64,000 nt of DNA from Nereocystis luetkeana. Lineage: Eukaryota > Sar > Phaeophyceae > Laminariales > Laminariaceae. The stretch lies in contig JARUPZ010000023.1 in assembly GCA_031213475.1 (NCBI GenBank), positions 7,210,157 through 7,274,156 of the forward strand, read 5' to 3'. The first letter of the stretch is position 1; every line of letters begins with the position of its first letter. This document shows, one piece after another, positions 1 through 64,000 of the stretch. The position numbers and the translations under genes were made by a program. The notes under the pieces are model-generated. The model had not been told where the DNA came from. It made no database searches and was given only the letters and a program-made list of their open reading frames with translations.

Positions 1-545
1 ATGACCTAGATCGTACACACACGCTTGCCCGGGTGGGATCTGTATCATCTATATCCTACATAATACATGTTTCGCCAGGTGGGATCTGCATGATCTGCGT
101 GATCTGCACATGTTCGCCAGGTGGGATCCGTATGACCTGCGTGATCTGCACATGTTTCACCAGATGGGGTCTGTATGATCTAGATCTTGCATGCATGTTT
201 GCCCAGGTATGATCTGTATGATCTGCCTGATCTGCACATGTTTGCCTGGTGGGATCTATACGATCTGCGAGATCTAGATCATATATGCCCGGAGGGATCT
301 TAATGCTCTATAGTAGATCTGACATACATGTTTCGGTGGGTGGGATCTGAATGATCGAGATCTTACATACATGTTCCGCCAGGTGGGATCTATCTGCAGA
401 TCTGCATGATCTGCACATGTTTCAGAGGGTGGGATCTGTATGATCTGCCTGAACTGTACATGTTTGCCGGATGGGAGCTGTGTGATCTGCATGATCTGCA
501 CACGTTTCGCCGGATGGAATGTGTATGATCTAGATCTTGTGCACA
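1..545. repeat. Minisatellite, unit about 43 bp
   Basis: About a dozen diverged tandem units, each with a core close to CACATGTTTCGCCAGGTGGG followed by GATCTGTATGATCTGC. Successive cores lie 41-47 bases apart (for example near 65, 108, 150, 191, 236, 325, 367, 414, 459 and 501). The array runs off the left edge of the window. Open frames across it are repeat translations, not genes. Confidence 0.85.
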
Positions 546-1013
546 ACTTTTACGTATCTGTGAAAAAGGATCTAGACCTAGATCGTGATCTGTCCTAGGT
601 GGGCAAATGCTCGCATCATAACGCCTTGAGATTATATTCAAACCCCTCACAACAGCAGCACAGCAGGTAGCCGACGGCACGCTGACGCTCTCTATTGAGT
701 AAATGCTGCCGCAGAAACGATCCCAGGCTCAGCCCACGTACCTCAGAGGTGGGCAGTCCTTCCAGTCCGGCCAAAATCCCTTGGGAAAAGCTGGGGCGGC
801 TGCTGTTTGTAATTGTGTTTTAGCCCTCGCACAAAATGACACCAATGTTGCATCCGCACGGGGCTCACGGCTAGTAGTGTCGCCAGCCCTATAGGGCTGT
901 ATATCATCACTGTGATCAATGCCACCGGGTATCCTTCGAATCTCCCTCTACTACACAAGTTAGAGCGAGTCTAGCGTAGGGCGTCGTGGGTAGAGTTGCA
1001 CCCCGTCTGACTG
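546..1013. other. No gene seen
   Basis: Unique-looking sequence between the minisatellite and the GGGTACCCG block. Short open frames exist on both strands but none shows a domain, splice pattern or conserved motif that I recognise. Confidence 0.5.
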
Positions 1014-1320
1014 AGAACCGGGTACCCGGTGGCGGGTACCCGGAACCATCGGAACCGGAACCGTCCCGGTCCATCTCACGGAACCGCGGGTATTTGTACC
1101 CCGGGTACCCGTCAATTGTTCTATACGGAGGCCCCAAGGCTGGGGTATACGTTGATTTACACTCCAGCGGCTGTGCCTCTAGACACTCGCCTCTCGCCCC
1201 CGCAGACTACAGACCGAGAGTAGAGAATACCCCTATTAATACCTGCCGTGCCTACCACGCCGCCGCTCCAAAGCTTCAAGGGGAGCAAATAGTGTATGGT
1301 AACCCGGGTACCCGGATGCA
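1014..1320. repeat. GGGTACCCG palindrome cluster
   Basis: The palindrome CGGGTACCCG or a close variant occurs at about 1018, 1034, 1098 and 1305, with intervening CGGAACCGGAACC direct repeats at 1040-1070. It reads as a degenerate palindromic minisatellite. No gene is supported here. Confidence 0.6.
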
Positions 1321-2519
1321 CCATTTTTGTTAATACTAAGTGCCGTGAAAAAATTCGTCGTTCCCGATCAAGGCGAAACTTGGTGGAGGCGTTACGGGGG
1401 ATACAAGGGAAAGATCGATATCAGTTGCATTGCCCAATTCGTTGCACATCACAAGATGTGGCCAAAAACACTATCCCATACTGCTTGCTGTGTAACGAGG
1501 AAACTGGTTTTCACTGCGATGCCACGCCCAATTTTGCGGCTTTCGATCTGAAATTTTAACACCGTAATTGTGACACCCGTGCGTCTTAATGTCGTTCCTG
1601 GCTTTTTGACAGTTCGTTTTTTCAGAGGAGTTCCAGTCGTATTTCATTTTTTGGGATTGGCTTTCGGTCACATACCTTCAACAAAAAAAGAATACCGAAA
1701 CGACACGTCTCGGTTGGTGCATGGACAACACCGTGCCAAAATCTCATGTCCAACTGCGTACAATTGGGTGTTGCATGGCCGACAATCGACAGGGCCTTGA
1801 CCGGCCCAGTACTTGGTTGGAATATCCGAGATATGCCAAGGCCTGAGGCGGCTTGGTGTTGAGCTCCAGAGCTGGCTCAGAAGGCCGGCTAGAGGCGGGG
1901 CGATAAGTCTGTCGACGTGTTGACCAGGAAATGTCTGCGTAGCTCCGCCTCGCAGGGGCGAAGCGCCTCGCTGCAGTGGAATGCTGGTGGAGCACGAAAG
2001 TCGCGATCGCCATCATCGTGCGGTGAATTGCGACCAACAGGGAACCCTGGGTCCCAGTATCTTGATCGCCAGGGGGGGAAGCAGACCCTTTCCGCCCTCG
2101 AGTCTCCATCGCGCATTGCGATGATCAAGCGTTCTAAGCGAAAAAAGTATGAACCCCAAAACGAAACAAGCGAATATAAAGATGTTACTGAACAGCAAAA
2201 CAACTAATATATGCCAACTACTATGCCAAGTGTAAATATACCCAGGTTGGTGCCAGATGTGCCTATCGAGCAGTTTATCGTTGTCACTTACGTGTATTGG
2301 CTGCTCACATACACGACAAAGAGCATCTGTATTCCACAACTCGGTCACGAAGGAGACAGGAGACTGACCTCGGTGGCCTCAGATATACCTCGCCCATGTT
2401 TTCCGGTTTAATATACCTCTCCCAGGTAATATAGATACCTGGTACGTTTTTATTGCTGCGGCGAGATTACCCTAAACTCAGGTATTCACCGACCTTTCAA
2501 GGTTTTAAAAGGCAATGGA
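1321..2519. other. No gene seen
   Basis: Open frames of 60-120 codons occur on both strands and overlap each other. None has a recognisable domain, and none is framed by convincing splice sites. I see no repeat structure in this stretch. Confidence 0.45.
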
Positions 2520-2521
2520 CC

Positions 2522-2763
2522 CGTTCTACGATAGAGGTAGCACATTTCCGCTATTTTGTTTCTGAAAAACGGGGTTCCTTGACCCCAACTCGTGGGAATG
2601 CCAATCTTGATTTCGAAAAAAAACGTTTTGTAGACTCGGGCCATGGGATTATTCACCGCGATGCAATTTAAGTTTTGCTGGAGTCAGTTTTCGGGTGAGG
2701 TATGGAGCTCCTCAAGTGAGGAGCCTCAGAAGAATGAGGGTGAATCTCTATCGTAGAACGCCT
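2522..2763 (-). mobile_element. MITE family 2, copy 1
   Basis: A 242-base non-coding element with terminal inverted repeats close to GGCGTTCTACGATAGAG at both ends (2522 onward and, inverted, ending at 2763). Its interior matches, in reverse orientation, the copies at 47668-47910 and 61196-61549, including a short CTCCTCAAGTGAGGAG palindrome near 2708. It is a non-autonomous DNA transposon; the superfamily is not clear because no target duplication can be made out. Confidence 0.8.
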
Positions 2764-4201
2764 CAATGCCATAACACGGCATGGACGATCGGATTTCCTC
2801 CCATACAAAAAAATATAAACGGTGTACGTAACTCCCAAGGGACGAGTTTCTATTTTCCGACACGAGGATATCTGTTCTGGTGGGAAGTAACAAGACCATA
2901 CGGTCGTACGTGCCTACCCAAACTTCGTTCCTGGGGACCCAGGGAGACACGCTTTTTAGGATGCACGGGGGTTTGAGAGCCCGTTTCCTCGACGGCTTTT
3001 TCAAGTGTGAGGGTGTTGCCTTTCGACCTGCCGGGGCGATAAGATCGAATGAACAGCCGGCCCAGGGTGTTACAACAGCTCGTTGCGGTTGCTATCCTTG
3101 GGATTAGTGTTGGAAAAAATGAGCACGAACGGTTTGACTGATTCGCTGCTACACGGAGAAAGTGTAATATCTAACCCTGCGGTAGCTAATTTACTTAGCA
3201 TTGCCATGTACTTTTGTGTGTTACGTATTGGTTTCCAACGTATATTACGTTGTGAAATTCAGCATTTTGGGGTGGTTGGCGTGTATGTCAACCGGACCCT
3301 GATAATGTACGCGAGGATTGACCCACTCACTGATGCCCAAACGAGATACAGCCCTGACAAACCGAGAGGAAAACGCTTAGGTTACTGTTCGGTGAACTCG
3401 TTTGATCTTCAAAAAGCAGATGGCGTACTCGTGACCCGAGGCCAGCGGTGTTGATTTCAGTGGTGTTGATTCGTGTGGCTTTAAGAAGAATCACGTGGAG
3501 CAGAGCAGAGATAGATGTTGTGCTTGTGGTGAACGATCGATTGCAGTTTTACGAAACATAGCAAAACAGGAAACGCGACCCTTGTCTCCAAGACCTCAGA
3601 AATTATGTTTTTCTAGCGCCCTAAATATTTCCGGAAATCTCCGACCGGTATTCGCGCCCTGTACGCGGGTTCTTGACCCCTTTAGAGCCGAAGTCCCGTT
3701 TTGGAGACAAACCACTCAAATTCCAAGTATTTTTTACCCAAAACGGGGTTGCGGCACTAAAAGGGTTATTTGAACCGGCATAACAGCAGTAGTAGACCAG
3801 TTCAAAACTTGAAAGTGCTGTGCAACATTTGTTACATATATAGCAAAAAAACTGCAGCTTACTGTTTATCATACCAAGTAAGTACCAGCATGCCAAGCTG
3901 TCTTGAGGCACGTCAGACTATCGCTGTTGTTGTGTTTATCAGCTGCATGTACCAGATGGCTGGAATACCAAGCAGCGACTAGATGTCTACGGCCTGCTGC
4001 TGAGATAACGACCCTCTCTCATACTCGATGCTGTGATGGACTTAAATCTCATGCGCCGCTCTGGTCAGCAGCATCCTACTCAACCGTGACACGCCCCAAC
4101 TCTACCCTTTTTCGTTTCGGCCGCAACATGCTGCAGGGAATTTCACGGAGAAAGCCATACATCAAGGGCGGACCGGCGGGAGGGCAATAAGCCAGAACGG
4201 G
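2764..4201. other. Upstream region of the MFS gene, nothing else recognised
   Basis: No coding sequence is supported. Near 3680-3770 there is a pair of CCCGTTTTGG / CCAAAACGGG inverted segments that may be a small decayed element. The promoter of the transporter should lie in this stretch, but I could not identify a TATA box or other defined element. Confidence 0.4.
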
Positions 4202-4364
4202 ATGGCCTTCCAATACCATGCAATCGGAAACGCGTTTCCGTATCGTTCGGTGTTCATCCTAGCGCTTTGTCTCACTGTGAACTCCTACACGCTGGCAAAC
4301 CTCTTTCCGTACGTTGGGATCATGGTCAAGGACCTGCTTGGCTTGTCAACGATTAATGAATCAG
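4202..4364 (+). CDS. MFS transporter exon 1
   Basis: Starts at ATG 4202 and encodes an N-terminal tail and TM1, ending ...STINES plus one base before the donor GTGAGG at 4365. It ends in phase 1, and that base completes the Gly codon that opens exon 2. The sequence FPYVGIMVKDLLGL after TM1 is typical of ZIF-like transporters. Confidence 0.85.
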
Positions 4365-7300
4365 GTGAGGCAAAAAAAGGACGAGATCTGAAATATTTTG
4401 CCACCCATGTATACGGCAATGGATCTCTTCATCGCAGGAGTTGTGCGGCATGTCAGCATTCGCGTACAAGCTCGTAGTCGCAAGCAAGGTCAAACTTTGG
4501 AGTTGGATATTGAGGTTGGCGTGGCTCGTGGACTACGCCAACAAGTACCTAGTAGGGTGCGGCTCGGAACGACTAGTTGCCCATAAAACGAGCGCCATGA
4601 CTGGCAACGAGCAGATTCCACAGCGGTAAATATGCCTATGAAACGATGGCTTGTAATGAGGCGCGTGAGCGCGAAGCGCGGGGCTTTTCTTGTTTTTTCA
4701 AAGGATAAAATCCTCTTCATACCGGATCGTATACGAGGGTAGGGTGCCTTGCTTTGAGTTTTTTAGTATGTGTGTGTGATTCAACAATTGTTTTGGGCCA
4801 CGTTTGACCACCGCGCTCAACGTACTCGGCACCGATTATTTTCCAGTCCTGTTGGGCTCTGTACACGCACATATACGAAATAAACTTTTGTTCTAGAGCA
4901 AGAATTCTCGGATTAGTTATTTCTACTGCAGGTAAGGCACGTTCGCCGACGTGCAGAAAACGCCTGTCATTGATGTGGCAAAACCCGCCACCAAAACCCC
5001 TAGACCCGTCGTGAAGTCCCCGTTACTTTGTACCCACTACGAAACCCCACGAAGATTAATGAGACCGGCTAACCCGCAGCTTTTGCCCCGCGTCTTCCCC
5101 TGCGGGGCTAAGTAACATCTCACACCAACACTCTGTACATACCTACATTATTACCTCCTACAACTACGTACAGCTCAACAATCACACCGACTTGTTGCAA
5201 CCTGATTTCCCCCCTCTCTTGAGCGACAGGGCGGGCGGGTGGGAAAGTCGATCTTTCAGAATTGGTCTCGCTGTGTTCTACCACGCGAAGGTTGTGATAC
5301 CACGGTAACGACAAGACGAGCCCGCTCTCTCCTTCGTCCACTCGGACGTGCTCGTAGCTCGTTGCCTCCGCTGTCTTACGCCGGCGGAAGACTGGACGCG
5401 TGCGTCGCACACTTAATTGTACGTCGGCCTAATTCAAACTATTCCGTTACTCGAATTCAACCCGCCTCACAAACGCCAGTTTCCTTCGGAAACCTACATT
5501 TTGTTTCAGCTCAAGAATTCTCGGATTAGCTATTTCTACTGCAGGCAAGGCACGTTCGCCGACGTGCTGAAAAGGCCTGCCATTGATGTGGCAAAACCCG
5601 CCACCAAAACCCCTGGACCCATCGTGGAGTCCCCGTTAATTTTTACCCACTACGAAACCCCGCGAAGATTAATTAGACAGGCTAACCCGCAGCTTATGCC
5701 CCGCGTCTTCCCCTGCGGGGCTAAGTAACATCTCACACCATAAGGCCAGCCTGAACATTAATTGAACGCCCCGTGCTACTCGTACCCTAGCCCGTTAACT
5801 GATCTACCCCGATTGCGCGAGTGCGACGGAGACAGATTCTGCCCCTTCCCAAGCCTCCCGCACGTACGTCATGAACGCTCGTGACTTCCACCTGCCTGCG
5901 CGCTGAATTTGCAACTCTGGCACCCCTTGCGCAGCCAACTGGGTTGAACTACGGCTTCCGTCCGCGTGAACGGCTTCCACCCCTGTGGCGTACACCGCAC
6001 AGTCAAGGGTGACCCTTCCGGAAGCAGCGGATGAACGGCAAGGAGGTCCAGCAGCACCTCGAAAGCTCCCACCGGACCCCCGCTGGAGCCACCCGGTTTT
6101 GCTACACGCATTCGAGTGATCGTGGACCCCGCCTTCTTCTGGTCGGTCTTCGACGCTACATACCGCACCTGTACCGAGTCCGCAATCGATCTGTTATCCG
6201 TCGCAACCTGAACTCCCCCTCGAAAGAAAGTGAGACAGTTTCGCGTCAGACAAAACTCGGGATGCACTTTTTCGTTTGCGTATGCCCACAACTCCGACGC
6301 GCGACACAGCAGAAAATACGACAACGCGAGCCCCAACCACATGACTTTACCACCGTCTGCCATGCTCGTGACTGCTTGCCTACCGTGGGCAAGAACTGCC
6401 CAGGTCAGAGGCAGTCTAGTCTGCGCGGGTTTCTGCGCGGCCCCGTGCGCGCGGTAAATCCCCTTTCCCACGGCAACAATCATGCAGTGCGAGGTGGGGA
6501 GTTCCCACCCTGCATACATCTTGTGGAAGAACTTGATAGCGTCAAGATACCCTCGCACGGTGGACTGCTGGTTGTTGTGCACATAGCACCGACTCGCCAT
6601 GAACTCCATCAACTCCGAAAGCACCAGGTTGGGGTTGTCGGAATTACGTTGCACCCAGGGCTGCTTACCCTGCGCTGCCCTTTCCGCCACCCAGTCTCCA
6701 CTTACTTAGGTAATGTTTCGGGGTACTCTCTCCCACCGACCCAAGCGCGAGCGTCTCCACCAGACGAGCCACCTCCTTTTTAGCCTCCATCTTTCTTTGC
6801 CCTGTTCCTGTGGGCGTCGCCAGTGCATGTAGAGTGAACAGCGGGAAACGAAGGGGGGGGGGGGGGGGCGTGTGGCCCCCGTGGGGCGCCGTGCACGCGA
6901 AGTCAAAAAGAGTCCCGTCCGTTGACCATGATGCCCCACAACCGTTCGTCATGTCGGTTAGAAACGGTTTTGGTCCCCAGCACTACGTCAAAGATCCTTA
7001 ACCCCTGGCGGCCGATATCCTGCTCCACCCAGTCGTTGCTACCCGTCGCTTCCCTAACTTTTTTTTGTAGCTCGGCTCGTGGCCAACGCGATATGCCGTC
7101 CGCTAAGATGTTTTGCACGCCAGGTATGTGCTTGGCAGCGTGACTCCAGCCGCCCCTGATTTCAAGGCGGCCGAGCATTCTCATAAGTAGACACGCCCTC
7201 CTGTCTTTCGCCCCGCCGCACTTATTAACCCATGTGACGGCGGCGACGTTATCGCCACACATCGCGATCGGATCTCCTACGGACGCTGGTCTGTCCCCTG

Positions 7301-10300
7301 TCAATTCAAGCATCACCCACGCTGTCTCTGCCATCCCCAGTAACTCTAGCAAGTTGGTCGTGATGGTACAAGCTTCGCGTCGTTCGGCCTTCCGTTTTAG
7401 TTCTGCCGTTAGTGCGGGCGGTAGGTCGTATCTCCAGAAGACCTTCTTCCCGACGCAGTACCCGCCTACCGCTTCGATTCTGGCGTCCGAAAGACAGTGT
7501 CGTTTGGCCGGTCGTTTGAGCGCGGTGTAGCAGGGCGCACTCATTGCCTTCCCTATTTGCAGGAGCTTGTGATTTATCGCCCACTTCCAGAAAAGGAGGT
7601 CGGCGTGGAACTCTCTGCCTAGTCTAACACTGTGCTGATTCCTAGGGTTTCGCTCATCGTGCAGCCCCGTGAGCCTCAACAATCTCCACACGAAATACCT
7701 GCCGGCGCGTACTACGTATGTCAGGTTCCAGAGCTTCCCTGCCATACTGAGGACGTCCCTTGTTTTTGCGCGTCGTCTGTGCGTAGGCCAGTGATCGTCC
7801 TAAAGGCTATTGATCGCTTCTGTTTTTTCACGTGTCAAGGAGATTATCATGGTGTGCGAGTTTATGGTGAAACCCAGGGCATCAATCTTGGAATCCCAGT
7901 CTGTATTTTTTTTGGGCGATAGGATCGGCGTGGCCCCTGCCTCGCCCGACCCGAACAACCTTACGTGATCGGAGGCTGGCGAGGCCGAGGCGATTAACGC
8001 GGACAAGTCTACGTCTGAATGCTGCACCTTAACTAGCAAGTAGTCGTCCACGTATACGGTAACGTAGAAGGGGTCCGACTCCCCCCCCCCACGATTCGAA
8101 CGAATGTTTGCGTCTGCGGGTACACTCATGGGGTTTCCTTCTTCCCACCGGTCTACCACCTTCACATGAGCCATCATTTCTGTTCCTCCTTGCAGTATAT
8201 GGGCCGACCCCACCGTGGTATTACGGCGAGCGTGTTCAGCGGCTGCCGACATCACGCCCAAAATTCCGGGGGACCCTGACCAACCGAACGTCAAACGGAA
8301 ATCAATGACCACCAGTTCCCCTACAGTGTCGCAGAAGTTGTGAGCCTTGTCAGGGCCTATTCTGACGTTGCGAAAGGCATCAGAAACGTCAGCCTTGCTC
8401 ATCAAAATACGCTTGGTCGGGAATTTCTTTCGCAGGCTGACTATTTCCGCGAGGAATTTGGGAAGGGCTTCTGCGCACAGGCACGGAGGCACGCTGTCCG
8501 AGTCAGTGTCGGCATTCAATCCTCCCTTCCTCTTGTAATCTCTGCGCCTCGAAGGAGAATTCATTAATTATCCGAACCATGTGTGTGACGACTGCTCCCA
8601 GCGGTGACACCCGTAGGTGGGGGGTTTCGTGCGCGGCTGCTTTCTTTATAACGAGGCATTTTTGGCGTCTTACGTCTTCACAAAGCTTGTCCCAAATAAC
8701 TGCCATTTGCCCGGCGACGCTGCGGTGGTTACCATACTGAAGGGCTCGCTCCAGGCCTCGTCTGTTGGGTACAGCATGCACCGGGACCCCTCTGGTAACT
8801 ATCGTGATCAGTTTGTCAATGGCACCAAAACCTTTTATTTCCCCAAAGTACCGCTGTATTTGCGTGGCATCTACCGGCGGTGCTATCAGAGACCCCCCCA
8901 GCGCCCGGGCCACGTCGCCCACGACCCCGCGGTAGTGTCTCGTCAGGTCCGTGCAAATGTCGGCCAGCTTGTACAGCAGCTCTTGTTTAGCGCGTGCATC
9001 GAGGTTTTCCTTACCAAGGTTGGCTTTTTCTGTATGCCAGGTCCGTACCATGAGTTCGGTCTGCGGTTGACGAAGCGACTCCCCATCAGGAAGCCGCGAG
9101 CGTGCTGACCCGCAACCTGTCCGCGACTCGACCGGATCGAACGTGTGCTTGGCTACTCGTGGCCGGCGCGTTTCGCCTTGCCGCGGCTCGACGGCCACTG
9201 CTTCGATCCTGCCATGTGCGAGTGTTCGAGTGCGTACGAGTTCTGTTGGCGTTCCGCGTTTCGTATTAAGTAAGTATGGCGCGGACGATCACCATTGCAC
9301 GATCCTTACGCTGGGTCAAGTACAGTGAGCCCGCCCCCGCTGCCTGCGCCTCGCGCGAGGTCGGGCCGACCGACGCTCGCGGGAGGGGGAATCTAGCCCT
9401 GGGCAACCTGGCCCGCGAACGCGAGCAGCTAGGGGGTGAACTGATCGTCCCGTCTGGAAAGGAAAGGGGAAGGGGGCCCGGCCCTCGGAAACAAACGCCT
9501 CGACAACTGAATGAGTCCCCCGCGATCTCGGGACTGCCGACACTCGCGGGAGGGTTAGCCTCTCCTGAGGGGATTTGACCCACGAGCTCGAGTAACTGCG
9601 GGCGGGAAACTGTTGGCCCGTCTGCACGGGAAGAACCACACAAGTGAACCCAACCCGCGGAACCGAACACACCGAAGCTGACGGCGCCTCGCGCGTTGGC
9701 GGCACGGCCGGCGTTCGCGGGAGGGGGAGCCGAGCCCTGCGGAACCTAGCCCCCGCACTCCAGCAGCTACAAGGTGTGAGCTGGTTTTCTCGTCTGAAAG
9801 TGGAAATGAGGGAACCCAGCCCTCGGAACCGAACACCAAGAGACTGACGGCGCCTCGCGCGATGTCGGTGGCACCGACGCTCGCGGGAGGGGGAACCTAG
9901 CCCTGGGGAACCTAGCCCCCCGCCATCACGCAGCTACGAGGTGTGAACTGTTGTCCCGACTGACAGAGGAAAGGAGGGAACCCAGCCCTCTGAAAACAAA
10001 AAACCCCCTCGGCAACCTGAGTCTCTCGCAGCCGAAACCTGGGGAACCGAGCCCTCGCGTTCGAACAACTGTCGACTGTGACCTGCTGTCCCGTCCACAC
10101 GGGGGGGAGGAGGAGGGAACCCAGCCCTGGGAAACGAAAACAACCGGAAAAACACCCGAACTGCCGTAGCCTCGCACGAGATCGGCACGCCGACCCTCGG
10201 GGAAAGGGAGAACCAAGCCCAGGGGAAACTAGCCCTCGCACTCGAGCAGCTGCGGGATGTGTAACCTTCTTCTTGTGAAGAATACGAGGAACCTAGCCCT

Positions 10301-12217
10301 GGGGAAGCCTAATGCTTCTACGCTGGCGAGGGTTGTAGGAACCTTCCGCGGCTCGGTACGCCGACGCACGCAGAAGGGGGAACCAAGCCCGGGGGAGGCC
10401 CCGCCCTCTCACTCGCAACTCTGTTTTTGTTCGTTTGTTTGTTTGTTTGTTTGTTTGCTTTTTTTTCCTCTTTTGTTTGTTTGTTCGTGTTTCTTTCGGT
10501 ACTCTGGCACGTTTGAGTAAGCCGTCCCGCGGCACAGCCGACGCGCGCGGGACGGGGAACCGCGCCCTCGCGAGGGCCCTCGAGCAGCTGTACGTGAAGC
10601 ACGGTTGGCATGTCTGAGAGGAACAAGGGGACCTGGCCCTCGCGGTTGTCTGTCGCGCGCACGCTCGTGTTCATCCTGCTACCAACCGCCGGCTCTGCAG
10701 TCCTGCTTACCGTACCCCCGACCCGATTTGCAATACGTAATCCCGCTACGCGCTGCGTAGTTCGAACTTGCCCCCGCTAGATTGTATCAGACACTCACCA
10801 TCAAACAGAGCCGGCGAAACCGATCCGGGTGTGGGAACACTGTGAAGTCCCACGAACCTCGAGGCGTCAGCGAACAACCCGCTTGCTCCTGCTGCCACCC
10901 CCCCCCCCTGCGGTCGACCCTGCCTGGCGGCAGATCCCGTCTTGTCAGTTGCCGCTCCGGCTCCCGAAGAGGCCGCACCGCTCCCGCCCCCGGTGTAACT
11001 CCTGCTGAACCGCGCGACGCTCGGCTTCCGTCCCCCGTCCCCCCCGGCTACGCAGCTTCCCCCGGCGCCGGGGGCCTGCGACAGCTGGGGCGCAGGGGGA
11101 GGGGGAGGGGGTCGGGACGTGCTGCGCGCCGGGCCTGCCCCCCCCGTGCGGGCTGCGGGGGAGACCTGGTGATGCTCGAACGGGCAGGCGGGCCTGGTGC
11201 AGGCGTCGCCACTCCCCGCGTAGCGGCACGCGTTGGTGGGTAGGTTACCCAGGGCGGCGGGCCGCGGCTTGGGTGGGTTCTCCCCCGCCCCCCCCGAGCG
11301 CATCCCGCCCTTCGCGACGGTCGCCTTCCGTCCGTTGGCGCCGGGGGGGGTCTTGCGCTTCCCCGCCCCCCCGCCCTTTGCGGTCGCGCGGTTGCGGGAC
11401 CACATCTCCGAGCGCACGACCAGACTGTTTGTGCTGCCTTCCTTCACGAGCACCCGAAGTTGCTTGAAGGCGAGCGGCTGGAAGACAGGTCCGCTGCCAG
11501 ACGGGGGTGGCACGAGGGGGTTCTGCCTTCGCACGACTGCTGCGTCAACGGCGAGCTTGTACATGGCCTGCTTGATGTCCGCGTAAATGGCCTGCACGAC
11601 CACGTCTCGCACCTGCGCGTCATAGGCTGCGCCGCCACCGACCTCGATGAGACCCTCGGTCAAGTCCACGTTGTCGCCCATGGGCGAGCCGCGATGTTGC
11701 TGTACGAGCAAGTCGATAGATCATAATTGGTCTCGCTGTGTTCTACCACGCGAAGGTTGTGATACCACGGTAACGACAAGACGAGCCCGCTCTCTCCTTC
11801 GTCCACTCGGACGTGCTCGTAGCTCGTTGCCTCCGCTGTCTTACGCCGGCGGAAGACTGGACGCGTGCGTCGCACACTTAATTGTACGTCGGCCTAATTC
11901 AAACTATTCCGTTACTCGAATTCAACCCGCCTCACAAACGCCAGTTTCCTACGGAAACCTACATTTCTCGTGCGGTTCCGGTGGTAAGTCGTTCACAGTT
12001 GGTCGAGCTAGGTGCGGCAACGTGTGTAGCGAGGTGGCTGGGCCTTGGTTTGAAGAAACAGAACCGTAAACCATCATTTTTGTTTTGTTTTCTGAAGTTC
12101 TACTATACGAAACCCAACTCTACGAGTACTCGTTGGCAGATTGTGCCTGCCCACAGCAACGTTCGGGCTGTGCCCTAAGACATGCTGCAAGTTGGTGGTG
12201 TTGTCAGGCGCGTCGTC

Positions 12218-12294
<77 letters not shown>

Positions 12295-13109
12295 GATGAA
12301 GGGACGGAGAAGCAGGGGAAGCTCTGCTGTAGAGGCGGTATAGCAGTAGTATACATAGTAGTGTGGTGGTACCTGTCATGACGGTTTTTGTTTTTCGAGT
12401 TCTACCTGAAACTAACCAAAGAAAGGTTAACCCACGACTCTGCCGTAGTACGTGTACTCGTAGGTAGAATGTTCCTGTCCACAGCAACGTTCGGGTCGTG
12501 TCCTAAGACATGCTGCAGGTGGTATTGCCAGACCCACCCTCCTACTGATGAGGGGACGGAGAAACAGGAGAAGCTCTGCTGGAGATGTCGTGCAGCAGTA
12601 GTAGTGGTGGCACTTGATCCGAAAAGCTCTTCTTGTTGGACATGCCAGGGTGTAAGTTTTTCGTCTCGAAATTATTAAGCCGACTTTCAAGGTGGGAAGC
12701 AGGAAACATTTACCTGGTTATTATTTATTGTTGAACAAAAAAAACGAGTACGTTTATGCACGTGTACTAAGGGTGTAAGGGTTCGACTGACAAGCCGAGT
12801 GTACATCGACGCTGACCCTGGTCTCGTGTGTCCTACTACTGCTTCTGCTTTACTGCTGGGCAAGCTCTGCAGTAGATGTCGGACAGCAGTAATAGTAGTG
12901 GTGGCACCTGATACGAAAAGCTTTCTGTTGGACATCTCAGGTTGTAGGTTTCTCGTCTCCACACTACCTGGTATTATGCTGAATTTCGAGGTGGGAAGCA
13001 GGAAACATACAACAAAAGTCGAGTACGTATACAAATATAAAGGGTGCAAGGGTTAGACCGGCAAGCCGAGCGTATAGCGATGCTGACCCTGGCCTCGTGT
13101 ACCCTACTA

Positions 13110-13160
<51 letters not shown>

Positions 13161-16100
13161 ACGGCATTGGTTTCTTCAAATAATGAACCCAAACATCACG
13201 GATACATATGACCGCGTACGAGTATGATACATACGTAGATCTCCGTTCTTGTTGGTTCAGCATACTGGTAACATCGTAACATGATATGGTAATGCGTATT
13301 CGCCCACAGCATGATGCATCGCAGATTTGACTACTGCAGGTACTGAGGTCGCGCCTCATTACCACCAATTACTAGTATACTCGCGCGCGCCCATTCAGCC
13401 GGGCGTCGTCAGTTACTGCTGCAGCAATGACAACCAACCAAGACCCTTGTGACCGACCGTTACCCCAGGAACATGGGGTGGTGTTTGGGTATATTCAAAG
13501 CTGCTGTGCACGCGTCGTTCGGCCCAAAGGTGCAGGATACTGGGTTTGGTAAAGGAGCACGGGATGCACTTTAACCGGGGCCGGGTACGTTTGCTCTTAA
13601 TAGCAGGCTCTTTGATATGCCTGTGCACGGACGTAGGAGAAGAACACGTTGACCACTACGTACCAGGTACTACTTACCCATATCAGCACGGGAGTGTCTG
13701 CGCAAGACAACCGCTCACCACGCCTATTTGCTGCCAATCCCCCGCCATACAAAATACCTGTCAAATACTTGTGCCAGGGCTAGGAGATTCAGGGAAGTGT
13801 GTATTTCCACCGCCCATGCCACCGTAGGGACTGAATTCGTTTTCACCACACTGCCGAAAGCACGGGGGTTGAGCACACTGTGCTGGGTAGGGGGTTCCTT
13901 TACCGCACTGACTGTGACGGCCGTTGTACGGGGGTGTTTCTTGCAACAGGGTACTCCGCCGGCTACGTGGCAAGCTCTTTCACATTTGGCCGATTCGTGA
14001 GCGGCTACGTTTGGGGTTACGCGACTGACATGGTCGGAGGGAAACCTGTTCTCGTCATAGGCCTGTCGGCGATCATCATCTGTTCCATCGGCTTCGGCTT
14101 TTCGAGCAGCTTTGTGTGGGCCATAACCTCCAGGTGCGCGCACAAATATACACGTAAATACGCATGTTAGGTCTTGTTTTGTGTGGTTGTCCTTATAGTT
14201 CGAACGCACGCCGACCATGCCAACCACGTACCCTCCCCCCTACTATGCCCGCCTTGAATAAATATGACCGTGAGACCCAGCCGTTCCGGTAAACTTGCAT
14301 TGAATGATGCTACAGTGGCGTTGAGTGATTTCCTCGTCAATGCTTTCGATGTCGTGTATTCGTTAGAATAGGTCAACCGTCCCCACCAGAGAAGTTGGTC
14401 TAAATACTTGCTGCTGAAACGATCGATTCAGGCCGGCTCCTTAGTTTTTGTTTATTTTGTGATTAGCACTAGGCGCACCATCACTACAGTAGGTTGAATG
14501 TAGAATATGTATTTCTGCCTAATCTATCTAAGGACATGTGAACGCTCCTGTTTCTGCAAGGCAAGTTTCGCCCCTGCTACACTAGATAGCGGTCAACCAC
14601 GCGTCCTGGAAGTTTCACACGAATGATGTTGTCAAGTACAACCTCGATTATCAATGCCCTTACGTACCGGTCGCGCAGATTCATCCTTGGGTTGCTGAAT
14701 GGTACCATGACTGCCGTGAGAATCCTGATCCACGAGATTTGCGAGCCGGAGCACATGGTAAAGGGAATGGCGTACATTGAAGGTGCAGCCCTGCGGTATA
14801 TGGTTGGACTTTGTGACGTATCTCACCGCTGGTAGTTGGTGGATCTGCCTCTTCAGAGTTTGCAGGATTGTATTTCTGTTGAAGACGAAGACTAGGCGAC
14901 CGACGACTAATGTGAAATAGTAGAGTGTTTGCGGCAGAGGTAAAAAAAAAAAACTTCACTTGCGCTAAAAAAAGTGAATTTCCTTCCCTTCCTGATTTCG
15001 GTGTGTTTGTGAGCGAGGTAAAACGAATCCTGCAGGCGACGTCTCCGAAAATAAGAAGGGAAGGGGGGAGGTGAGGCAAACGCGCCAAAAAAACCCGAAA
15101 AACTAAAAAACAGCTTGGGAGTAGCAACGGTAGCCCAACAACGTTTTGGTGGCAGAGTTGACAGCGGTGCCACCACTGCCAGCCCACGACTGCAAGCAGC
15201 AGCACAGCAAGCGGCAGCTAGCAAGCGCTAGCCGCAGCTAGAGGCAGCTTGGGCAACAAAAATAAACAGCGTCAGCACCAGCAAGCACCAGCACCAGCAT
15301 CAGCCACCTTCCCTTTTTGGATTGGTGCTGCTGCTGCTGCTCCTGCTCCTGCTGCGCTCAGCCTACGCACGCCACTGTGCCGGCGGGCTCCGCTCCGCCG
15401 CCCATGTCTCGGCCTCTGCTGCCGCCGCCGCTGCTGCTGCTGCTCCAGTGTGGTGGAATCGAAATGATACACGAGCTGTCGCGCTCTGTGCGAGCACGAG
15501 TACGAGTACGAGTGTGATTGCGAGTCCTTTTTTGGAACGAAGCATCCTCCACGTCGTCGCCAAGTAGGCGAAAGCGTGTACCCTATGTAGCAGCGGCGGC
15601 GGCCCGCTGGCACAATCCAACGCTGGTCGTGCGCGCGGTACTCAAGCTACACCTCTCGAGCCTCTGTGCTCCCAGCGGTTGTCGTGATGCGTACAGCAAG
15701 CAGCATGGTGGCATGGAAGATGCTCGGTGTTTTGATCCTTCGAGATTTGAGATGATGCGTTCTGCGTCGGGATAATGCTCGGTGCGTGTAGGCCAATGAG
15801 ACAGAGAGCCAAAAATTACCGCAACTTTTGATGAAATCCTGACTTGGCTGAAGTACCTTTTCGCGTTTTTTTCAGAAATCTACCTCAAAAAGGTGCCTCG
15901 GGAGATTTTTTGGAGAAGCAAGAGTAAAAAAAACAATCGCAAACACTCCAGTGCAAGCTGACTCAAGGTTTCGTGAGACTGGAAGCAATTTACGCGCGCA
16001 CCAGGGAATTAATTGTTCGGTTTGATTCAGATTCCGCGGGCAACAACGATCGACCCTTTTATGTCCATCGATGAGCATAAGGGTGGTTCAAAATGTATGT

Positions 16101-19100
16101 GTCACATTTGTGTAGGGGCCTACTTCGCACTTGCAATTCCCTACATCTATGACTCTGAGAGCTTCAGCAGTCCTTGCTGTGTACGGCTGTTGCCGCTGCT
16201 ACGGTAATACTGGAGATGAAACGACCTACCACACGACTTCTCGACCTCCTCGTTGGGCTGAACAGGGTGTCGCTGTGACTAACATGGTAGCGTCCACGAC
16301 GATACGATACTGCAATACTGCCGATGCTGCAGAGCCAACATGGCGAGGATGGAATCTACTTTTTTTTCCCTTTGGGTGCTTTGGCACGCCTTTCATGGGG
16401 AATGGGAGCCCCATGGAAGCCCCGCTGGAGGCTCAAGAAATAACAAATCGATAGCCACGGGGGTTTCAGGGGGGTCCAATGGGAGCACCATGATCCCATG
16501 CAAAGCCCATCGGACTCCCATGAAAGTCCCACATCAGCACTCTAACCCATGGGAGACCCATGGGAGTTACGTGGGCACGCCCTAAACGCACGAGACCCAC
16601 GGAAGTCCCATGGGAATCCCATGGGAGTTACGTGGGAAAACCCTAAACGCACGGAAGACACACGGATGTCCCATGGGAATCCCATGGGAGACCCATGATA
16701 ACACTATAGACTCGTGGAAGGTCCATGACCCATGGAAGGGATACCCGTGGGAAGGTAATGGGAGACCCATGGAATACACTGGGAGTTCCGGGGGAGTCCC
16801 ATAGAAAACCCATGGGAGCACTCCAAACCCATGGGAGCCCTTTGCCCTTTGCAAGACTAATGGAAGAACCATGGGAGCACTACAATACCGTGGAATTCCC
16901 ATGGAGTTCCATGGGAGACCCATGCGAGCACTCCAAACTCGTGGGAGTCCCATGGGCCAGCACTGTAAGTCCTTGGTAGTTGTATGGGAGACCAATGGGA
17001 AGGCCACAATAATTCAAGTCCCATGGAAGCCCCATGGGAGAGCCGTGGGGGTTCCATGGACCAGCACTATAAAACCCACGAGAGCATCACGGGAGTTCCA
17101 AGGGAACACAATAAACCCATGAAAGACCCATGGAAACCCCATGGAAAACTTCTGGTAGACCCATGGGAGCAGAACAGGCCCATGAGAGCCCGATGGGAGT
17201 CCGATAGGAAACCCATGGGGGGTTCAAGGTACATCACTGTAAACCCACGGGAGACCCATGGGCCAGCACCGTAAACTTATGGGAGTCTGTTGTGAGTGAG
17301 GGGATCTCCCTCGTTAGGAGATCTCTTTAGCCTCAGGGGATCCCCCCTTACCTTAGGGGACCCTCTACTCCCTCAGGGGTCATCACTGTAAACCCACGGG
17401 AGACCCATGGGCCAGCACCGTAAACTTGTGGGAGTCCGTTGTGAGTGAGGGGATCCCCCTAGTCAGGAGATCTCTTTTGCCTCAGGGGATCCCCTCTTAC
17501 CTAAGGGGACCCTATCTTCCCTCAGGGGGTCCCCACTTGACTTAGGGGATCCCCACTTATGTTAGGGGATCCCCAACAGGCTTAGGGGGTCCCCAACAAG
17601 CTTAGGGGATTCCCAACCGGCTTAGGGGATACCCAACAGGCTTAGGAGATCCTCAACAGGCTTAGGGGATCCCCAACCGGCTTAGGGGATATCCCCCCTC
17701 GACTACTCAGCTACATGGTTTAACAACATGGTTTAACAACATTACATTTAGGTCATTTTCCAATATCCTTATGTGATATTGGAACATTACCCAAATGGTG
17801 TTAGGTTAGCGAACCCCCCCTAGTTAGGGGATCCCTTTTGCCTTAGGGGATCCCCTCTTACCTTAGGGTACCCCCCATGTTAACTACATGGCATTCAACG
17901 TGAAATTGGGTCCAAGTCCTTGACAAAATAAGGGGATCTTATCGGCTTGCGGGATTCCCAACAGCCTTAGGGGATATACCCTCTTGCCTACTCAACTACT
18001 TTGTTTAACAGTATGATTTTCCAACATTACACTTAGGAGATGTTCCAATGTCTTGAAGTGATGTTGGAATATCACCCAAATGGGGTTGGGGGATCCCTTA
18101 ATGATCGCGATATTTTCCAAAGAACAAACTGAATATAGACGCTATATCTCTTGTGATTCGTACATGTTGGATGCCCATACAATACAGACTTGGTGAGGGT
18201 CCCCATAGCCGATTGGGGATCCCCTATGCCAGTTCGAGATCCCCTAAGCCGGTTGGGGATCCCATAATCCCGTTGGGGATTACCTAAGCCGGCTGGGGAT
18301 CTCCTAACGTACGTGAGGATCCCCTAAGTTGAGTGGGGGTCCCCTAAAACAAGGGGGAATCCCCTAGGGTAATAGGGGATCCCCTAAGGCACAAGGGATC
18401 CCCTAACTAGGGGGATTCCCTAACTTGCAACAAGAGTCCCATGTGTTGCCCATATGACTATCATGGGAGACCGACTGGAGACCCATGGGATTATTGTAAT
18501 CATGGGAGACCGACTAGAGACCGATGAGAGTATTGTAATCCCATGGGAGCCCCGTGGGAGTTCCGTTGGAGACCCGTGCGCCAGTATTGTGTCCCATATG
18601 GACCTATGGGAGCATCTAGTGATGATCCCATGGAAGCCCCATGGGAGACTCATACTAGCATAATAAGAGACCCATGGAAGTCCCCCATAGGACAGCACTA
18701 TTATTCAATGGGTCCGTTCGTCTTCCGTGGGTTATGGTAATCACATGGGTCTCCCATGGACCCTCCAAGGGTTTGCGGAGTTGGCCCATGGGACTCGGAT
18801 GGGGCTCCCTTGGCTGTGGTTCTGCTCCCATATGCTTCCCACGGGGCTCCCATGGGTTTGGGGGTTGCAGTGTGCTCCCTATGGGGTTCATATGGGACTC
18901 CGATTGGACTCCCATGTGTCTGTAGTGCCTCCAATGGAACTACCGTCGGTCTCTCATGGGGCTTTCATGGGACTTCTACGGGTATATTGTGTTCCATGAA
19001 CCTCACAAGGGTTCCACATGGGACTTCCATGACCATTCCATTCGTTTATATTCTTCCATATGACTCCACGAGTTTACAGTCCTGGCACATGGGACTCCCA

Positions 19101-22100
19101 TGGGTTTGCAGTGCTCGCATGGGTCTCTTGGTACTCCCATGGGTTAGTAGTGTTGGCCCATGGAATTCCCATGGGCCTCCCACGGGTTTAGAGGGCTAGC
19201 GTACAGATAATCCATGGAACTGCTATGGGACTTCCAGATCATAGTTTTCCTATGGGACAAAAACAAAATACGTGGAAAGTCGGTCCCCTGCCACGAAGTA
19301 TTAAAGCGGTCCCCTGATGCAGAGGTCTTTTGGTCCGTATCCCCTATAACTTTTGGCCCGTATCCCCTATACCGGTCCCCTAACGCACCGGTCCCCCAAC
19401 GCATTGTAGGGCTCCCATGAGACCTACACGAGACTCCGAAGTGATCGCAGTGCTCACATGAGACACATGTAGAAGGCCCATGGGACTTTCAGGGCAGTCC
19501 CATTGGTTTTCCACAGGATCCGATGGGACTCCTCCCCATGAATGTTTATGGCGCTTCCATGGGACTCCCATGGGGATTCCCTTGGCTGTGTGTGCCATGG
19601 GGATCCCATGGGGCTGTTGAAAATTGCAAGTAATGGAATGCACATGCCCTCGAATTGAGGGCGCTTTCTCTCACGTTTCAGCTCTTACGGGGGACCATAG
19701 TTAATAGGACCAAATATTGTTAGCAAAAATAGGTAAATATATATGTTTTTGTGTGTACCGTAGACCCTATTAATGGTTCCCCGAAATAAATACACCCGTC
19801 TTCGAACCTCAGGCAAACTAAAATACCCCTGGCAAATTGTACCCGTCACCCGAACATTTGCTTGGCATATCTCGAAGGAGATACTGCGACTTTCCGCCTG
19901 AAAAACTGGGACGTCGACCGTTCAGTTTTGCCAAAGTAGAGGTGAAGGCCTAAATGGGGTGCCTTTTGCCTTAACATGCATCACACTCGTTGACGAGACT
20001 CGCTCTGCCCGATCCCGGGTGCTGTTCAACCCCCATACATTTATTTTTCCCGCACGCGTTGATTGAAATTCAAGCATATAATAGCGCGCGTGGGCGGCAT
20101 TGACGCGTCCGCCCTCAGCGTGCCGGAAAGGTTCGGATATTACACACTGTGAAAGATAGGGCACGCAGACCCTGTCACTCGCGCCGCGAGCAGAATAAGT
20201 CGCATGCTTCCAGCACACGCTTACGCCATGATCCTGCCGTGCTTGTGGTCTTACCGCAATACTGGCGTGTGCTGCGATAGGGGTGGGACTCTTGCGGCTA
20301 AAATATGTCTGATTAAACGCAGCCCCTGAAATCAGGGATGACCCAATATCGCTGGAACATCATTACTGTAAGCGATTCACACCATGTTTTGATATGGGCA
20401 TTGTTCATCGGGCTGCACCTCCATTTTTGTCAAAGTCAAATCGTAGAGGTTTCGAGTGGAATATAAAGTTCCTCGAGTGAGAACCCTCACAAAATCTAAG
20501 GTACACCTATTTCAAAGCATTAATCTACGGTGCTGCTTGTGCTCGACGGCTGCTTGCAGGTTCCCGCGGCGCCGGCCTGGTTACTGGCACAGCGATCGGG
20601 GGGCTGCTAGCGCAGCCGGTTCTGAATTACCCGAGATTATTCTCCCCCACTGGGGTTTTTGCCACGTACGTGTTCCGGCTCTGATTCGTACGTACCGTAC
20701 TGGAGCGTCTTGCCATACTGCGTGCACGAAGGGCTGTGTTGGCATCTGACTTTGTTCGAATTGTTGTGGTAACAGCCGTTTCCACAGCATTGGCCTCAGT
20801 GGAGCGCTAAAAGTGTGTATACGTCGTGTCGGTGTCGCCGATTCCACTCATAATATGCTATTAGTGCGTAAAGGTATCTCTTCGACACTGAGTAATATTG
20901 CATGTCCCCCATTCCATATCGCGCCTTCACGAGATATGGCTGGGCAATTCGTTTTGCGACCTCGGCCTTTCCTTACTTACCTTCTCACATGCTATGTGCT
21001 CGTCGGCAGGTACCCATTCCTGCTCCCTAACCTGGTTGGAGCCTTATTTGCACTCTTGACGTTACCGCTGGTGATCGCCTATGTTCCTGAAACCAAGATA
21101 GACTGCAGAGGTCCAGCCGAACGGGACGCTAGTAGGTGAATCACAACGAGTACCCGCTGCAGCTTGCGCCCTAGAAGTAATCAGGTTTAAGCGTGCCCAA
21201 GGGGCGATTGATGAATGCTTTGTGGCCAACAGTGTCGTATAATAGTGGCGTCACAATGCTTGGACTTGCCTCAATTGTTGTATTCGGCGCAGGATTCACC
21301 CACGACGCCGCATTTGGGCTGACTGAAGCAATGGCTTGCTACCGAACATTGTTTTGTATCCACTGTAACGCGGTTTGGCTCACCCAGTCGTGATGCGGTT
21401 GCATCAATGTGTGTACGTATGCCTGCAACTATCTAATAGACATGCGCGCTGATACTCGTAGCGGGTCATCACATTCATGCATTTGCAACTGCTGCGCTGA
21501 TCATGAGCGTGCTCCTCGTCTTGCGGCGAATCGCGAGGCTGGAAACAAGATACTTGCGAACTTTGCAGAGCATCTGGAAAACGAGCCTCCCGTCACCCAA
21601 TGCTCTCAATATTTCCCCCTTCCCGGCAACCTATGGCGCCATACGTGTGCACTAAAATTTGGACACACAGCGAGTCGGCGATATCTCGCAAGACTGATGC
21701 TACTCCGGAACGAGGTCACCGGCAGGGAAGCGGAGATAACTTGATTTGCGAGGAATACGGGGGCCATGCGGGGAGGAGGGAACAGTTCCCTCAACAAAAA
21801 CGTTACTCAGCCATCTCTTCCCCATACAAGACCAACGGAAGTGAAGAAATTGACTCCCTGGTCAAAGACCCGGCTAGGATGCAGCTTATTCCCGCCAACA
21901 CAACCGGGAAGCCGACAGAGAAGTACGACCTTCTATCAGATGATCGCACGGCGGCTGCTAGCTTGAATGCCATCGAAACAGGCGTTTCCAACGATGAAAA
22001 CCCTACCAGCACCGACCGTTATGATGAGACCATGCTTCAACCGAACAGTGGCCGGGAAAATATCCCCATTTGGGGCCCGCGCGGAGTGCTTGCCATACCG

Positions 22101-24539
22101 AGCGTCAAGATAATCCTGGTGATTGCCTGCATGGTGCAGGTAAGAGCTTTTGGGGAGGAAGCAGAAATAATCGTTTGGGCGTACGAAGGAGGGCCATTAG
22201 TACAGATGATGCCGTAGCTGCACTTCGACCGTGCAGGACCAGACGTTCGCTGCAAAGCGATGTCTTGAGGTCTTTGATTGAGCCCAATGATCATACTTGG
22301 GCTTATGCCAACGAGACTCGATATTCTTCGTCCTGTGAAGGTGATCGAGCAGCTTCGGTACGGCTGGGAGCAGCCATAAAAATTGCTAGAGGGGCAGCTG
22401 GTATCCTGATCTTGCTCTCAGTCTCAACTAAAACAGTGTCGCGTAACGTAACCAGCTGACTTTCAGGTGCATGTGTGAGGCTTTGCAGAATCTCGAATTT
22501 TGACACACCGTTCTGCAGCGTAGCGACACCAGTCATTCCGAATAGCGATTATCGAAGGTTTGCTTTCGCGAACTTTCTGCCAAGTTTTTCTCAGGGCATG
22601 TCAGTCGCGAGATGCACGTTAGTTTGTCTTCTCTTGTTGCGTATTATCATCATATTGTGTCGGATAGTGCTCGTGATGTGCAAGCATCGCGGCCACGTTA
22701 GCACAATTGAGCACCACAATCGTGGTGCTGAGCTCGATGCATTTATGCTAAACAACGATAGGTTGCTATAAATAAAATACGTCGTCTATACATGCTCTTG
22801 CCTCTTCTAGCCCGTATTTTTTCAAGCTTAAGCACAACAACGCTCAGACGTTCCCTCAGCTCAGCGTATATTCTGACCCGAGGTCGTACGACAACTTCCT
22901 CTTCCCCGACGCCGACCTACTAATACCTCGACTGCTTGCTCGTACTTCATTCAACACAACCAACGCTTCTCGACCGGTTTTACTGCACGCCTACGCTGCC
23001 CTCACACCTTGGAGGAAAGATGGTCGGCATCGGTTTCGACGAGGTTTTTCCTCTTTGGGCCCTCAGCACCCCAAGCGCTGGAGGCCTTGGCTGGGGCACG
23101 CATCAGATCGGGAAGGCAAGCTCGCTAGGTTTACGTTTTTCAACGTATTGGCGTAGCCGTGCCACTAATGCTCTATCCTACACCTGATACGCAGAAACGT
23201 CATGGGTGGCATCCTTTGTGCAGCTCATGGAGTGGTGGGTGGCGGTTAGAGTGTTCCTGTAGTGCTCGCACCATTTTGCTTTTTCCTACTTGTGGCCGGC
23301 TTGCTGCTGTTTCTCACAGACCGCAAGTGCAAGGCGGTAATGTCCGTGCAGCGTTTTCGACAACATTGGATATTGTGATTTTCAAGTTTACTGCGGTCGG
23401 CAGTTTCAAATTACAATCGATCCGAATCAGAGCCCCGCAGCTCTACGTCAGCGTCACCCACACTTTTGGACTGTTTCCCCTCAACGCATCTATCATGGCT
23501 CACGCGTGGATGACCTCGTACCCGTCGCGTGCTCAGGTTTTGGGCGTGGCCGGCTTAACACTCGTGGTGTTGCAGCTCGGTATTATCCCCCATGCAACCG
23601 AACAGGTAGGCATCGTAAAGTGGCAGCGCGTTGGCTGCATAGTGGGCGTGCCTGCTTTCCTCGCCGTTCCTTGCGCAAGACTTTTCAGCTGGAGCGACAC
23701 TAGCCTCTTCGTGGAGTTAGTGGTGGCCGACGTTCTCGCCACTTGCTGCCTGTCTGCGGTAAGCGTTTGTACGCTGCTCGATAGCCAACCAGGACATGGA
23801 AGGCACTGAAACGTCCCGCACATGTGGTTGTTGATACTGACACGTGTTTCCCTCTAACTGCAGCACGCGCGGGACCTCGCTGCCCTCTTTCAATTAATCA
23901 TATGTACGTTAAATCCACTCTTTTGAACAAGCTGCGAAAGCTATCGATGGGCTGGAAACTGTCAGCGAGGAACGCATTCTGGAGCTGTGGTCTAGGGAAT
24001 AAAAGTATTGCCTCACGACCATATTGGGCAGCTGCCTGTCAGTTGCGTTGCATCGAATCGTTAGACTTTGTAAAGTTCGATCAAACACTGTGTGTAGGTC
24101 TGGAACTACTGGAAAGGGGGAGGGCAGGCGAAAAAATCTCGGGTTCACGCTCAAGACTCCTGGTGACACAGGGAAATTAGAACGCACGAACCGCGTGATA
24201 ACTGGTGCTTAAATGCCAAACAATTTGTTACCTCCGTGCCTCCCATCCTTTGTTTCGCCAAAGGTCACGGTCATGTTGACGATCGCAACAACAACCGTGG
24301 TTCCACGCCAGCAGCGCGGAAAGTTCAGCGGCTTGTATATCACCGCGGAGAGCCTTGGTCGCTGCATGGGCCCTGCAAGTTTCTCAACATTGTTTGCGTG
24401 GTCAATATATCCCTCTGCTAGAGACTGGGTAGATTATCATTTTGTGTTTATCCTGTCAGCCGTAGTGATGGCTGGAACCCTGGCCCTGAGTTGGAACAGC
24501 TTCGGCTATTTGAACAGTCCCGCAAAACAGGTGCGCTAA
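4202..24539 (+). CDS. MFS transporter, zinc-induced-facilitator-like, ~10 exons
   Basis: A host gene for a 12-transmembrane major facilitator protein, probably a proton-coupled exporter of small ligands or metal chelates in a cell or vacuolar membrane (role inferred from the ZIF/tetracycline-resistance-like subfamily). Exon 1 carries TM1; exon 2 carries TM2-3 and a motif A version (GYATDMVGGKPV, the usual Arg replaced by Gly); exon 3 TM4 (LGLLNGT); exon 4 TM5 (GTAIGGLLAQP); exon 5 TM6 ending in VPET; exon 6 a long charged central loop then TM7; exons 7-10 the C-terminal half with PRQQRGKFSGLY. Phases agree across exons 1-5 and 6-8. The exon 5/6 boundary and the exon 9/10 junction are unresolved. 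Introns 1 and 3 (9.6 and 5.8 kb) are swollen by transposons. The start codon at 4202 is the first Met before TM1. Expression cannot be judged. Confidence 0.85.
4899..5126 (-). repeat. Ngaro 1 split direct repeat B, outer copy
   Basis: A 228-base segment running from CAAGAATTCTCGG to CATCTCACACCA, repeated at 5512-5740 with few differences. Together with the A copies it forms the split direct repeats by which Ngaro elements are thought to circularise and integrate. Confidence 0.9.
5260..5501 (-). repeat. Ngaro 1 split direct repeat A, inner copy
   Basis: A 242-base segment running from AATTGGTCTCGCTGTG to GGAAACCTACATTT. It is almost identical to 11725-11966 at the other end of the element. 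Confidence 0.9.
5512..5740 (-). repeat. Ngaro 1 split direct repeat B, inner copy
   Basis: The inner partner of 4899-5126. It directly follows the recombinase part of the element on the minus strand. Confidence 0.9.
5804..6690 (-). pseudogene. Ngaro 1 tyrosine recombinase part
   Basis: Similar to phage-integrase-fold recombinases of DIRS/Ngaro elements: an N-terminal core-binding-like region (TVRGYLDAIKFFHKMYAG), a hydrophobic helix (LGLALSYFLLCRASELWAYA) with the conserved Arg, and a C-terminal block RAGRWKSRAFMTYVRE holding Arg and the nucleophile Tyr. In this family the enzyme replaces the integrase of LTR elements. It is a fossil and is broken. Confidence 0.8.
6903..7745 (-). pseudogene. 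Ngaro 1 RNase H part
   Basis: Residues typical of the RNase H of DIRS-order elements: SDARIEAVGGY, NLLELLGM, GDNVAAVTWVNKCGG and HIPGVQNILADGISRW. In a living element it removes the RNA strand during reverse transcription. It follows the reverse transcriptase and precedes the recombinase. Fossil. Confidence 0.82.
7800..9198 (-). pseudogene. Ngaro 1 reverse transcriptase part
   Basis: The reverse transcriptase lies in the promoter-distal half, with SKADVSDAFRNVRI (motif A), LTFGWSGSPG (motif B) and VTVYVDDYLLVKV (YVDD, motif C). Upstream is a linker containing VSPLGAVVTHMVRIINEFSF, a block conserved before the catalytic fingers of DIRS-like enzymes. Fossil; broken. Confidence 0.85.
9330..10620. 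repeat. ~168-bp tandem array inside Ngaro 1
   Basis: Seven or eight units spaced 160-175 bases, recognised by CGACGCTCGCGGGAGGGG-like cores near 9370, 9540, 9710, 9870, 10190, 10365 and 10540 and by GAACCTAGCCCTGGG boxes. It sits between the gag-like and reverse transcriptase parts. Open frames across it are repeat translations. Confidence 0.8.
10422..10490. repeat. (GTTT)n microsatellite
   Basis: A run of GTTT units, partly interrupted, inside one unit of the 168-bp array of the retroelement. Confidence 0.9.
10746..11711 (-). pseudogene. Ngaro 1 gag-like ORF with CCCH zinc finger
   Basis: A 321-residue open frame, the first part of the element. It has an N-terminal helical stretch, then a Gly/Ser/Pro-rich basic tail, and between them a CCCH zinc finger, C-RYAGSGDA-C-TRPA-C-PFE-H (C-x8-C-x4-C-x3-H). 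It probably corresponds to the nucleic-acid-binding ORF1 of the element. A similar finger occurs in element 2. Confidence 0.7.
11725..11966 (-). repeat. Ngaro 1 split direct repeat A, outer copy
   Basis: The 5' terminal repeat of the element on its coding strand; partner of 5260-5501. The gag-like part begins just inside it. Confidence 0.9.
12216..12295. repeat. (CTA)n microsatellite
   Basis: A nearly pure CTA run with one TTC interruption, inside unit 1 of the surrounding tandem array. Confidence 0.95.
13111..13160. repeat. (CTG)n microsatellite
   Basis: A pure CTG/CAG run of about 16 units in the last unit of the tandem array, 0.8 kb upstream of exon 2 of the MFS gene. Confidence 0.95.
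13166..13949. other. Intron 1 remainder, no other feature seen
   Basis: Intronic sequence ending in the acceptor TTGCAACAG before exon 2. I see no repeat, element or coding signal. Confidence 0.5.
13950..14133 (+). CDS. MFS transporter exon 2
   Basis: Follows acceptor TTGCAACAG and ends at donor GTGCGCG (14134). It reads GYSAGYVASSFTFGRF, then the motif A segment, then TM3 (VLVIGLSAIIICSIGFGF). Entry phase 1 and exit phase 2 agree with exons 1 and 3. Confidence 0.9.
14679..14782 (+). CDS. MFS transporter exon 3
   Basis: Follows acceptor TCGCGCAG and ends before GTGCAGCC at 14783. It encodes FILGLLNGTMTAVRILIHEI and then CEPEHMVKGMAYIE, matching TM4 and the following loop of the family. Exit phase is 1. 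Confidence 0.9.
15240..15470. repeat. CTG/CAG-rich degenerate microsatellite
   Basis: CAGCACCAGCAAGCACCAGC on the left and CTGCTGCTGCTGCTCCTGCT further right, so the composition flips from CAG-type to CTG-type across about 15310. It lies in intron 3 of the MFS gene. Open frames here encode homopolymeric Leu, Ala or Gln runs and are not genes. Confidence 0.8.
16400..17280. repeat. CCCATGGG-unit array, left arm
   Basis: Dozens of units around the NcoI-type palindrome CCATGG, as ACCCATGGGAG and TCCCATGGGAG, with longer units of 40-50 bases including CAGCACTGTAAACCCAC. Open frames crossing it (for example rich in Met-Gly, Trp-Glu, Pro) are repeat translations. Confidence 0.9.
17280..17700. repeat. 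CTTAGGGGATCCCC-unit array, left arm
   Basis: Fifteen or more units of about 20-25 bases with the core TTAGGGGATCCCC and spacers such as AACAGGC, AACCGGC, TCTTACC. Each core contains the palindrome GGGGATCCCC. Confidence 0.9.
17690..18090. repeat. Duplicated centre of the foldback element
   Basis: A segment running from CTTAGGGGATAT through GTTTAACAACAT and CCAATATCC to ATTACCCAAATGG (17690-17800) recurs, diverged, at about 17960-18085. It separates the two arms. The second copy is followed by an AT-rich unique stretch to 18190. Confidence 0.7.
18190..18420. repeat. GGGGATCCCCTAAG-unit array, right arm
   Basis: The complement-strand counterpart of 17280-17700. Spacers GCCGGTTGG and GCCGGCTGG are the complements of the AACCGGC spacers on the left. 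Confidence 0.9.
18420..19625. repeat. CCCATGGG-unit array, right arm
   Basis: From 18700 on, units are CCCATGGGACTCCCATGGG-like, the complement orientation of the left arm; 18420-18690 still reads in the left-arm orientation (CATGGGAGACC), so the arm has a small internal inversion or a nested copy. Within it, 19270-19400 holds a different short array of GGTCCCC and CGTATCCCCTATA units. Confidence 0.75.
19688..19783 (+). mobile_element. MITE family 1, copy 1
   Basis: A 96-base element starting CGGGGGACCATAGTTAATAG and ending in the inverted counterpart (CCCTATTAATGGTTCCCCG). A TA precedes it; the 3' flank is mutated to AA. It shares its AT-rich interior with four other copies in the window. 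Confidence 0.85.
20560..20665 (+). CDS. MFS transporter exon 4
   Basis: Acceptor CTGCTTGCAG and strong donor GTACGT at 20666. It encodes SRGAGLVTGTAIGGLLAQPV and then LNYPRLFSPTGVFA, the TM5 region that is highly conserved in ZIF-like proteins. Entry phase 1, exit phase 2. Confidence 0.9.
21010..21135 (+). CDS. MFS transporter exon 5
   Basis: Acceptor CTCGTCGGCAG. Encodes YPFLLPNLVGALFALLTLPL then VIAYVPETK, which is TM6 followed by the usual PET motif. The 3' end is uncertain: donors at 21111 (GTCCAG) or 21136 (GTGAAT) are both possible; the second suits the phase of the acceptor proposed at 21569. Confidence 0.8.
21569..22139 (+). CDS. MFS transporter exon 6, central loop
   Basis: A long open stretch of charged, Ser/Thr/Asn-rich residues (the cytoplasmic loop between TM6 and TM7), then GPRGVLAIPSVKIILVIACM, the start of TM7, ending at the good donor CAG/GTAAGAG at 22140. 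The loop is longer than in most plant homologues. The start is a proposal based on acceptor CTTTGCAG; the frame is open well upstream, so other acceptors are possible. Confidence 0.65.
23020..23115 (+). CDS. MFS transporter exon 7
   Basis: Begins after GGAGGAAAG with MVGIGFDEVFPLWALSTP, a signature of this subfamily (EIFPLWA-like), and continues GGLGWGTHQIGK. Keeping the frame to exon 8 requires a GC donor, AAG/GCAAGC, at 23116; the nearby GT at 23129 would break the frame. Confidence 0.8.
23537..23758 (+). CDS. MFS transporter exon 8
   Basis: Acceptor GTGCTCAG and donor GTAAGC at 23759; 222 bases, phase 0 at both ends. Encodes VLGVAGLTLVVLQLGIIPHA, then a loop, then VGCIVGVPAFLAVPCA and a further hydrophobic span, corresponding to TM8 to TM9 and the next loop. 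Confidence 0.85.
23864..23903 (+). CDS. MFS transporter exon 9 (tentative)
   Basis: A short hydrophobic reading (HARDLAALFQLII) after the clear acceptor CTAACTGCAG and before a strong GTACGT donor at 23904. The exit phase (1) does not match the entry phase (0) of the last exon, so either a small exon is missed, the donor is another one, or the gene has a frame defect here. Confidence 0.45.
24264..24539 (+). CDS. MFS transporter exon 10, C-terminus
   Basis: Acceptor TTTCGCCAAAG. Encodes VTVMLTIATTTVVPRQQRGK, then FSGLYITAESLGRCMGPASF, and a last TM (FVFILSAVVMAGTLALSW), ending ...SPAKQVR and TAA at 24537-24539. This is the conserved TM11-TM12 block of ZIF-like transporters (RG..NGL..T..S..K..GPA in relatives). 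Confidence 0.9.
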   Translation, partial: VTVMLTIATTTVVPRQQRGKFSGLYITAESLGRCMGPASFSTLFAWSIYPSARDWVDYHFVFILSAVVMAGTLALSWNSFGYLNSPAKQVR

Positions 24540-26680
24540 TCAGGTGGCTCTGCTGCAGTGGCGGGCGAGGGGGACATATATCGCTTGCAGACGTTGCGCG
24601 TGCGTTCATTCCTAGCGATAAATAGGGCGAGAAGCCTAAAGAGGACTCACCTTTCTGATGACCGGCATGAGTTTGATTGTATAGGCTGCGCTCGGGGTGA
24701 CAAGAGCCCGTGCACTGTTTCCTGAGAGTATGTTGCTTAGCAAGAGGGGTCGGGGAGCTTGCTCCGGGAAGGCAACAATGAGCGCTCCCAATGCTGCCGT
24801 ACCCGGTACGTGGTAGGTACTCTAGTATGATACAGCTGCAAACATGTGCTGTGGCCGTTCTGGTGGAAACCCCGAGTATGGTGGATACAGTCGCGTTGGA
24901 GCAGGGTGGCGTGGTGGGCGCTGCTGGCGGCTAGTTATATTTTCTGCATCTCTGAGTGGGAGCAGGGTACCAAGTGGGATCAGGTCCGGGTGGGATCAGG
25001 GTGCCAAGTGGGAGCAGGGTTAGTAACTGCGTGGACCTGTGAAATTCTCAGACAGACTCGTGTATACAAGTAATTCCTGTCGTGTTTTTTGCGTATTATA
25101 CATGTGCTCGTGCTGTATGCCATGCCGTTGTGGTTGGCCGGTGACGGCATTCGGAACTCGTACCAGTCCCAATACTGATTTATGTGACGTATCCCGAGGT
25201 CTTCAAATATTAGCCTCAAGATCTCCGCCTCAAAACAATCGCCCTCAAGAGCTCCGCTTCAGAATTATGTACCGGTAGTAGTTTGGTGGCGACGGGAAAC
25301 CTGAGATTAAATCGTTGGGAAGTATATTCGATTGCTCTCTTCGCTTCGATCACAATGACGGAGACGCACAGGCCTGGGTTTAGTACTTGCAGCAGGAAGT
25401 ACACATCTGTTGCTTCTGTAGCCCATTCACGGTGCGCTTGTTGCTGTTTTTTTTTGGCCGTCTGCCACTCGGAATGTGTTGGACAGATCGTCATAGTTGG
25501 ACTGGATGAGGTGCATCACAATCGGCATATTCCACAAGTGGTAACTTGTGGTCTCTACAACGGCTTCAGAAAACTTGTCTGTCTGTCCTACCAGGGTCAC
25601 TCAATGGTCACCTACCGACAAATTTCTTTGGGAACAGCTACGCCCAGCCGCACGCATCAGGTCGAAGCCGCGGAGGCGATCGTCATGGTCCAAACCACAT
25701 CTCTTCGGGTGCCCTGTGTGTGGAGTTATCAGAGTTGACTTCCAGCATCCCAACCGGGGTGACGGGACGTGAGCTCGCTTGAGGCCAGCGGAAAAAATGT
25801 TTGTCTACTCTATCATCTAGTGGAATAATCTGGAATTATGGAACTGTGCTACGAGCGATCAGCAGCACAGCAGTGACAAATGCTTTCCTTCGTTCCTCGC
25901 TTCGTTCCGTCCTTTCCACCCTCCCTCCTTCTCTCCCTCCATCCCTCCCTCCATCCTTCCCTTGCCCACTCCCTCCCCTCGCTGTCTCCCTCCCACCCTC
26001 TCTCCTCCTTACTTCTTGTCTTGCCCTTCCTGGTACCTGATACCTGAAAGTTACTCTGACCTCTAAGACGATATTGCGCTCCTAAAAGGGGTACGTAAAA
26101 CAAAACAAACTTCAACTTTTGAAACTTTCGTAATTTCAAAATACGCCAGCTGTGAGTTCGACAATGTGATCATACATAAGGACTTTTTCATACATCAGAA
26201 GCAAAAGAGGCCAAGAACGAGTACGATCTAGTGAGATTCAACAACAAATACGTACTTGTATGCGCCAAGATCTGCTGCAACATCGATGATACAACTTCCC
26301 GTAATCAGATTGAGCCGTCTGTGATTCTTTTTTTCGCCTTAACAGCTGAGCCCGATCCACGGGTCCCCAACCCCTGGCTTCTATAGTTGAAGCCCCGCAC
26401 ACATCCATAGCACACCAGCAACGGCCATGGCTGCTGGGAGCGAGCCCTCGAGGGGGTCGCTTGTGGCTCTGACACCAGAGGGTATAGGCCGGGTTTTTGC
26501 CGTAATTGCCGTCCGTAATTGAAATTGCTGATTTGCCGTATTTACACGTCCGTAATTGTTTCAATCTCCCGCTATCGCCATCGCTTGTCCTAAAGGGGGG
26601 TGGGAAATCTTCAACTTTGCAACTTTCCTACGTCAGCTGTGAGTGCTGTTTGTCGACTCACAACAATACGCGTTTTTTTG
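24540..26680. other. 3' side of the MFS gene; no gene seen
   Basis: No supported coding sequence. The stretch holds a polypyrimidine tract (25905-26020, CCCTCCTTC-like) and short CAAGTGGGAGCAGGG repeats near 24950-25020. Open frames of 70-150 codons overlap each other on both strands and match nothing I recognise. Confidence 0.5.
25905..26020. repeat. Polypyrimidine tract
   Basis: A CCCTCC/CTTCC-rich run on the plus strand, almost free of purines. Confidence 0.85.
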
Positions 26681-26689
26681 TATATCCTT

Positions 26690-26902
26690 CGAATTGTCAT
26701 ATTATTATTCTTTGCGACGTCGGGGGGGGGAGTCAACTGGCGTGGTACGAGAGCCGCGGCACCGGCCGCTGACTCTCGTTGCCTATCGTACTGCCAGTAC
26801 CGGGGTTCTCCCCCCCAGCCGACTGGCCGAGGCGCAAACAAACGCAGTCTCGGACGTCCGAGACCCCCAATAGTAGTAAACTATTGACATTCCCCAAATC
26901 CA
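26690..26902 (-). repeat. Ngaro 2 split direct repeat B, outer copy
   Basis: Runs from GAATTGTCATATTATT to ATTGACATTCCCCAAATCC. It contains a poly-G/poly-C pair and is repeated at 27301-27519. Confidence 0.85.
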
Positions 26903-27050
26903 TTCTCCTGGTGAGAGCTCCGAATCGCTACCAGTTAGTCGCAGACCACAATAAAAGTATAATACGGTGTGGCCAGCACCATGTGGCCGCTCCGTACCAT
27001 CCACCTTCGAAAGAAGAAAGGGGCGGGTGGGCGGGAGGAACCACAAGAGG

Positions 27051-27280
27051 AGACCTAGCCTCTAGGCTTATCAATCGGCAGCGAGCAGTGCCGTGTTCTG
27101 CTTGGGCACTTATCATGAGAAGCTAGGAGGGGGCACGGGACGGGGGTGGCCGTTCTTCTCTTCTCTCTGCCTCTGGGCAACTCAAAGTACTAGTTTCCGT
27201 CGGTAGAGGCCATGACTATATGTATTCAATTCCGTCGGTTGTGAACAAAAGAGGCATCTCACGTGAACTTAGAGATACTA
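27051..27280 (-). repeat. Ngaro 2 split direct repeat A, inner copy
   Basis: Runs from AGACCTAGCCTCTAGG to ACTTAGAGATACTA; partner of 31573-31802. It contains AGCGAGCAGTGCCGTG and TTTCCGTCGGTAGAGGCC. Confidence 0.88.
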
Positions 27281-27290
27281 AGCTTTGTTG

Positions 27291-27519
27291 CATACCCTTT
27301 GAATTGTCATGTTATTGTTTTTCTCTGCGACGTCGGGGGGGGGAGACCACTTGCGTGGTACGAGAGCCGCGGCACCGGCCGCTGACTCTCGCTGCCTATC
27401 GTACTGCCAGTACACGGGAGTCCCCCCCCCCAGCCGACTGGCCGGGGCTCAAACAAACGCAGTCACGGACGACCGAGACCCCCAATGGTAGTAAACCATT
27501 GACATACCCCAAAATCCGA
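27291..27519 (-). repeat. Ngaro 2 split direct repeat B, inner copy
   Basis: The inner partner of 26690-26902, with the shared GGTACGAGAGCCGCGGCACC string and the terminal ACCATTGACATACCCCAAAA. Confidence 0.85.
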
Positions 27520-27592
27520 GGTCGCGTCGATACTACGGTGTTCGACTCTAAACAGTACCCTGGCCTGGCTGCCTCTGCCCTATCTTTCCCGT

Positions 27593-28570
27593 CTATGCTA
27601 GTTTACGAGAGACGATACCCGCGTCCTCTAGGTTATTGCGGGTGTATGTCTTGGAAGACTCTGAGGACTTCCATCTACCTTCTCTCTGGATCACCCTCTG
27701 CGGGACGTCCCCCCCCGCAGCTAGCGTAGTGGTTGCGCCGATCCGCAATGAGTGGAGACCGACTTCGCTGAGGTCGTCTCCTGCTTCCGCTACCACTTCG
27801 CGAAGTGCCCCGAGGGCCTCCGTGTACTCCTACACTCTGACCTCATTACCGTACCGATACGACGACAGGTGGGCGCTTTCTGGCAACGTTGGATATTCCG
27901 ACAACAACTCCACCATGAGAGCGACGGCACCGCCGCCTGCTCCTACCCCGGAACGCCCCCCAAAGGCGTCGTCGCGCGTGCGCACGATGACGGATCCTTG
28001 CTGAGCTTGGTCGCCTTTATGGCCTCGAAACAAAACATCGATGCTAGTAGCTTGATGCCACTGCAGCGAGTTCAGCCGCCGCTCCCCGTCGAATACCGCT
28101 ATGCCCCCCCTCGTCAAGCAGTGCACGGAGTGTACTACTCCGGATGAGGAGGCGAATATTTCGTCAGATCTCGCCATGAAAAAATAGTCCAATGCTAGCG
28201 ACAGCCAAACAATCCGGCCACCCGGGCCCCACGACAAGGCCAGACACTGTCCTCCCAACAACGAGTCCCACGAGATAGGGCGACGAATTATTTTTGGGGT
28301 GCCGGCGGCAACGTGCGACCGTGGCACCCCTTTTAAAGCGCGTTTAACAAGCGGCGACGACGTGGGCAACTCCATTTGCAGGTCTACGCGGTGGAAATTT
28401 AACACGGCTGATATTTTACTGGCAATAGTACCGGCTTCATTTCCCTCCGACGCGCACCACGCTACGAACTCAAGCAGCGCCTGGATGTTATCCGTGTTGG
28501 GGGCTGACGTGTCAAAATACGCCTCCCTTATCAATCCCCGAGAAGTGGTCCAAGACCGGAAACCTGACAA
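27593..28570 (-). pseudogene. Ngaro 2 tyrosine recombinase part
   Basis: N-terminal region with ASKISAVLNFHRVDLQMELP, the helix WLSLALDYFFMARSDEIFAS with a conserved Arg, and the C-terminal blocks GLHSLRIGATTTLAAGGDVP and REGRWKSSESSKTYTRNN, which hold the HxxR-type Arg, the second Arg and the catalytic Tyr. It is a clear phage-integrase-fold recombinase. Fossil. Confidence 0.85.
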
Positions 28571-28599
28571 ACATATGCTCGGCGAGACGAAGGCGCAAC

Positions 28600-29437
28600 C
28601 GAGTGGCGAATGAGCTGGCTGCCAGCACTCCTGAACATAACACGACGCCCGTGGGCCCCAAGACCTGTCGGCGCCAAGCATCATCGGGCCGGGACGCGCA
28701 GAGGTTACAGTCGATTGCCTCCCGCTTCCACCGTGATATGCCGTCGGCGATGGTGTTTTCAACGCCCGCGACGTGTAACGCGTCGAAACACCACCCGCTG
28801 CCTACCTCCAGACACCCTAAAAGACGCATGAGTGCCCCCGATCTGGGTTCCCCACCCCCCCTACATTTGGAGACCCAGTGCACAGTGCACGTATTGTCTC
28901 CCCGCATCCCGATCGGGGTTCCCCACCCCCCCTACTTAAGGAGACCCATTGCACAGCGGACGTGCTGTCTCCCCGGATCAAGACAGTGCCTCGCGCTTAG
29001 CTAGGCAGTGTGCCCAACTCGGAAACGAATATCCGCGCTGTCACGACCATGCCCAGCAACTCGAGCACATTGATCGACACATCGTTCCAACCACTAACCT
29101 TCTCGCGCAGGCGAGCACGAACGCCTGCGTTGAATTCGACGCGCCACCACACGCCGACCCCAGGAACGGGCCCCAAGAAATATCCCTCCATGGCGTCCAT
29201 GGAAGCGTCTGGCCACAGTGTAAACGCCAGCGGCTGCATGTAACTACGGCACAGGGGGGCGGAGAGGCGGCCCGCCACGGAGCCTAGCTCTCCTTCTACC
29301 ATCAGACGCCAGAAGGATATGTCGGCGTGGAACTCAGGACCCAATCGAATCCGTGAGGACAACGCCGCGCGCGCGTGCGGCACGTGGAAGTTCTCGTTCC
29401 ACGCGTGCACAGGGGCCAAGCCTACTTGGTTGAGCAT
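28600..29437 (-). pseudogene. Ngaro 2 RNase H part
   Basis: Contains WPDASMDAMEGYFLGPVPG, NVLELLGMVVTARIFVSEL, MRGDNTCTVHWVSKCRGGGE and VAGVENTIADGISRWKREA, the same four landmarks as in element 1. Fossil; broken. Confidence 0.8.
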
Positions 29438-30808
29438 GCGTCAGACAAAGTGTTTCCTGGTCGCACAACTTCGCACAGGTGCAGTAATCGACCGATGAGA
29501 GAGCGCAGCTCGCCCTCGGACGCGAACGCGCGGCCCGACGGCCACTCGCTCAGCGTGTCGCTAAGTTGCTCCAGCTTGGCTGAGGGAACGGAAATAGTCA
29601 TTGCCACGGTATCAATGTCCCACCCGAGCACGCACAACACGCTGTCCCACGGTGATATCTTCCGAGAAGACAGCAAAGGGGGATCCCGTGAGGATCTCTG
29701 CCCGGAAAGCCTAAAGTGGCCCGACGCCAGGGATGCGGACGCGCGTCGACAACGCCGACCGTCGGGCCACCACTGTACCTCCACTAGTATCCGGTCATCT
29801 ACGTAATACCGCACGAATAATTGGCTACGCCCCGTCCCCCCTTTCCCGACGGGGACCCGGCTCCCGGGCGGCAAGAGGATCGGCCGGTCGATTGCTCTCG
29901 GCGGGGCGACCGCGACATGCTGCGTCGCGATACGCCCCTGTTCCATCACCACGGCGTCTTCGTATGACGTGTGACGATGAGCGTGTTCGAGAGCTGCCGA
30001 AAACATACAAACGAACCCCGGCGAACTGCGCCAGCCGAACTGCAGCCGACGGTCGGTGTCGATCCACTCGCGAAAGCCGTATCCGAATACTGGCGCCCCT
30101 GCCCACTGTACACTAACCTGGCGGAACGCCTCAGTGACGTCGATTTGACTCAACACAATACGCGCGCTCGGCCAGAACCGACGACGCAAGTACAGAATGG
30201 GCCAAATGACGTCTCCCATTACGTGGCCAGACGCCACGGGGGGAGGCTTGCTCGAAATCAGTATCCGCGTTGACGCTGTGTGCGTACTGCGATGACGAAA
30301 ACGTTGGATAGTGAATTATCCGAGTTTTTGACGGGGATACAACCACGGCCAGCGGCGACAGCCGCAGGCCGGGGATGGTGTGCGCTTTGCTGCGCGGAAA
30401 AACGACTGCCCGCCTAAACCGTCCGTCGTCAAAAATCTTCGCGGTTATAGTGTCAGAGTGTAGGGCTACGCTGCTGTGGTTTGAGTATGCCAAGGCCGCG
30501 CCGGTGTCTGTACCTCCCTTCACGTGGACGGGGGCGCCGTGTTCGGTGATATCCGCTAATTCCTCTACCCCAGGGAACCCTTTCTGTCGTCCGAACCAAA
30601 AACGAATCCTAGCTGTTTTCACACGCGGCACGTCCAGGGCTGTCTCGATGGCCCGCATACACCCAAAGCGGCTACCACTCGCCCGAAAATCCTGTACATA
30701 CTGCTGAGCCACGTGGTTCATGATCTTCGACCGAGACGCGCAATCGATCGATGCGACATGCTGCATATCGCGCAACAACACCACACAGCGATCTAAAATA
30801 CTCGTCAC
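29422..30808 (-). pseudogene. Ngaro 2 reverse transcriptase part
   Basis: Contains SQIDVTEAFRQVSVQW (motif A), LQFGWRSSPGFVCMFSAALE (motif B) and FVRYYVDDRILVEVQW (YVDD, motif C), preceded by LSPLAVVVSPSKTRIIHYPT. The same domain order and block structure as element 1. Fossil. Confidence 0.85.
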
Positions 30809-30879
30809 ACCTGGGCCCCCAACGGACGCCGACCCCGGGCGTACAAGTTGCCCATCTCACGCTGCTGCTTCCGTACGCC

Positions 30880-31638
30880 CTACGATCGGCCTCGCCCCCA
30901 CTGAGGGGCGAGGCCCGCCTCCCTATTCGTTTGCCTTGGCCGCCGCCGAGCGGGTGAAGCCCCCCCCGCTCGACGCCCCGCTGCCGCTGACGCTGCCGCC
31001 GCTACTGGAAACGCTGCCACTTCCGCTGCCGCTGTCGCTGCCACTGCCGCTCCCGCTGCCGCTGCCACTGCCGCCGCCGCTGCTTCCACTACTTGCGCCG
31101 ATGCCCCCCCCCCCCGCCTTGCCCTTGCCCTTGGCCCTCTTTGCCGGAGGTTCCCCGGATACGACGCCACTGGCTGCGACGCCGCTATCAGTCGACTCCC
31201 CGCCGGCAACCGCCTGCGCTTATTGCAGCTGCCAGTCTTGCGAGCGGGACCGACGTGGGTGAACACGCAGGCGGCCCCGAAGCGGCATCTGCCGGCCTTT
31301 CCCCACGGCCGGCATTCGCCGCCCACGGCCCGGGCCGCCATAGTGGAGGTACGGCGAGGTTGCTGGTCTTCGGCGTTGATCAGGCCGCCGCGGGCGACGT
31401 AGCCGGAATGGCGAAGCCAGTGCAGCCCCGGGATAGCGGGGAAGGATTCCACCGGCGGAGGGTAGGTCCAAGAGTGGCCGCAGGAGTCGGAGACCCCGCA
31501 CAGGTCGAGCCTGAAGGTCTCAAGGTCTTTGCTGACCAGAACCGCCAGCCTGGCCCGGTTCATCACAACAGTAGATCTAGCCTCTAGGCCTATCAATCGG
31601 CAGCGAGCAGTGCTGTATTCTGCTTGGGAAATTATCAT
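30880..31638 (-). pseudogene. Ngaro 2 gag-like part with CCCH zinc finger
   Basis: Contains a CCCH finger, C-RPWGKAGR-C-RFGAA-C-VFT-H (C-x8-C-x5-C-x3-H), followed by an Ala/Gly/Arg low-complexity tail encoded by a GCCGCT-rich stretch (30940-31110). It corresponds in place and finger type to the gag-like part of element 1. Fossil. Confidence 0.65.
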
Positions 31639-31802
31639 GAGAAGCTAGGAGGGGGCACGGGACGGGTGTGGCCGTTCCTCTCTTGCCTCTGCCTCTGGGC
31701 AACTCAAACTATTAGTTTCCGTCGGTAGAGACCATGACTATAAGTAACTAATTCCGTCGGTTGTGAACAAAACAGGCATCGCACGTGAACTTAGAGATAC
31801 TA
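31573..31802 (-). repeat. Ngaro 2 split direct repeat A, outer copy
   Basis: The 5' terminal repeat on the element's coding strand; partner of 27051-27280. Confidence 0.88.
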
Positions 31803-32878
31803 CGCATCAGAACTTTATGCCGAGGACCGAGGACAGATCTGCAGATTTCGGTCCGGCGGACCCTCACACGAGCAATCCTCCGCCTGCGTACATCTTTCGT
31901 ATACGTATCTACCTTTGGTTTTCAAGCACACGCTCCAAATATAGTACTTGGTAGCTGGTATCTGGTGGGATTTCATGAATTCAATATACTTCCACAAGTG
32001 GTACACTAGTGTCCCCTCAAACCCTCCCCGATGCCAGAGGAAAAACTATTTGCCAAATCTTTTTTCCAAGTAGAAAATTGTGTAAAAATCATTTTTGTAA
32101 CGTGTAACTGCTGGGCTGCAAACGATAAGCGGCATGACAATAGCTATAGACAATGCAATACCATATGTTATTCTACTGGATATGATAGGCACGACATACG
32201 CATTCTATGAAAATAGAAAAGGCAAGAATCAGGAAAGAAAATACACAAGAGCATACGCAAACTTTCCGCAGATTTCAGCGCGAGAGGATGCTGAATTGAG
32301 ACCAAAATGTATGTGGTGTTCCAACTCCTTATACAACAAACCCGACGAACTACAACACATGGTTCGAGTACACACACTTGTGGAATAAGCACGCCAACCC
32401 CGTTCCGTGGCCGTCCAACAACAATGAACATTAGCGTCCTGTGTGAAAGCACGAGCAACTGATTAGCAAGCAATGGCACGTTTGGTATATAGCAAATTAT
32501 CACTTTTGATTGGGTAGAACTTGCATAAGCACCCATAGCCCAAGCACGCTGAGGCATGCCAAGCCCATGCGCATACAACTCCCTGCCCTCCCGCCTTCCA
32601 CAGGTGAATGGTGCAGTTAACTTGTTGCGCCATTATATCATGTTTCACTAGTGTCGAATTGCCTTGCGGAGAGGTGCAGTGCGGGCTCGACAAACAATGA
32701 TAGTAATTGCTGCTAGCAACGAAGGGCTCAACTATGCATAGAACAAGATGCACCGTCTTCCCGTGCATTTTACTATCGCCTACCTGGTACCGGTACATAA
32801 ATAACTGAAAGAATTACCCCTTCCGCCGTCATACAGATACCCCCCGCAGGACTATAGAATGTTGATCAAAAGGAGAAG
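31803..32878. other. No gene supported
   Basis: Sparse sequence downstream of element 2. At 32134-32388 a plus-strand frame ends in C-MW-C-SNSLYNKPDELQ-H-MVRV-H, a C2H2-like spacing, but nothing else supports a gene. A segment at 32160-32230 (minus) resembles 53560-53640 (plus). Confidence 0.4.
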
Positions 32879-32879
32879 T

Positions 32880-34490
32880 CAGCCAGCTTCCTCGAAGGGT
32901 ACTGTAGCTACCTCGTCGCGGTCCGGCGGCTCCTCCGCCGGCAGTCTCCCGGCGGTGAGCTGTCTTCCTTGATTACGTTTATTGCCTGCTCCGAATAACT
33001 CGTAACGGTCGCAGCCTCCCAGTTCGAGACGTGGTTTAACGTATACCTCTTCCATCGGCTCCTTGAACCAACTCGGAACCACGGCAAGCTTCCTAACCGA
33101 AATAGATTTAACGTAGGCCCCTTCTATCACCTTCTTGGAAGAGATCGGGATAGCCGTAACCTCCTATCCAAACATGATTAGGAAAAGGGTTGTCGGCATA
33201 GTTCGGGCGCATTCCATCGGCTTCATGACAATGCATAGTCCAATCGCGGCGTCAAGCGGCTCGTACCCTGGAGGGTCGTTGACGATAGTTGCATCTTCCG
33301 TTGCGTGGTGTAATACATACAACGCATACTTGTGTTTGCCGAAACGTTGTTGACTTGCGTTAACGGCTCCGGTTGGGATGTACGCAACACCAGGACCACC
33401 AGTGCGTTTGCACGAAAGGGTTGCGACTCCCATGTTTTGTGATCTGTAGTTGATGCCTATGCCATGGTCATTCCTGGTGGTCGCTTGTATCGGTATCTTC
33501 CAAGCGCAGGAGGAGATATGGCCCCTTGCAGGTCGGTGTACACCAGCTGGTACGGCCCATCGGCGGTGTAGACAACAGCCTTCCGAAGATACGGACGATC
33601 GCCATCAACGATTTCTGCAGAAGATCCAGGAATTGTATCCTGAAGTCGATGTACGGGTCGGGCTGAGACCTGGTCGCCGTGTGAGCGTAGTAGACTCCAC
33701 CCATTGGTGGGGGTGTTTGCGGCCGATTTTCTCTTGTGGGCATTGTGCTCGGCACCGTGGTGTGTCGTCGAGTTATCTAGTAAACACCATTCGGGTGTAA
33801 ATGTCCGTTCTCTTATATGTTGGTGCAGCCGCGTTTGAGGTGTCCGAAATATCCGCAGTTGTATTTAGAGCACACCGTCCCTTTCGGGTAGTGGCCATTG
33901 TAGCTCCTATGCCGGCTGTCTGGTAGAAAGCGCTTAATCTCGAGCGCCGAGTGATATACCGGTATAACTTTAGCACCACCGATTGTATGTTTTTAAAGCA
34001 CCAGGTCGGGCTTTGCGGAAAATCGTCATCTTCACCAACTCGTAATCGCCGGTAAGGTGATTGAAATAAATTATTATTGAAGCTCTCGTCCGAGATGTTG
34101 CCACCTGTCCTTGCCCCATCCGGAAGTTCATTAATTTTTCATAGCAAGTGCGACGTCCTCCTTGACTGGTTTCGTTAACATTGTATTTGAGGCGTTCCAT
34201 GCCTTCTGTTCGTCTCCCAGACCCCTATCTAAAGCTTTGTCTTTGTATCTCGTCGAACCAGCGTAGCTGCAGGCCCGCTGATTGCCGGCTAAACTATCAA
34301 ACTGCAAATCGCGTCGGACCTGCGTAAAATATCTGCAAGCTCACTGCGTGTCAGGTAAAGTATCGATTTTCTTTTTTTGCGGGCGTGCTTCCAACGCCGA
34401 ACGTCAGCATGATTGATCAAAGCGCAGTCCTTGCCCGGTGTCATCTCCTGAGAGAATCGGGCTCGGTGCTGTTGAATCTTCAAAACGTCG
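32880..34490 (-). pseudogene. Decayed minus-strand coding relic, unknown family
   Basis: Consecutive minus-strand open stretches of 65-95 codons with ordinary amino-acid composition, one after another over 1.6 kb. The most telling piece is a zinc-knuckle-like motif, C-SKYN-C-GYFG-H-LKRG-C, near 33830-33870. I do not recognise the rest. It may be the remains of a retroelement or virus-derived gene; if so it is an old, heavily broken fossil. Confidence 0.4.
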
Positions 34491-34873
34491 ATTAATCTTG
34501 GTTATTCTACTCTTGTTTCACATTGTAGTGGGCACCACTTCAGTTACATGAAATAGATAAATGGTCGAGGAAACGACCTCCTGATAATGACCGGAATAGC
34601 CGTAGTACGCCGTTTAAAGATATTATAGAATCTCCATGTACATGGAGTTGAACCTTTCCCCCTAGTTGTTATTCTTGCGACCACTGCCTGACTTGGATTG
34701 TAGCCTATCAAGTACACAGGAAGTACGTACTGCAGCAGCTCCCGCGAGATCACCATCGTATTTATCCATTTAGCGGAACGCATTTTTTTTGTTTCGCGCA
34801 TGGACCCCAAAAAAATCAATCGATGATATATATCCATACCGGTGTACCATACGTACATATCCGAAGGGCGAGC

Positions 34874-35027
34874 ATGTCCGCCGCATGTGAAGCCAAACAA
34901 AACGCATTCCCTGTCCATACTGTGACTATCCTGGTGCTGTGCATGATTACGACCTGGTCAGCCTTTTCCCTTCACATGTGCGTGATGGTCATGGATCTCC
35001 TCGGGTTGGAATCAACAAACGAAGCTG
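34874..35027 (+). CDS. Isolated first exon of a second MFS transporter
   Basis: Starts MSAACEAKQNAFPVHTVTIL, runs through one TM and ends VMDLLGLESTNEAG, directly comparable with exon 1 of the transporter at 4202 (VKDLLGLSTINESG). It stops at a GTGAG donor at 35028 in the same phase (1). No matching exon 2 was found in the remaining 29 kb, so either the intron is very long and the gene continues outside the window, or only this exon was duplicated or survives. Length and TM placement fit the family's first exon. Confidence 0.65.
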
Positions 35028-35029
35028 GT

Positions 35030-36900
35030 GAGATGAACATGGCGATACAGGGTGTAGGCAACGACTGCACGACAAAACCACCTGTGTCAAATAGACAGCA
35101 GCAGCGTACTAAAGCGTTTCGGCAAAAAAATGAAGAAGTATAAACTGTGCTCGGGGGGGGGGGCTCAGGAGGGAAGCTCGTGGTGGGTGCTTCCAGGATT
35201 TGGAAGTTGTTTAAAAACAATACGCTAAGGGTGGAGAATGACGTAGACCTGCGTTGAAGCTTCCCGTGTTTTCGCAGCAAGCTTCGAGCTTCGGGCAGCC
35301 GACCGCTGCGCTTTCAACCACTCCTCGACCCGACCTGCCCCTCCCGTTTCTCCATCACAATAACACGATCTCCACCGTCGCTGTCCTCCAAGCCGCCACC
35401 CAGCTCGAGGTTGCGTGTCTTCGTTTTTGTGTGCTGCGTGATGTGCTCCTAGCTGTCGACTCGCTCACTTCGCCTCGCCTGCTGTACAGCTACTACACAG
35501 CAGTATTTGTGGCCCCATCACAACAACCAAACGCCTACTGGTGGAGGAGGTAGTGCGCCCGGTTGCGCCAACGCTTTGGCGAATGGGCGTCCGCCTCGCG
35601 CAACCTCTTCACCGTCACGCGGCGCTTGGTTGCTACATCGCTTGTCTTTATCTTCTCTAAAGATAGATGCATGCTCTTCCTCTCTGCCTGCTGAGATTGC
35701 CGAAGCTACTTCCTCGCCGCCAAATAATCACGAACCAAACGATGACTGGTGCAAGGAGATGGCACCCCTTGCCGCCCTAAGCTATGGTGGCGAGTCAGTA
35801 TCAGTCCCAGGCTGCTTGTGTGACGGTACAGGCATCCTTTACGGCCTGCGTTACGTGCCATGACCATTACCCGAAGCAGGTTCTTTGCTCAGGATCAACC
35901 CCTGCTTTGCAGCCCGTAACCCTGATAACAACTAAAAAAATACTCCTCCCAGGGAAAAAAAAGCCGTCAACGTCTTCTATGCGGCGAGACTTCGATAGAC
36001 CCTGAGCAATGGCGTCCCTGCCGTGCCCCTGTCTCCCTGGGCATTAGCTTAATTTTAGTACTTTCCCGATATTCTCAAAAGGTACTTACGGGTGCAGGAG
36101 CTGTACCTATCTATGCTGAGGCATCCGCAGAGCCGTAGACTTGCCGCCGCAGCGCTGATACAACAGGGTAAAACACTCAGACCCTGAAAAGGATCCGCGC
36201 TCATTAGATCTCTGAGGCCGACTCACCTGTTGCTTGAGAGTTCGAGAAGTGCCCTCGTGCAGTAATGACCGGATATCGTAGAGAGTGAATCGATGCAGTG
36301 CGGTAGTTGTAAACAGTCAAAGTGAACGATCGACGAAGCACCAGACACGATAACGAGCACGACGGACAAGCCAAGACCCAAGAGGCTGGGGGTCGATAGG
36401 ACAGGTATCGCAGATCACTTGGCTTTGACACTCTTTAGTTCACTTGGTGGTGCTGACTAAACGCAGGGTGGTCCCGGAACCTCGTTACTGGCTCTATACC
36501 CGAGCCCGGAGGCGTCCCCACACCGGGGGTCCTCCCTGCCCCTATAAAATCTACCCAGAGGAGCTAACCAAAACTTGCCCTCTGCCTATCGGATAGACCC
36601 GACGCGTGACCCTGATCAGGACAGTTGTCTGGCGCCGTAGTATCCTCCTCTTAGCGCTGGTCACGACAGTCGCAACATTATGAACTTCCTACTCTGGCGC
36701 CACTCGCTGTAGCACCCCCCCTGTCCGACGCAAGGCCGTCGTCGGCACAAAGCGGACACCCCGGTACTAACCCGGTGACAGCGTGTGCGTTTTGCTCTTC
36801 GGTCCCCCGTCGTCGGCCCGGCGTATTGTGACTAACCGATCCTCCTTTCATCCTCGGCTCCCGACCGTTGGAACCCCCCCAGTCTGGCGCACTTGAGCCC
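35030..36900. other. No gene seen
   Basis: No recognisable coding exon follows the donor at 35028. The region has a poly-G run (35152-35162) and short open frames on both strands without motifs. Confidence 0.4.
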
Positions 36901-36949
36901 CGGTGCATAGCGGGCATCACGGTAATAATAGTCCGCTGCAGTGCGTGCG

Positions 36950-37175
36950 CCTTCCACTTCCGCGCCTTGCCGTCGGCTCGATGTTGCAGCGGCCATTCTT
37001 TCCGCGGTGTTGCCCTTGGACGGTAGTACGAAGAGCGGCGATCCTGACCTTCGTCCAGACGTTTTTCAGCATTCCTCCTCCGTCCATCGCCGTCGGCCCG
37101 ATGTCGCAGCGCCCTTCCTTTCTGCGGTGTTGCGCTTGGACGGTGGTAAGAAGAGCGGCGGCCTGACCTTCGTAT
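36950..37175. repeat. Tandem duplication, ~118 bp
   Basis: Two diverged units. Both contain GCCGTCGGC(T/C)CGATGT, TGCGGTGTTGC-like and TTGGACGGT strings followed by AAGAGCGGCG and CTGACCTTCGT. The open frames here translate the duplication. Confidence 0.75.
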
Positions 37176-38104
37176 ACTCTCCACGACTTGCAACTGCCTG
37201 CGCCGCATCAGTAAAACGCGCTCGGAGCATGTACACACCAGTGAAGAATACGATTTTCTACCTGCCTCACCTTCAGCTGAGGTGGGGATCCCTTCTCGAA
37301 GGCTTCCGTCAGCACATTGACAAAAACCTACACGTTTCCCCTTTCGGCCAGACATAGATTCCACTGTGAGCTACCATCGCCCTACCGCACCACTTCGCCT
37401 TTAACTGAGACTTCAGAGAGTTTTGTCAGTCCTTCGTTATATGGCTATACGTGTCCACACTGCCCAGACGCTGCAGTGAATGTCCACTTTGCCCTTTTCT
37501 TTGTATCTGCGCGCTTGACTGTCCAACCTGTTATGAAGGTGCATCGATTGGTATTCAAGTATACTTGCGTACTGGACTATGTTGATATTGCAAAACTACA
37601 CTTACTTTTGCCAGACGTTTCAACTTGCGCAGTGGACTGTGTCGATGCTGCCACCATTCACTTACCTTCGCCAAACATTTATCACCGTGCCTTCCTTCAA
37701 CAAACGTTTCTGCGTAAGTTCGCATCCATCTTCCACTCTGAAGTTTGTTCAAATGTCTCTAGTCTCTTGGTACGGATACCACGTTTTGATATATTGATAT
37801 ATTTGAAAAAACAACAGCTGCGCGATCGAGGATTTCGTCTAAACTCATATTTGCAAGCGGTATGTGATACGTCTATCGTGCATACTACGGGTAGCATAAG
37901 ATTTATGCTTCCCTTTAGACGATGATCTCAAATTTCCCTGTATTGAGAAAAGGTACTCCTTGCGAATGTGGAGGTGGTTTTATAAACGGGCTCATCACGG
38001 TCTGTAACAAGTTCATGATGAGTCTTCTTTCTACTCCGGCCACCTCCTATCGTATATATTTCAATTGGTAAACTTCGCGTGCTTCGCGCTAGCCAAGGTT
38101 ACTA
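37176..38104. other. Open frame of unknown status
   Basis: A plus-strand frame of 202 codons (37317-37925) contains an imperfect ~60-base duplication near 37565-37700 (ACTATGTTGATATTGC / ACTGTGTCGATGCTGC). I recognise no domain, and composition does not argue for a gene. Confidence 0.3.
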
Positions 38105-38335
38105 AATGATTCCGACTGAGTAAGGCGTTGGAAGTTACTGACGTTTACGCCATCCCCTCAGCACGAACACTGACTGATTATCTGATTCCGAGTAAGTCGT
38201 TCGAAGGTACTGACGTTTTCATACTTCGTGTGCCCCGACTTACTGGCCCTAGCCAAGCTTATGATCTGATCCCGAGTGAGTAAGTCGCTTGAAGGTATTG
38301 ACGTTTACGCCACCCCCTCAGCACGAACACTGTCC
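38105..38335. repeat. Short tandem repeat, three units
   Basis: Three copies of a unit containing TGATTCCGA...GAGTAAG, GTACTGACGTTT and CCCCTCAGCACGAACACTG; the middle copy is interrupted. Period is about 75-85 bases. Confidence 0.7.
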
Positions 38336-41300
38336 ACTGGTGCAACTCTTTCGTGCTAAAAGCAAGCACGAGTTCTAAAACGGCCTTCATTCACCAAAAC
38401 CTTTACATCGTCCCCGCATAACGGTTTTGATGGAAGTAGTTGCAGAAAGGTGGGGACAAACACCTCCCCCAGAACGGAAACTGCCTACCGCCTACTGGTA
38501 TTCCAATCACACCTCTCGACTTGTTTCTTCAACACTCGGCCGCTATACTTAGAGCGACAAACTGCAAGGTATCCTGTCAGGTTGCGTAAATCATGCCGAA
38601 GCTCATCACGTTCCATCTCGGTCTAGGGTTTCACGAATGTGTACCTGCTCGTGGTGTGGCTACTTGCACATGCACTCGCTCCTTCGTACATCTGAGTATC
38701 CAAACGGTATGATACCGGGTATACGCTTGCTCGCGTACCTCCGGTGCGCCTGACGTTGAGTATCTGTAGATTAACTGAATCTATGTGAACAATCCCAAAC
38801 TCTAGGTATTATCGCATAAACACATGGCTAAACTCTGATGGTATCCCACTGATATTGGGTTAAGGAGCCTGGTCGGTCGCAATAGATGCGTGGCCGTATC
38901 GAGCTATACCCCTCTCGTAGCAGGTGTTTTGTGTCGACATGCCTTTCGTTCGACTGTCACTGTGATTGTGCCATCGTTGAGATTGGAGATAGCCCCCTGG
39001 ATTACACCAGTATAATCACAACACGTTTCTCGGCATTCGATGCCATGCTGGTTAATGTCTCTACAGGCATTTCTCTCTGATCAGGCGGATCATCCGATGC
39101 TCGGACACGGACAACAAAAATAGGGATGGGTGGTGATCTCAACACCTACACGCTCGCGTTCGCAAATTTACGCGCGGTTAGCATTTTGTTTTTGACATTC
39201 AGGGGACCTCTAGCGTGGGCGTTGGGCACGTTGGCCCTTTAGAACTGCACTCCCATTGCGTGGACGAAACACTTGTAATTATGCTTAAATTTACCTACAT
39301 GTACAGTTGAGCACTACCCTAAAGGTTAAGATGCCCCAGTTGACATCGGGAACCGTGTCAGATACTTCAACAGCGTCAACTTCGGTAGACGTTCCGTTCA
39401 CCGCGTTAGTGAGTAAGGCGGCGCATGAGTATGCGTGCTGGGGAGGGTTTTTTCCATCGGAAAAGGCCAGGTTTTCTCTCCTCAGTTTGGTGGGCATAGT
39501 GTGTCTCGGACCCACCCCTTAGGAGGTATGCATCACTTACTTCTGGGAGAGCATTCACATTACTTGCAGGCAAATCACTCATCATGGGAGTTACCGCTCC
39601 CGGGTCCTTTTGGAACGATATAACAAGCGCCCGTTTTCACATCAAGCTCAGGGGCGTCCGCAGAAAAGAGAAAACGAGACACGACACCCCCAGAGGTCGT
39701 AATGGAAAACCGTTGCAACCGTTGTGATCACATACCGAAAAAGGGGAAATAAATGATAATTATTTCATTTGTTTCACTTGGTTCTGGTAACCCCCCCCCC
39801 CCTTGTCTGGCGAAAATAAAATATGTGACGGTTAACATTTTGTTTCTTCTGGCCACCCTTGCCAAGGTGGGTATTCTTTCCCAGAGTTCTGGCCCGCTCT
39901 ATGCTCTATGCTGGGCGTACATGCCACGTTCACACTCTAGCCCTCTCCACAAGTTACCATTGTCCCACGCAGCCTGTGGTCCTTGTTGGTGATCCGTCGT
40001 AAGGGGTGTCGTGAATACGTAGTGTATGTTTAGATATTTCAGCACTCTATGTTCACGCACACCGCAAAGATGTATTTTATTTCTTTGTCCTTTTCTTTTT
40101 ACTTTTCGGGTGTGCATATTTCAGAGCATGGATGAGCATGTACATGTTCATGGTGTCATTAGGCTGCAAGTGGTACGGGATGGTATACCATACCAGGTAG
40201 CTCGCTATTGCCGGTTCTCGTACGTACTGGTACTGCACTATTTCGTACCTGTTTATTTTCTCCAATCGAGATGCATTCTTGTTTCAGCCTGTTTTATTAC
40301 CACAGGCAGAATTTCAGGGATTCAAGCCATTATTAGTGTGACAACATCATACGAAATACTTCGGAGTATGTGTTTGAACACCCCCCACACGTAATCTTAC
40401 AACGTTGACCTGCTGAAACGATTCGTTCTCGGACAACCCAGTCTTCAGATAATACTTACATACGGTATGGGGCCTAACACACTTGGTAACAGCGTGTTCT
40501 TCAAACCAAACCGATTTCGAACCGCTCAACGTCCACCAATCATGCAGTGTTTTTTTGTACGCGTTTGCTGATTGTCCATACCATATTCTTAATTCGCACC
40601 GTAGTTATGTATGTACTGGTACGATACAAACCTATCGTCGATTTCCATCTCATTCGTTATCTCCGCCCTTTTTTTCTCTATTCCCTCCTACGACTTATAT
40701 AACCAGCCGCAACTCAGATCCGTGGTCAAATAGCAGGCTCTTTATTCCCCTCCCAGCTACGGTCTGTACCTTGAGGTTTTTTCGCGAGAAGACTTCAGTC
40801 CTTCGCTGCACCCACGCTAGTTGGGCGGCCTCAGCGGGTGATCCCTCACATTTTCTTGCGTATATAGTGCGAACGCTACTGCCTCACCTGCCGTGAGATT
40901 CGAGCTTCAGTGCCCACACTAATAACAGAAGCGATACACTAGATCACAGGGGGCCCAGATAAAATGAATAGGAATCAATGCCAACCAGGATCAACCCTAC
41001 CAAATTATTTCAGTGCATGCCCTAGATCAGGTAAAATGAACAACAGCAGTAGTAGCCGTGCAAGGTACTCGTATAACTGGGGGGTAGCCGAGAGGTGATG
41101 ATGCACTAAGTAATAGATACGGATGCAGGATTTGAAAGAGAGCGCTTGTGCCGGCGAGAATGGACGAAGTTTACGCCCACACACACACGATTATCGGTCC
41201 AACAAGCACTGACCAGGGGAACTGCTGTTGTTGCAGACCTCGGTATAGGGTATAGTGGCCGGGTGAGAGAGGTCTGGTCTGCGTGAACGGCAGCCGTATC

Positions 41301-42480
41301 GCACGCTAGCGAATTGACTGTAGGCCGAACTCACACTACAGATACCTCGTAAATGCCCGGACCCTTAATATTGTTAGGTTATGTTGGTCATTTCTATCCG
41401 TGCGCACGGAACTGTCGCTCGCCCCTGTTTACGAGTACCAGGCTACAGCAGTGAGTTTTTCACGAGATATAATACCAGGATTGAGAAAAAGTCACCTGAG
41501 ATATGGAACTTCACGACAACGACAGTACTCGAGAGAGAGAGTAGGAGACAGAGAGAGCGCGAGAGTGGAAGATAGGGAAACGAAAGAAGAGAGAGGAGAA
41601 AAGATAAAACAGACAAGGGCAAGAGAAAAAGAGGGAAGAAAAGAAGTGCCGGAGCACGGGACTATGGCGCTGGAGTGTGTATGTTTGTCCTTTTTCTGCC
41701 TTCTTTTTTATTACTTTTTCGTTCGTGTTTAGTCCTATTTCCGCTTTCTTGTTTATTTTCCCTTGCTTTCTTGCTCCCCCTTTTTTCCGGGGAGGGACGT
41801 GGAAGACGGTTCAGTATCACATACTATGAATAGCCCAACTGCTATATAATACGTACACCTGTCTGTACGTCGAGCTCACACACTACTACTGCCTGTCGCC
41901 CGGCGTTGTCACACGGCAGCTAACTTGTTATAAGAGGTACCAGGGAAACATACCGGAGTAGCGGTAAACCAGTTGCTAAGATACGCGCTGTTTTTCAATA
42001 AGTGTGGGAGGGAGGGAGAGCCGGTATTGGGGCCAGCGAGAGCGGATGTTTGATGTTTGGGGATGTCTAGTGTCCCACACACAAACCGAAGTAATACCAG
42101 GTACAAACATCCATCGGTAGGCAAATTTACACACTACCGGCCGTCGCACAGCGATTAGGAGGAGAGAGAGAAGCGTCTGGGAAATAAATAGAAACACGGA
42201 TATCTTACTACAGCCGAGGGAACAGAAAATACACCGAAATATAAACCACGTAGACGTAAATACCACGTCGATAGCTGCAGCAGCAGGAGTAGGACACCTC
42301 ATTGAGAGGGGGCAAGCAACGCACGCCGTTCTACCGCTGCTACTGCTGGGCCCTAGTGGCTCCACAGCAGCAGCGGCACCTAGGGGGGAGCGGGGAGGTG
42401 AGGGTGGGGCGACCCCGGAGGAAAATGCTGACTGGAGACCGTACGTTTTACGGAAAGGAACCCGAAACCTAGGCCATGCC
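38336..42480. other. No gene supported
   Basis: About 4 kb with low coding signal on both strands. There is a poly-C run at 39790-39801, a GA-rich tract at 41525-41650 and scattered CAGCAGTAGTAG triplets near 41046. Short open frames overlap and carry no recognised motif. Confidence 0.4.
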
Positions 42481-42489
42481 GGAAGATAC

Positions 42490-45400
42490 ATCATAGATCA
42501 GGATGGGGAATGGAGGAGAGGGAGGCACGGGGGGCAGCGGGGGGCAGCGGGGGGCAGCGGGGGGGGTAGAAGACGGAGGGCGAGCGGAAGAAGGAGGGAG
42601 GAACGGAGAGAGGGAGAGGGAGGAGGGGGGTGGAGGAGGGGTTCAGGGAGTGGAGGACGGGTTGAGGGGGTGGAGGAGGGGTTCAGGGAGAGGGGGAGGA
42701 AGAGGAGGGGGAATAGATGGGGGGACAGGGAGAGGAGAGAGACAGCGAGGAGTACCGGGGGGCAGAGAGGGACGGAGTGGAAGGGACGGAGGAAGGGGGA
42801 GGGGGATCCGGGGCGAGGGGGGAGGGGGGTATACGGGACGGAGGGCGGGGAGGCGGGGAACAACAGAGGAAATGCAAGGGGGCGGAAGGGGGGTAGCTGG
42901 AGGAGCAGGAACAAGATAATGAACGAGCAGAATGACAGGAGGAGAGACCGGACCTCCCCACAGCGGCCCGCAGCAGCCTACCACGCAAGGATGAAGAGCT
43001 ACAAGCATGTCAGCGGGGAAAGGGAGGGGAAGGACGCAGCCGGCGGGGTTCTCTGGGCGCTCGCCTGCGCCGAGCATCCCGCTCCAATTTATGCGCCCCA
43101 TGAAGGGGAAATAAGAACCCATGCCAGCGCCTCCCGCGACAGAAAAGGGACGAACACCAGGTTGGAGGTGGGCCGAGAGCTGCACACGACTACTCCAGCG
43201 TGGGTGAGTACGGGAATCATATTTCTAGCGCGCGTAGCAAGGAAACTACCACTACGAGGGTCACCGGGGATGCAGATGGAGCCGGATCATTCTTCCACAG
43301 CAGCAGGCGCGGACCAAGCGGGGATAGCAGCGCCGGTCGGCCGAGGACGGCAGACGACGGTCCCTTCGTGGGTGCGAGGGAGGGCAGGAGGGTCAACACT
43401 GGCGACGGGAGGATCGCAGCAAGACGCGTCGAAGACGGCACAGCGGGGGATGCGGAGGGAGTCAGTATCGGCCGTTGCGCACCTAGTTCTGAGGGGGACG
43501 CAGGGGGGCGGTCCGGTAACAGCAACAACCACGACGCATCCAGGTGTAGAGCCTCCGCCCGAGGAGTGCGGGCAGCAGACGACCACTTGGGTAAGGGAAA
43601 GCACAGGGCCAGCAACCCCAGCCTGCCAGCCCGGAAGACTCCAGCAGCAGGCTCCATGCAGGTGGCGCCGAAGGAGGACAAGGCCAGGTCCCCTCAGCAC
43701 CCCATTACAGGCGTTCGGAGGGGTCAAACAGAAACAGGCGATGGGCCTTGGACAAGGCAAATATCGAGGGCGAGAGAAAGACAAACACAATACCCCAGAC
43801 CATGATTGGGATATTGAGAGGGAGGGGAAGGGCCACTTCGCTCCCATCAGAGGTTTCGGAGCGCCCCCACCAGGGATTGAGGGTCACCTTCGCAGGAGAC
43901 CCAGAACCTAAAGTCTACAACACGCCATGGAGAAGCACCAGCCGCTAGGGTCTAATGCACGGGGCTGTTGGGCAGGAGGTTTACTCTCTCGGGAAGCTTA
44001 GCCCTTGCACGGATGCGGGTTAGTAGCACAGCAGAAGGGGCGCTTGGGCACCGAATAGCGACAGGCCAGGTGCCTGCCGTAGGAAACAGGCAGCTAAACA
44101 AGGGTAATTCCACCCTTCAAAACCGGCAAGGGACCTCACAAAGGGTGACGACAGGACAAGGGCCATGGCTAGAAGGCACGTGTGGGAGTGGGAGGGGGTA
44201 TCGAGGTCATAGGCAGAGCTGTCGCAACAGGGGACAGGGGAGAAGACGGGTCGGAGGTCCAGACTCCTCACGCCGGAAACGGGCTAAGCAAGAACGGCGA
44301 CCGGTCGGGAATATCCCTTCGCGACGAAAGAAGAACCACTCAGCATCGAGAACCTTCATCATTGAAGTGAACGGGATCCATGCCCCCCACTTGTCACCGG
44401 GAGCGGGGTTGTGTTCGAGGAACCCAGGTCGTCCCGCTGGGGACGGAGAAAGGAGATGGGGGGGCCCGATCCAGGCCCTCCCCGGGAGGGGCCGAGGGGG
44501 TGAGGTGGAACCAGGAGAAGACAAGGGGACGAGCGATGCGGTCCCCTCTCCGTTGCCAGAGGGGGCAGCCCCGGGTTCCCAAGATACCCGTCGTGCTGCA
44601 GGCTACGTCGTTCGAATGCGGTTTCACATGGGGTTCACACAGGCAAGAGGTCAGTTAGGAAACGGGGCGTACCTGGTTGCTAGGGTAAACAACGGCAGAT
44701 TAAGATGGCTTCCCTCCCTACCCCCGGGTGCAACACCAGGCTCCCAGTGGTGCTGGGTTCCGGCCAAGGTCAACCCCTCGCCCACCTCCGGGAGAAACAT
44801 CTAGTCAGAGACGCCAAGAGGGTAGTGGCTCCATGGACGTGTCCATGGACGTGGACCCTGTTGGGAGAAAGGCGAGGCGGAAGACTCGCAGACCACATCG
44901 CAGACGAGGGAGTGTTGAGGAGGGGAGTGGCCGCAGCCACACCGAGAATAGAGCATATACGGAAGGACGCATCTCCACCAGGACGAGGGCACGCACCCGG
45001 GCAGCCATCCGGTGCCAACAGGCAACCATCCGGTGACGCTCCTCCGCAAGAAGAGGTGGAGCGGTTTACGCCGCTGGCACCACAAGTTAGGCCAGTACCG
45101 TCCCAGACGGAAACCCCCTCAGGGATTCCTCTTCCACCACAACCGGAGCAGGGGGCCATGACGTCACCAGCGGCAACGAACCTGGGGTCACTTCCGACGG
45201 ATACCCTCCATCTCCGGCGTTCGAGAGAACCGGTAGGGGAGCCTTCGCTGTCGCCGGCGGAGGCGACGTCTACGCCGCCAGAAGTTTGGTCGCCGATATC
45301 GTCGGCCCAGCCGGGGACGTCGAGTCGGATTCGTTCGCCAACGAGTGCACAGTTGAGGGCAGAAGCCGGACTGGAGGCGTTGAGGGTGAGGACACCGTCG

Positions 45401-45990
45401 GCCCCGACACTGATGGTCCCTGTCCCGATCCACCTCTGTGGCTTATCGCCGTCAGCTACGACCGGGACTTGCTCCCCGACCCGCACACCAGTGGGTTTCC
45501 AGCCCACTCACGGAAGAAGGCCTTCCACCCCCCCTCTGCCCCAGTTACATTGAAGAACCAGACCGAAGAAGCCCGAGCCGCGCCCAAGACAGCCTTCGCC
45601 AACGGGGCAGTCCTAACCACCGCCTCTGTCTCTACCTGGGAGGTCGATACACGCACCGCCACCATCGGCGAGGCCGCAACTATTACCGACTGCATCACAG
45701 TCGGTCGGGCCCCCCCCGACATCACCTCTGACGCTGCTCTAGCCGCCGTTACCGACGGTTCTCCCCCCCTCGATAGGGACACCACTCTTCACACCGGAGA
45801 CGGTACTGGCGAGCACAACGTCACCGCAGTCAACGACCAGACGGACGCAACTGCCGCTTTTTATGACGCCACCAATGACGCCCAGAGGGGTGCCGGAGAA
45901 GGGGAGCTCGGGACCAGCGTCGACTCCAGAGGCACCGCCGCCGCCACCACAGACAGCGTCACCGACGCCCGCAGGGCACGGGCAGCCTAG
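42490..45990 (+). other. G-rich and Pro/Ser-rich upstream part, perhaps LINE 5' region
   Basis: It opens with a very G-rich purine tract (42500-42930, GGGGGGCAGCGG and GGGGGTGGAGGAGGGG repeats), followed by plus-strand open frames rich in Arg/Gly, then, from about 44820, a Pro/Ser/Thr-rich reading (SMDVSMDVDPVGRKARRK, then VERFTPLAPQVRPVPSQ) that changes frame more than once. It leads directly into the RING-like fingers of the LINE, so it may be its first ORF. That link is inferred from position and strand only. Confidence 0.35.
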
Positions 45991-45999
45991 AGTGGAGCC

Positions 46000-47413
46000 T
46001 CCTGAATATTTCCGCGTGTGCCGCACGTTGGCGGCCCCGATGGTTCATCTTCGCACCTGTCCCCACCAACTCCATCTGCTCTGCTACGCCGCCATCCGCG
46101 TCAAAGCGGCGACCGACCTACGTTGCCGGGCATGCAGACCCACCGCAACAGTCGGACAAGTCGACTAACGAGCACTCCAACAGCACAGCAAAACTTTATG
46201 TCAGAGACGATGGCGGTCGCACGACGAGAGATGCCGGCTGGGAGAGGGAGGGGGTCATCCACCAGGGCCACAAGGGACGGGAGGGGAGGGGAGGGAGAGT
46301 GATATGCAGCCCCTGCCACGGTTTGGTGGAGGAGGTGACCTTTGCGCAAATTTCCTGCTCCTGCGAGGTGCACCGCCGTTGCGCCCTAGGCTTCTTTGAA
46401 TACTCTACCCCCCAAGCCAGGACCAACGGGGTGCGCACGGGCACATACCAGGTCACGTGTCCGGCTCTTCATGAGGTGCACCAAGAGGTGGATCTGCACC
46501 CCCTCCTCCAACGGATCGGAGGTCTCGCCGGACCGGCAGGCAAGGGGAAAGAGAGAGCCATAGACGCCAGCGTCGCCGCCGCAGAGCTCCGCCTCAACAG
46601 GAGGTCCACTACCACAACCGAAACGATAGAGTTGTCGCGGAGTGCAGCCGAGAGAGGGAAGGAGGACGTCCGGGGATATCGGTGTGGCACGGCCCCTCAA
46701 CAAACACAAATGAAGGCGCCATGCGGGGCCTGTGGGCAGCAAGTTACAGACCGTGAGACATCCGGGGAAATTGCCGTGGCACGGCCCCTCACCTAGCACA
46801 AGTGGAAGCGCCATACAGGGCCTGTGGGTATCAAGTTACAGACTGTGACAGGTTTGTCTTTGAAGGTTGGATCACCCACACAGAGTGTGCCGGTGAAAAC
46901 GTGCAGGGGGGCTCCGACAGGGGAGATGATCCGTTCGGGGTAGCCACCCGGGAAGGGAATGAACCATCCCGTAGGAGAGCTTTCCGCCTCCCAAACATGC
47001 TGCGAAGGCTACACCAACGTTTTGACGGCGCGGCAGAGTGGGGTGTCCTCCGAAGCGGACAGTTGGCCAGATCGTGGCGGTCAGCGATTCCGGCGGAGGA
47101 GGGTCAACAGACCGGGAGGTGGGAAAGGGAAAAGGCAGAGACAACGTGCACGTACTGGGGACTGGCTCTGGCAGAGTTAACAGCGGGGTCGGGGGACATT
47201 CATAGCCGGGTACCCGTACCGCGCCCCCACGTAGGATTTGTGCACTCCAGTTGCATGCTGGAACAAGCGGATCGCCTTGCGAGAGGGCATATAGATCCAA
47301 GGTCCTGCGTCGCGTGCCGCAGCGAATGGGGGGGGAAAGGCGACCTCTCCACCCGGCGTAGCTTGCCAGTGGCCTGCCAATTAGCGAGTAAGGGGAAAGA
47401 TGGGTGGTGTTAA
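46000..47413 (+). pseudogene. LINE RING-like zinc fingers 1-3
   Basis: Three RING-like modules in succession. (1) about 46010-46150: VCRTL, then C-PH-QLH-LLC and a CRAC pair; the second Cys of the first pair is absent. (2) about 46305-46480: CSPC, then CSCEVHRRC, then CPALH. (3) about 46720-47330: CGACGQQVTD, then, in a further module, GFVHSSCMLEQ and CVACRSEW, with CTYWG where CxxC would be expected. RING fingers usually bind two zinc ions and act in E3 ubiquitin ligases; in LINE first ORFs, PHD-type fingers are known, RING types less so. The reading changes frame between modules, so the protein is not intact. A 96-base direct duplication (46683 and 46779) lies inside module 3. Confidence 0.6.
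46683..46860 (+). repeat. 96-bp direct duplication within the LINE
   Basis: CGTGGCACGGCCCCTCA occurs at 46683 (as GTGTGGCACGG) and 46779, each followed by a CAAGTTACAGACYGTGA copy; the period is 96 bases. It duplicates the first Cys pair of a RING-like module. Confidence 0.8.
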
Positions 47414-47667
47414 GGAGCACCATGCAATTCGCCGACCTCTTCAACGAGACGTCCCAGGACCGGGACGGGCTAGTTTTCTGCCAACGGGACTTTACAGTTC
47501 TTTCGAGCTCATGGTACGTGCCCAGAGAAGGAGCCCAACCTCTTTATTCCTCTTGTTCTCGCTGTTCAGTGATGCTCTGGTCGTGCCTCGATCGGCCTAC
47601 TTCGATTTTCCGCGCTTGAGGGAATGGGAAGTGGCTGTCGACCGCTACCGTACGCTGTTCGTCGCAA

Positions 47668-47910
47668 GGCATTCTACTCTAGAGGTTCACCCTGATATTT
47701 CGGAGGATACTCACTTTAGGAGCTCCATACCTCACCCGAAAACTGACTTCAACAAACTCAGATTGCTTCCAGATAACTAATCCCATGGCCCAAGTATACA
47801 AAAACGTCATTTCTCGAAACAAGATCGGCATTCCGACGATTTTGGGTTAAGGAATCTCGTCATTCAGACAACATTCTAGCGGAATTGTGCTACCTCTATC
47901 GTAGAACGCG
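47668..47910 (+). mobile_element. MITE family 2, copy 2 (inside the LINE)
   Basis: A 243-base element bounded by GGCATTCTACTCTAGAGG and CCTCTATCGTAGAACGC, with an interior matching 61196-61549 in the same orientation (GAGCTCCATACCTCACCCGAA-type string). It interrupts the LINE between the RING-like blocks, so it inserted after the LINE. Confidence 0.82.
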
Positions 47911-49320
47911 TCTCGCGCTCGGGATCCGATCACAGCATATCCTGCTCCGGTTCTCAAAGCGACGGCTCTACATTGGGCCGCATGTCCAAGAATAACTAGC
48001 CAGCCTCGACGCCGAGTGGGAGGAGCGTTTCATAAGATGGACCCACGGTGTTCAAGACGCACTGTAGGACGGCACCGCTCCTCCTCCCTGGCCGGTGCAG
48101 GCGGCGCCCCCGCCGAGAGGAACGGAATCGGCTATTGAGAGCGACCCGATGTTAAGAAGGAATCTGGGACAAGAACACGGAGCTCCGGGCTCGTCAGAGA
48201 ACCATCAGAACGGGGGAAGCAGGGATACCACGACAGAGGAACACCAGAGGAACAGTCCGAAACGCCCCGAGCAAAGTCAGAGACCGCGTCGATAATACCT
48301 GAGGTGACAGTTACAAATAGCGGGGGGTTGCGAGGGATAGAAGACGCCGATCGAGAGGATCTGTGAGCGGGTCACCAACAGCCAGTGCAGAAAGAGGGGC
48401 AGACACTAGTACGTAGCGAAACCCCAGGCAGAGGGGTAGTGCGCCACCTTCGTCAACCGGGCAAGGGGGGGGGGGAGGAGGACGGAAGAAGCGAGGGTGG
48501 CAGAGGGAGCCGAGGGAGTGAGGTGAGAGGGTGGAGCGGGTGGAACGGGGGAGTAGGGCCGTTTGGGAGGGGGAGGGGAGCGGGGGGGGTGGAGGGAGAG
48601 GGGAAGCGACGAGAGCGAGGGGAGCGGGGAGAAGGGATAGTGCAGCACTCTCGTTAGCAGGCCTGGTGGAGGGAGGAGGGAGCGGGGGGAGCGGGGGGGA
48701 GAGGAGGACGGAAGGCGCAAGGGGAACGGGGGGAGGGGGTGGAGGGAGGGGGGGCGGGTGAACGGGGGGAGCGGGTGGAACAGGGTGACCAGGGGAGTGG
48801 GGGGGGCGGGGGGGGGGGGGGCGGAGGGGGCGGATGCAGCGGGGGGTGCGGCGATTGGAGATGGGGCGACGCCCTCGCTAGCAGGTCGGGGGAAAGAGAG
48901 GGGGGCGGGGAGGGCGGGGGGGGCTGGAGAAGTGAGGGGAACGGGGGGGGCGGGAGTAGCGGAAGTAGTGGAGATAACAGGTGGCGCGGGGGCATCAGGA
49001 AGAGAGTGGGGAGCGGAGAAAGCAAGGCGGACCGGGGGATCGGGGAGGATGGCGAGGACGGGAGGGCGGTGACGGCTACAGGGAACTAAGCTAGAGGAGA
49101 GGAGGGGGGGGGTATAGGGAGGGTAAACGAGAGGCGGAAACCGGAGGAATGCGAACTAGTGGTGGAGAGGGAAGCGAAGGGAGAGGAGCGAGCCAGAGAA
49201 GTGGAGGAAGAGAGGTGGAGATGAACGACAGGGGGCATCGGACACCAAACGACGATTCTCCGGCAGGAGGGTCTTCCAGGGCGCAGGGGAGGAGAACAGG
49301 GAACGGGACACGCCCCCGGG
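47911..49320 (+). other. LINE interior, G-rich low-complexity block
   Basis: Between MITE copy 2 and the next RING-like finger lies a short Arg/Ser/Gln-rich reading (48095-48298) and then a strongly G-rich purine tract (48460-49120) with GGGGGGAGCGGGG repeats. Long open frames on both strands here are translations of low-complexity sequence, not genes. It resembles the G-rich tract at 42500-42930. Confidence 0.55.
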
Positions 49321-49650
49321 CTTTCCTTGGCGACACCACAGGTGGAGCGTCGTGCGGGGTCTGCGATATACCGCTTCCGCTCGGGCACCGAGCGGTACGT
49401 TTCCATGTGGGCAAGGGCGCCACGTGCTCCATGCTCGTTGTGTGGTTGAGGCCCTTGCGAGAGGCACGGCACTGGCACCACTACTCTGTCCAGCGGTCGA
49501 CTGCGGAGCCCGGCATCCCAAACGGGACGCACTGGAGGCAGCGGTCCAAGCCGACCCGGGTCTTCGCAATCGGGTGGCGCGGATGAGAGGGGGAGCTATA
49601 GGTTACGGGGACCTACGAAGCCGGGGGATTTGTTACGGATGAGACCGAAA
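49320..49650 (+). pseudogene. LINE RING-like zinc finger 4
   Basis: Contains CGVCDIPLPLGHRAVRF and, in the neighbouring frame, CGQGRHVLHARCVVEALARG followed by CPAVDCG. The spacing C-x2-C, then C-x4-H-x2-H-x2-C, then C-x4-C is RING-like. One frame change splits it. It leads, after a stop, into the region before the reverse transcriptase. Confidence 0.55.
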
Positions 49651-49689
49651 CAGCCTGGACATAGGGTCACCACTCGTTGCCGTTTCCTT

Positions 49690-50410
49690 GGGGGGCCTCG
49701 GGCAACGTTTCGCAACTAGGGAAAAGTTTCTGCCGCAGCTGGCAGGGGCACAAGCGCGCCTGAGCGTTCACGTCCTTGGTATCCTCAACCACTCCATGGG
49801 AGAGTACTGGCCGAACCGAGACTCGGCGACGCCGATCTCACTCTTGCGGGCGATAAAGGTATCGTACCTCATGCCAGCCCTGCCCCACTCACCAGACGGT
49901 CGGATAAAAAGGAGACTAAGGTTCGCGCTGGTAGAGCGCGGACATAGTGCTCCTGCTCCTATGGTTGAAAGCGTACACCAGGAGAGTGGACTTGAGACAA
50001 CGGGATGCCGCCCAGGGAGAATCAGACGAGGCGAAGCTTGAACGAGTGTCGTCGGCATGTCACCACGCGGGAAGGCTCAAAATGGCAGCACGCAATCTTC
50101 TAGCAGAGTCACGATCGGCGAGGAACGAGGAGACGTGGAGCAAATTGGTGGCCATGTTCTCTCCCGAAGACCACGCTGCCGTGTCCGCGGCGGCGACGGC
50201 GGCTGCAGTGGTGGCGAGCACGACCGAGGTGGATAGAAACACCCCCAGGTGGCACTCTGACAATGAGTACGCCTCCGAGGTGCTCTTCGACATCATCAGC
50301 TCTCGATTCGCCCTCTCAGGCCCCGGAAATGACGGGCAACGATTTGTTTATCTACACTCGTTATTCACGCCGACATCGGCAGAGAGGAGTTTGGAAGAGA
50401 TATGACAACT
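49690..50410 (+). pseudogene. LINE region before the reverse transcriptase
   Basis: Readings GLGQRFATREKFLPQLAGAQ and, in another frame, GRLKMAARNLLAESRSARNE, then ETWSKLVAMFSPEDHAA and SRFALSGPGNDGQRFVYLHS. Similar A/L-rich helical linkers precede the RT in LINEs of this general type. At least one frame change is present. Confidence 0.6.
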
Positions 50411-51177
50411 TCCTGGTAGAGAATCGTCGACGAGCCTCACTGCGTTAGGGGAAAAGTGCCGGCCGGTTTGCGTGGGCATGACGTGGAGGAGGTTCATCAC
50501 CGCAGGGGCTAGGCGACGGTGGCGGTGGCGGTTGGAGGAGTTAAGCCGAGCTGTGGGGCAGATAGGGGTCGCCGTATCCGGCGGAGTGGAGCATGTGGGA
50601 TTGAGGGCTAGGATGTTGCACGAGACGGGAAACTGACTCGTTCCCACGAACTGCTCCAATGCCTTCAACACCGTATGACGACGGCGGAGCTAGAAGAGGT
50701 GACGAGGAGGAATATCGAGAGGTGAGGTAAGTTGGGGTCGCCGTACCCGGCGGAGTGGAGTATGTGGGATTCAGCGCTAGGATGCTGCACGAGACGGGCA
50801 ACTGACAAGTTCTTACGAACCGCTCCAACGCTTTCAACACCGTAAAACCGACGGCGGAGCTAGAAGAGGTGAAACAATGCGTGCCAGCGCTCACGCCTTC
50901 AATGGCCAAGTGCTACGGCACAATACCAGCCGACGTGTGTTTCCAGATGGACTCAGAGGAGACCAGGACAATCGTTTGCTCCAGCGGTGTCCAGCAAGGG
51001 GACTCTGTGGGACCAGCATTGTTCTGCCTGTCGTTGCGACCAGGGCTGAAGCAATTCCCGCAGGAATTCGAGGGAGACGGAGTGAGAGCCTTCGCGTGCA
51101 TGAACGATGTCTCTCTCGGCCTTACGGGGATCACGGCTAGCATGTTAAAGTATTCGCCTTCCTCCTACGAGAGCTGA
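50410..51177 (+). pseudogene. LINE reverse transcriptase, catalytic site altered
   Basis: The first fingers read CRPVCVGMTWRRFITAGARR; the motif A region (NCSNAFNTV) occurs twice because of a 171-base tandem duplication; motif B reads SSGVQQGDSVGPALFCLSLR (50980-51040); motif C, at 51091-51108, reads FACMND where the family has FAYxDD, so the first catalytic Asp is Asn. The enzyme cannot be active as it stands. The 3' half is an unbroken frame of about 100 codons. Confidence 0.75.
50556..50872 (+). repeat. 171-bp tandem duplication in the LINE RT
   Basis: Two copies (about 50556-50700 and 50727-50872) share GGCGGAGTGGAG.ATGTGGGA, GCACGAGACGGG and CCTTCAACACCGTA / CTTTCAACACCGTA. It doubles the motif A region. 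Confidence 0.85.
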
Positions 51178-52200
51178 ATGGTATCGGTATTGTAGTCAAC
51201 GCCGTACCACCCAAAGGGCACGCTCCGACGGCGGAGGAGATTTAGCTCCTTCAAAGCGTTGAGGTCCGCATTGCAGACGAAGTAGGGGTGACGGTGGTGG
51301 GTGTCCTGATCGGCACGAGAGAATACGTTCGGGGGCGAGCAATGGACGTAGTTAGGGAAGAGGGTGCGGACCGCTTTGCGCGCTGCCTCGCTAACATGCC
51401 CGAGAAACAAGCAGCGACCCTCATTGTCGTGGAATCTCTCGGGCAACGGATGAACTACCTTGAAAAGGCTCTGGACCCGGGGCTGTCCCTCGAAGCATCT
51501 AAACGAGCAGATAACGGGGCGCGGTGAGCGTACGAGAAAACCCTCCACCTACCTGGAGCGGCGGAGGCACAATCGAGCCATTCCACTGTAGGGGTGCACC
51601 AGACGTTCCTGAGCCACTCACATTAGGAGCTTAATATCTCACCCGATACAATACTTGGGAAAAAATCGGTTGTGCCACGCGACCGGCACTTCTATGTGCT
51701 AGTCTTAAATCGAGCATACGAGTAAAATGTTCATCCTAACTGGTAGTTCCTCACTTGAGGAACTCACTTGGTAAAAAACCTTAGGGCCAAAAGGTGCAAC
51801 CCCTACCGTGGGGTGACTCAGTAGTTGCTCCAGGAGGGGTGCGCGTATAGTTGGCTGACTTTCAAACCTTACCAGCAGGCCCAAGCACACCTTTCTGTGG
51901 GTGCGGGGGGGTTATGGCTGCCGTCGAAAGAAGGGAGGAAAATATCGAAATCCATCGGGAGCAGGGTGGGGGCCTCGCCAGAGGTTCTAGCAGGCCTCAC
52001 AGGCCCGTTAGGAAATAAATTGAGAAGGGGGCTCCCAGAATCCAGCATCATTGCCCAGCTTGGAGGCAGCTTGCGGGAGATTCGGGACACATCGGGGGTG
52101 ACGATGGAAGCGATGGTGGGCATCGCCCCCGAAGCTTGGCTGCAATGAAGTCTAGGCGGACCTGGCCCCAAGACCCCCAGAGGCCGACATACTGGCTGCG
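51178..52200 (+). pseudogene. LINE thumb and C-terminal region
   Basis: Reads VRIADEVGVTVVGVLIGTRE, then ADRFARCLANMPEKQAATL and VVESLGQRMNYLEKALDPGL, then, after the MITE at 51583-51811, WLTFKPYQQAQAHLSVGAGG and LAGLTGPLGNKLRRGLPESS. This is the usual post-RT helical region of LINEs. The reading resumes across the MITE in register with the family (AEAQS before, LQEGC after), showing that the insertion split an existing ORF. Confidence 0.7.
51583..51811. mobile_element. MITE family 3 (inside the LINE)
   Basis: A 229-base element with inverted ends CCACTGTAGGGGTGCACC and GGTGCAACCCCTACCGTGG. The interior holds a CCTCACTTGAGGAA palindrome similar to that of family 2, so the two families may be relatives. 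It splits the LINE ORF. I cannot define a target duplication. Confidence 0.78.
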
Positions 52201-52990
52201 CACGACGCCGTAACCACTACCGGTAGTTCGTACAAAGCCCGACAGAAGTTGGGCAAGCTGGTGAATCAAGGTCGGCAACCTGCCCACACTGCTTCGCTGG
52301 AGAAGCTACTGGAGACAGCATTACCCCTCGGACCGGACGACCCGATGGGTGGGACCAAGACCAAGGCTCACTATAGTAGTCTACAGGCAGGAGCCGCGGC
52401 ATGCTTCGGGCGAGGCCAACGGACTCACTCCGTTTCATACTGTCATACCCGCAGCAGAGTTCGTGGACATGGGAAGGCGTTTCAAAATGATCGAAAAGCA
52501 CGTGGCAGTGAGGTGGCCCTGCTACAATGCAGTTGCCGTGAACTCCCGCCACGCGCGCATCTGTCCTAGAGCAGGGGGCAGGAAACTTAGCACCATCCGA
52601 TTGTCCACGCGATGTTCCGTACGTTGAAGCGGCTAGAAATTCGACGCCAAGTGGAGAGCGGCGAACCATTCATCGCAGACCGAAATATATGCGGATAGAC
52701 ATTGTCGCCAGGAGAGGACGTCTCCGGGACGCTCCCAACAGGGAGTATAGGGAGAAGTACATACTGCTGGACGTCACCCATGCTGACCCTCAAGCGCAGA
52801 TACACCTCCGAGAAGGCAGTACTGATCACGATGGGTCAGCTGCCTTTACCTCCGAAGCGCGCAAGCGCCAACAGTACGCTTGTCTGGGGCATGTGTCCTT
52901 TGCCAAACGGAGTCACAAACTTGGCGCTTTCGCTGTGAAAAGGTTTGGGTGTCTCAAGGTAGAGGGCAGTAAGTTCATCGACTAGCTGTC
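52200..52990 (+). pseudogene. LINE C-terminus: Cys/His block and nuclease-like domain
   Basis: Reads WPCYNAVAVNSRHARICPRA (a Cys/His block, C..C.H....C), then YMRIDIVARRGRLRDAP and KYILLDVTHADPQAQIHL, then KRQQYACLGHVSFAKRSHKL and FGCLKVEGSKFID. The R-x-D...(about 25)...D-V-T spacing resembles PD-(D/E)XK nucleases that some non-LTR elements carry after the RT; this is an inference from the motif shape. Frame changes occur upstream. Confidence 0.6.
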
Positions 52991-53470
52991 ACCGAGTGTT
53001 GTCGTGGGGGGGGAGGGATGATGGGCCGATGGGAAGGAAAGGAGTGGTAAAGGAACGCTTACTTCAAATCGTCTGCGTGGCCACACAGGTCGCCATTTCG
53101 AGGAGGGTGTCGCTCTTCAATGCCCATGGTAGGGATCGCCAGGAAACGAGAAGGAGCAAGGAGGGGTGGGGGTGACAGACCCACACCGATGGCGTGGGGA
53201 TGGAGTGGATGCGGATTAGGATTTTATAATAAAACGCAAAGAGCACAACGTGAAACCGATGAGAGAGCAAGGATACCAAATGGAATATCGCAGAAAAAGC
53301 ATAGCGTAGACAGAAGGTAGCTAGACCTTGAGCTTAGGTTTCCTCTGTTCCCGTGTTTTTCTTCTTTCAGGAGTGTCTTGAGTCATAAACGTTGAAGGTC
53401 AAGCTGTACATTGTCATATGGGAAGCATAGTAGTAATAATAGTAATAAGAATGATGATAATGATAACAAT
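52991..53470 (+). other. LINE 3' UTR and microsatellite tail
   Basis: Matches the truncated minus-strand copy at 56690-57520: both have GGTAGCTAGACCTTG, then AGGTTTCCT, TTTCAGGAGTG/TTCAGGAATG, and end AAGCATAGTAG / AAGCATGATAC. This copy then runs into TAGTAATAATAGTAATAAG. The tail differs between copies. Confidence 0.7.
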
Positions 53471-54950
53471 ATCTAGCTTTCTTTCATTTTTTTTCTTTTT
53501 CTCTTTCGATTTGTCTTCTGTGTTTTTGTTTTCTATTCGATTGTTTCCTTTCGTTTCTCTAATTCATAAAATGTGTATGTCGTGCCTGTCGTATCTAGTA
53601 TCATGACATGGCATTGCATTGCCCACCACTGCTGTGCTTACTGCATACGTGGCAACGTAGTATCTCTGTGGCGTAGCTTTGTGACCACAGACCTTGTATC
53701 TCTTCTAGGATTGAAGAATCGGCACGGACACTGGTTGTGCTGGATGTCGACGGGTAGAAATAACGGTTTAATGGGAAAACACACACACTGCTGTTTGTAC
53801 ATGTGCCGGAACACAGGTAGGTGAAGATATCCACCCCCCTATTACTCGAAGCAAGATAGATAGGCCCAAGAGTCCACAGGAATCTTGCCATATACGGCCT
53901 ACAGTTTAGTATTATGGATATCATGTCTAACTTCATCTATATATGTGTTGAAAACAAACATACATACGGAGCCTTCCCCAACCCCCTATATATAGCGTAT
54001 GCCTGTGGTGTCGTATCAACCACTTCGTGTATCCATAACCATAGCATCAACCCTGTTCGGGGGAAAAAAAAAAAATGCAGGTGTATATATATATATGATA
54101 GTATTTCTTGCATAAAAAATTGATTAACGGAAAGCGCGAGAGCGTGAGTTAGCTACAATCGATGAAAGTCGACGAGCAGTGGGAATGCTGAACCCTATGC
54201 GCGACAAAAAAAAGGCACGTACCGGGGGGGAGAAGGGACGACACCTGTGACCACGGCTTGTCCAGAAGATCGCAGGGGGTGAAACCTCCTACGAGTTAGG
54301 CTGTAAAGTAAAAGTGATGATAAAAAGAAGGAAAACATATGATATCCTTGCCATCCGACAATGCGGAGCGTTGTTCCAAAAAAGACTAAGGAACAGAAAA
54401 CTGCCGTGCGGATAGATTAGATTCCCAGCGCTACAGCAGCAGTAGAACACTGCGAATGGTTGCTTGGTGTGTGGCATATTGGCGCCGTGTTTATGCTGGA
54501 CCACCGATCTAAGACCAGGGGCACGGACCTAACGAGATACCTGGTAGATAGTACGGCTTGGCGCATACCAGTACATAGTGAAGAGCTGGTTGGGGGGGGT
54601 GTTCGGAAATACACGAATCTGAGTACGACAGTAACTTGATGGGTCTGCAGTATTCAGTTAGACTACAGCAGTACCATTGAAAGTATTGGAGTGGACTGCA
54701 CATATATATATACTCTATTAATAGTCAGCCCAACCTGATCTACAATCAGTATTTCCGCATTCACAGCATTCACATACAAGGATCCCCTTCGGGATGTGGG
54801 TAACGTGATATCTCGGGGGCGTCGCAAGGCGAAAAGGGTGTCAGAGGTAACACACGTACGGATGTTCATGGCGGAAACGTTACATGGGTTAGCATATTGC
54901 TCGAAGGAAAGAGCAAGAAAAGTCAGCAAGAACTGAGTACTACTCTTTCT
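53471..54950. other. No gene seen
   Basis: AT-rich sequence with a T-rich run (53480-53560). Segment 53560-53640 resembles 32160-32230 on the other strand at roughly four bases in five, so it is part of an unnamed dispersed repeat. No coding signal. Confidence 0.45.
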
Positions 54951-56110
54951 GCGATGAATATTACACTACTACATACACGCGGTACCATGGGTTTACTACT
55001 ATTAAACTGTACCTATACACCACCACCACCATTACTACGCATATAAAATACCAGTAGGAGCAGCATGCACTCTACAAAATACTACCAGTACCTGATACTA
55101 ACCTCCTAATTATACTAGTACGTACTACTTCTTGAGCGTGACCAAACGCTCATACAATACAGACAACCTCACGGTAAAGAGAGAGGTCAAATAACCACGC
55201 CGTACCGTGGGTTGGGGCATGACTATGACTGGGGACCATAGTTAATAGGACCAAATCTTGTTGCCAAAAATAATTAAATATATAGGTTTTTATGTTCACC
55301 ATAGGTCCTATTAACTATAGCCCCCCGTAATACTACAGTACAGTTGTTACTATTCACCTCTACCAGTAATACGTGGATGCAGTGCAAGTAGAAGCACCAT
55401 GAATAAATACTACCAGTACATTTTTACCTACCTATCAAGTTCGTTAACAATCCAATATTTATTTGGAAAAACACATCAATCAGGAAAATATGGAAGATTG
55501 AAAAATTGCTCGTAAAAATTTCGAAAAATTGGAAAGAAAGCTATCCGATAAGAATGACCCTTACTACTCCTACTACTATTAACTTTCATACAACGGCGAC
55601 GTGGCAAAACAGCGGTACCATTGGTTGGGGGCATGGCTGCTATACTGCTGTTACTCTTAATAATATATGTCACTACCAATTTATAATACGCAGATAGATG
55701 CACTACAGTAAATGTAGAAGCAGCATGCACGCTACAAAAGACTACGTCTAACAACGTATACCTGGTACTATTAATACCACGTCTACTATATTAATAGTGA
55801 ATCAGTAAAACAAGCTACTATTGTACGTACAACGTACGGTTGAGGGCATCCACTGCTATCGGCCTACTGTAAGTAGTATAATAGAGAAGCAACAAGCAGA
55901 CAACAACAACAACAATGCAACATCACATAGTAGCGGATACCCCAACGACTACGTACGACTATTATTATTGGTACGACGCATAGCACAGGTCCTTGTACTA
56001 CAGTAGTATTACACTACTGCTATTGGACAGCATTACTACTATTAATAATACTAACGAAAGAAGCATACACCACACTCGTTACAATGGACTAATATTAGTA
56101 CCTGGTATGT
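54951..56110. repeat. Triplet-rich AT region (TACTAC / TACCAGTA)
   Basis: Repeated TACTACTA, ATTACTACT, TACCAGTAC and GTAGAAGCA strings at irregular spacing, with the MITE at 55229-55327 inside. The segment near 55690-55720 (GCAGCATGCACGCTACAAAA) repeats that near 55055-55080 (GCAGCATGCACTCTACAAAA). No gene is supported. Confidence 0.55.
55229..55327 (+). mobile_element. MITE family 1, copy 2
   Basis: A 99-base element, CTGGGGACCATAGTTAATAG to CTATAGCCCCCCG, with TA at the 3' flank; the 5' flank has mutated. The AT-rich interior matches the other copies. Confidence 0.85.
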
Positions 56111-56689
56111 TTTTAGGTCGATGAGATGAAGGGATGTTGGTTGTGGTATTCTACATGTAAATGTATGTGTGCGTCACATCGGTTTTGACTTGTCGTACAG
56201 TCCCGGCAGAACATTTTTCCCAGAAGTTCGACTTTCCCCCTAAATATTGAATGGTTTTGAGGTGGTCAATTATTTTCAGAAGACATGAAGCATGCTGCCG
56301 CAAATACCTGTTTCAGACGGATCCAACCATCGCCACTGAGTTTTTGTTTTCGTCTTTGGGTCGGAGTACTTCGCCGTTCCGAAAACAACTCTAGAGTTTT
56401 TGGTGGTCGACCCAGGCAGTTGTCATGTTTTTTCGTTCGACACCGGTTTTTCACGTTTCTCGTCCAGGGGCAAATTCCTGTAGAATACAGAAGCAGATAT
56501 ATATACCGTAGGCGAAAACACACATTTTCCTGGCTCCAACTAACTGTGGAAAGTTTAGCTGTGGCGCACAACTGGCACGATGGATGCCGAAAAACTCCTC
56601 GGATTTGGATGAACCGGACCCGGACCCGGTGTTTTTTTTTTTGTTTTTTCGGAAACAAATCATGTGGCCCGAGATCATCCTTTTCATGA

Positions 56690-57520
56690 ATCTTCTTATC
56701 ATAGTATTGATGGTTCTTATATCTTCTTATCATAGTATTGATGGTTTTTGTGAGTATCATGCTTGCCACCCGACAATGTGCAGCATGAGCCTCAACGTTG
56801 ATCACTCAAAACATTCCTGAACGAGGAAAAAAACGGAAACAAAGGAAACCTATGCACAAGGTCTAGCTACCTTGTCTACTTTCCTCCATGCTTTATCTGC
56901 GATACCCTATTTATTTGTTGTGCTTGCTCCCTCCTCCATCTCGATATCTACTCGTTACTTTCTCTTCTTAAATCCTAAGCCGCAACCAAATCCATCCCCA
57001 CGCCATCGGTGTGGGTCTGCCATCTTCTCCCCCCCTGCTCTTTCTCGATTCCTGGCAACCCCCAAGCTGAAGTTTGAATCGCGACTCCCTCCTCGAAACG
57101 GCGACATGTGTAGTCACCGAGATGATTTGGAATAGGCATCCTTTCCTTCCGATCGACCCACCATCTCTCCCCCCCACGACACTAGCTGCCAGCTGGTCGA
57201 CGAACTCACTGCCCTCTACCCCGAGGCGCCCAAAGCTTTCCACTGGAAAGTGCAAAGTTTGTGACTCCGTTCGTCAAAGGACACATGTCCCGGACGAGCG
57301 TAGTGTTGGCGCTTGCGCGCCTCGGAGGTAGAGGCAGCTGATCCGTGATCTGATCAGCATTGCCTCCTCGCAGGTGTATATGCGCTTGAGGGTCAGCATG
57401 GATGACGCCCAGCAGGATGGACACCTCCCTATACTCCCTGTCAGGGGCGTCCCGTAGCCCTCCTCTCCTGACGACAACGTCCATCCGCAGATTCCGATAT
57501 AATGTTAGTTTTTTATTAAT
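56690..57520 (-). mobile_element. 5'-truncated LINE copy
   Basis: The 3' end of the LINE at 46-53.5 kb, on the minus strand. It starts in the nuclease-like C-terminus (MDVVVRRGGLRDAPDREYRE; the Met begins near 57486), continues GRLGVEGSEFVDQLAASVVG and RFKLQLGGCQESRKS, and ends in the same 3' UTR with a different tail (two copies of a ~27-base ATCATAGTATTGATGG unit at 56695-56750). 5' truncation is typical of LINE insertion by target-primed reverse transcription. One or two frame changes are present. Confidence 0.8.
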
Positions 57521-57737
57521 ATGATTACCATTATTGTGCTTGCCACCCGATATTGTGTACCTGGTAGTGCTGTTCTGGGAAAGCTTAAGGAATACAAAAT
57601 GAAAAACTCTACAGCGCGGCAGTATCATACGAAAAATCAAAACCGGTGTGACGCACACGAAGGCTATCAAAACCAACACCCCTCCACCTCATCCATAAAA
57701 AAACGGCCTCTCCCCTCCTTAAGCTTCAAACAAACGG

Positions 57738-57761
57738 CCTAACCCTAACCCTAACCCCTAA
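57738..57761. repeat. Interstitial telomeric tract (CCCTAA)n
   Basis: CCTAACCCTAACCCTAACCCCTAA, read as three to four TTAGGG units on the minus strand, flanked by an AAGCTTC / GAAGCTT inverted pair (57721-57727 and 57763-57769). It lies 25 bases before the 276-bp satellite. (The tract is given here as CCTAACCCTAACCC plus TAACCCCTAA.). Confidence 0.8.
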
Positions 57762-57784
57762 GAAGCTTCTATAAAAAACCCGCT

Positions 57785-59575
57785 GTCCATAAATATAGCA
57801 GGTTTAAAACTGCTACGCGCATGGTTCGACGCGCAGAAGGTCGTGTGGTGTTGCTGGTCTACACTGCTATCGGTAGTACCGAGGAGAGAGTCGCTGCGGC
57901 TTTCCTATTTCTGCAGCTCTTCTACCTTTTCCGATACCTCCCCCCACATACAGCTGTTACTTCTCGTGCCCCTGACCCTGCCACCTCCAACCCCAAGGGC
58001 CCAGACCTCCCCCCCAAGCACTCCCGAGGAAGCATCTTCTTAAACCCGCTGCCCACAAAGTGGCTGGTTTATAGCTGTTACGCGCATGTTCCAACGGACA
58101 GAAGGCCGTTCGGTGTTACTGGTCTACACCGCTCTCGGTAGTGCCTAGACGAGAGTCCCTGCCTTTTTGCTCTCTCTGTAGATCTTCTACCTTCTTCAAT
58201 TGCCCCCCCCACATACTTCTATCACTACCTTTTATCTTTCCGCACCCCTGATCCTGCCACCTCCAACCGTAAGGACCCAGTCCTCCTTCCCAAGCACTCC
58301 CGAGGAAGTATCTACCAAAACCCCACTGTCTATAAAATGGCTGGTTTACAACTGCTACGCGCATGTTTCAATGTATGTGCAGAAGGTCGTGCGGTGTTGC
58401 TGGTCTACACTGCTATCGGTAGTACCAAGGAGAGAGTCCCTGCCGCTTCGCTCTCCCTGCAGCGCTTCCACCTTATTCTACAACCCCTCCCGCCTCGTGG
58501 TACCACTGCCTTTTTTCTTCCCGTACCCCTGACCCTGCCACCTCCAACCGCAAGGGCCTAGTCCTCATTCCCAAGCACTCCCGAAGAAGCATCTACCAAA
58601 TACCCGCTGTCCATACAAATGGCTGGTTTACAACTGCTACGCACATGTTTCAATGCGCAGAAGGCCGTGCAGTGTTGCTGGTTTACACTGCTATCGGTAA
58701 TACCGAGGAGAGAGTCCCTGCCGCCACGCTCTCCCTGCAGCTCTTCTACCTTATTCTACTACCCCTCCCGCCACGTGCTACCACTGCCTTTTATCTTCCC
58801 GTATCCCTGACGCTGCCACCTCCAACCGCAAGGGCCCAGTCCTCTCTCCCAAGCACCCCCGAAGAAGCATTCACCAAAACCCGCCGCCTATAAAATGGCT
58901 GGTTTACAACTGCTACGCGCATGTTTAAATGCGCAGAAGGTCGTGCGGTGTTGCTGATATACACTGCTATCGGTAGTACCGACTAGTACCGAGGAGAGAG
59001 TCCCTGCCGTCTCGCTCTCCCTGCAGCTCTTCCACCTTATTCTACAACCCCTCCCACCACGTGCTACCACTGCCTTTTATCTTCCCGTACCCCTGACCCT
59101 GCCACCTCCAACCGCAAGGGCCTAGTCCTCTTTCCCAAGCACCCCCGAAGAAGCATATACCCAAAAGCCGCTGTCCATACAAATGGCTGGTTTACGACTG
59201 CTACGCGCATGTTTCAATGGGCAGAAGGTCGTGCAGTGCTGCTGGTCTGTACCTAGAAGGTATTTCCTGCCGTCTCGCTCTCTCTGTAGCTCTTCTACTT
59301 TGTTCTCGATCCCCCCGTCCCACGTGTTACCACTGCCTTCGCTTCCCGTACCCCTGGCCCTTCCACCTCCGACCGCGAAGACCCAGTCCTTCTTCCCAAG
59401 CACTCCCGAAAAAGCATCTACCAAAACCCCGCTGTCCATAGAAATGGCTGGTTTATAACTCCTGCGTGCATGCTTCAACTCGCAGGGGGTCGTGCGGTTT
59501 TCCTGGCCTACACTGCAATCCTTCGTGGGTGGGAAAGAGTCCCTGCCGTCTCGCTCTCTCTGTAGCCTCACCTCC
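57785..59575. repeat. Satellite array, ~276-bp unit, about seven copies
   Basis: Units begin near 57795, 58060, 58337, 58619, 58895, 59183 and 59443 with ATGGCTGGTTTACAACTGCT or a variant; spacings are 265-288 bases, with the last unit partial. Each unit contains CGTGCGGTGTTGCTGGTCTA, ACTGCTATCGGTAGTACC, and a CTTCCCAAGCACTCCCGAAG segment. Repeated open frames (MAGLQLLRACF...) on the plus strand and others on the minus strand are by-products of the repeat; the frames shift between units, which argues against a protein. Confidence 0.9.
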
Positions 59576-60396
59576 TCCTCCTCGACCACTTCCCCCCTCA
59601 ACAGCGCTGCTTCTCTACAAGCCACGACACCCCTCGTTTCTGCCTGGGTCGCCCTTACTGGTATCCAAGCCGTGATCACATGAAGTAAGAGTAGGAGGTG
59701 CATGCTTCCTGCTAAACACTTGGTACTGGTATGTACTTGCAGGCGCTACGCACTGCTGCTGTGAACGAAAGAAAAAAAACTCCGAAATATCCCGAACACA
59801 GACAGCAGTAAGGATAAGGGTTCTTCTTTTCGTCGGAGAGCTTTAAAACAGCAGAGGTCAAAAGAGAGTTCGTCGAAATATATCACGCACAGAAAATATG
59901 AACGACGGTTTCTGCCCCAGCACTCAACACACACCTGGTGACAGCTCTAACTAAAGCAGTCAGTGTTGCAGAGCAGCGCCCCTCCTACATTCCAAGGCCA
60001 GGGGCACCCGGTACGTACTATTATTGATACTGTTTTCCGCCTTTTTTTGTTTTTTTTCACTTGTTCGCCTTCCGCCTCGTGTACCGTATTACAGAAGTAC
60101 GACGATAGCCGTAGTAGTCCGTCTGCACAGAGGGAAATGTGTGATCACGGCCAGCGCAGCAGAGTACAGTGGTGTCTAGACAGCCACAACAAAGGAGGAT
60201 GAGGCGCAAAGTGCAAGCAAAAAGGCTCTACTACCTGCCGAGTGTGATGAGCTGGGTGAACGAACCGACCTCTCGCTGAACCTACTGCCACATATAGATC
60301 GAGGGGTGAACCTACGTCCGCGGTGGGCATAGAGAAACTCCAACAACTCTCGTCGTACCTCTGTATGTCTTCCGCGAACAAAACCACCTACTATTA
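59576..60396. other. No gene seen
   Basis: Mixed sequence with no supported exon. Short open frames are present on both strands without recognised motifs. Confidence 0.45.
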
Positions 60397-60500
60397 CGGG
60401 GGGGCATAGTAACTAGGAGCTATGGTACACACAAAAACCTATGTATATATTTACGTATTTTTTTTCAACAAGATTTGGTCCTACTTACTATGCCCCCCCG
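60397..60500 (-). mobile_element. MITE family 1, copy 3
   Basis: A 104-base element, CGGGGGGGCATAGTAACTAG to CTTACTATGCCCCCCCG, flanked by TA on both sides (60395-60396 and 60501-60502), a Tc1/mariner-like target duplication. The interior matches the others in reverse orientation. Confidence 0.88.
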
Positions 60501-61035
60501 TAAGAGCACTCCCACCCGGTCTCCCTCTCTCTTCTCCGTCAACCCACTTGGACCAGCCAGTCCTCCTTCCCTCCTGCTCCGCTTCACACAGCAGGGCCGC
60601 TCCCACTCGCTGAAGCCACCCTCGCGTCGCACACCCACCCGTCCCACGTCCGCGTCGCTTCTTGCCGTAAGGTTCCTCCGCCTTTGGGGGCACGCGTACA
60701 CCCGCTCTCCTCTCCGCCCTCCTTATTTCACTGATTGCACTGGATCCCCTCAAGACTCACGGCCTGGTGCAGTGATCCACGATCGGGTGCTCGCGTCGGC
60801 GCCGCGTGCCTTACCGCTTACCGGGCGCTTGGTCCGTTGGTGCTTTCTTTGCCTTTCCTCTGCGCTCCCCGCCGCCTCCGCTGGTCTATTTCCTAAATCG
60901 GTGCACAACGTTACGTACGTGCCAATTCCCGATTTCTCCCACTTCTTTGTTTTCTTGTCCTTTCTCGACGGCCGCCCTAGCCTGAGCTCCCGACCGGGGC
61001 ACGTGCCTAGAAGACACGTGTTCCCGCGACCCGCT

Positions 61036-61055
61036 GGTGCTGCTGCTAGTAGTGC

Positions 61056-61105
<50 letters not shown>

Positions 61106-61195
61106 TTGTTGTTGTTGTTGTTTTTGTTGTTGTTGTTGTCGTTGTTGTTGTTGTTGCTGTTGCTGTTTGTTGGTGGTGGTGGTGGTGGTGTTGGA
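61036..61195. repeat. (GTT)n / (GGT)n microsatellite
   Basis: A long GTT run, then GGT, ending at the border of the family-2 MITE at 61196. The translated poly-Val or poly-Asn stretches are artefacts. Confidence 0.92.
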
Positions 61196-61549
61196 GGCGT
61201 TCTACGATAGAAGTTCACCCTAATTTTTCTGAGGCTCCTCACTTAAGGAGCTCCATACCTCACTCGAAAACTGACTTCAGCAAAAATCAAATTGCATCGT
61301 GGCGAATAATCCCATGGCCCGAGTCTAGAAAACGCTTTGTTTCGAAATCAAGATTAGCATTCCGACCATTTGGGCTCAAGGAACCCCGTCTTTCAGAAGC
61401 AAAATAGCGGAAATGTGCTACTACGGGGGGCCATAGTTAATAGGACCAAATATTGTTAGTAAAAATGGTTAAACATATAGATTTTTATGTATACCATAGG
61501 TCTTGTTAACTATGGCCCCCCGTAATACCTCTCTTCATCGTAGAAAGGG
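61196..61549 (+). mobile_element. MITE family 2, copy 3, with nested MITE
   Basis: Begins GGCGTTCTACGATAGAAG and ends CTTCATCGTAGAAAGG. Its interior matches copy 2 in the same orientation. A family-1 MITE (61424-61522) is inserted near its 3' end, after GAAATGTGCTAC. Confidence 0.85.
61424..61522 (+). mobile_element. MITE family 1, copy 4 (nested)
   Basis: A 99-base element with near-perfect inverted ends CGGGGGGCCATAGTTAATAG and CTTGTTAACTATGGCCCCCCG-type, flanked by TA/TA (61422-61423 and 61523-61524). It is the best preserved copy and probably the youngest. Confidence 0.92.
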
Positions 61550-61580
61550 TCGTTGGTGTTGCTGTAGTGTGGTAGTATTA

Positions 61581-61684
61581 CGAGAGACCACACCATAGTA
61601 AAAAGGACCAAATATTGTTTTTAAGAATGGGCAAGTATATAGATTTTTGAGTGCACCGTAGGTCCTATTTACTATGTTTCCCCG
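61581..61684 (+). mobile_element. MITE family 1, copy 5
   Basis: A 104-base diverged copy, CGAGAGACCACACCATAGTA to CTATGTTTCCCCG, with TA on both flanks. It lies 31 bases downstream of the family-2 copy. Confidence 0.82.
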
Positions 61685-62015
61685 TACTCGTAGCAGGTAC
61701 GACGTACATAGTAGTGGTGCTGTTGCCACGAGTCTGCAGCTGAAACCATGAGTATATAACTGTTTTTGGCAGTCATTTAAACATAGAGGGAAACTTTTCA
61801 GAACTAATGCAGATGATTTGTTCATGATGCCCTCAATCGTATGTAGACCTGTACAGCATTAATGAGTACAGCCGAGATGCTGCCTATTTTTTATTTTTGT
61901 GATGTTAGAGTTCTCGTACCGACGCGCCACCACACGTGGTTCCAATTTCTGGGGATCCAAAAACATTTTTTTTAGATTTTTGAAATGAGGAAACTCACTT
62001 TTCTTTGAAAAAGCG
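61685..62015. other. No gene seen
   Basis: Unremarkable sequence between the last MITE and the tRNA-like segment, with no supported coding frame. Confidence 0.5.
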
Positions 62016-62021
62016 ATTTCA

Positions 62022-62155
62022 TGGTGGACGTGAGATTCGAACTCACGACCAACGACCCATGTTCTGCCGTCGTCGCCATTTGTGAAAAGTCTTAGTCCGT
62101 TGGGAAAGGTGAAAGGTTAACCAATCGCCTCCCCAACCTAAACCTCATAACACAG
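62022..62155 (-). pseudogene. tRNA-like sequence / tRNA-derived relic
   Basis: On the minus strand a perfect T-arm (GTGAG-TTCGAAT-CTCAC) is followed by GTCCACCA, as at a tRNA 3' end, and preceded by a five-base stem ACGAC/GTCGT at about the anticodon-arm position with a loop of 12. The B-box consensus is intact. An A-box-like GAGGCGATTGGTTAACC lies further upstream. A matching GGTGGAC acceptor 5' strand is missing. It may be a tRNA pseudogene or the head of a tRNA-derived SINE; a functional tRNA is unlikely. Confidence 0.45.
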
Positions 62156-64000
62156 CAGCATACTCACTCGAAATAATATTTTGTAGGAGAGCTTTTCTGG
62201 GCAAAATCGAAAGATAAAAAGATAAAAAGAAGAAAAGAAGGAAATGAAGAAATCTGTCGTGCCCCCCTACAGGGGATGTGGCAGATACTTGAAAGGAACC
62301 AGCTGAAGAAAACAAGAAACATAAAAAGAGAACAAAAACACCACTAGTTGTGAACAGAGTGAGAGTACAACTACCAAGGGAAAATGACAGGCAAACCACA
62401 GCACAAAGCACCCTCCAGATAGCGGCAGCAGTTTGTGGTACGAGTAGCATAGCCATGCCCTCCCTGCTAGTTCGCCTGGTACCTTGCTACCCCCGTCCTG
62501 CGTTCGTTCGTCAACTTTGCCCCGTCCCTCGGCGTCAGACAGTAACACGCAAAGCAGGCTCGTTATCCACCCACGCCACACGACTCCGTTCATAAGGCTT
62601 ATTGGTACAAGAAAGGAAAAGGAGGAAATAAAATGAAAATCACAAAGGATCAAACACAAAAAAAGAAGACCACGTTCGAACCAGCTGCACCAGTTGGCGG
62701 CACGGGTAGCATAGTCATGTTCTACTTCCTAGTCGGCCTGGTGCCTTGCTACCCTGTCTGCCATCTCCTCTCTATTTTCGTCCATCGCAGTTTCCCTTCC
62801 ACTACTCCTGTTCCCCCCCCTCCCCGCTCTCCCTTGGTCAGGCTTTCTGCCACTCCTCCTGTTGTTGCCTTCCCTATACTCCCATCCCCTTGCGCGAAAA
62901 AAATGTCGACAATTTGGGGGGGAAAAACTGTCCGATAGGAATGACCCTAAGTATGTTTGTTGTTTGGTTCTTATCTCTGTTCAACACCTCTCGCGTACCT
63001 TGCGAGCCTGTAATCTGCGAACATCTGCGCATTCTCTTGTTGTGTGCTTCCTTTCTTGCCTTCTTGGTTTCTTGCATGAATTGAAGTTTGCTTTGCTCAT
63101 GAATCTGGAATTGCTATAGAATAGGTGCTGGATCTCATCCACACTTAAACCTACAGCATATATATATAACACACACCCGATATAGACTGCCAACTTGACA
63201 ATGTACTGAAAGCCTGCCATACCTTAACCCTAAGTAAGGGAGATGGCGGGCGGGTTCTTTTTTCAACTCGCCGACCTCCTAAAGAATATCAAACCCCTCC
63301 CCATGAGTAGAGTATTACGTACGGTAGATGGTCTTTTTCCTCACTACTACTGCTGTGTCAACCAGTCTCAGCATATCTTTCTAGGTCAACCAACTGCACC
63401 CGTCATCAACGCTATGAGCCTTTGCCCATCCTCTCTGTTCAAGCATGCCAGCGATTCAATACCTCTCCACAAACCCCAGATTCCTTTGGTCAATCTTCTA
63501 CTTTGTTTTCCCTCTCTTCCCTATTATTCAGCAGATTTTTGATTTTGTCGGTTTCGATGTTTCGACCTCGAGTTGTTTTTTTCATCCTGTCTATATTTCT
63601 TCTGGGTATTAAGAGTATGCGATCTTCTCGGTTTATGTGTCGATTTGTACAGCGTAGCGCATGTACCTCATACGTACGTGCGCGGGCGACCCACTTAGGT
63701 TGACGACGGTGTCAACGGGATGTTTGGGCAGATTCTTATTTTTCAGGGGTGCAGTGCATTCAGCCAGATTCTCACCTGCCGACCCCCTTGCGCTCCCCAA
63801 TTCGCAATTATTTTAAAATTATTTCCTCCTCGAGTTCAGCACATACATATGCTTACATGTAAATTCCTAAATTCCCGTAAACCCCAGTCTGACTTTCTTA
63901 ACGGCCAGATTCTTAACTGCTGTCGTGTACTGTAGTCATATCTGCGATGCATCATGCTGGGCGAACACAGAATATTAATATTCTGTATTGTGCGGAACCA
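62156..64000. other. No gene supported to the window end
   Basis: Open frames of 60-130 codons lie on both strands, rich in Leu/Ser/Phe or low-complexity residues, without recognisable domains. A TATATATATA run is near 63160. A 17-base duplicate (GCTACCC.GTCTGC/GTCCTGC context) at 62485 and 62748 suggests that 62430-62590 and 62690-62880 are diverged copies of one sequence. Confidence 0.4.

Follow-up and report, generated by a model that had tools for sequence, protein, structure and literature searches.

A Predicted Transporter Intron Holds Two Nested Foldbacks

The window that we analysed, a 64,000-nt stretch of the Nereocystis luetkeana genome (C23:7210157-7274156), contains a predicted MFS transporter gene on the forward strand, one intron of which (GTGCAG...TTGCAG, 14783..20559) holds two foldbacks. 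The neighboring exons (ending at 14133, spanning 14679-14782 and 20560-20665, and starting at 21010) join in phase and show GT-AG borders. The spliced peptide gives one continuous match to MFS_1 (E 7e-16, residues 39-195), compared with 1.9e-6 for the best single exon, and matches solved MFS proteins at 4e-5. When 112 of the 211 open frames of the window were compared with Pfam, 13 families appeared at E ≤0.05, with only MFS_1 and Sugar_tr below 0.001. The intronic location proposed in a preliminary description of the locus, made from the DNA letters only, is therefore supported by the spliced peptide match.

As for the repeats, two families of short tandem units occupy approximately 16390-19612, one with a CCCATGGG core at 11 nt (CCATGG units) and the other with a GGGGATCCCC core at 20 nt (GGATCC units). 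Twenty-five of the 26 exact occurrences of CCCATGGG in the window, and all nine of GGGGATCCCC, lie inside 16300-19700, and no further copy was found elsewhere in the 64 kb beyond one 20-nt match. Aligning the left half of the stretch with the reverse complement of its right half gave a score of 502 (819/1146 aligned positions), versus 168 in direct orientation and at most 56 for 30 dinucleotide shuffles. Permuting the right arm in blocks reached the true score in 0/100 cases for 60-nt blocks, 0/100 for 100-nt blocks and 1/100 for 200-nt blocks. The arrangement is thus inverted rather than made of direct repeats only, and much of what had been described as a "giant foldback palindrome" stands, namely its inverted arms, complementary spacers and two kinds of palindromic unit. 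Its unity does not: instead of one element with one centre, there are two nested foldbacks, the GGATCC-unit foldback being inserted inside the CCATGG-unit foldback, as is apparent from dispersed relatives of the former and from a copy of the gene that lacks it. A single foldback over the whole stretch was dropped after the genome search had placed GGATCC relatives alone elsewhere. The heptamer ATGGAAT (16349-16355 and 19633-19639) was also discarded as a duplicated target flanking the entire stretch, since its left-side occurrence is not kept in the gene copy. It is one of five exact 7-mers found among 6000 end pairs (0.37 expected in random sequence); the other four, together with one exact 8-mer (CATGGGGA), are unit sequence.

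The Outer CCATGG Foldback Is Split by an Inner GGATCC Foldback

The left arm of the outer foldback (16390..17281, forward strand), which is also found in the gene copy, is built of 11-nt units CCCATGGGAG plus A, T or C. Between 16380 and 17300, 45 units have at least 6/8 core matches, and their commonest spacing is 11 nt. This arm continues past the insert at 18439..18720 (forward strand), the two pieces being joined in the gene copy. Accordingly, 18430-18720 matches the left CCATGG block better in direct than in inverted orientation (scores 110 and 62), a seemingly "wrong" orientation that is explained if an insertion split the outer left arm. The right arm (18721..19612, reverse strand) is inverted relative to the left, with scores of 278 inverted and 72 direct for 18721-19625, except for an unmatched stretch at ~19260-19400 (19260-19410 scores 22 inverted and 20 direct against the left array, i.e., neither orientation matches). 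Spacer polarity is opposed between the outer blocks. In the gene copy, the unit pairs of plus type (17) all come before those of minus type (five). Once the insert is disregarded, the CCATGG units form a plain foldback centred at ~18715.

The inner element (17288..18432, forward strand) has the termini TGTTGTGAGTGA...TTGCAACA and lies between GGAGTC (17282..17287) and AGAGTC (18433..18438), a target duplication with 5/6 identical positions. Its left junction is covered by a 149-bp tandem duplication (17224..17521, two copies at 91%), which created a second 5' end at 17437; the terminus search found both 5' ends. The left array (17445..17696, forward strand) consists of 20-nt units, each with a 10-nt palindrome, and is mirrored by the right array (18191..18431, reverse strand). 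Unit spacings are 17, 19 and then 20 nt, the first spacings being alike in both arms. The centre (17697..18190) comprises a spacer, C1, with a small palindrome at 17745-17797, an extra array piece at 17816-17876, and, at 17944-18090, a stretch that repeats 17659-17805 in direct orientation (80%).

Across the inner arms, 17438-17675 pairs in inverted orientation with 18194-18431 over 238 nt at 78%; the K2P distance between the arms is 0.265, or 0.226 with other alignment settings. The order of the units is mirrored as well: with the cores left out, comparison of the 13 left and 12 right units by their spacers scores 89, a value that none of 5000 permutations reached (best, 82). Since the arms mirror each other unit by unit, this shows that both descend from one inverted duplication. 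Palindromic units, inverted arms and mirrored order together bear out the earlier view that the locus is palindromic at two scales.

The Inner Element Belongs to a Dispersed Family with Common Termini

We searched 465,085,209 bases of the genome in 1987 contigs. The GGATCC part (query 1059-2053, equivalent to window 17438-18432) recurs on 13 contigs, at no fewer than 19 other places, and additionally in a C15 cluster (10.13-10.36 Mb); these figures are a lower bound, the whole-stretch query having yielded 149 candidates of which 40 were scored. Among the 19 loci fetched as a family sample (L011-L029), 18 have at least one end with the terminus TGTTGCGAGTTAGGGG. Nine (L012, L013, L014, L016, L019, L022, L024, L027 and L028) have arms that are self-inverted over at least 80 nt, the best being L024 (610 nt, 85%), with L013 (243 nt) as another example; identities in these two are 85-86%. 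The arms of three relatives differ by a K2P of 0.114-0.160.

Nine complete copies, including the window element, could be compared for their 6-bp flanks. A match of at least 5/6 was seen in four of them (window, L016, L018 and L022) versus 1/72 mixed pairs, for a duplication length that was selected post hoc from data already seen; no comparable peak occurred among own pairs at 4, 5, 7, 8 or 9 nt. In the remaining copies, no target duplication was found in L025, L027 or L019, L013 matches at 4/6, and L024 has an exact 5-mer instead. The ends of L018 and L019 were set by eye, and the 5' end of L027 is a weak match. Excluded from this count were loci with an end beside array sequence, which was taken as internal (L011, L012, L014, L017 and L029), those with one end (L015, L021, L023, L026 and L028) or none (L020), and L046 and L047, which overlap L020 and L023. 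The inner element thus has long inverted repeats whose arms contain internal tandem repeats, and its family has dispersed copies, common termini and a 6-bp target-site duplication, as expected for foldback elements. Discrete ends in other genomic copies, on which the preliminary description had staked its case, exist for the inner element; for the outer repeat, whose edges fade, the outer end recurred at up to two mismatches in 22 only in the gene copy.

Ten open frames inside the stretch had no Pfam match, and no transposase or autonomous copy was seen among them. Six patterns run against viral contigs returned one stretch (L001) with short matches only, which we take as chance, and two patterns run against genome contigs returned nothing, both of these contig collections consisting of viral and prokaryotic records.

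A Second Copy of the Gene Is Best Read as an Empty Site

At C23:7312195-7314307, 85 kb from the window locus, lies L010, a copy of the intron and exon borders of the transporter gene that aligns with window 14701-14921, 15950-17251, 18499-19689 and 19790-20700. It has the CCATGG arms, lacks the inner GGATCC element and has the target AGAGTC once. Window segments 17395-17443 and 18433-18490 join within its positions 2657-2749; the junction reads ...CTTGCGAGAGTCCCATG..., whereas in the window ...GGGAGTC precedes the inner element and AGAGTCCCATG follows it. The single AGAGTC and the missing element indicate an insertion accompanied by a 6-bp duplication, and L010 is best read as the corresponding empty site. 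The outer foldback, being common to both gene copies, is the older of the two.

The gene copies differ by a K2P of 0.122-0.151 in their flanks and CCATGG arms, and the inner arms (0.226-0.265) are more diverged than that. Since the insertion appears to be younger than the gene duplication, the inner arms were probably already unequal on arrival; the alternative is a clean loss of the element from the other gene copy.

Origin of the Two Foldbacks

The inner repeat is very probably a transposable element of the foldback type, non-autonomous and making a 6-bp duplication, that entered the left arm of a CCATGG foldback older than itself. The arms of the element consist of arrayed palindromic 20-nt units with TGTTGCGAGTTAGGGG at their ends. 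As the empty gene copy shows, the element entered the CCATGG left arm of the window gene copy after the transporter gene had been duplicated, with the CCATGG foldback already in place, and it duplicated its 6-bp target. In Galileo, the long arms contain repeats to which the transposase binds (PMC3688188, excerpts); by the same reasoning, the inner element may have been moved by a protein with affinity for its repeated palindromes, either a transposase or an integrase, with its gene lying elsewhere. The 149-bp tandem duplication and mutations would later have blurred the element.

That the inner repeat might instead represent GGATCC satellite arrays spread by recombination, the gene copy having deleted its array, agrees with the widely varying array length among copies, with arms in the window copy that diverge more than the gene copies do, and with the C15 cluster, which would reflect spread by local duplication. 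However, common termini in 18/19 loci with 6-bp direct repeats, and exactly one target sequence in the gene copy, make this unlikely. As for the outer repeat, an intronic minisatellite with an inversion may fit it, although the same model is a misfit for the inner element, given its ends, its copies and its empty site. We lean slightly toward a minisatellite that grew locally and was inverted in place before the gene was duplicated, since its edges fade and 18721-19625 as query has strong matches only at the window locus and the gene copy (16 matches, 10/10 candidates scored). Weak CCATGG arrays do occur at six further fetched places (L040-L045), and two unrelated ones are inverted (L040 on C5, 271 nt at 68%; L041 on C19, 110 nt at 68%), which speaks against purely local growth and for a second family of foldbacks, of which the outer repeat would be an old mobile member. 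The end of L041 moreover partially matches the outer end in the window (19/24; 38 control strands gave no more than 16), for a terminus that was picked post hoc. Yet, at two or fewer mismatches in 22, the outer end matches the genome only at the window locus and the gene copy, the arrays of L042-L045 are one-sided or nearly so, and the flanking ATGGAAT is no more than one of the five 7-mers mentioned above, so that a mobile origin of the outer foldback is conceivable rather than favored.

Predicted Folding of the Intron RNA

The long RNA hairpin envisaged earlier is supported as a prediction. For 16380-19625, the predicted minimum free energy (MFE) is -1629 kcal/mol with 661 pairs across position 17950, compared with a mean of -1206 kcal/mol (-1185 to -1230) and 62-295 such pairs in 15 shuffles; folding the whole intron gives 660 cross pairs. 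Two other shuffles gave -1187 and -1195 kcal/mol, and four other stretches of the window -1054 to -1131. When the right half was reverse-complemented, the MFE was -1441 kcal/mol with 166 cross pairs, so that ~235 of the 423 kcal/mol excess is independent of the inverted arms. The intron RNA is thus predicted to form long imperfect hairpins.

Both the folding energy and the cross pairs might suggest that the hairpin is functional, giving rise to small RNAs or regulating the transporter gene. Against this, the arms diverge by ~20-29%, the longest listed helix (span of 500 or more) has 29 pairs, and Rfam gave no match; we find such a role highly improbable. The unit dyads show no excess of compensated changes (3 versus 2.0, 1 versus 1.9 and 1 versus 2.3 expected), which gives no sign of selection keeping the palindromes, in a test whose units were chosen by core, so that core conservation there is biased. 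Both foldbacks are today probably inert intron sequence, predicted to be able to fold as RNA.

Comparison with Known Systems

Target duplications are ~9 bp in Mutator elements, 7-8 bp in P elements and 8 bp in hAT elements, lengths at which own pairs of the inner family show no excess. Elements that use a retroviral-type integrase, such as Polintons and LTR elements, usually make 4-6 bp duplications, with TG...CA ends in LTR elements. In sequence, the inner family resembles the latter group by its TG...CA ends and 6-bp duplication; unlike in that group, no integrase was seen in the stretch, and foldback arms of palindromic units are atypical there.

In open-access papers, we found no named family with GGATCC or CCATGG palindromic units, in line with the preliminary description, and the word "foldback" does not occur in the main text of PMC12477816. 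Foldback-like elements are characterized, in the excerpts of PMC4079207 and PMC3573991, by long inverted repeats with internal repetition. Judging from the former, the inner element resembles Tetris, a foldback-like element of Drosophila virilis, in which the long inverted repeats are tandemly repetitive inside, modular and rearranged, known copies lack a transposase, and target duplications are present. However, Tetris is Mutator-like with 8-10 bp duplications, in contrast to 6 bp, and its units are 220 bp, in contrast to 20 nt with a 10-nt palindrome. Similarly, Galileo, a Drosophila element of the P superfamily, has inverted repeats of up to ~1.2 kb with internal repeats that contain transposase-binding sites, but it makes 7-bp duplications (PMC3573991 and PMC3688188, excerpts), and no P-type transposase was seen among the ten frames of the stretch.

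A bolder and rather doubtful proposal is that the inner family is a new lineage of foldbacks moved by a retroviral-type integrase, as its 6-bp duplications and TG...CA ends may suggest, with phased palindrome arrays (20 nt, two helical turns) as arms, which would serve as dimer-binding platforms, and that a second family, the older CCATGG one (one turn of 11 nt), would follow the same principle. If true, one genome has evolved such arms two or more times. The inner family offers a testable idea on why foldback arms are repetitive. The nested foldbacks exemplify how two elements can be mistaken for one giant palindrome, and they provide a foldback family with both an insertion and its empty site, the 6-bp duplication being unlike those of Galileo or Tetris as given in the excerpts above.

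Other repeats in the window and the genome

A small MITE-like repeat of about 110 nt is dispersed in the window, with copies at 19690-19789, 55228-55333, 60389-60509, 61415-61528, and 61592-61686. The copy at 19690-19789 has no counterpart in L010, the duplicate of the MFS transporter gene's intron and exon borders, which carries its own copy, with inverted ends, at L010 2510-2623. The sequences point to duplication of the gene first, followed by insertion of the repeat. L010 also contains nothing matching the intron segment 14922-15949 (~1 kb), which is perhaps another insertion or a loss.

On C15, another contig of the assembly, numerous matches to the GGATCC foldback (17288-18432 in the window) occupy 10.13-10.36 Mb. 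Among the matches listed, orientation alternates and steps are regular, the pattern that tandem duplication of one large inverted pair would give.

Elsewhere in the window, an inverted pair of ~740 nt (52690-53428 and 56759-57489, 79% identity) is separated by 3.3 kb. A tandem array (57756-59566) comprises 6.6 copies of a 278-bp unit, and open frames 139-207 aa long overlap it.

Two retroelement-like units are also present, at 4886-11966 and 26674-31802, for which Pfam returned only matches below threshold. Both contain split direct repeats (98% and 93% in the former, 91% and 89% in the latter), and their layout is DIRS/Ngaro-like.
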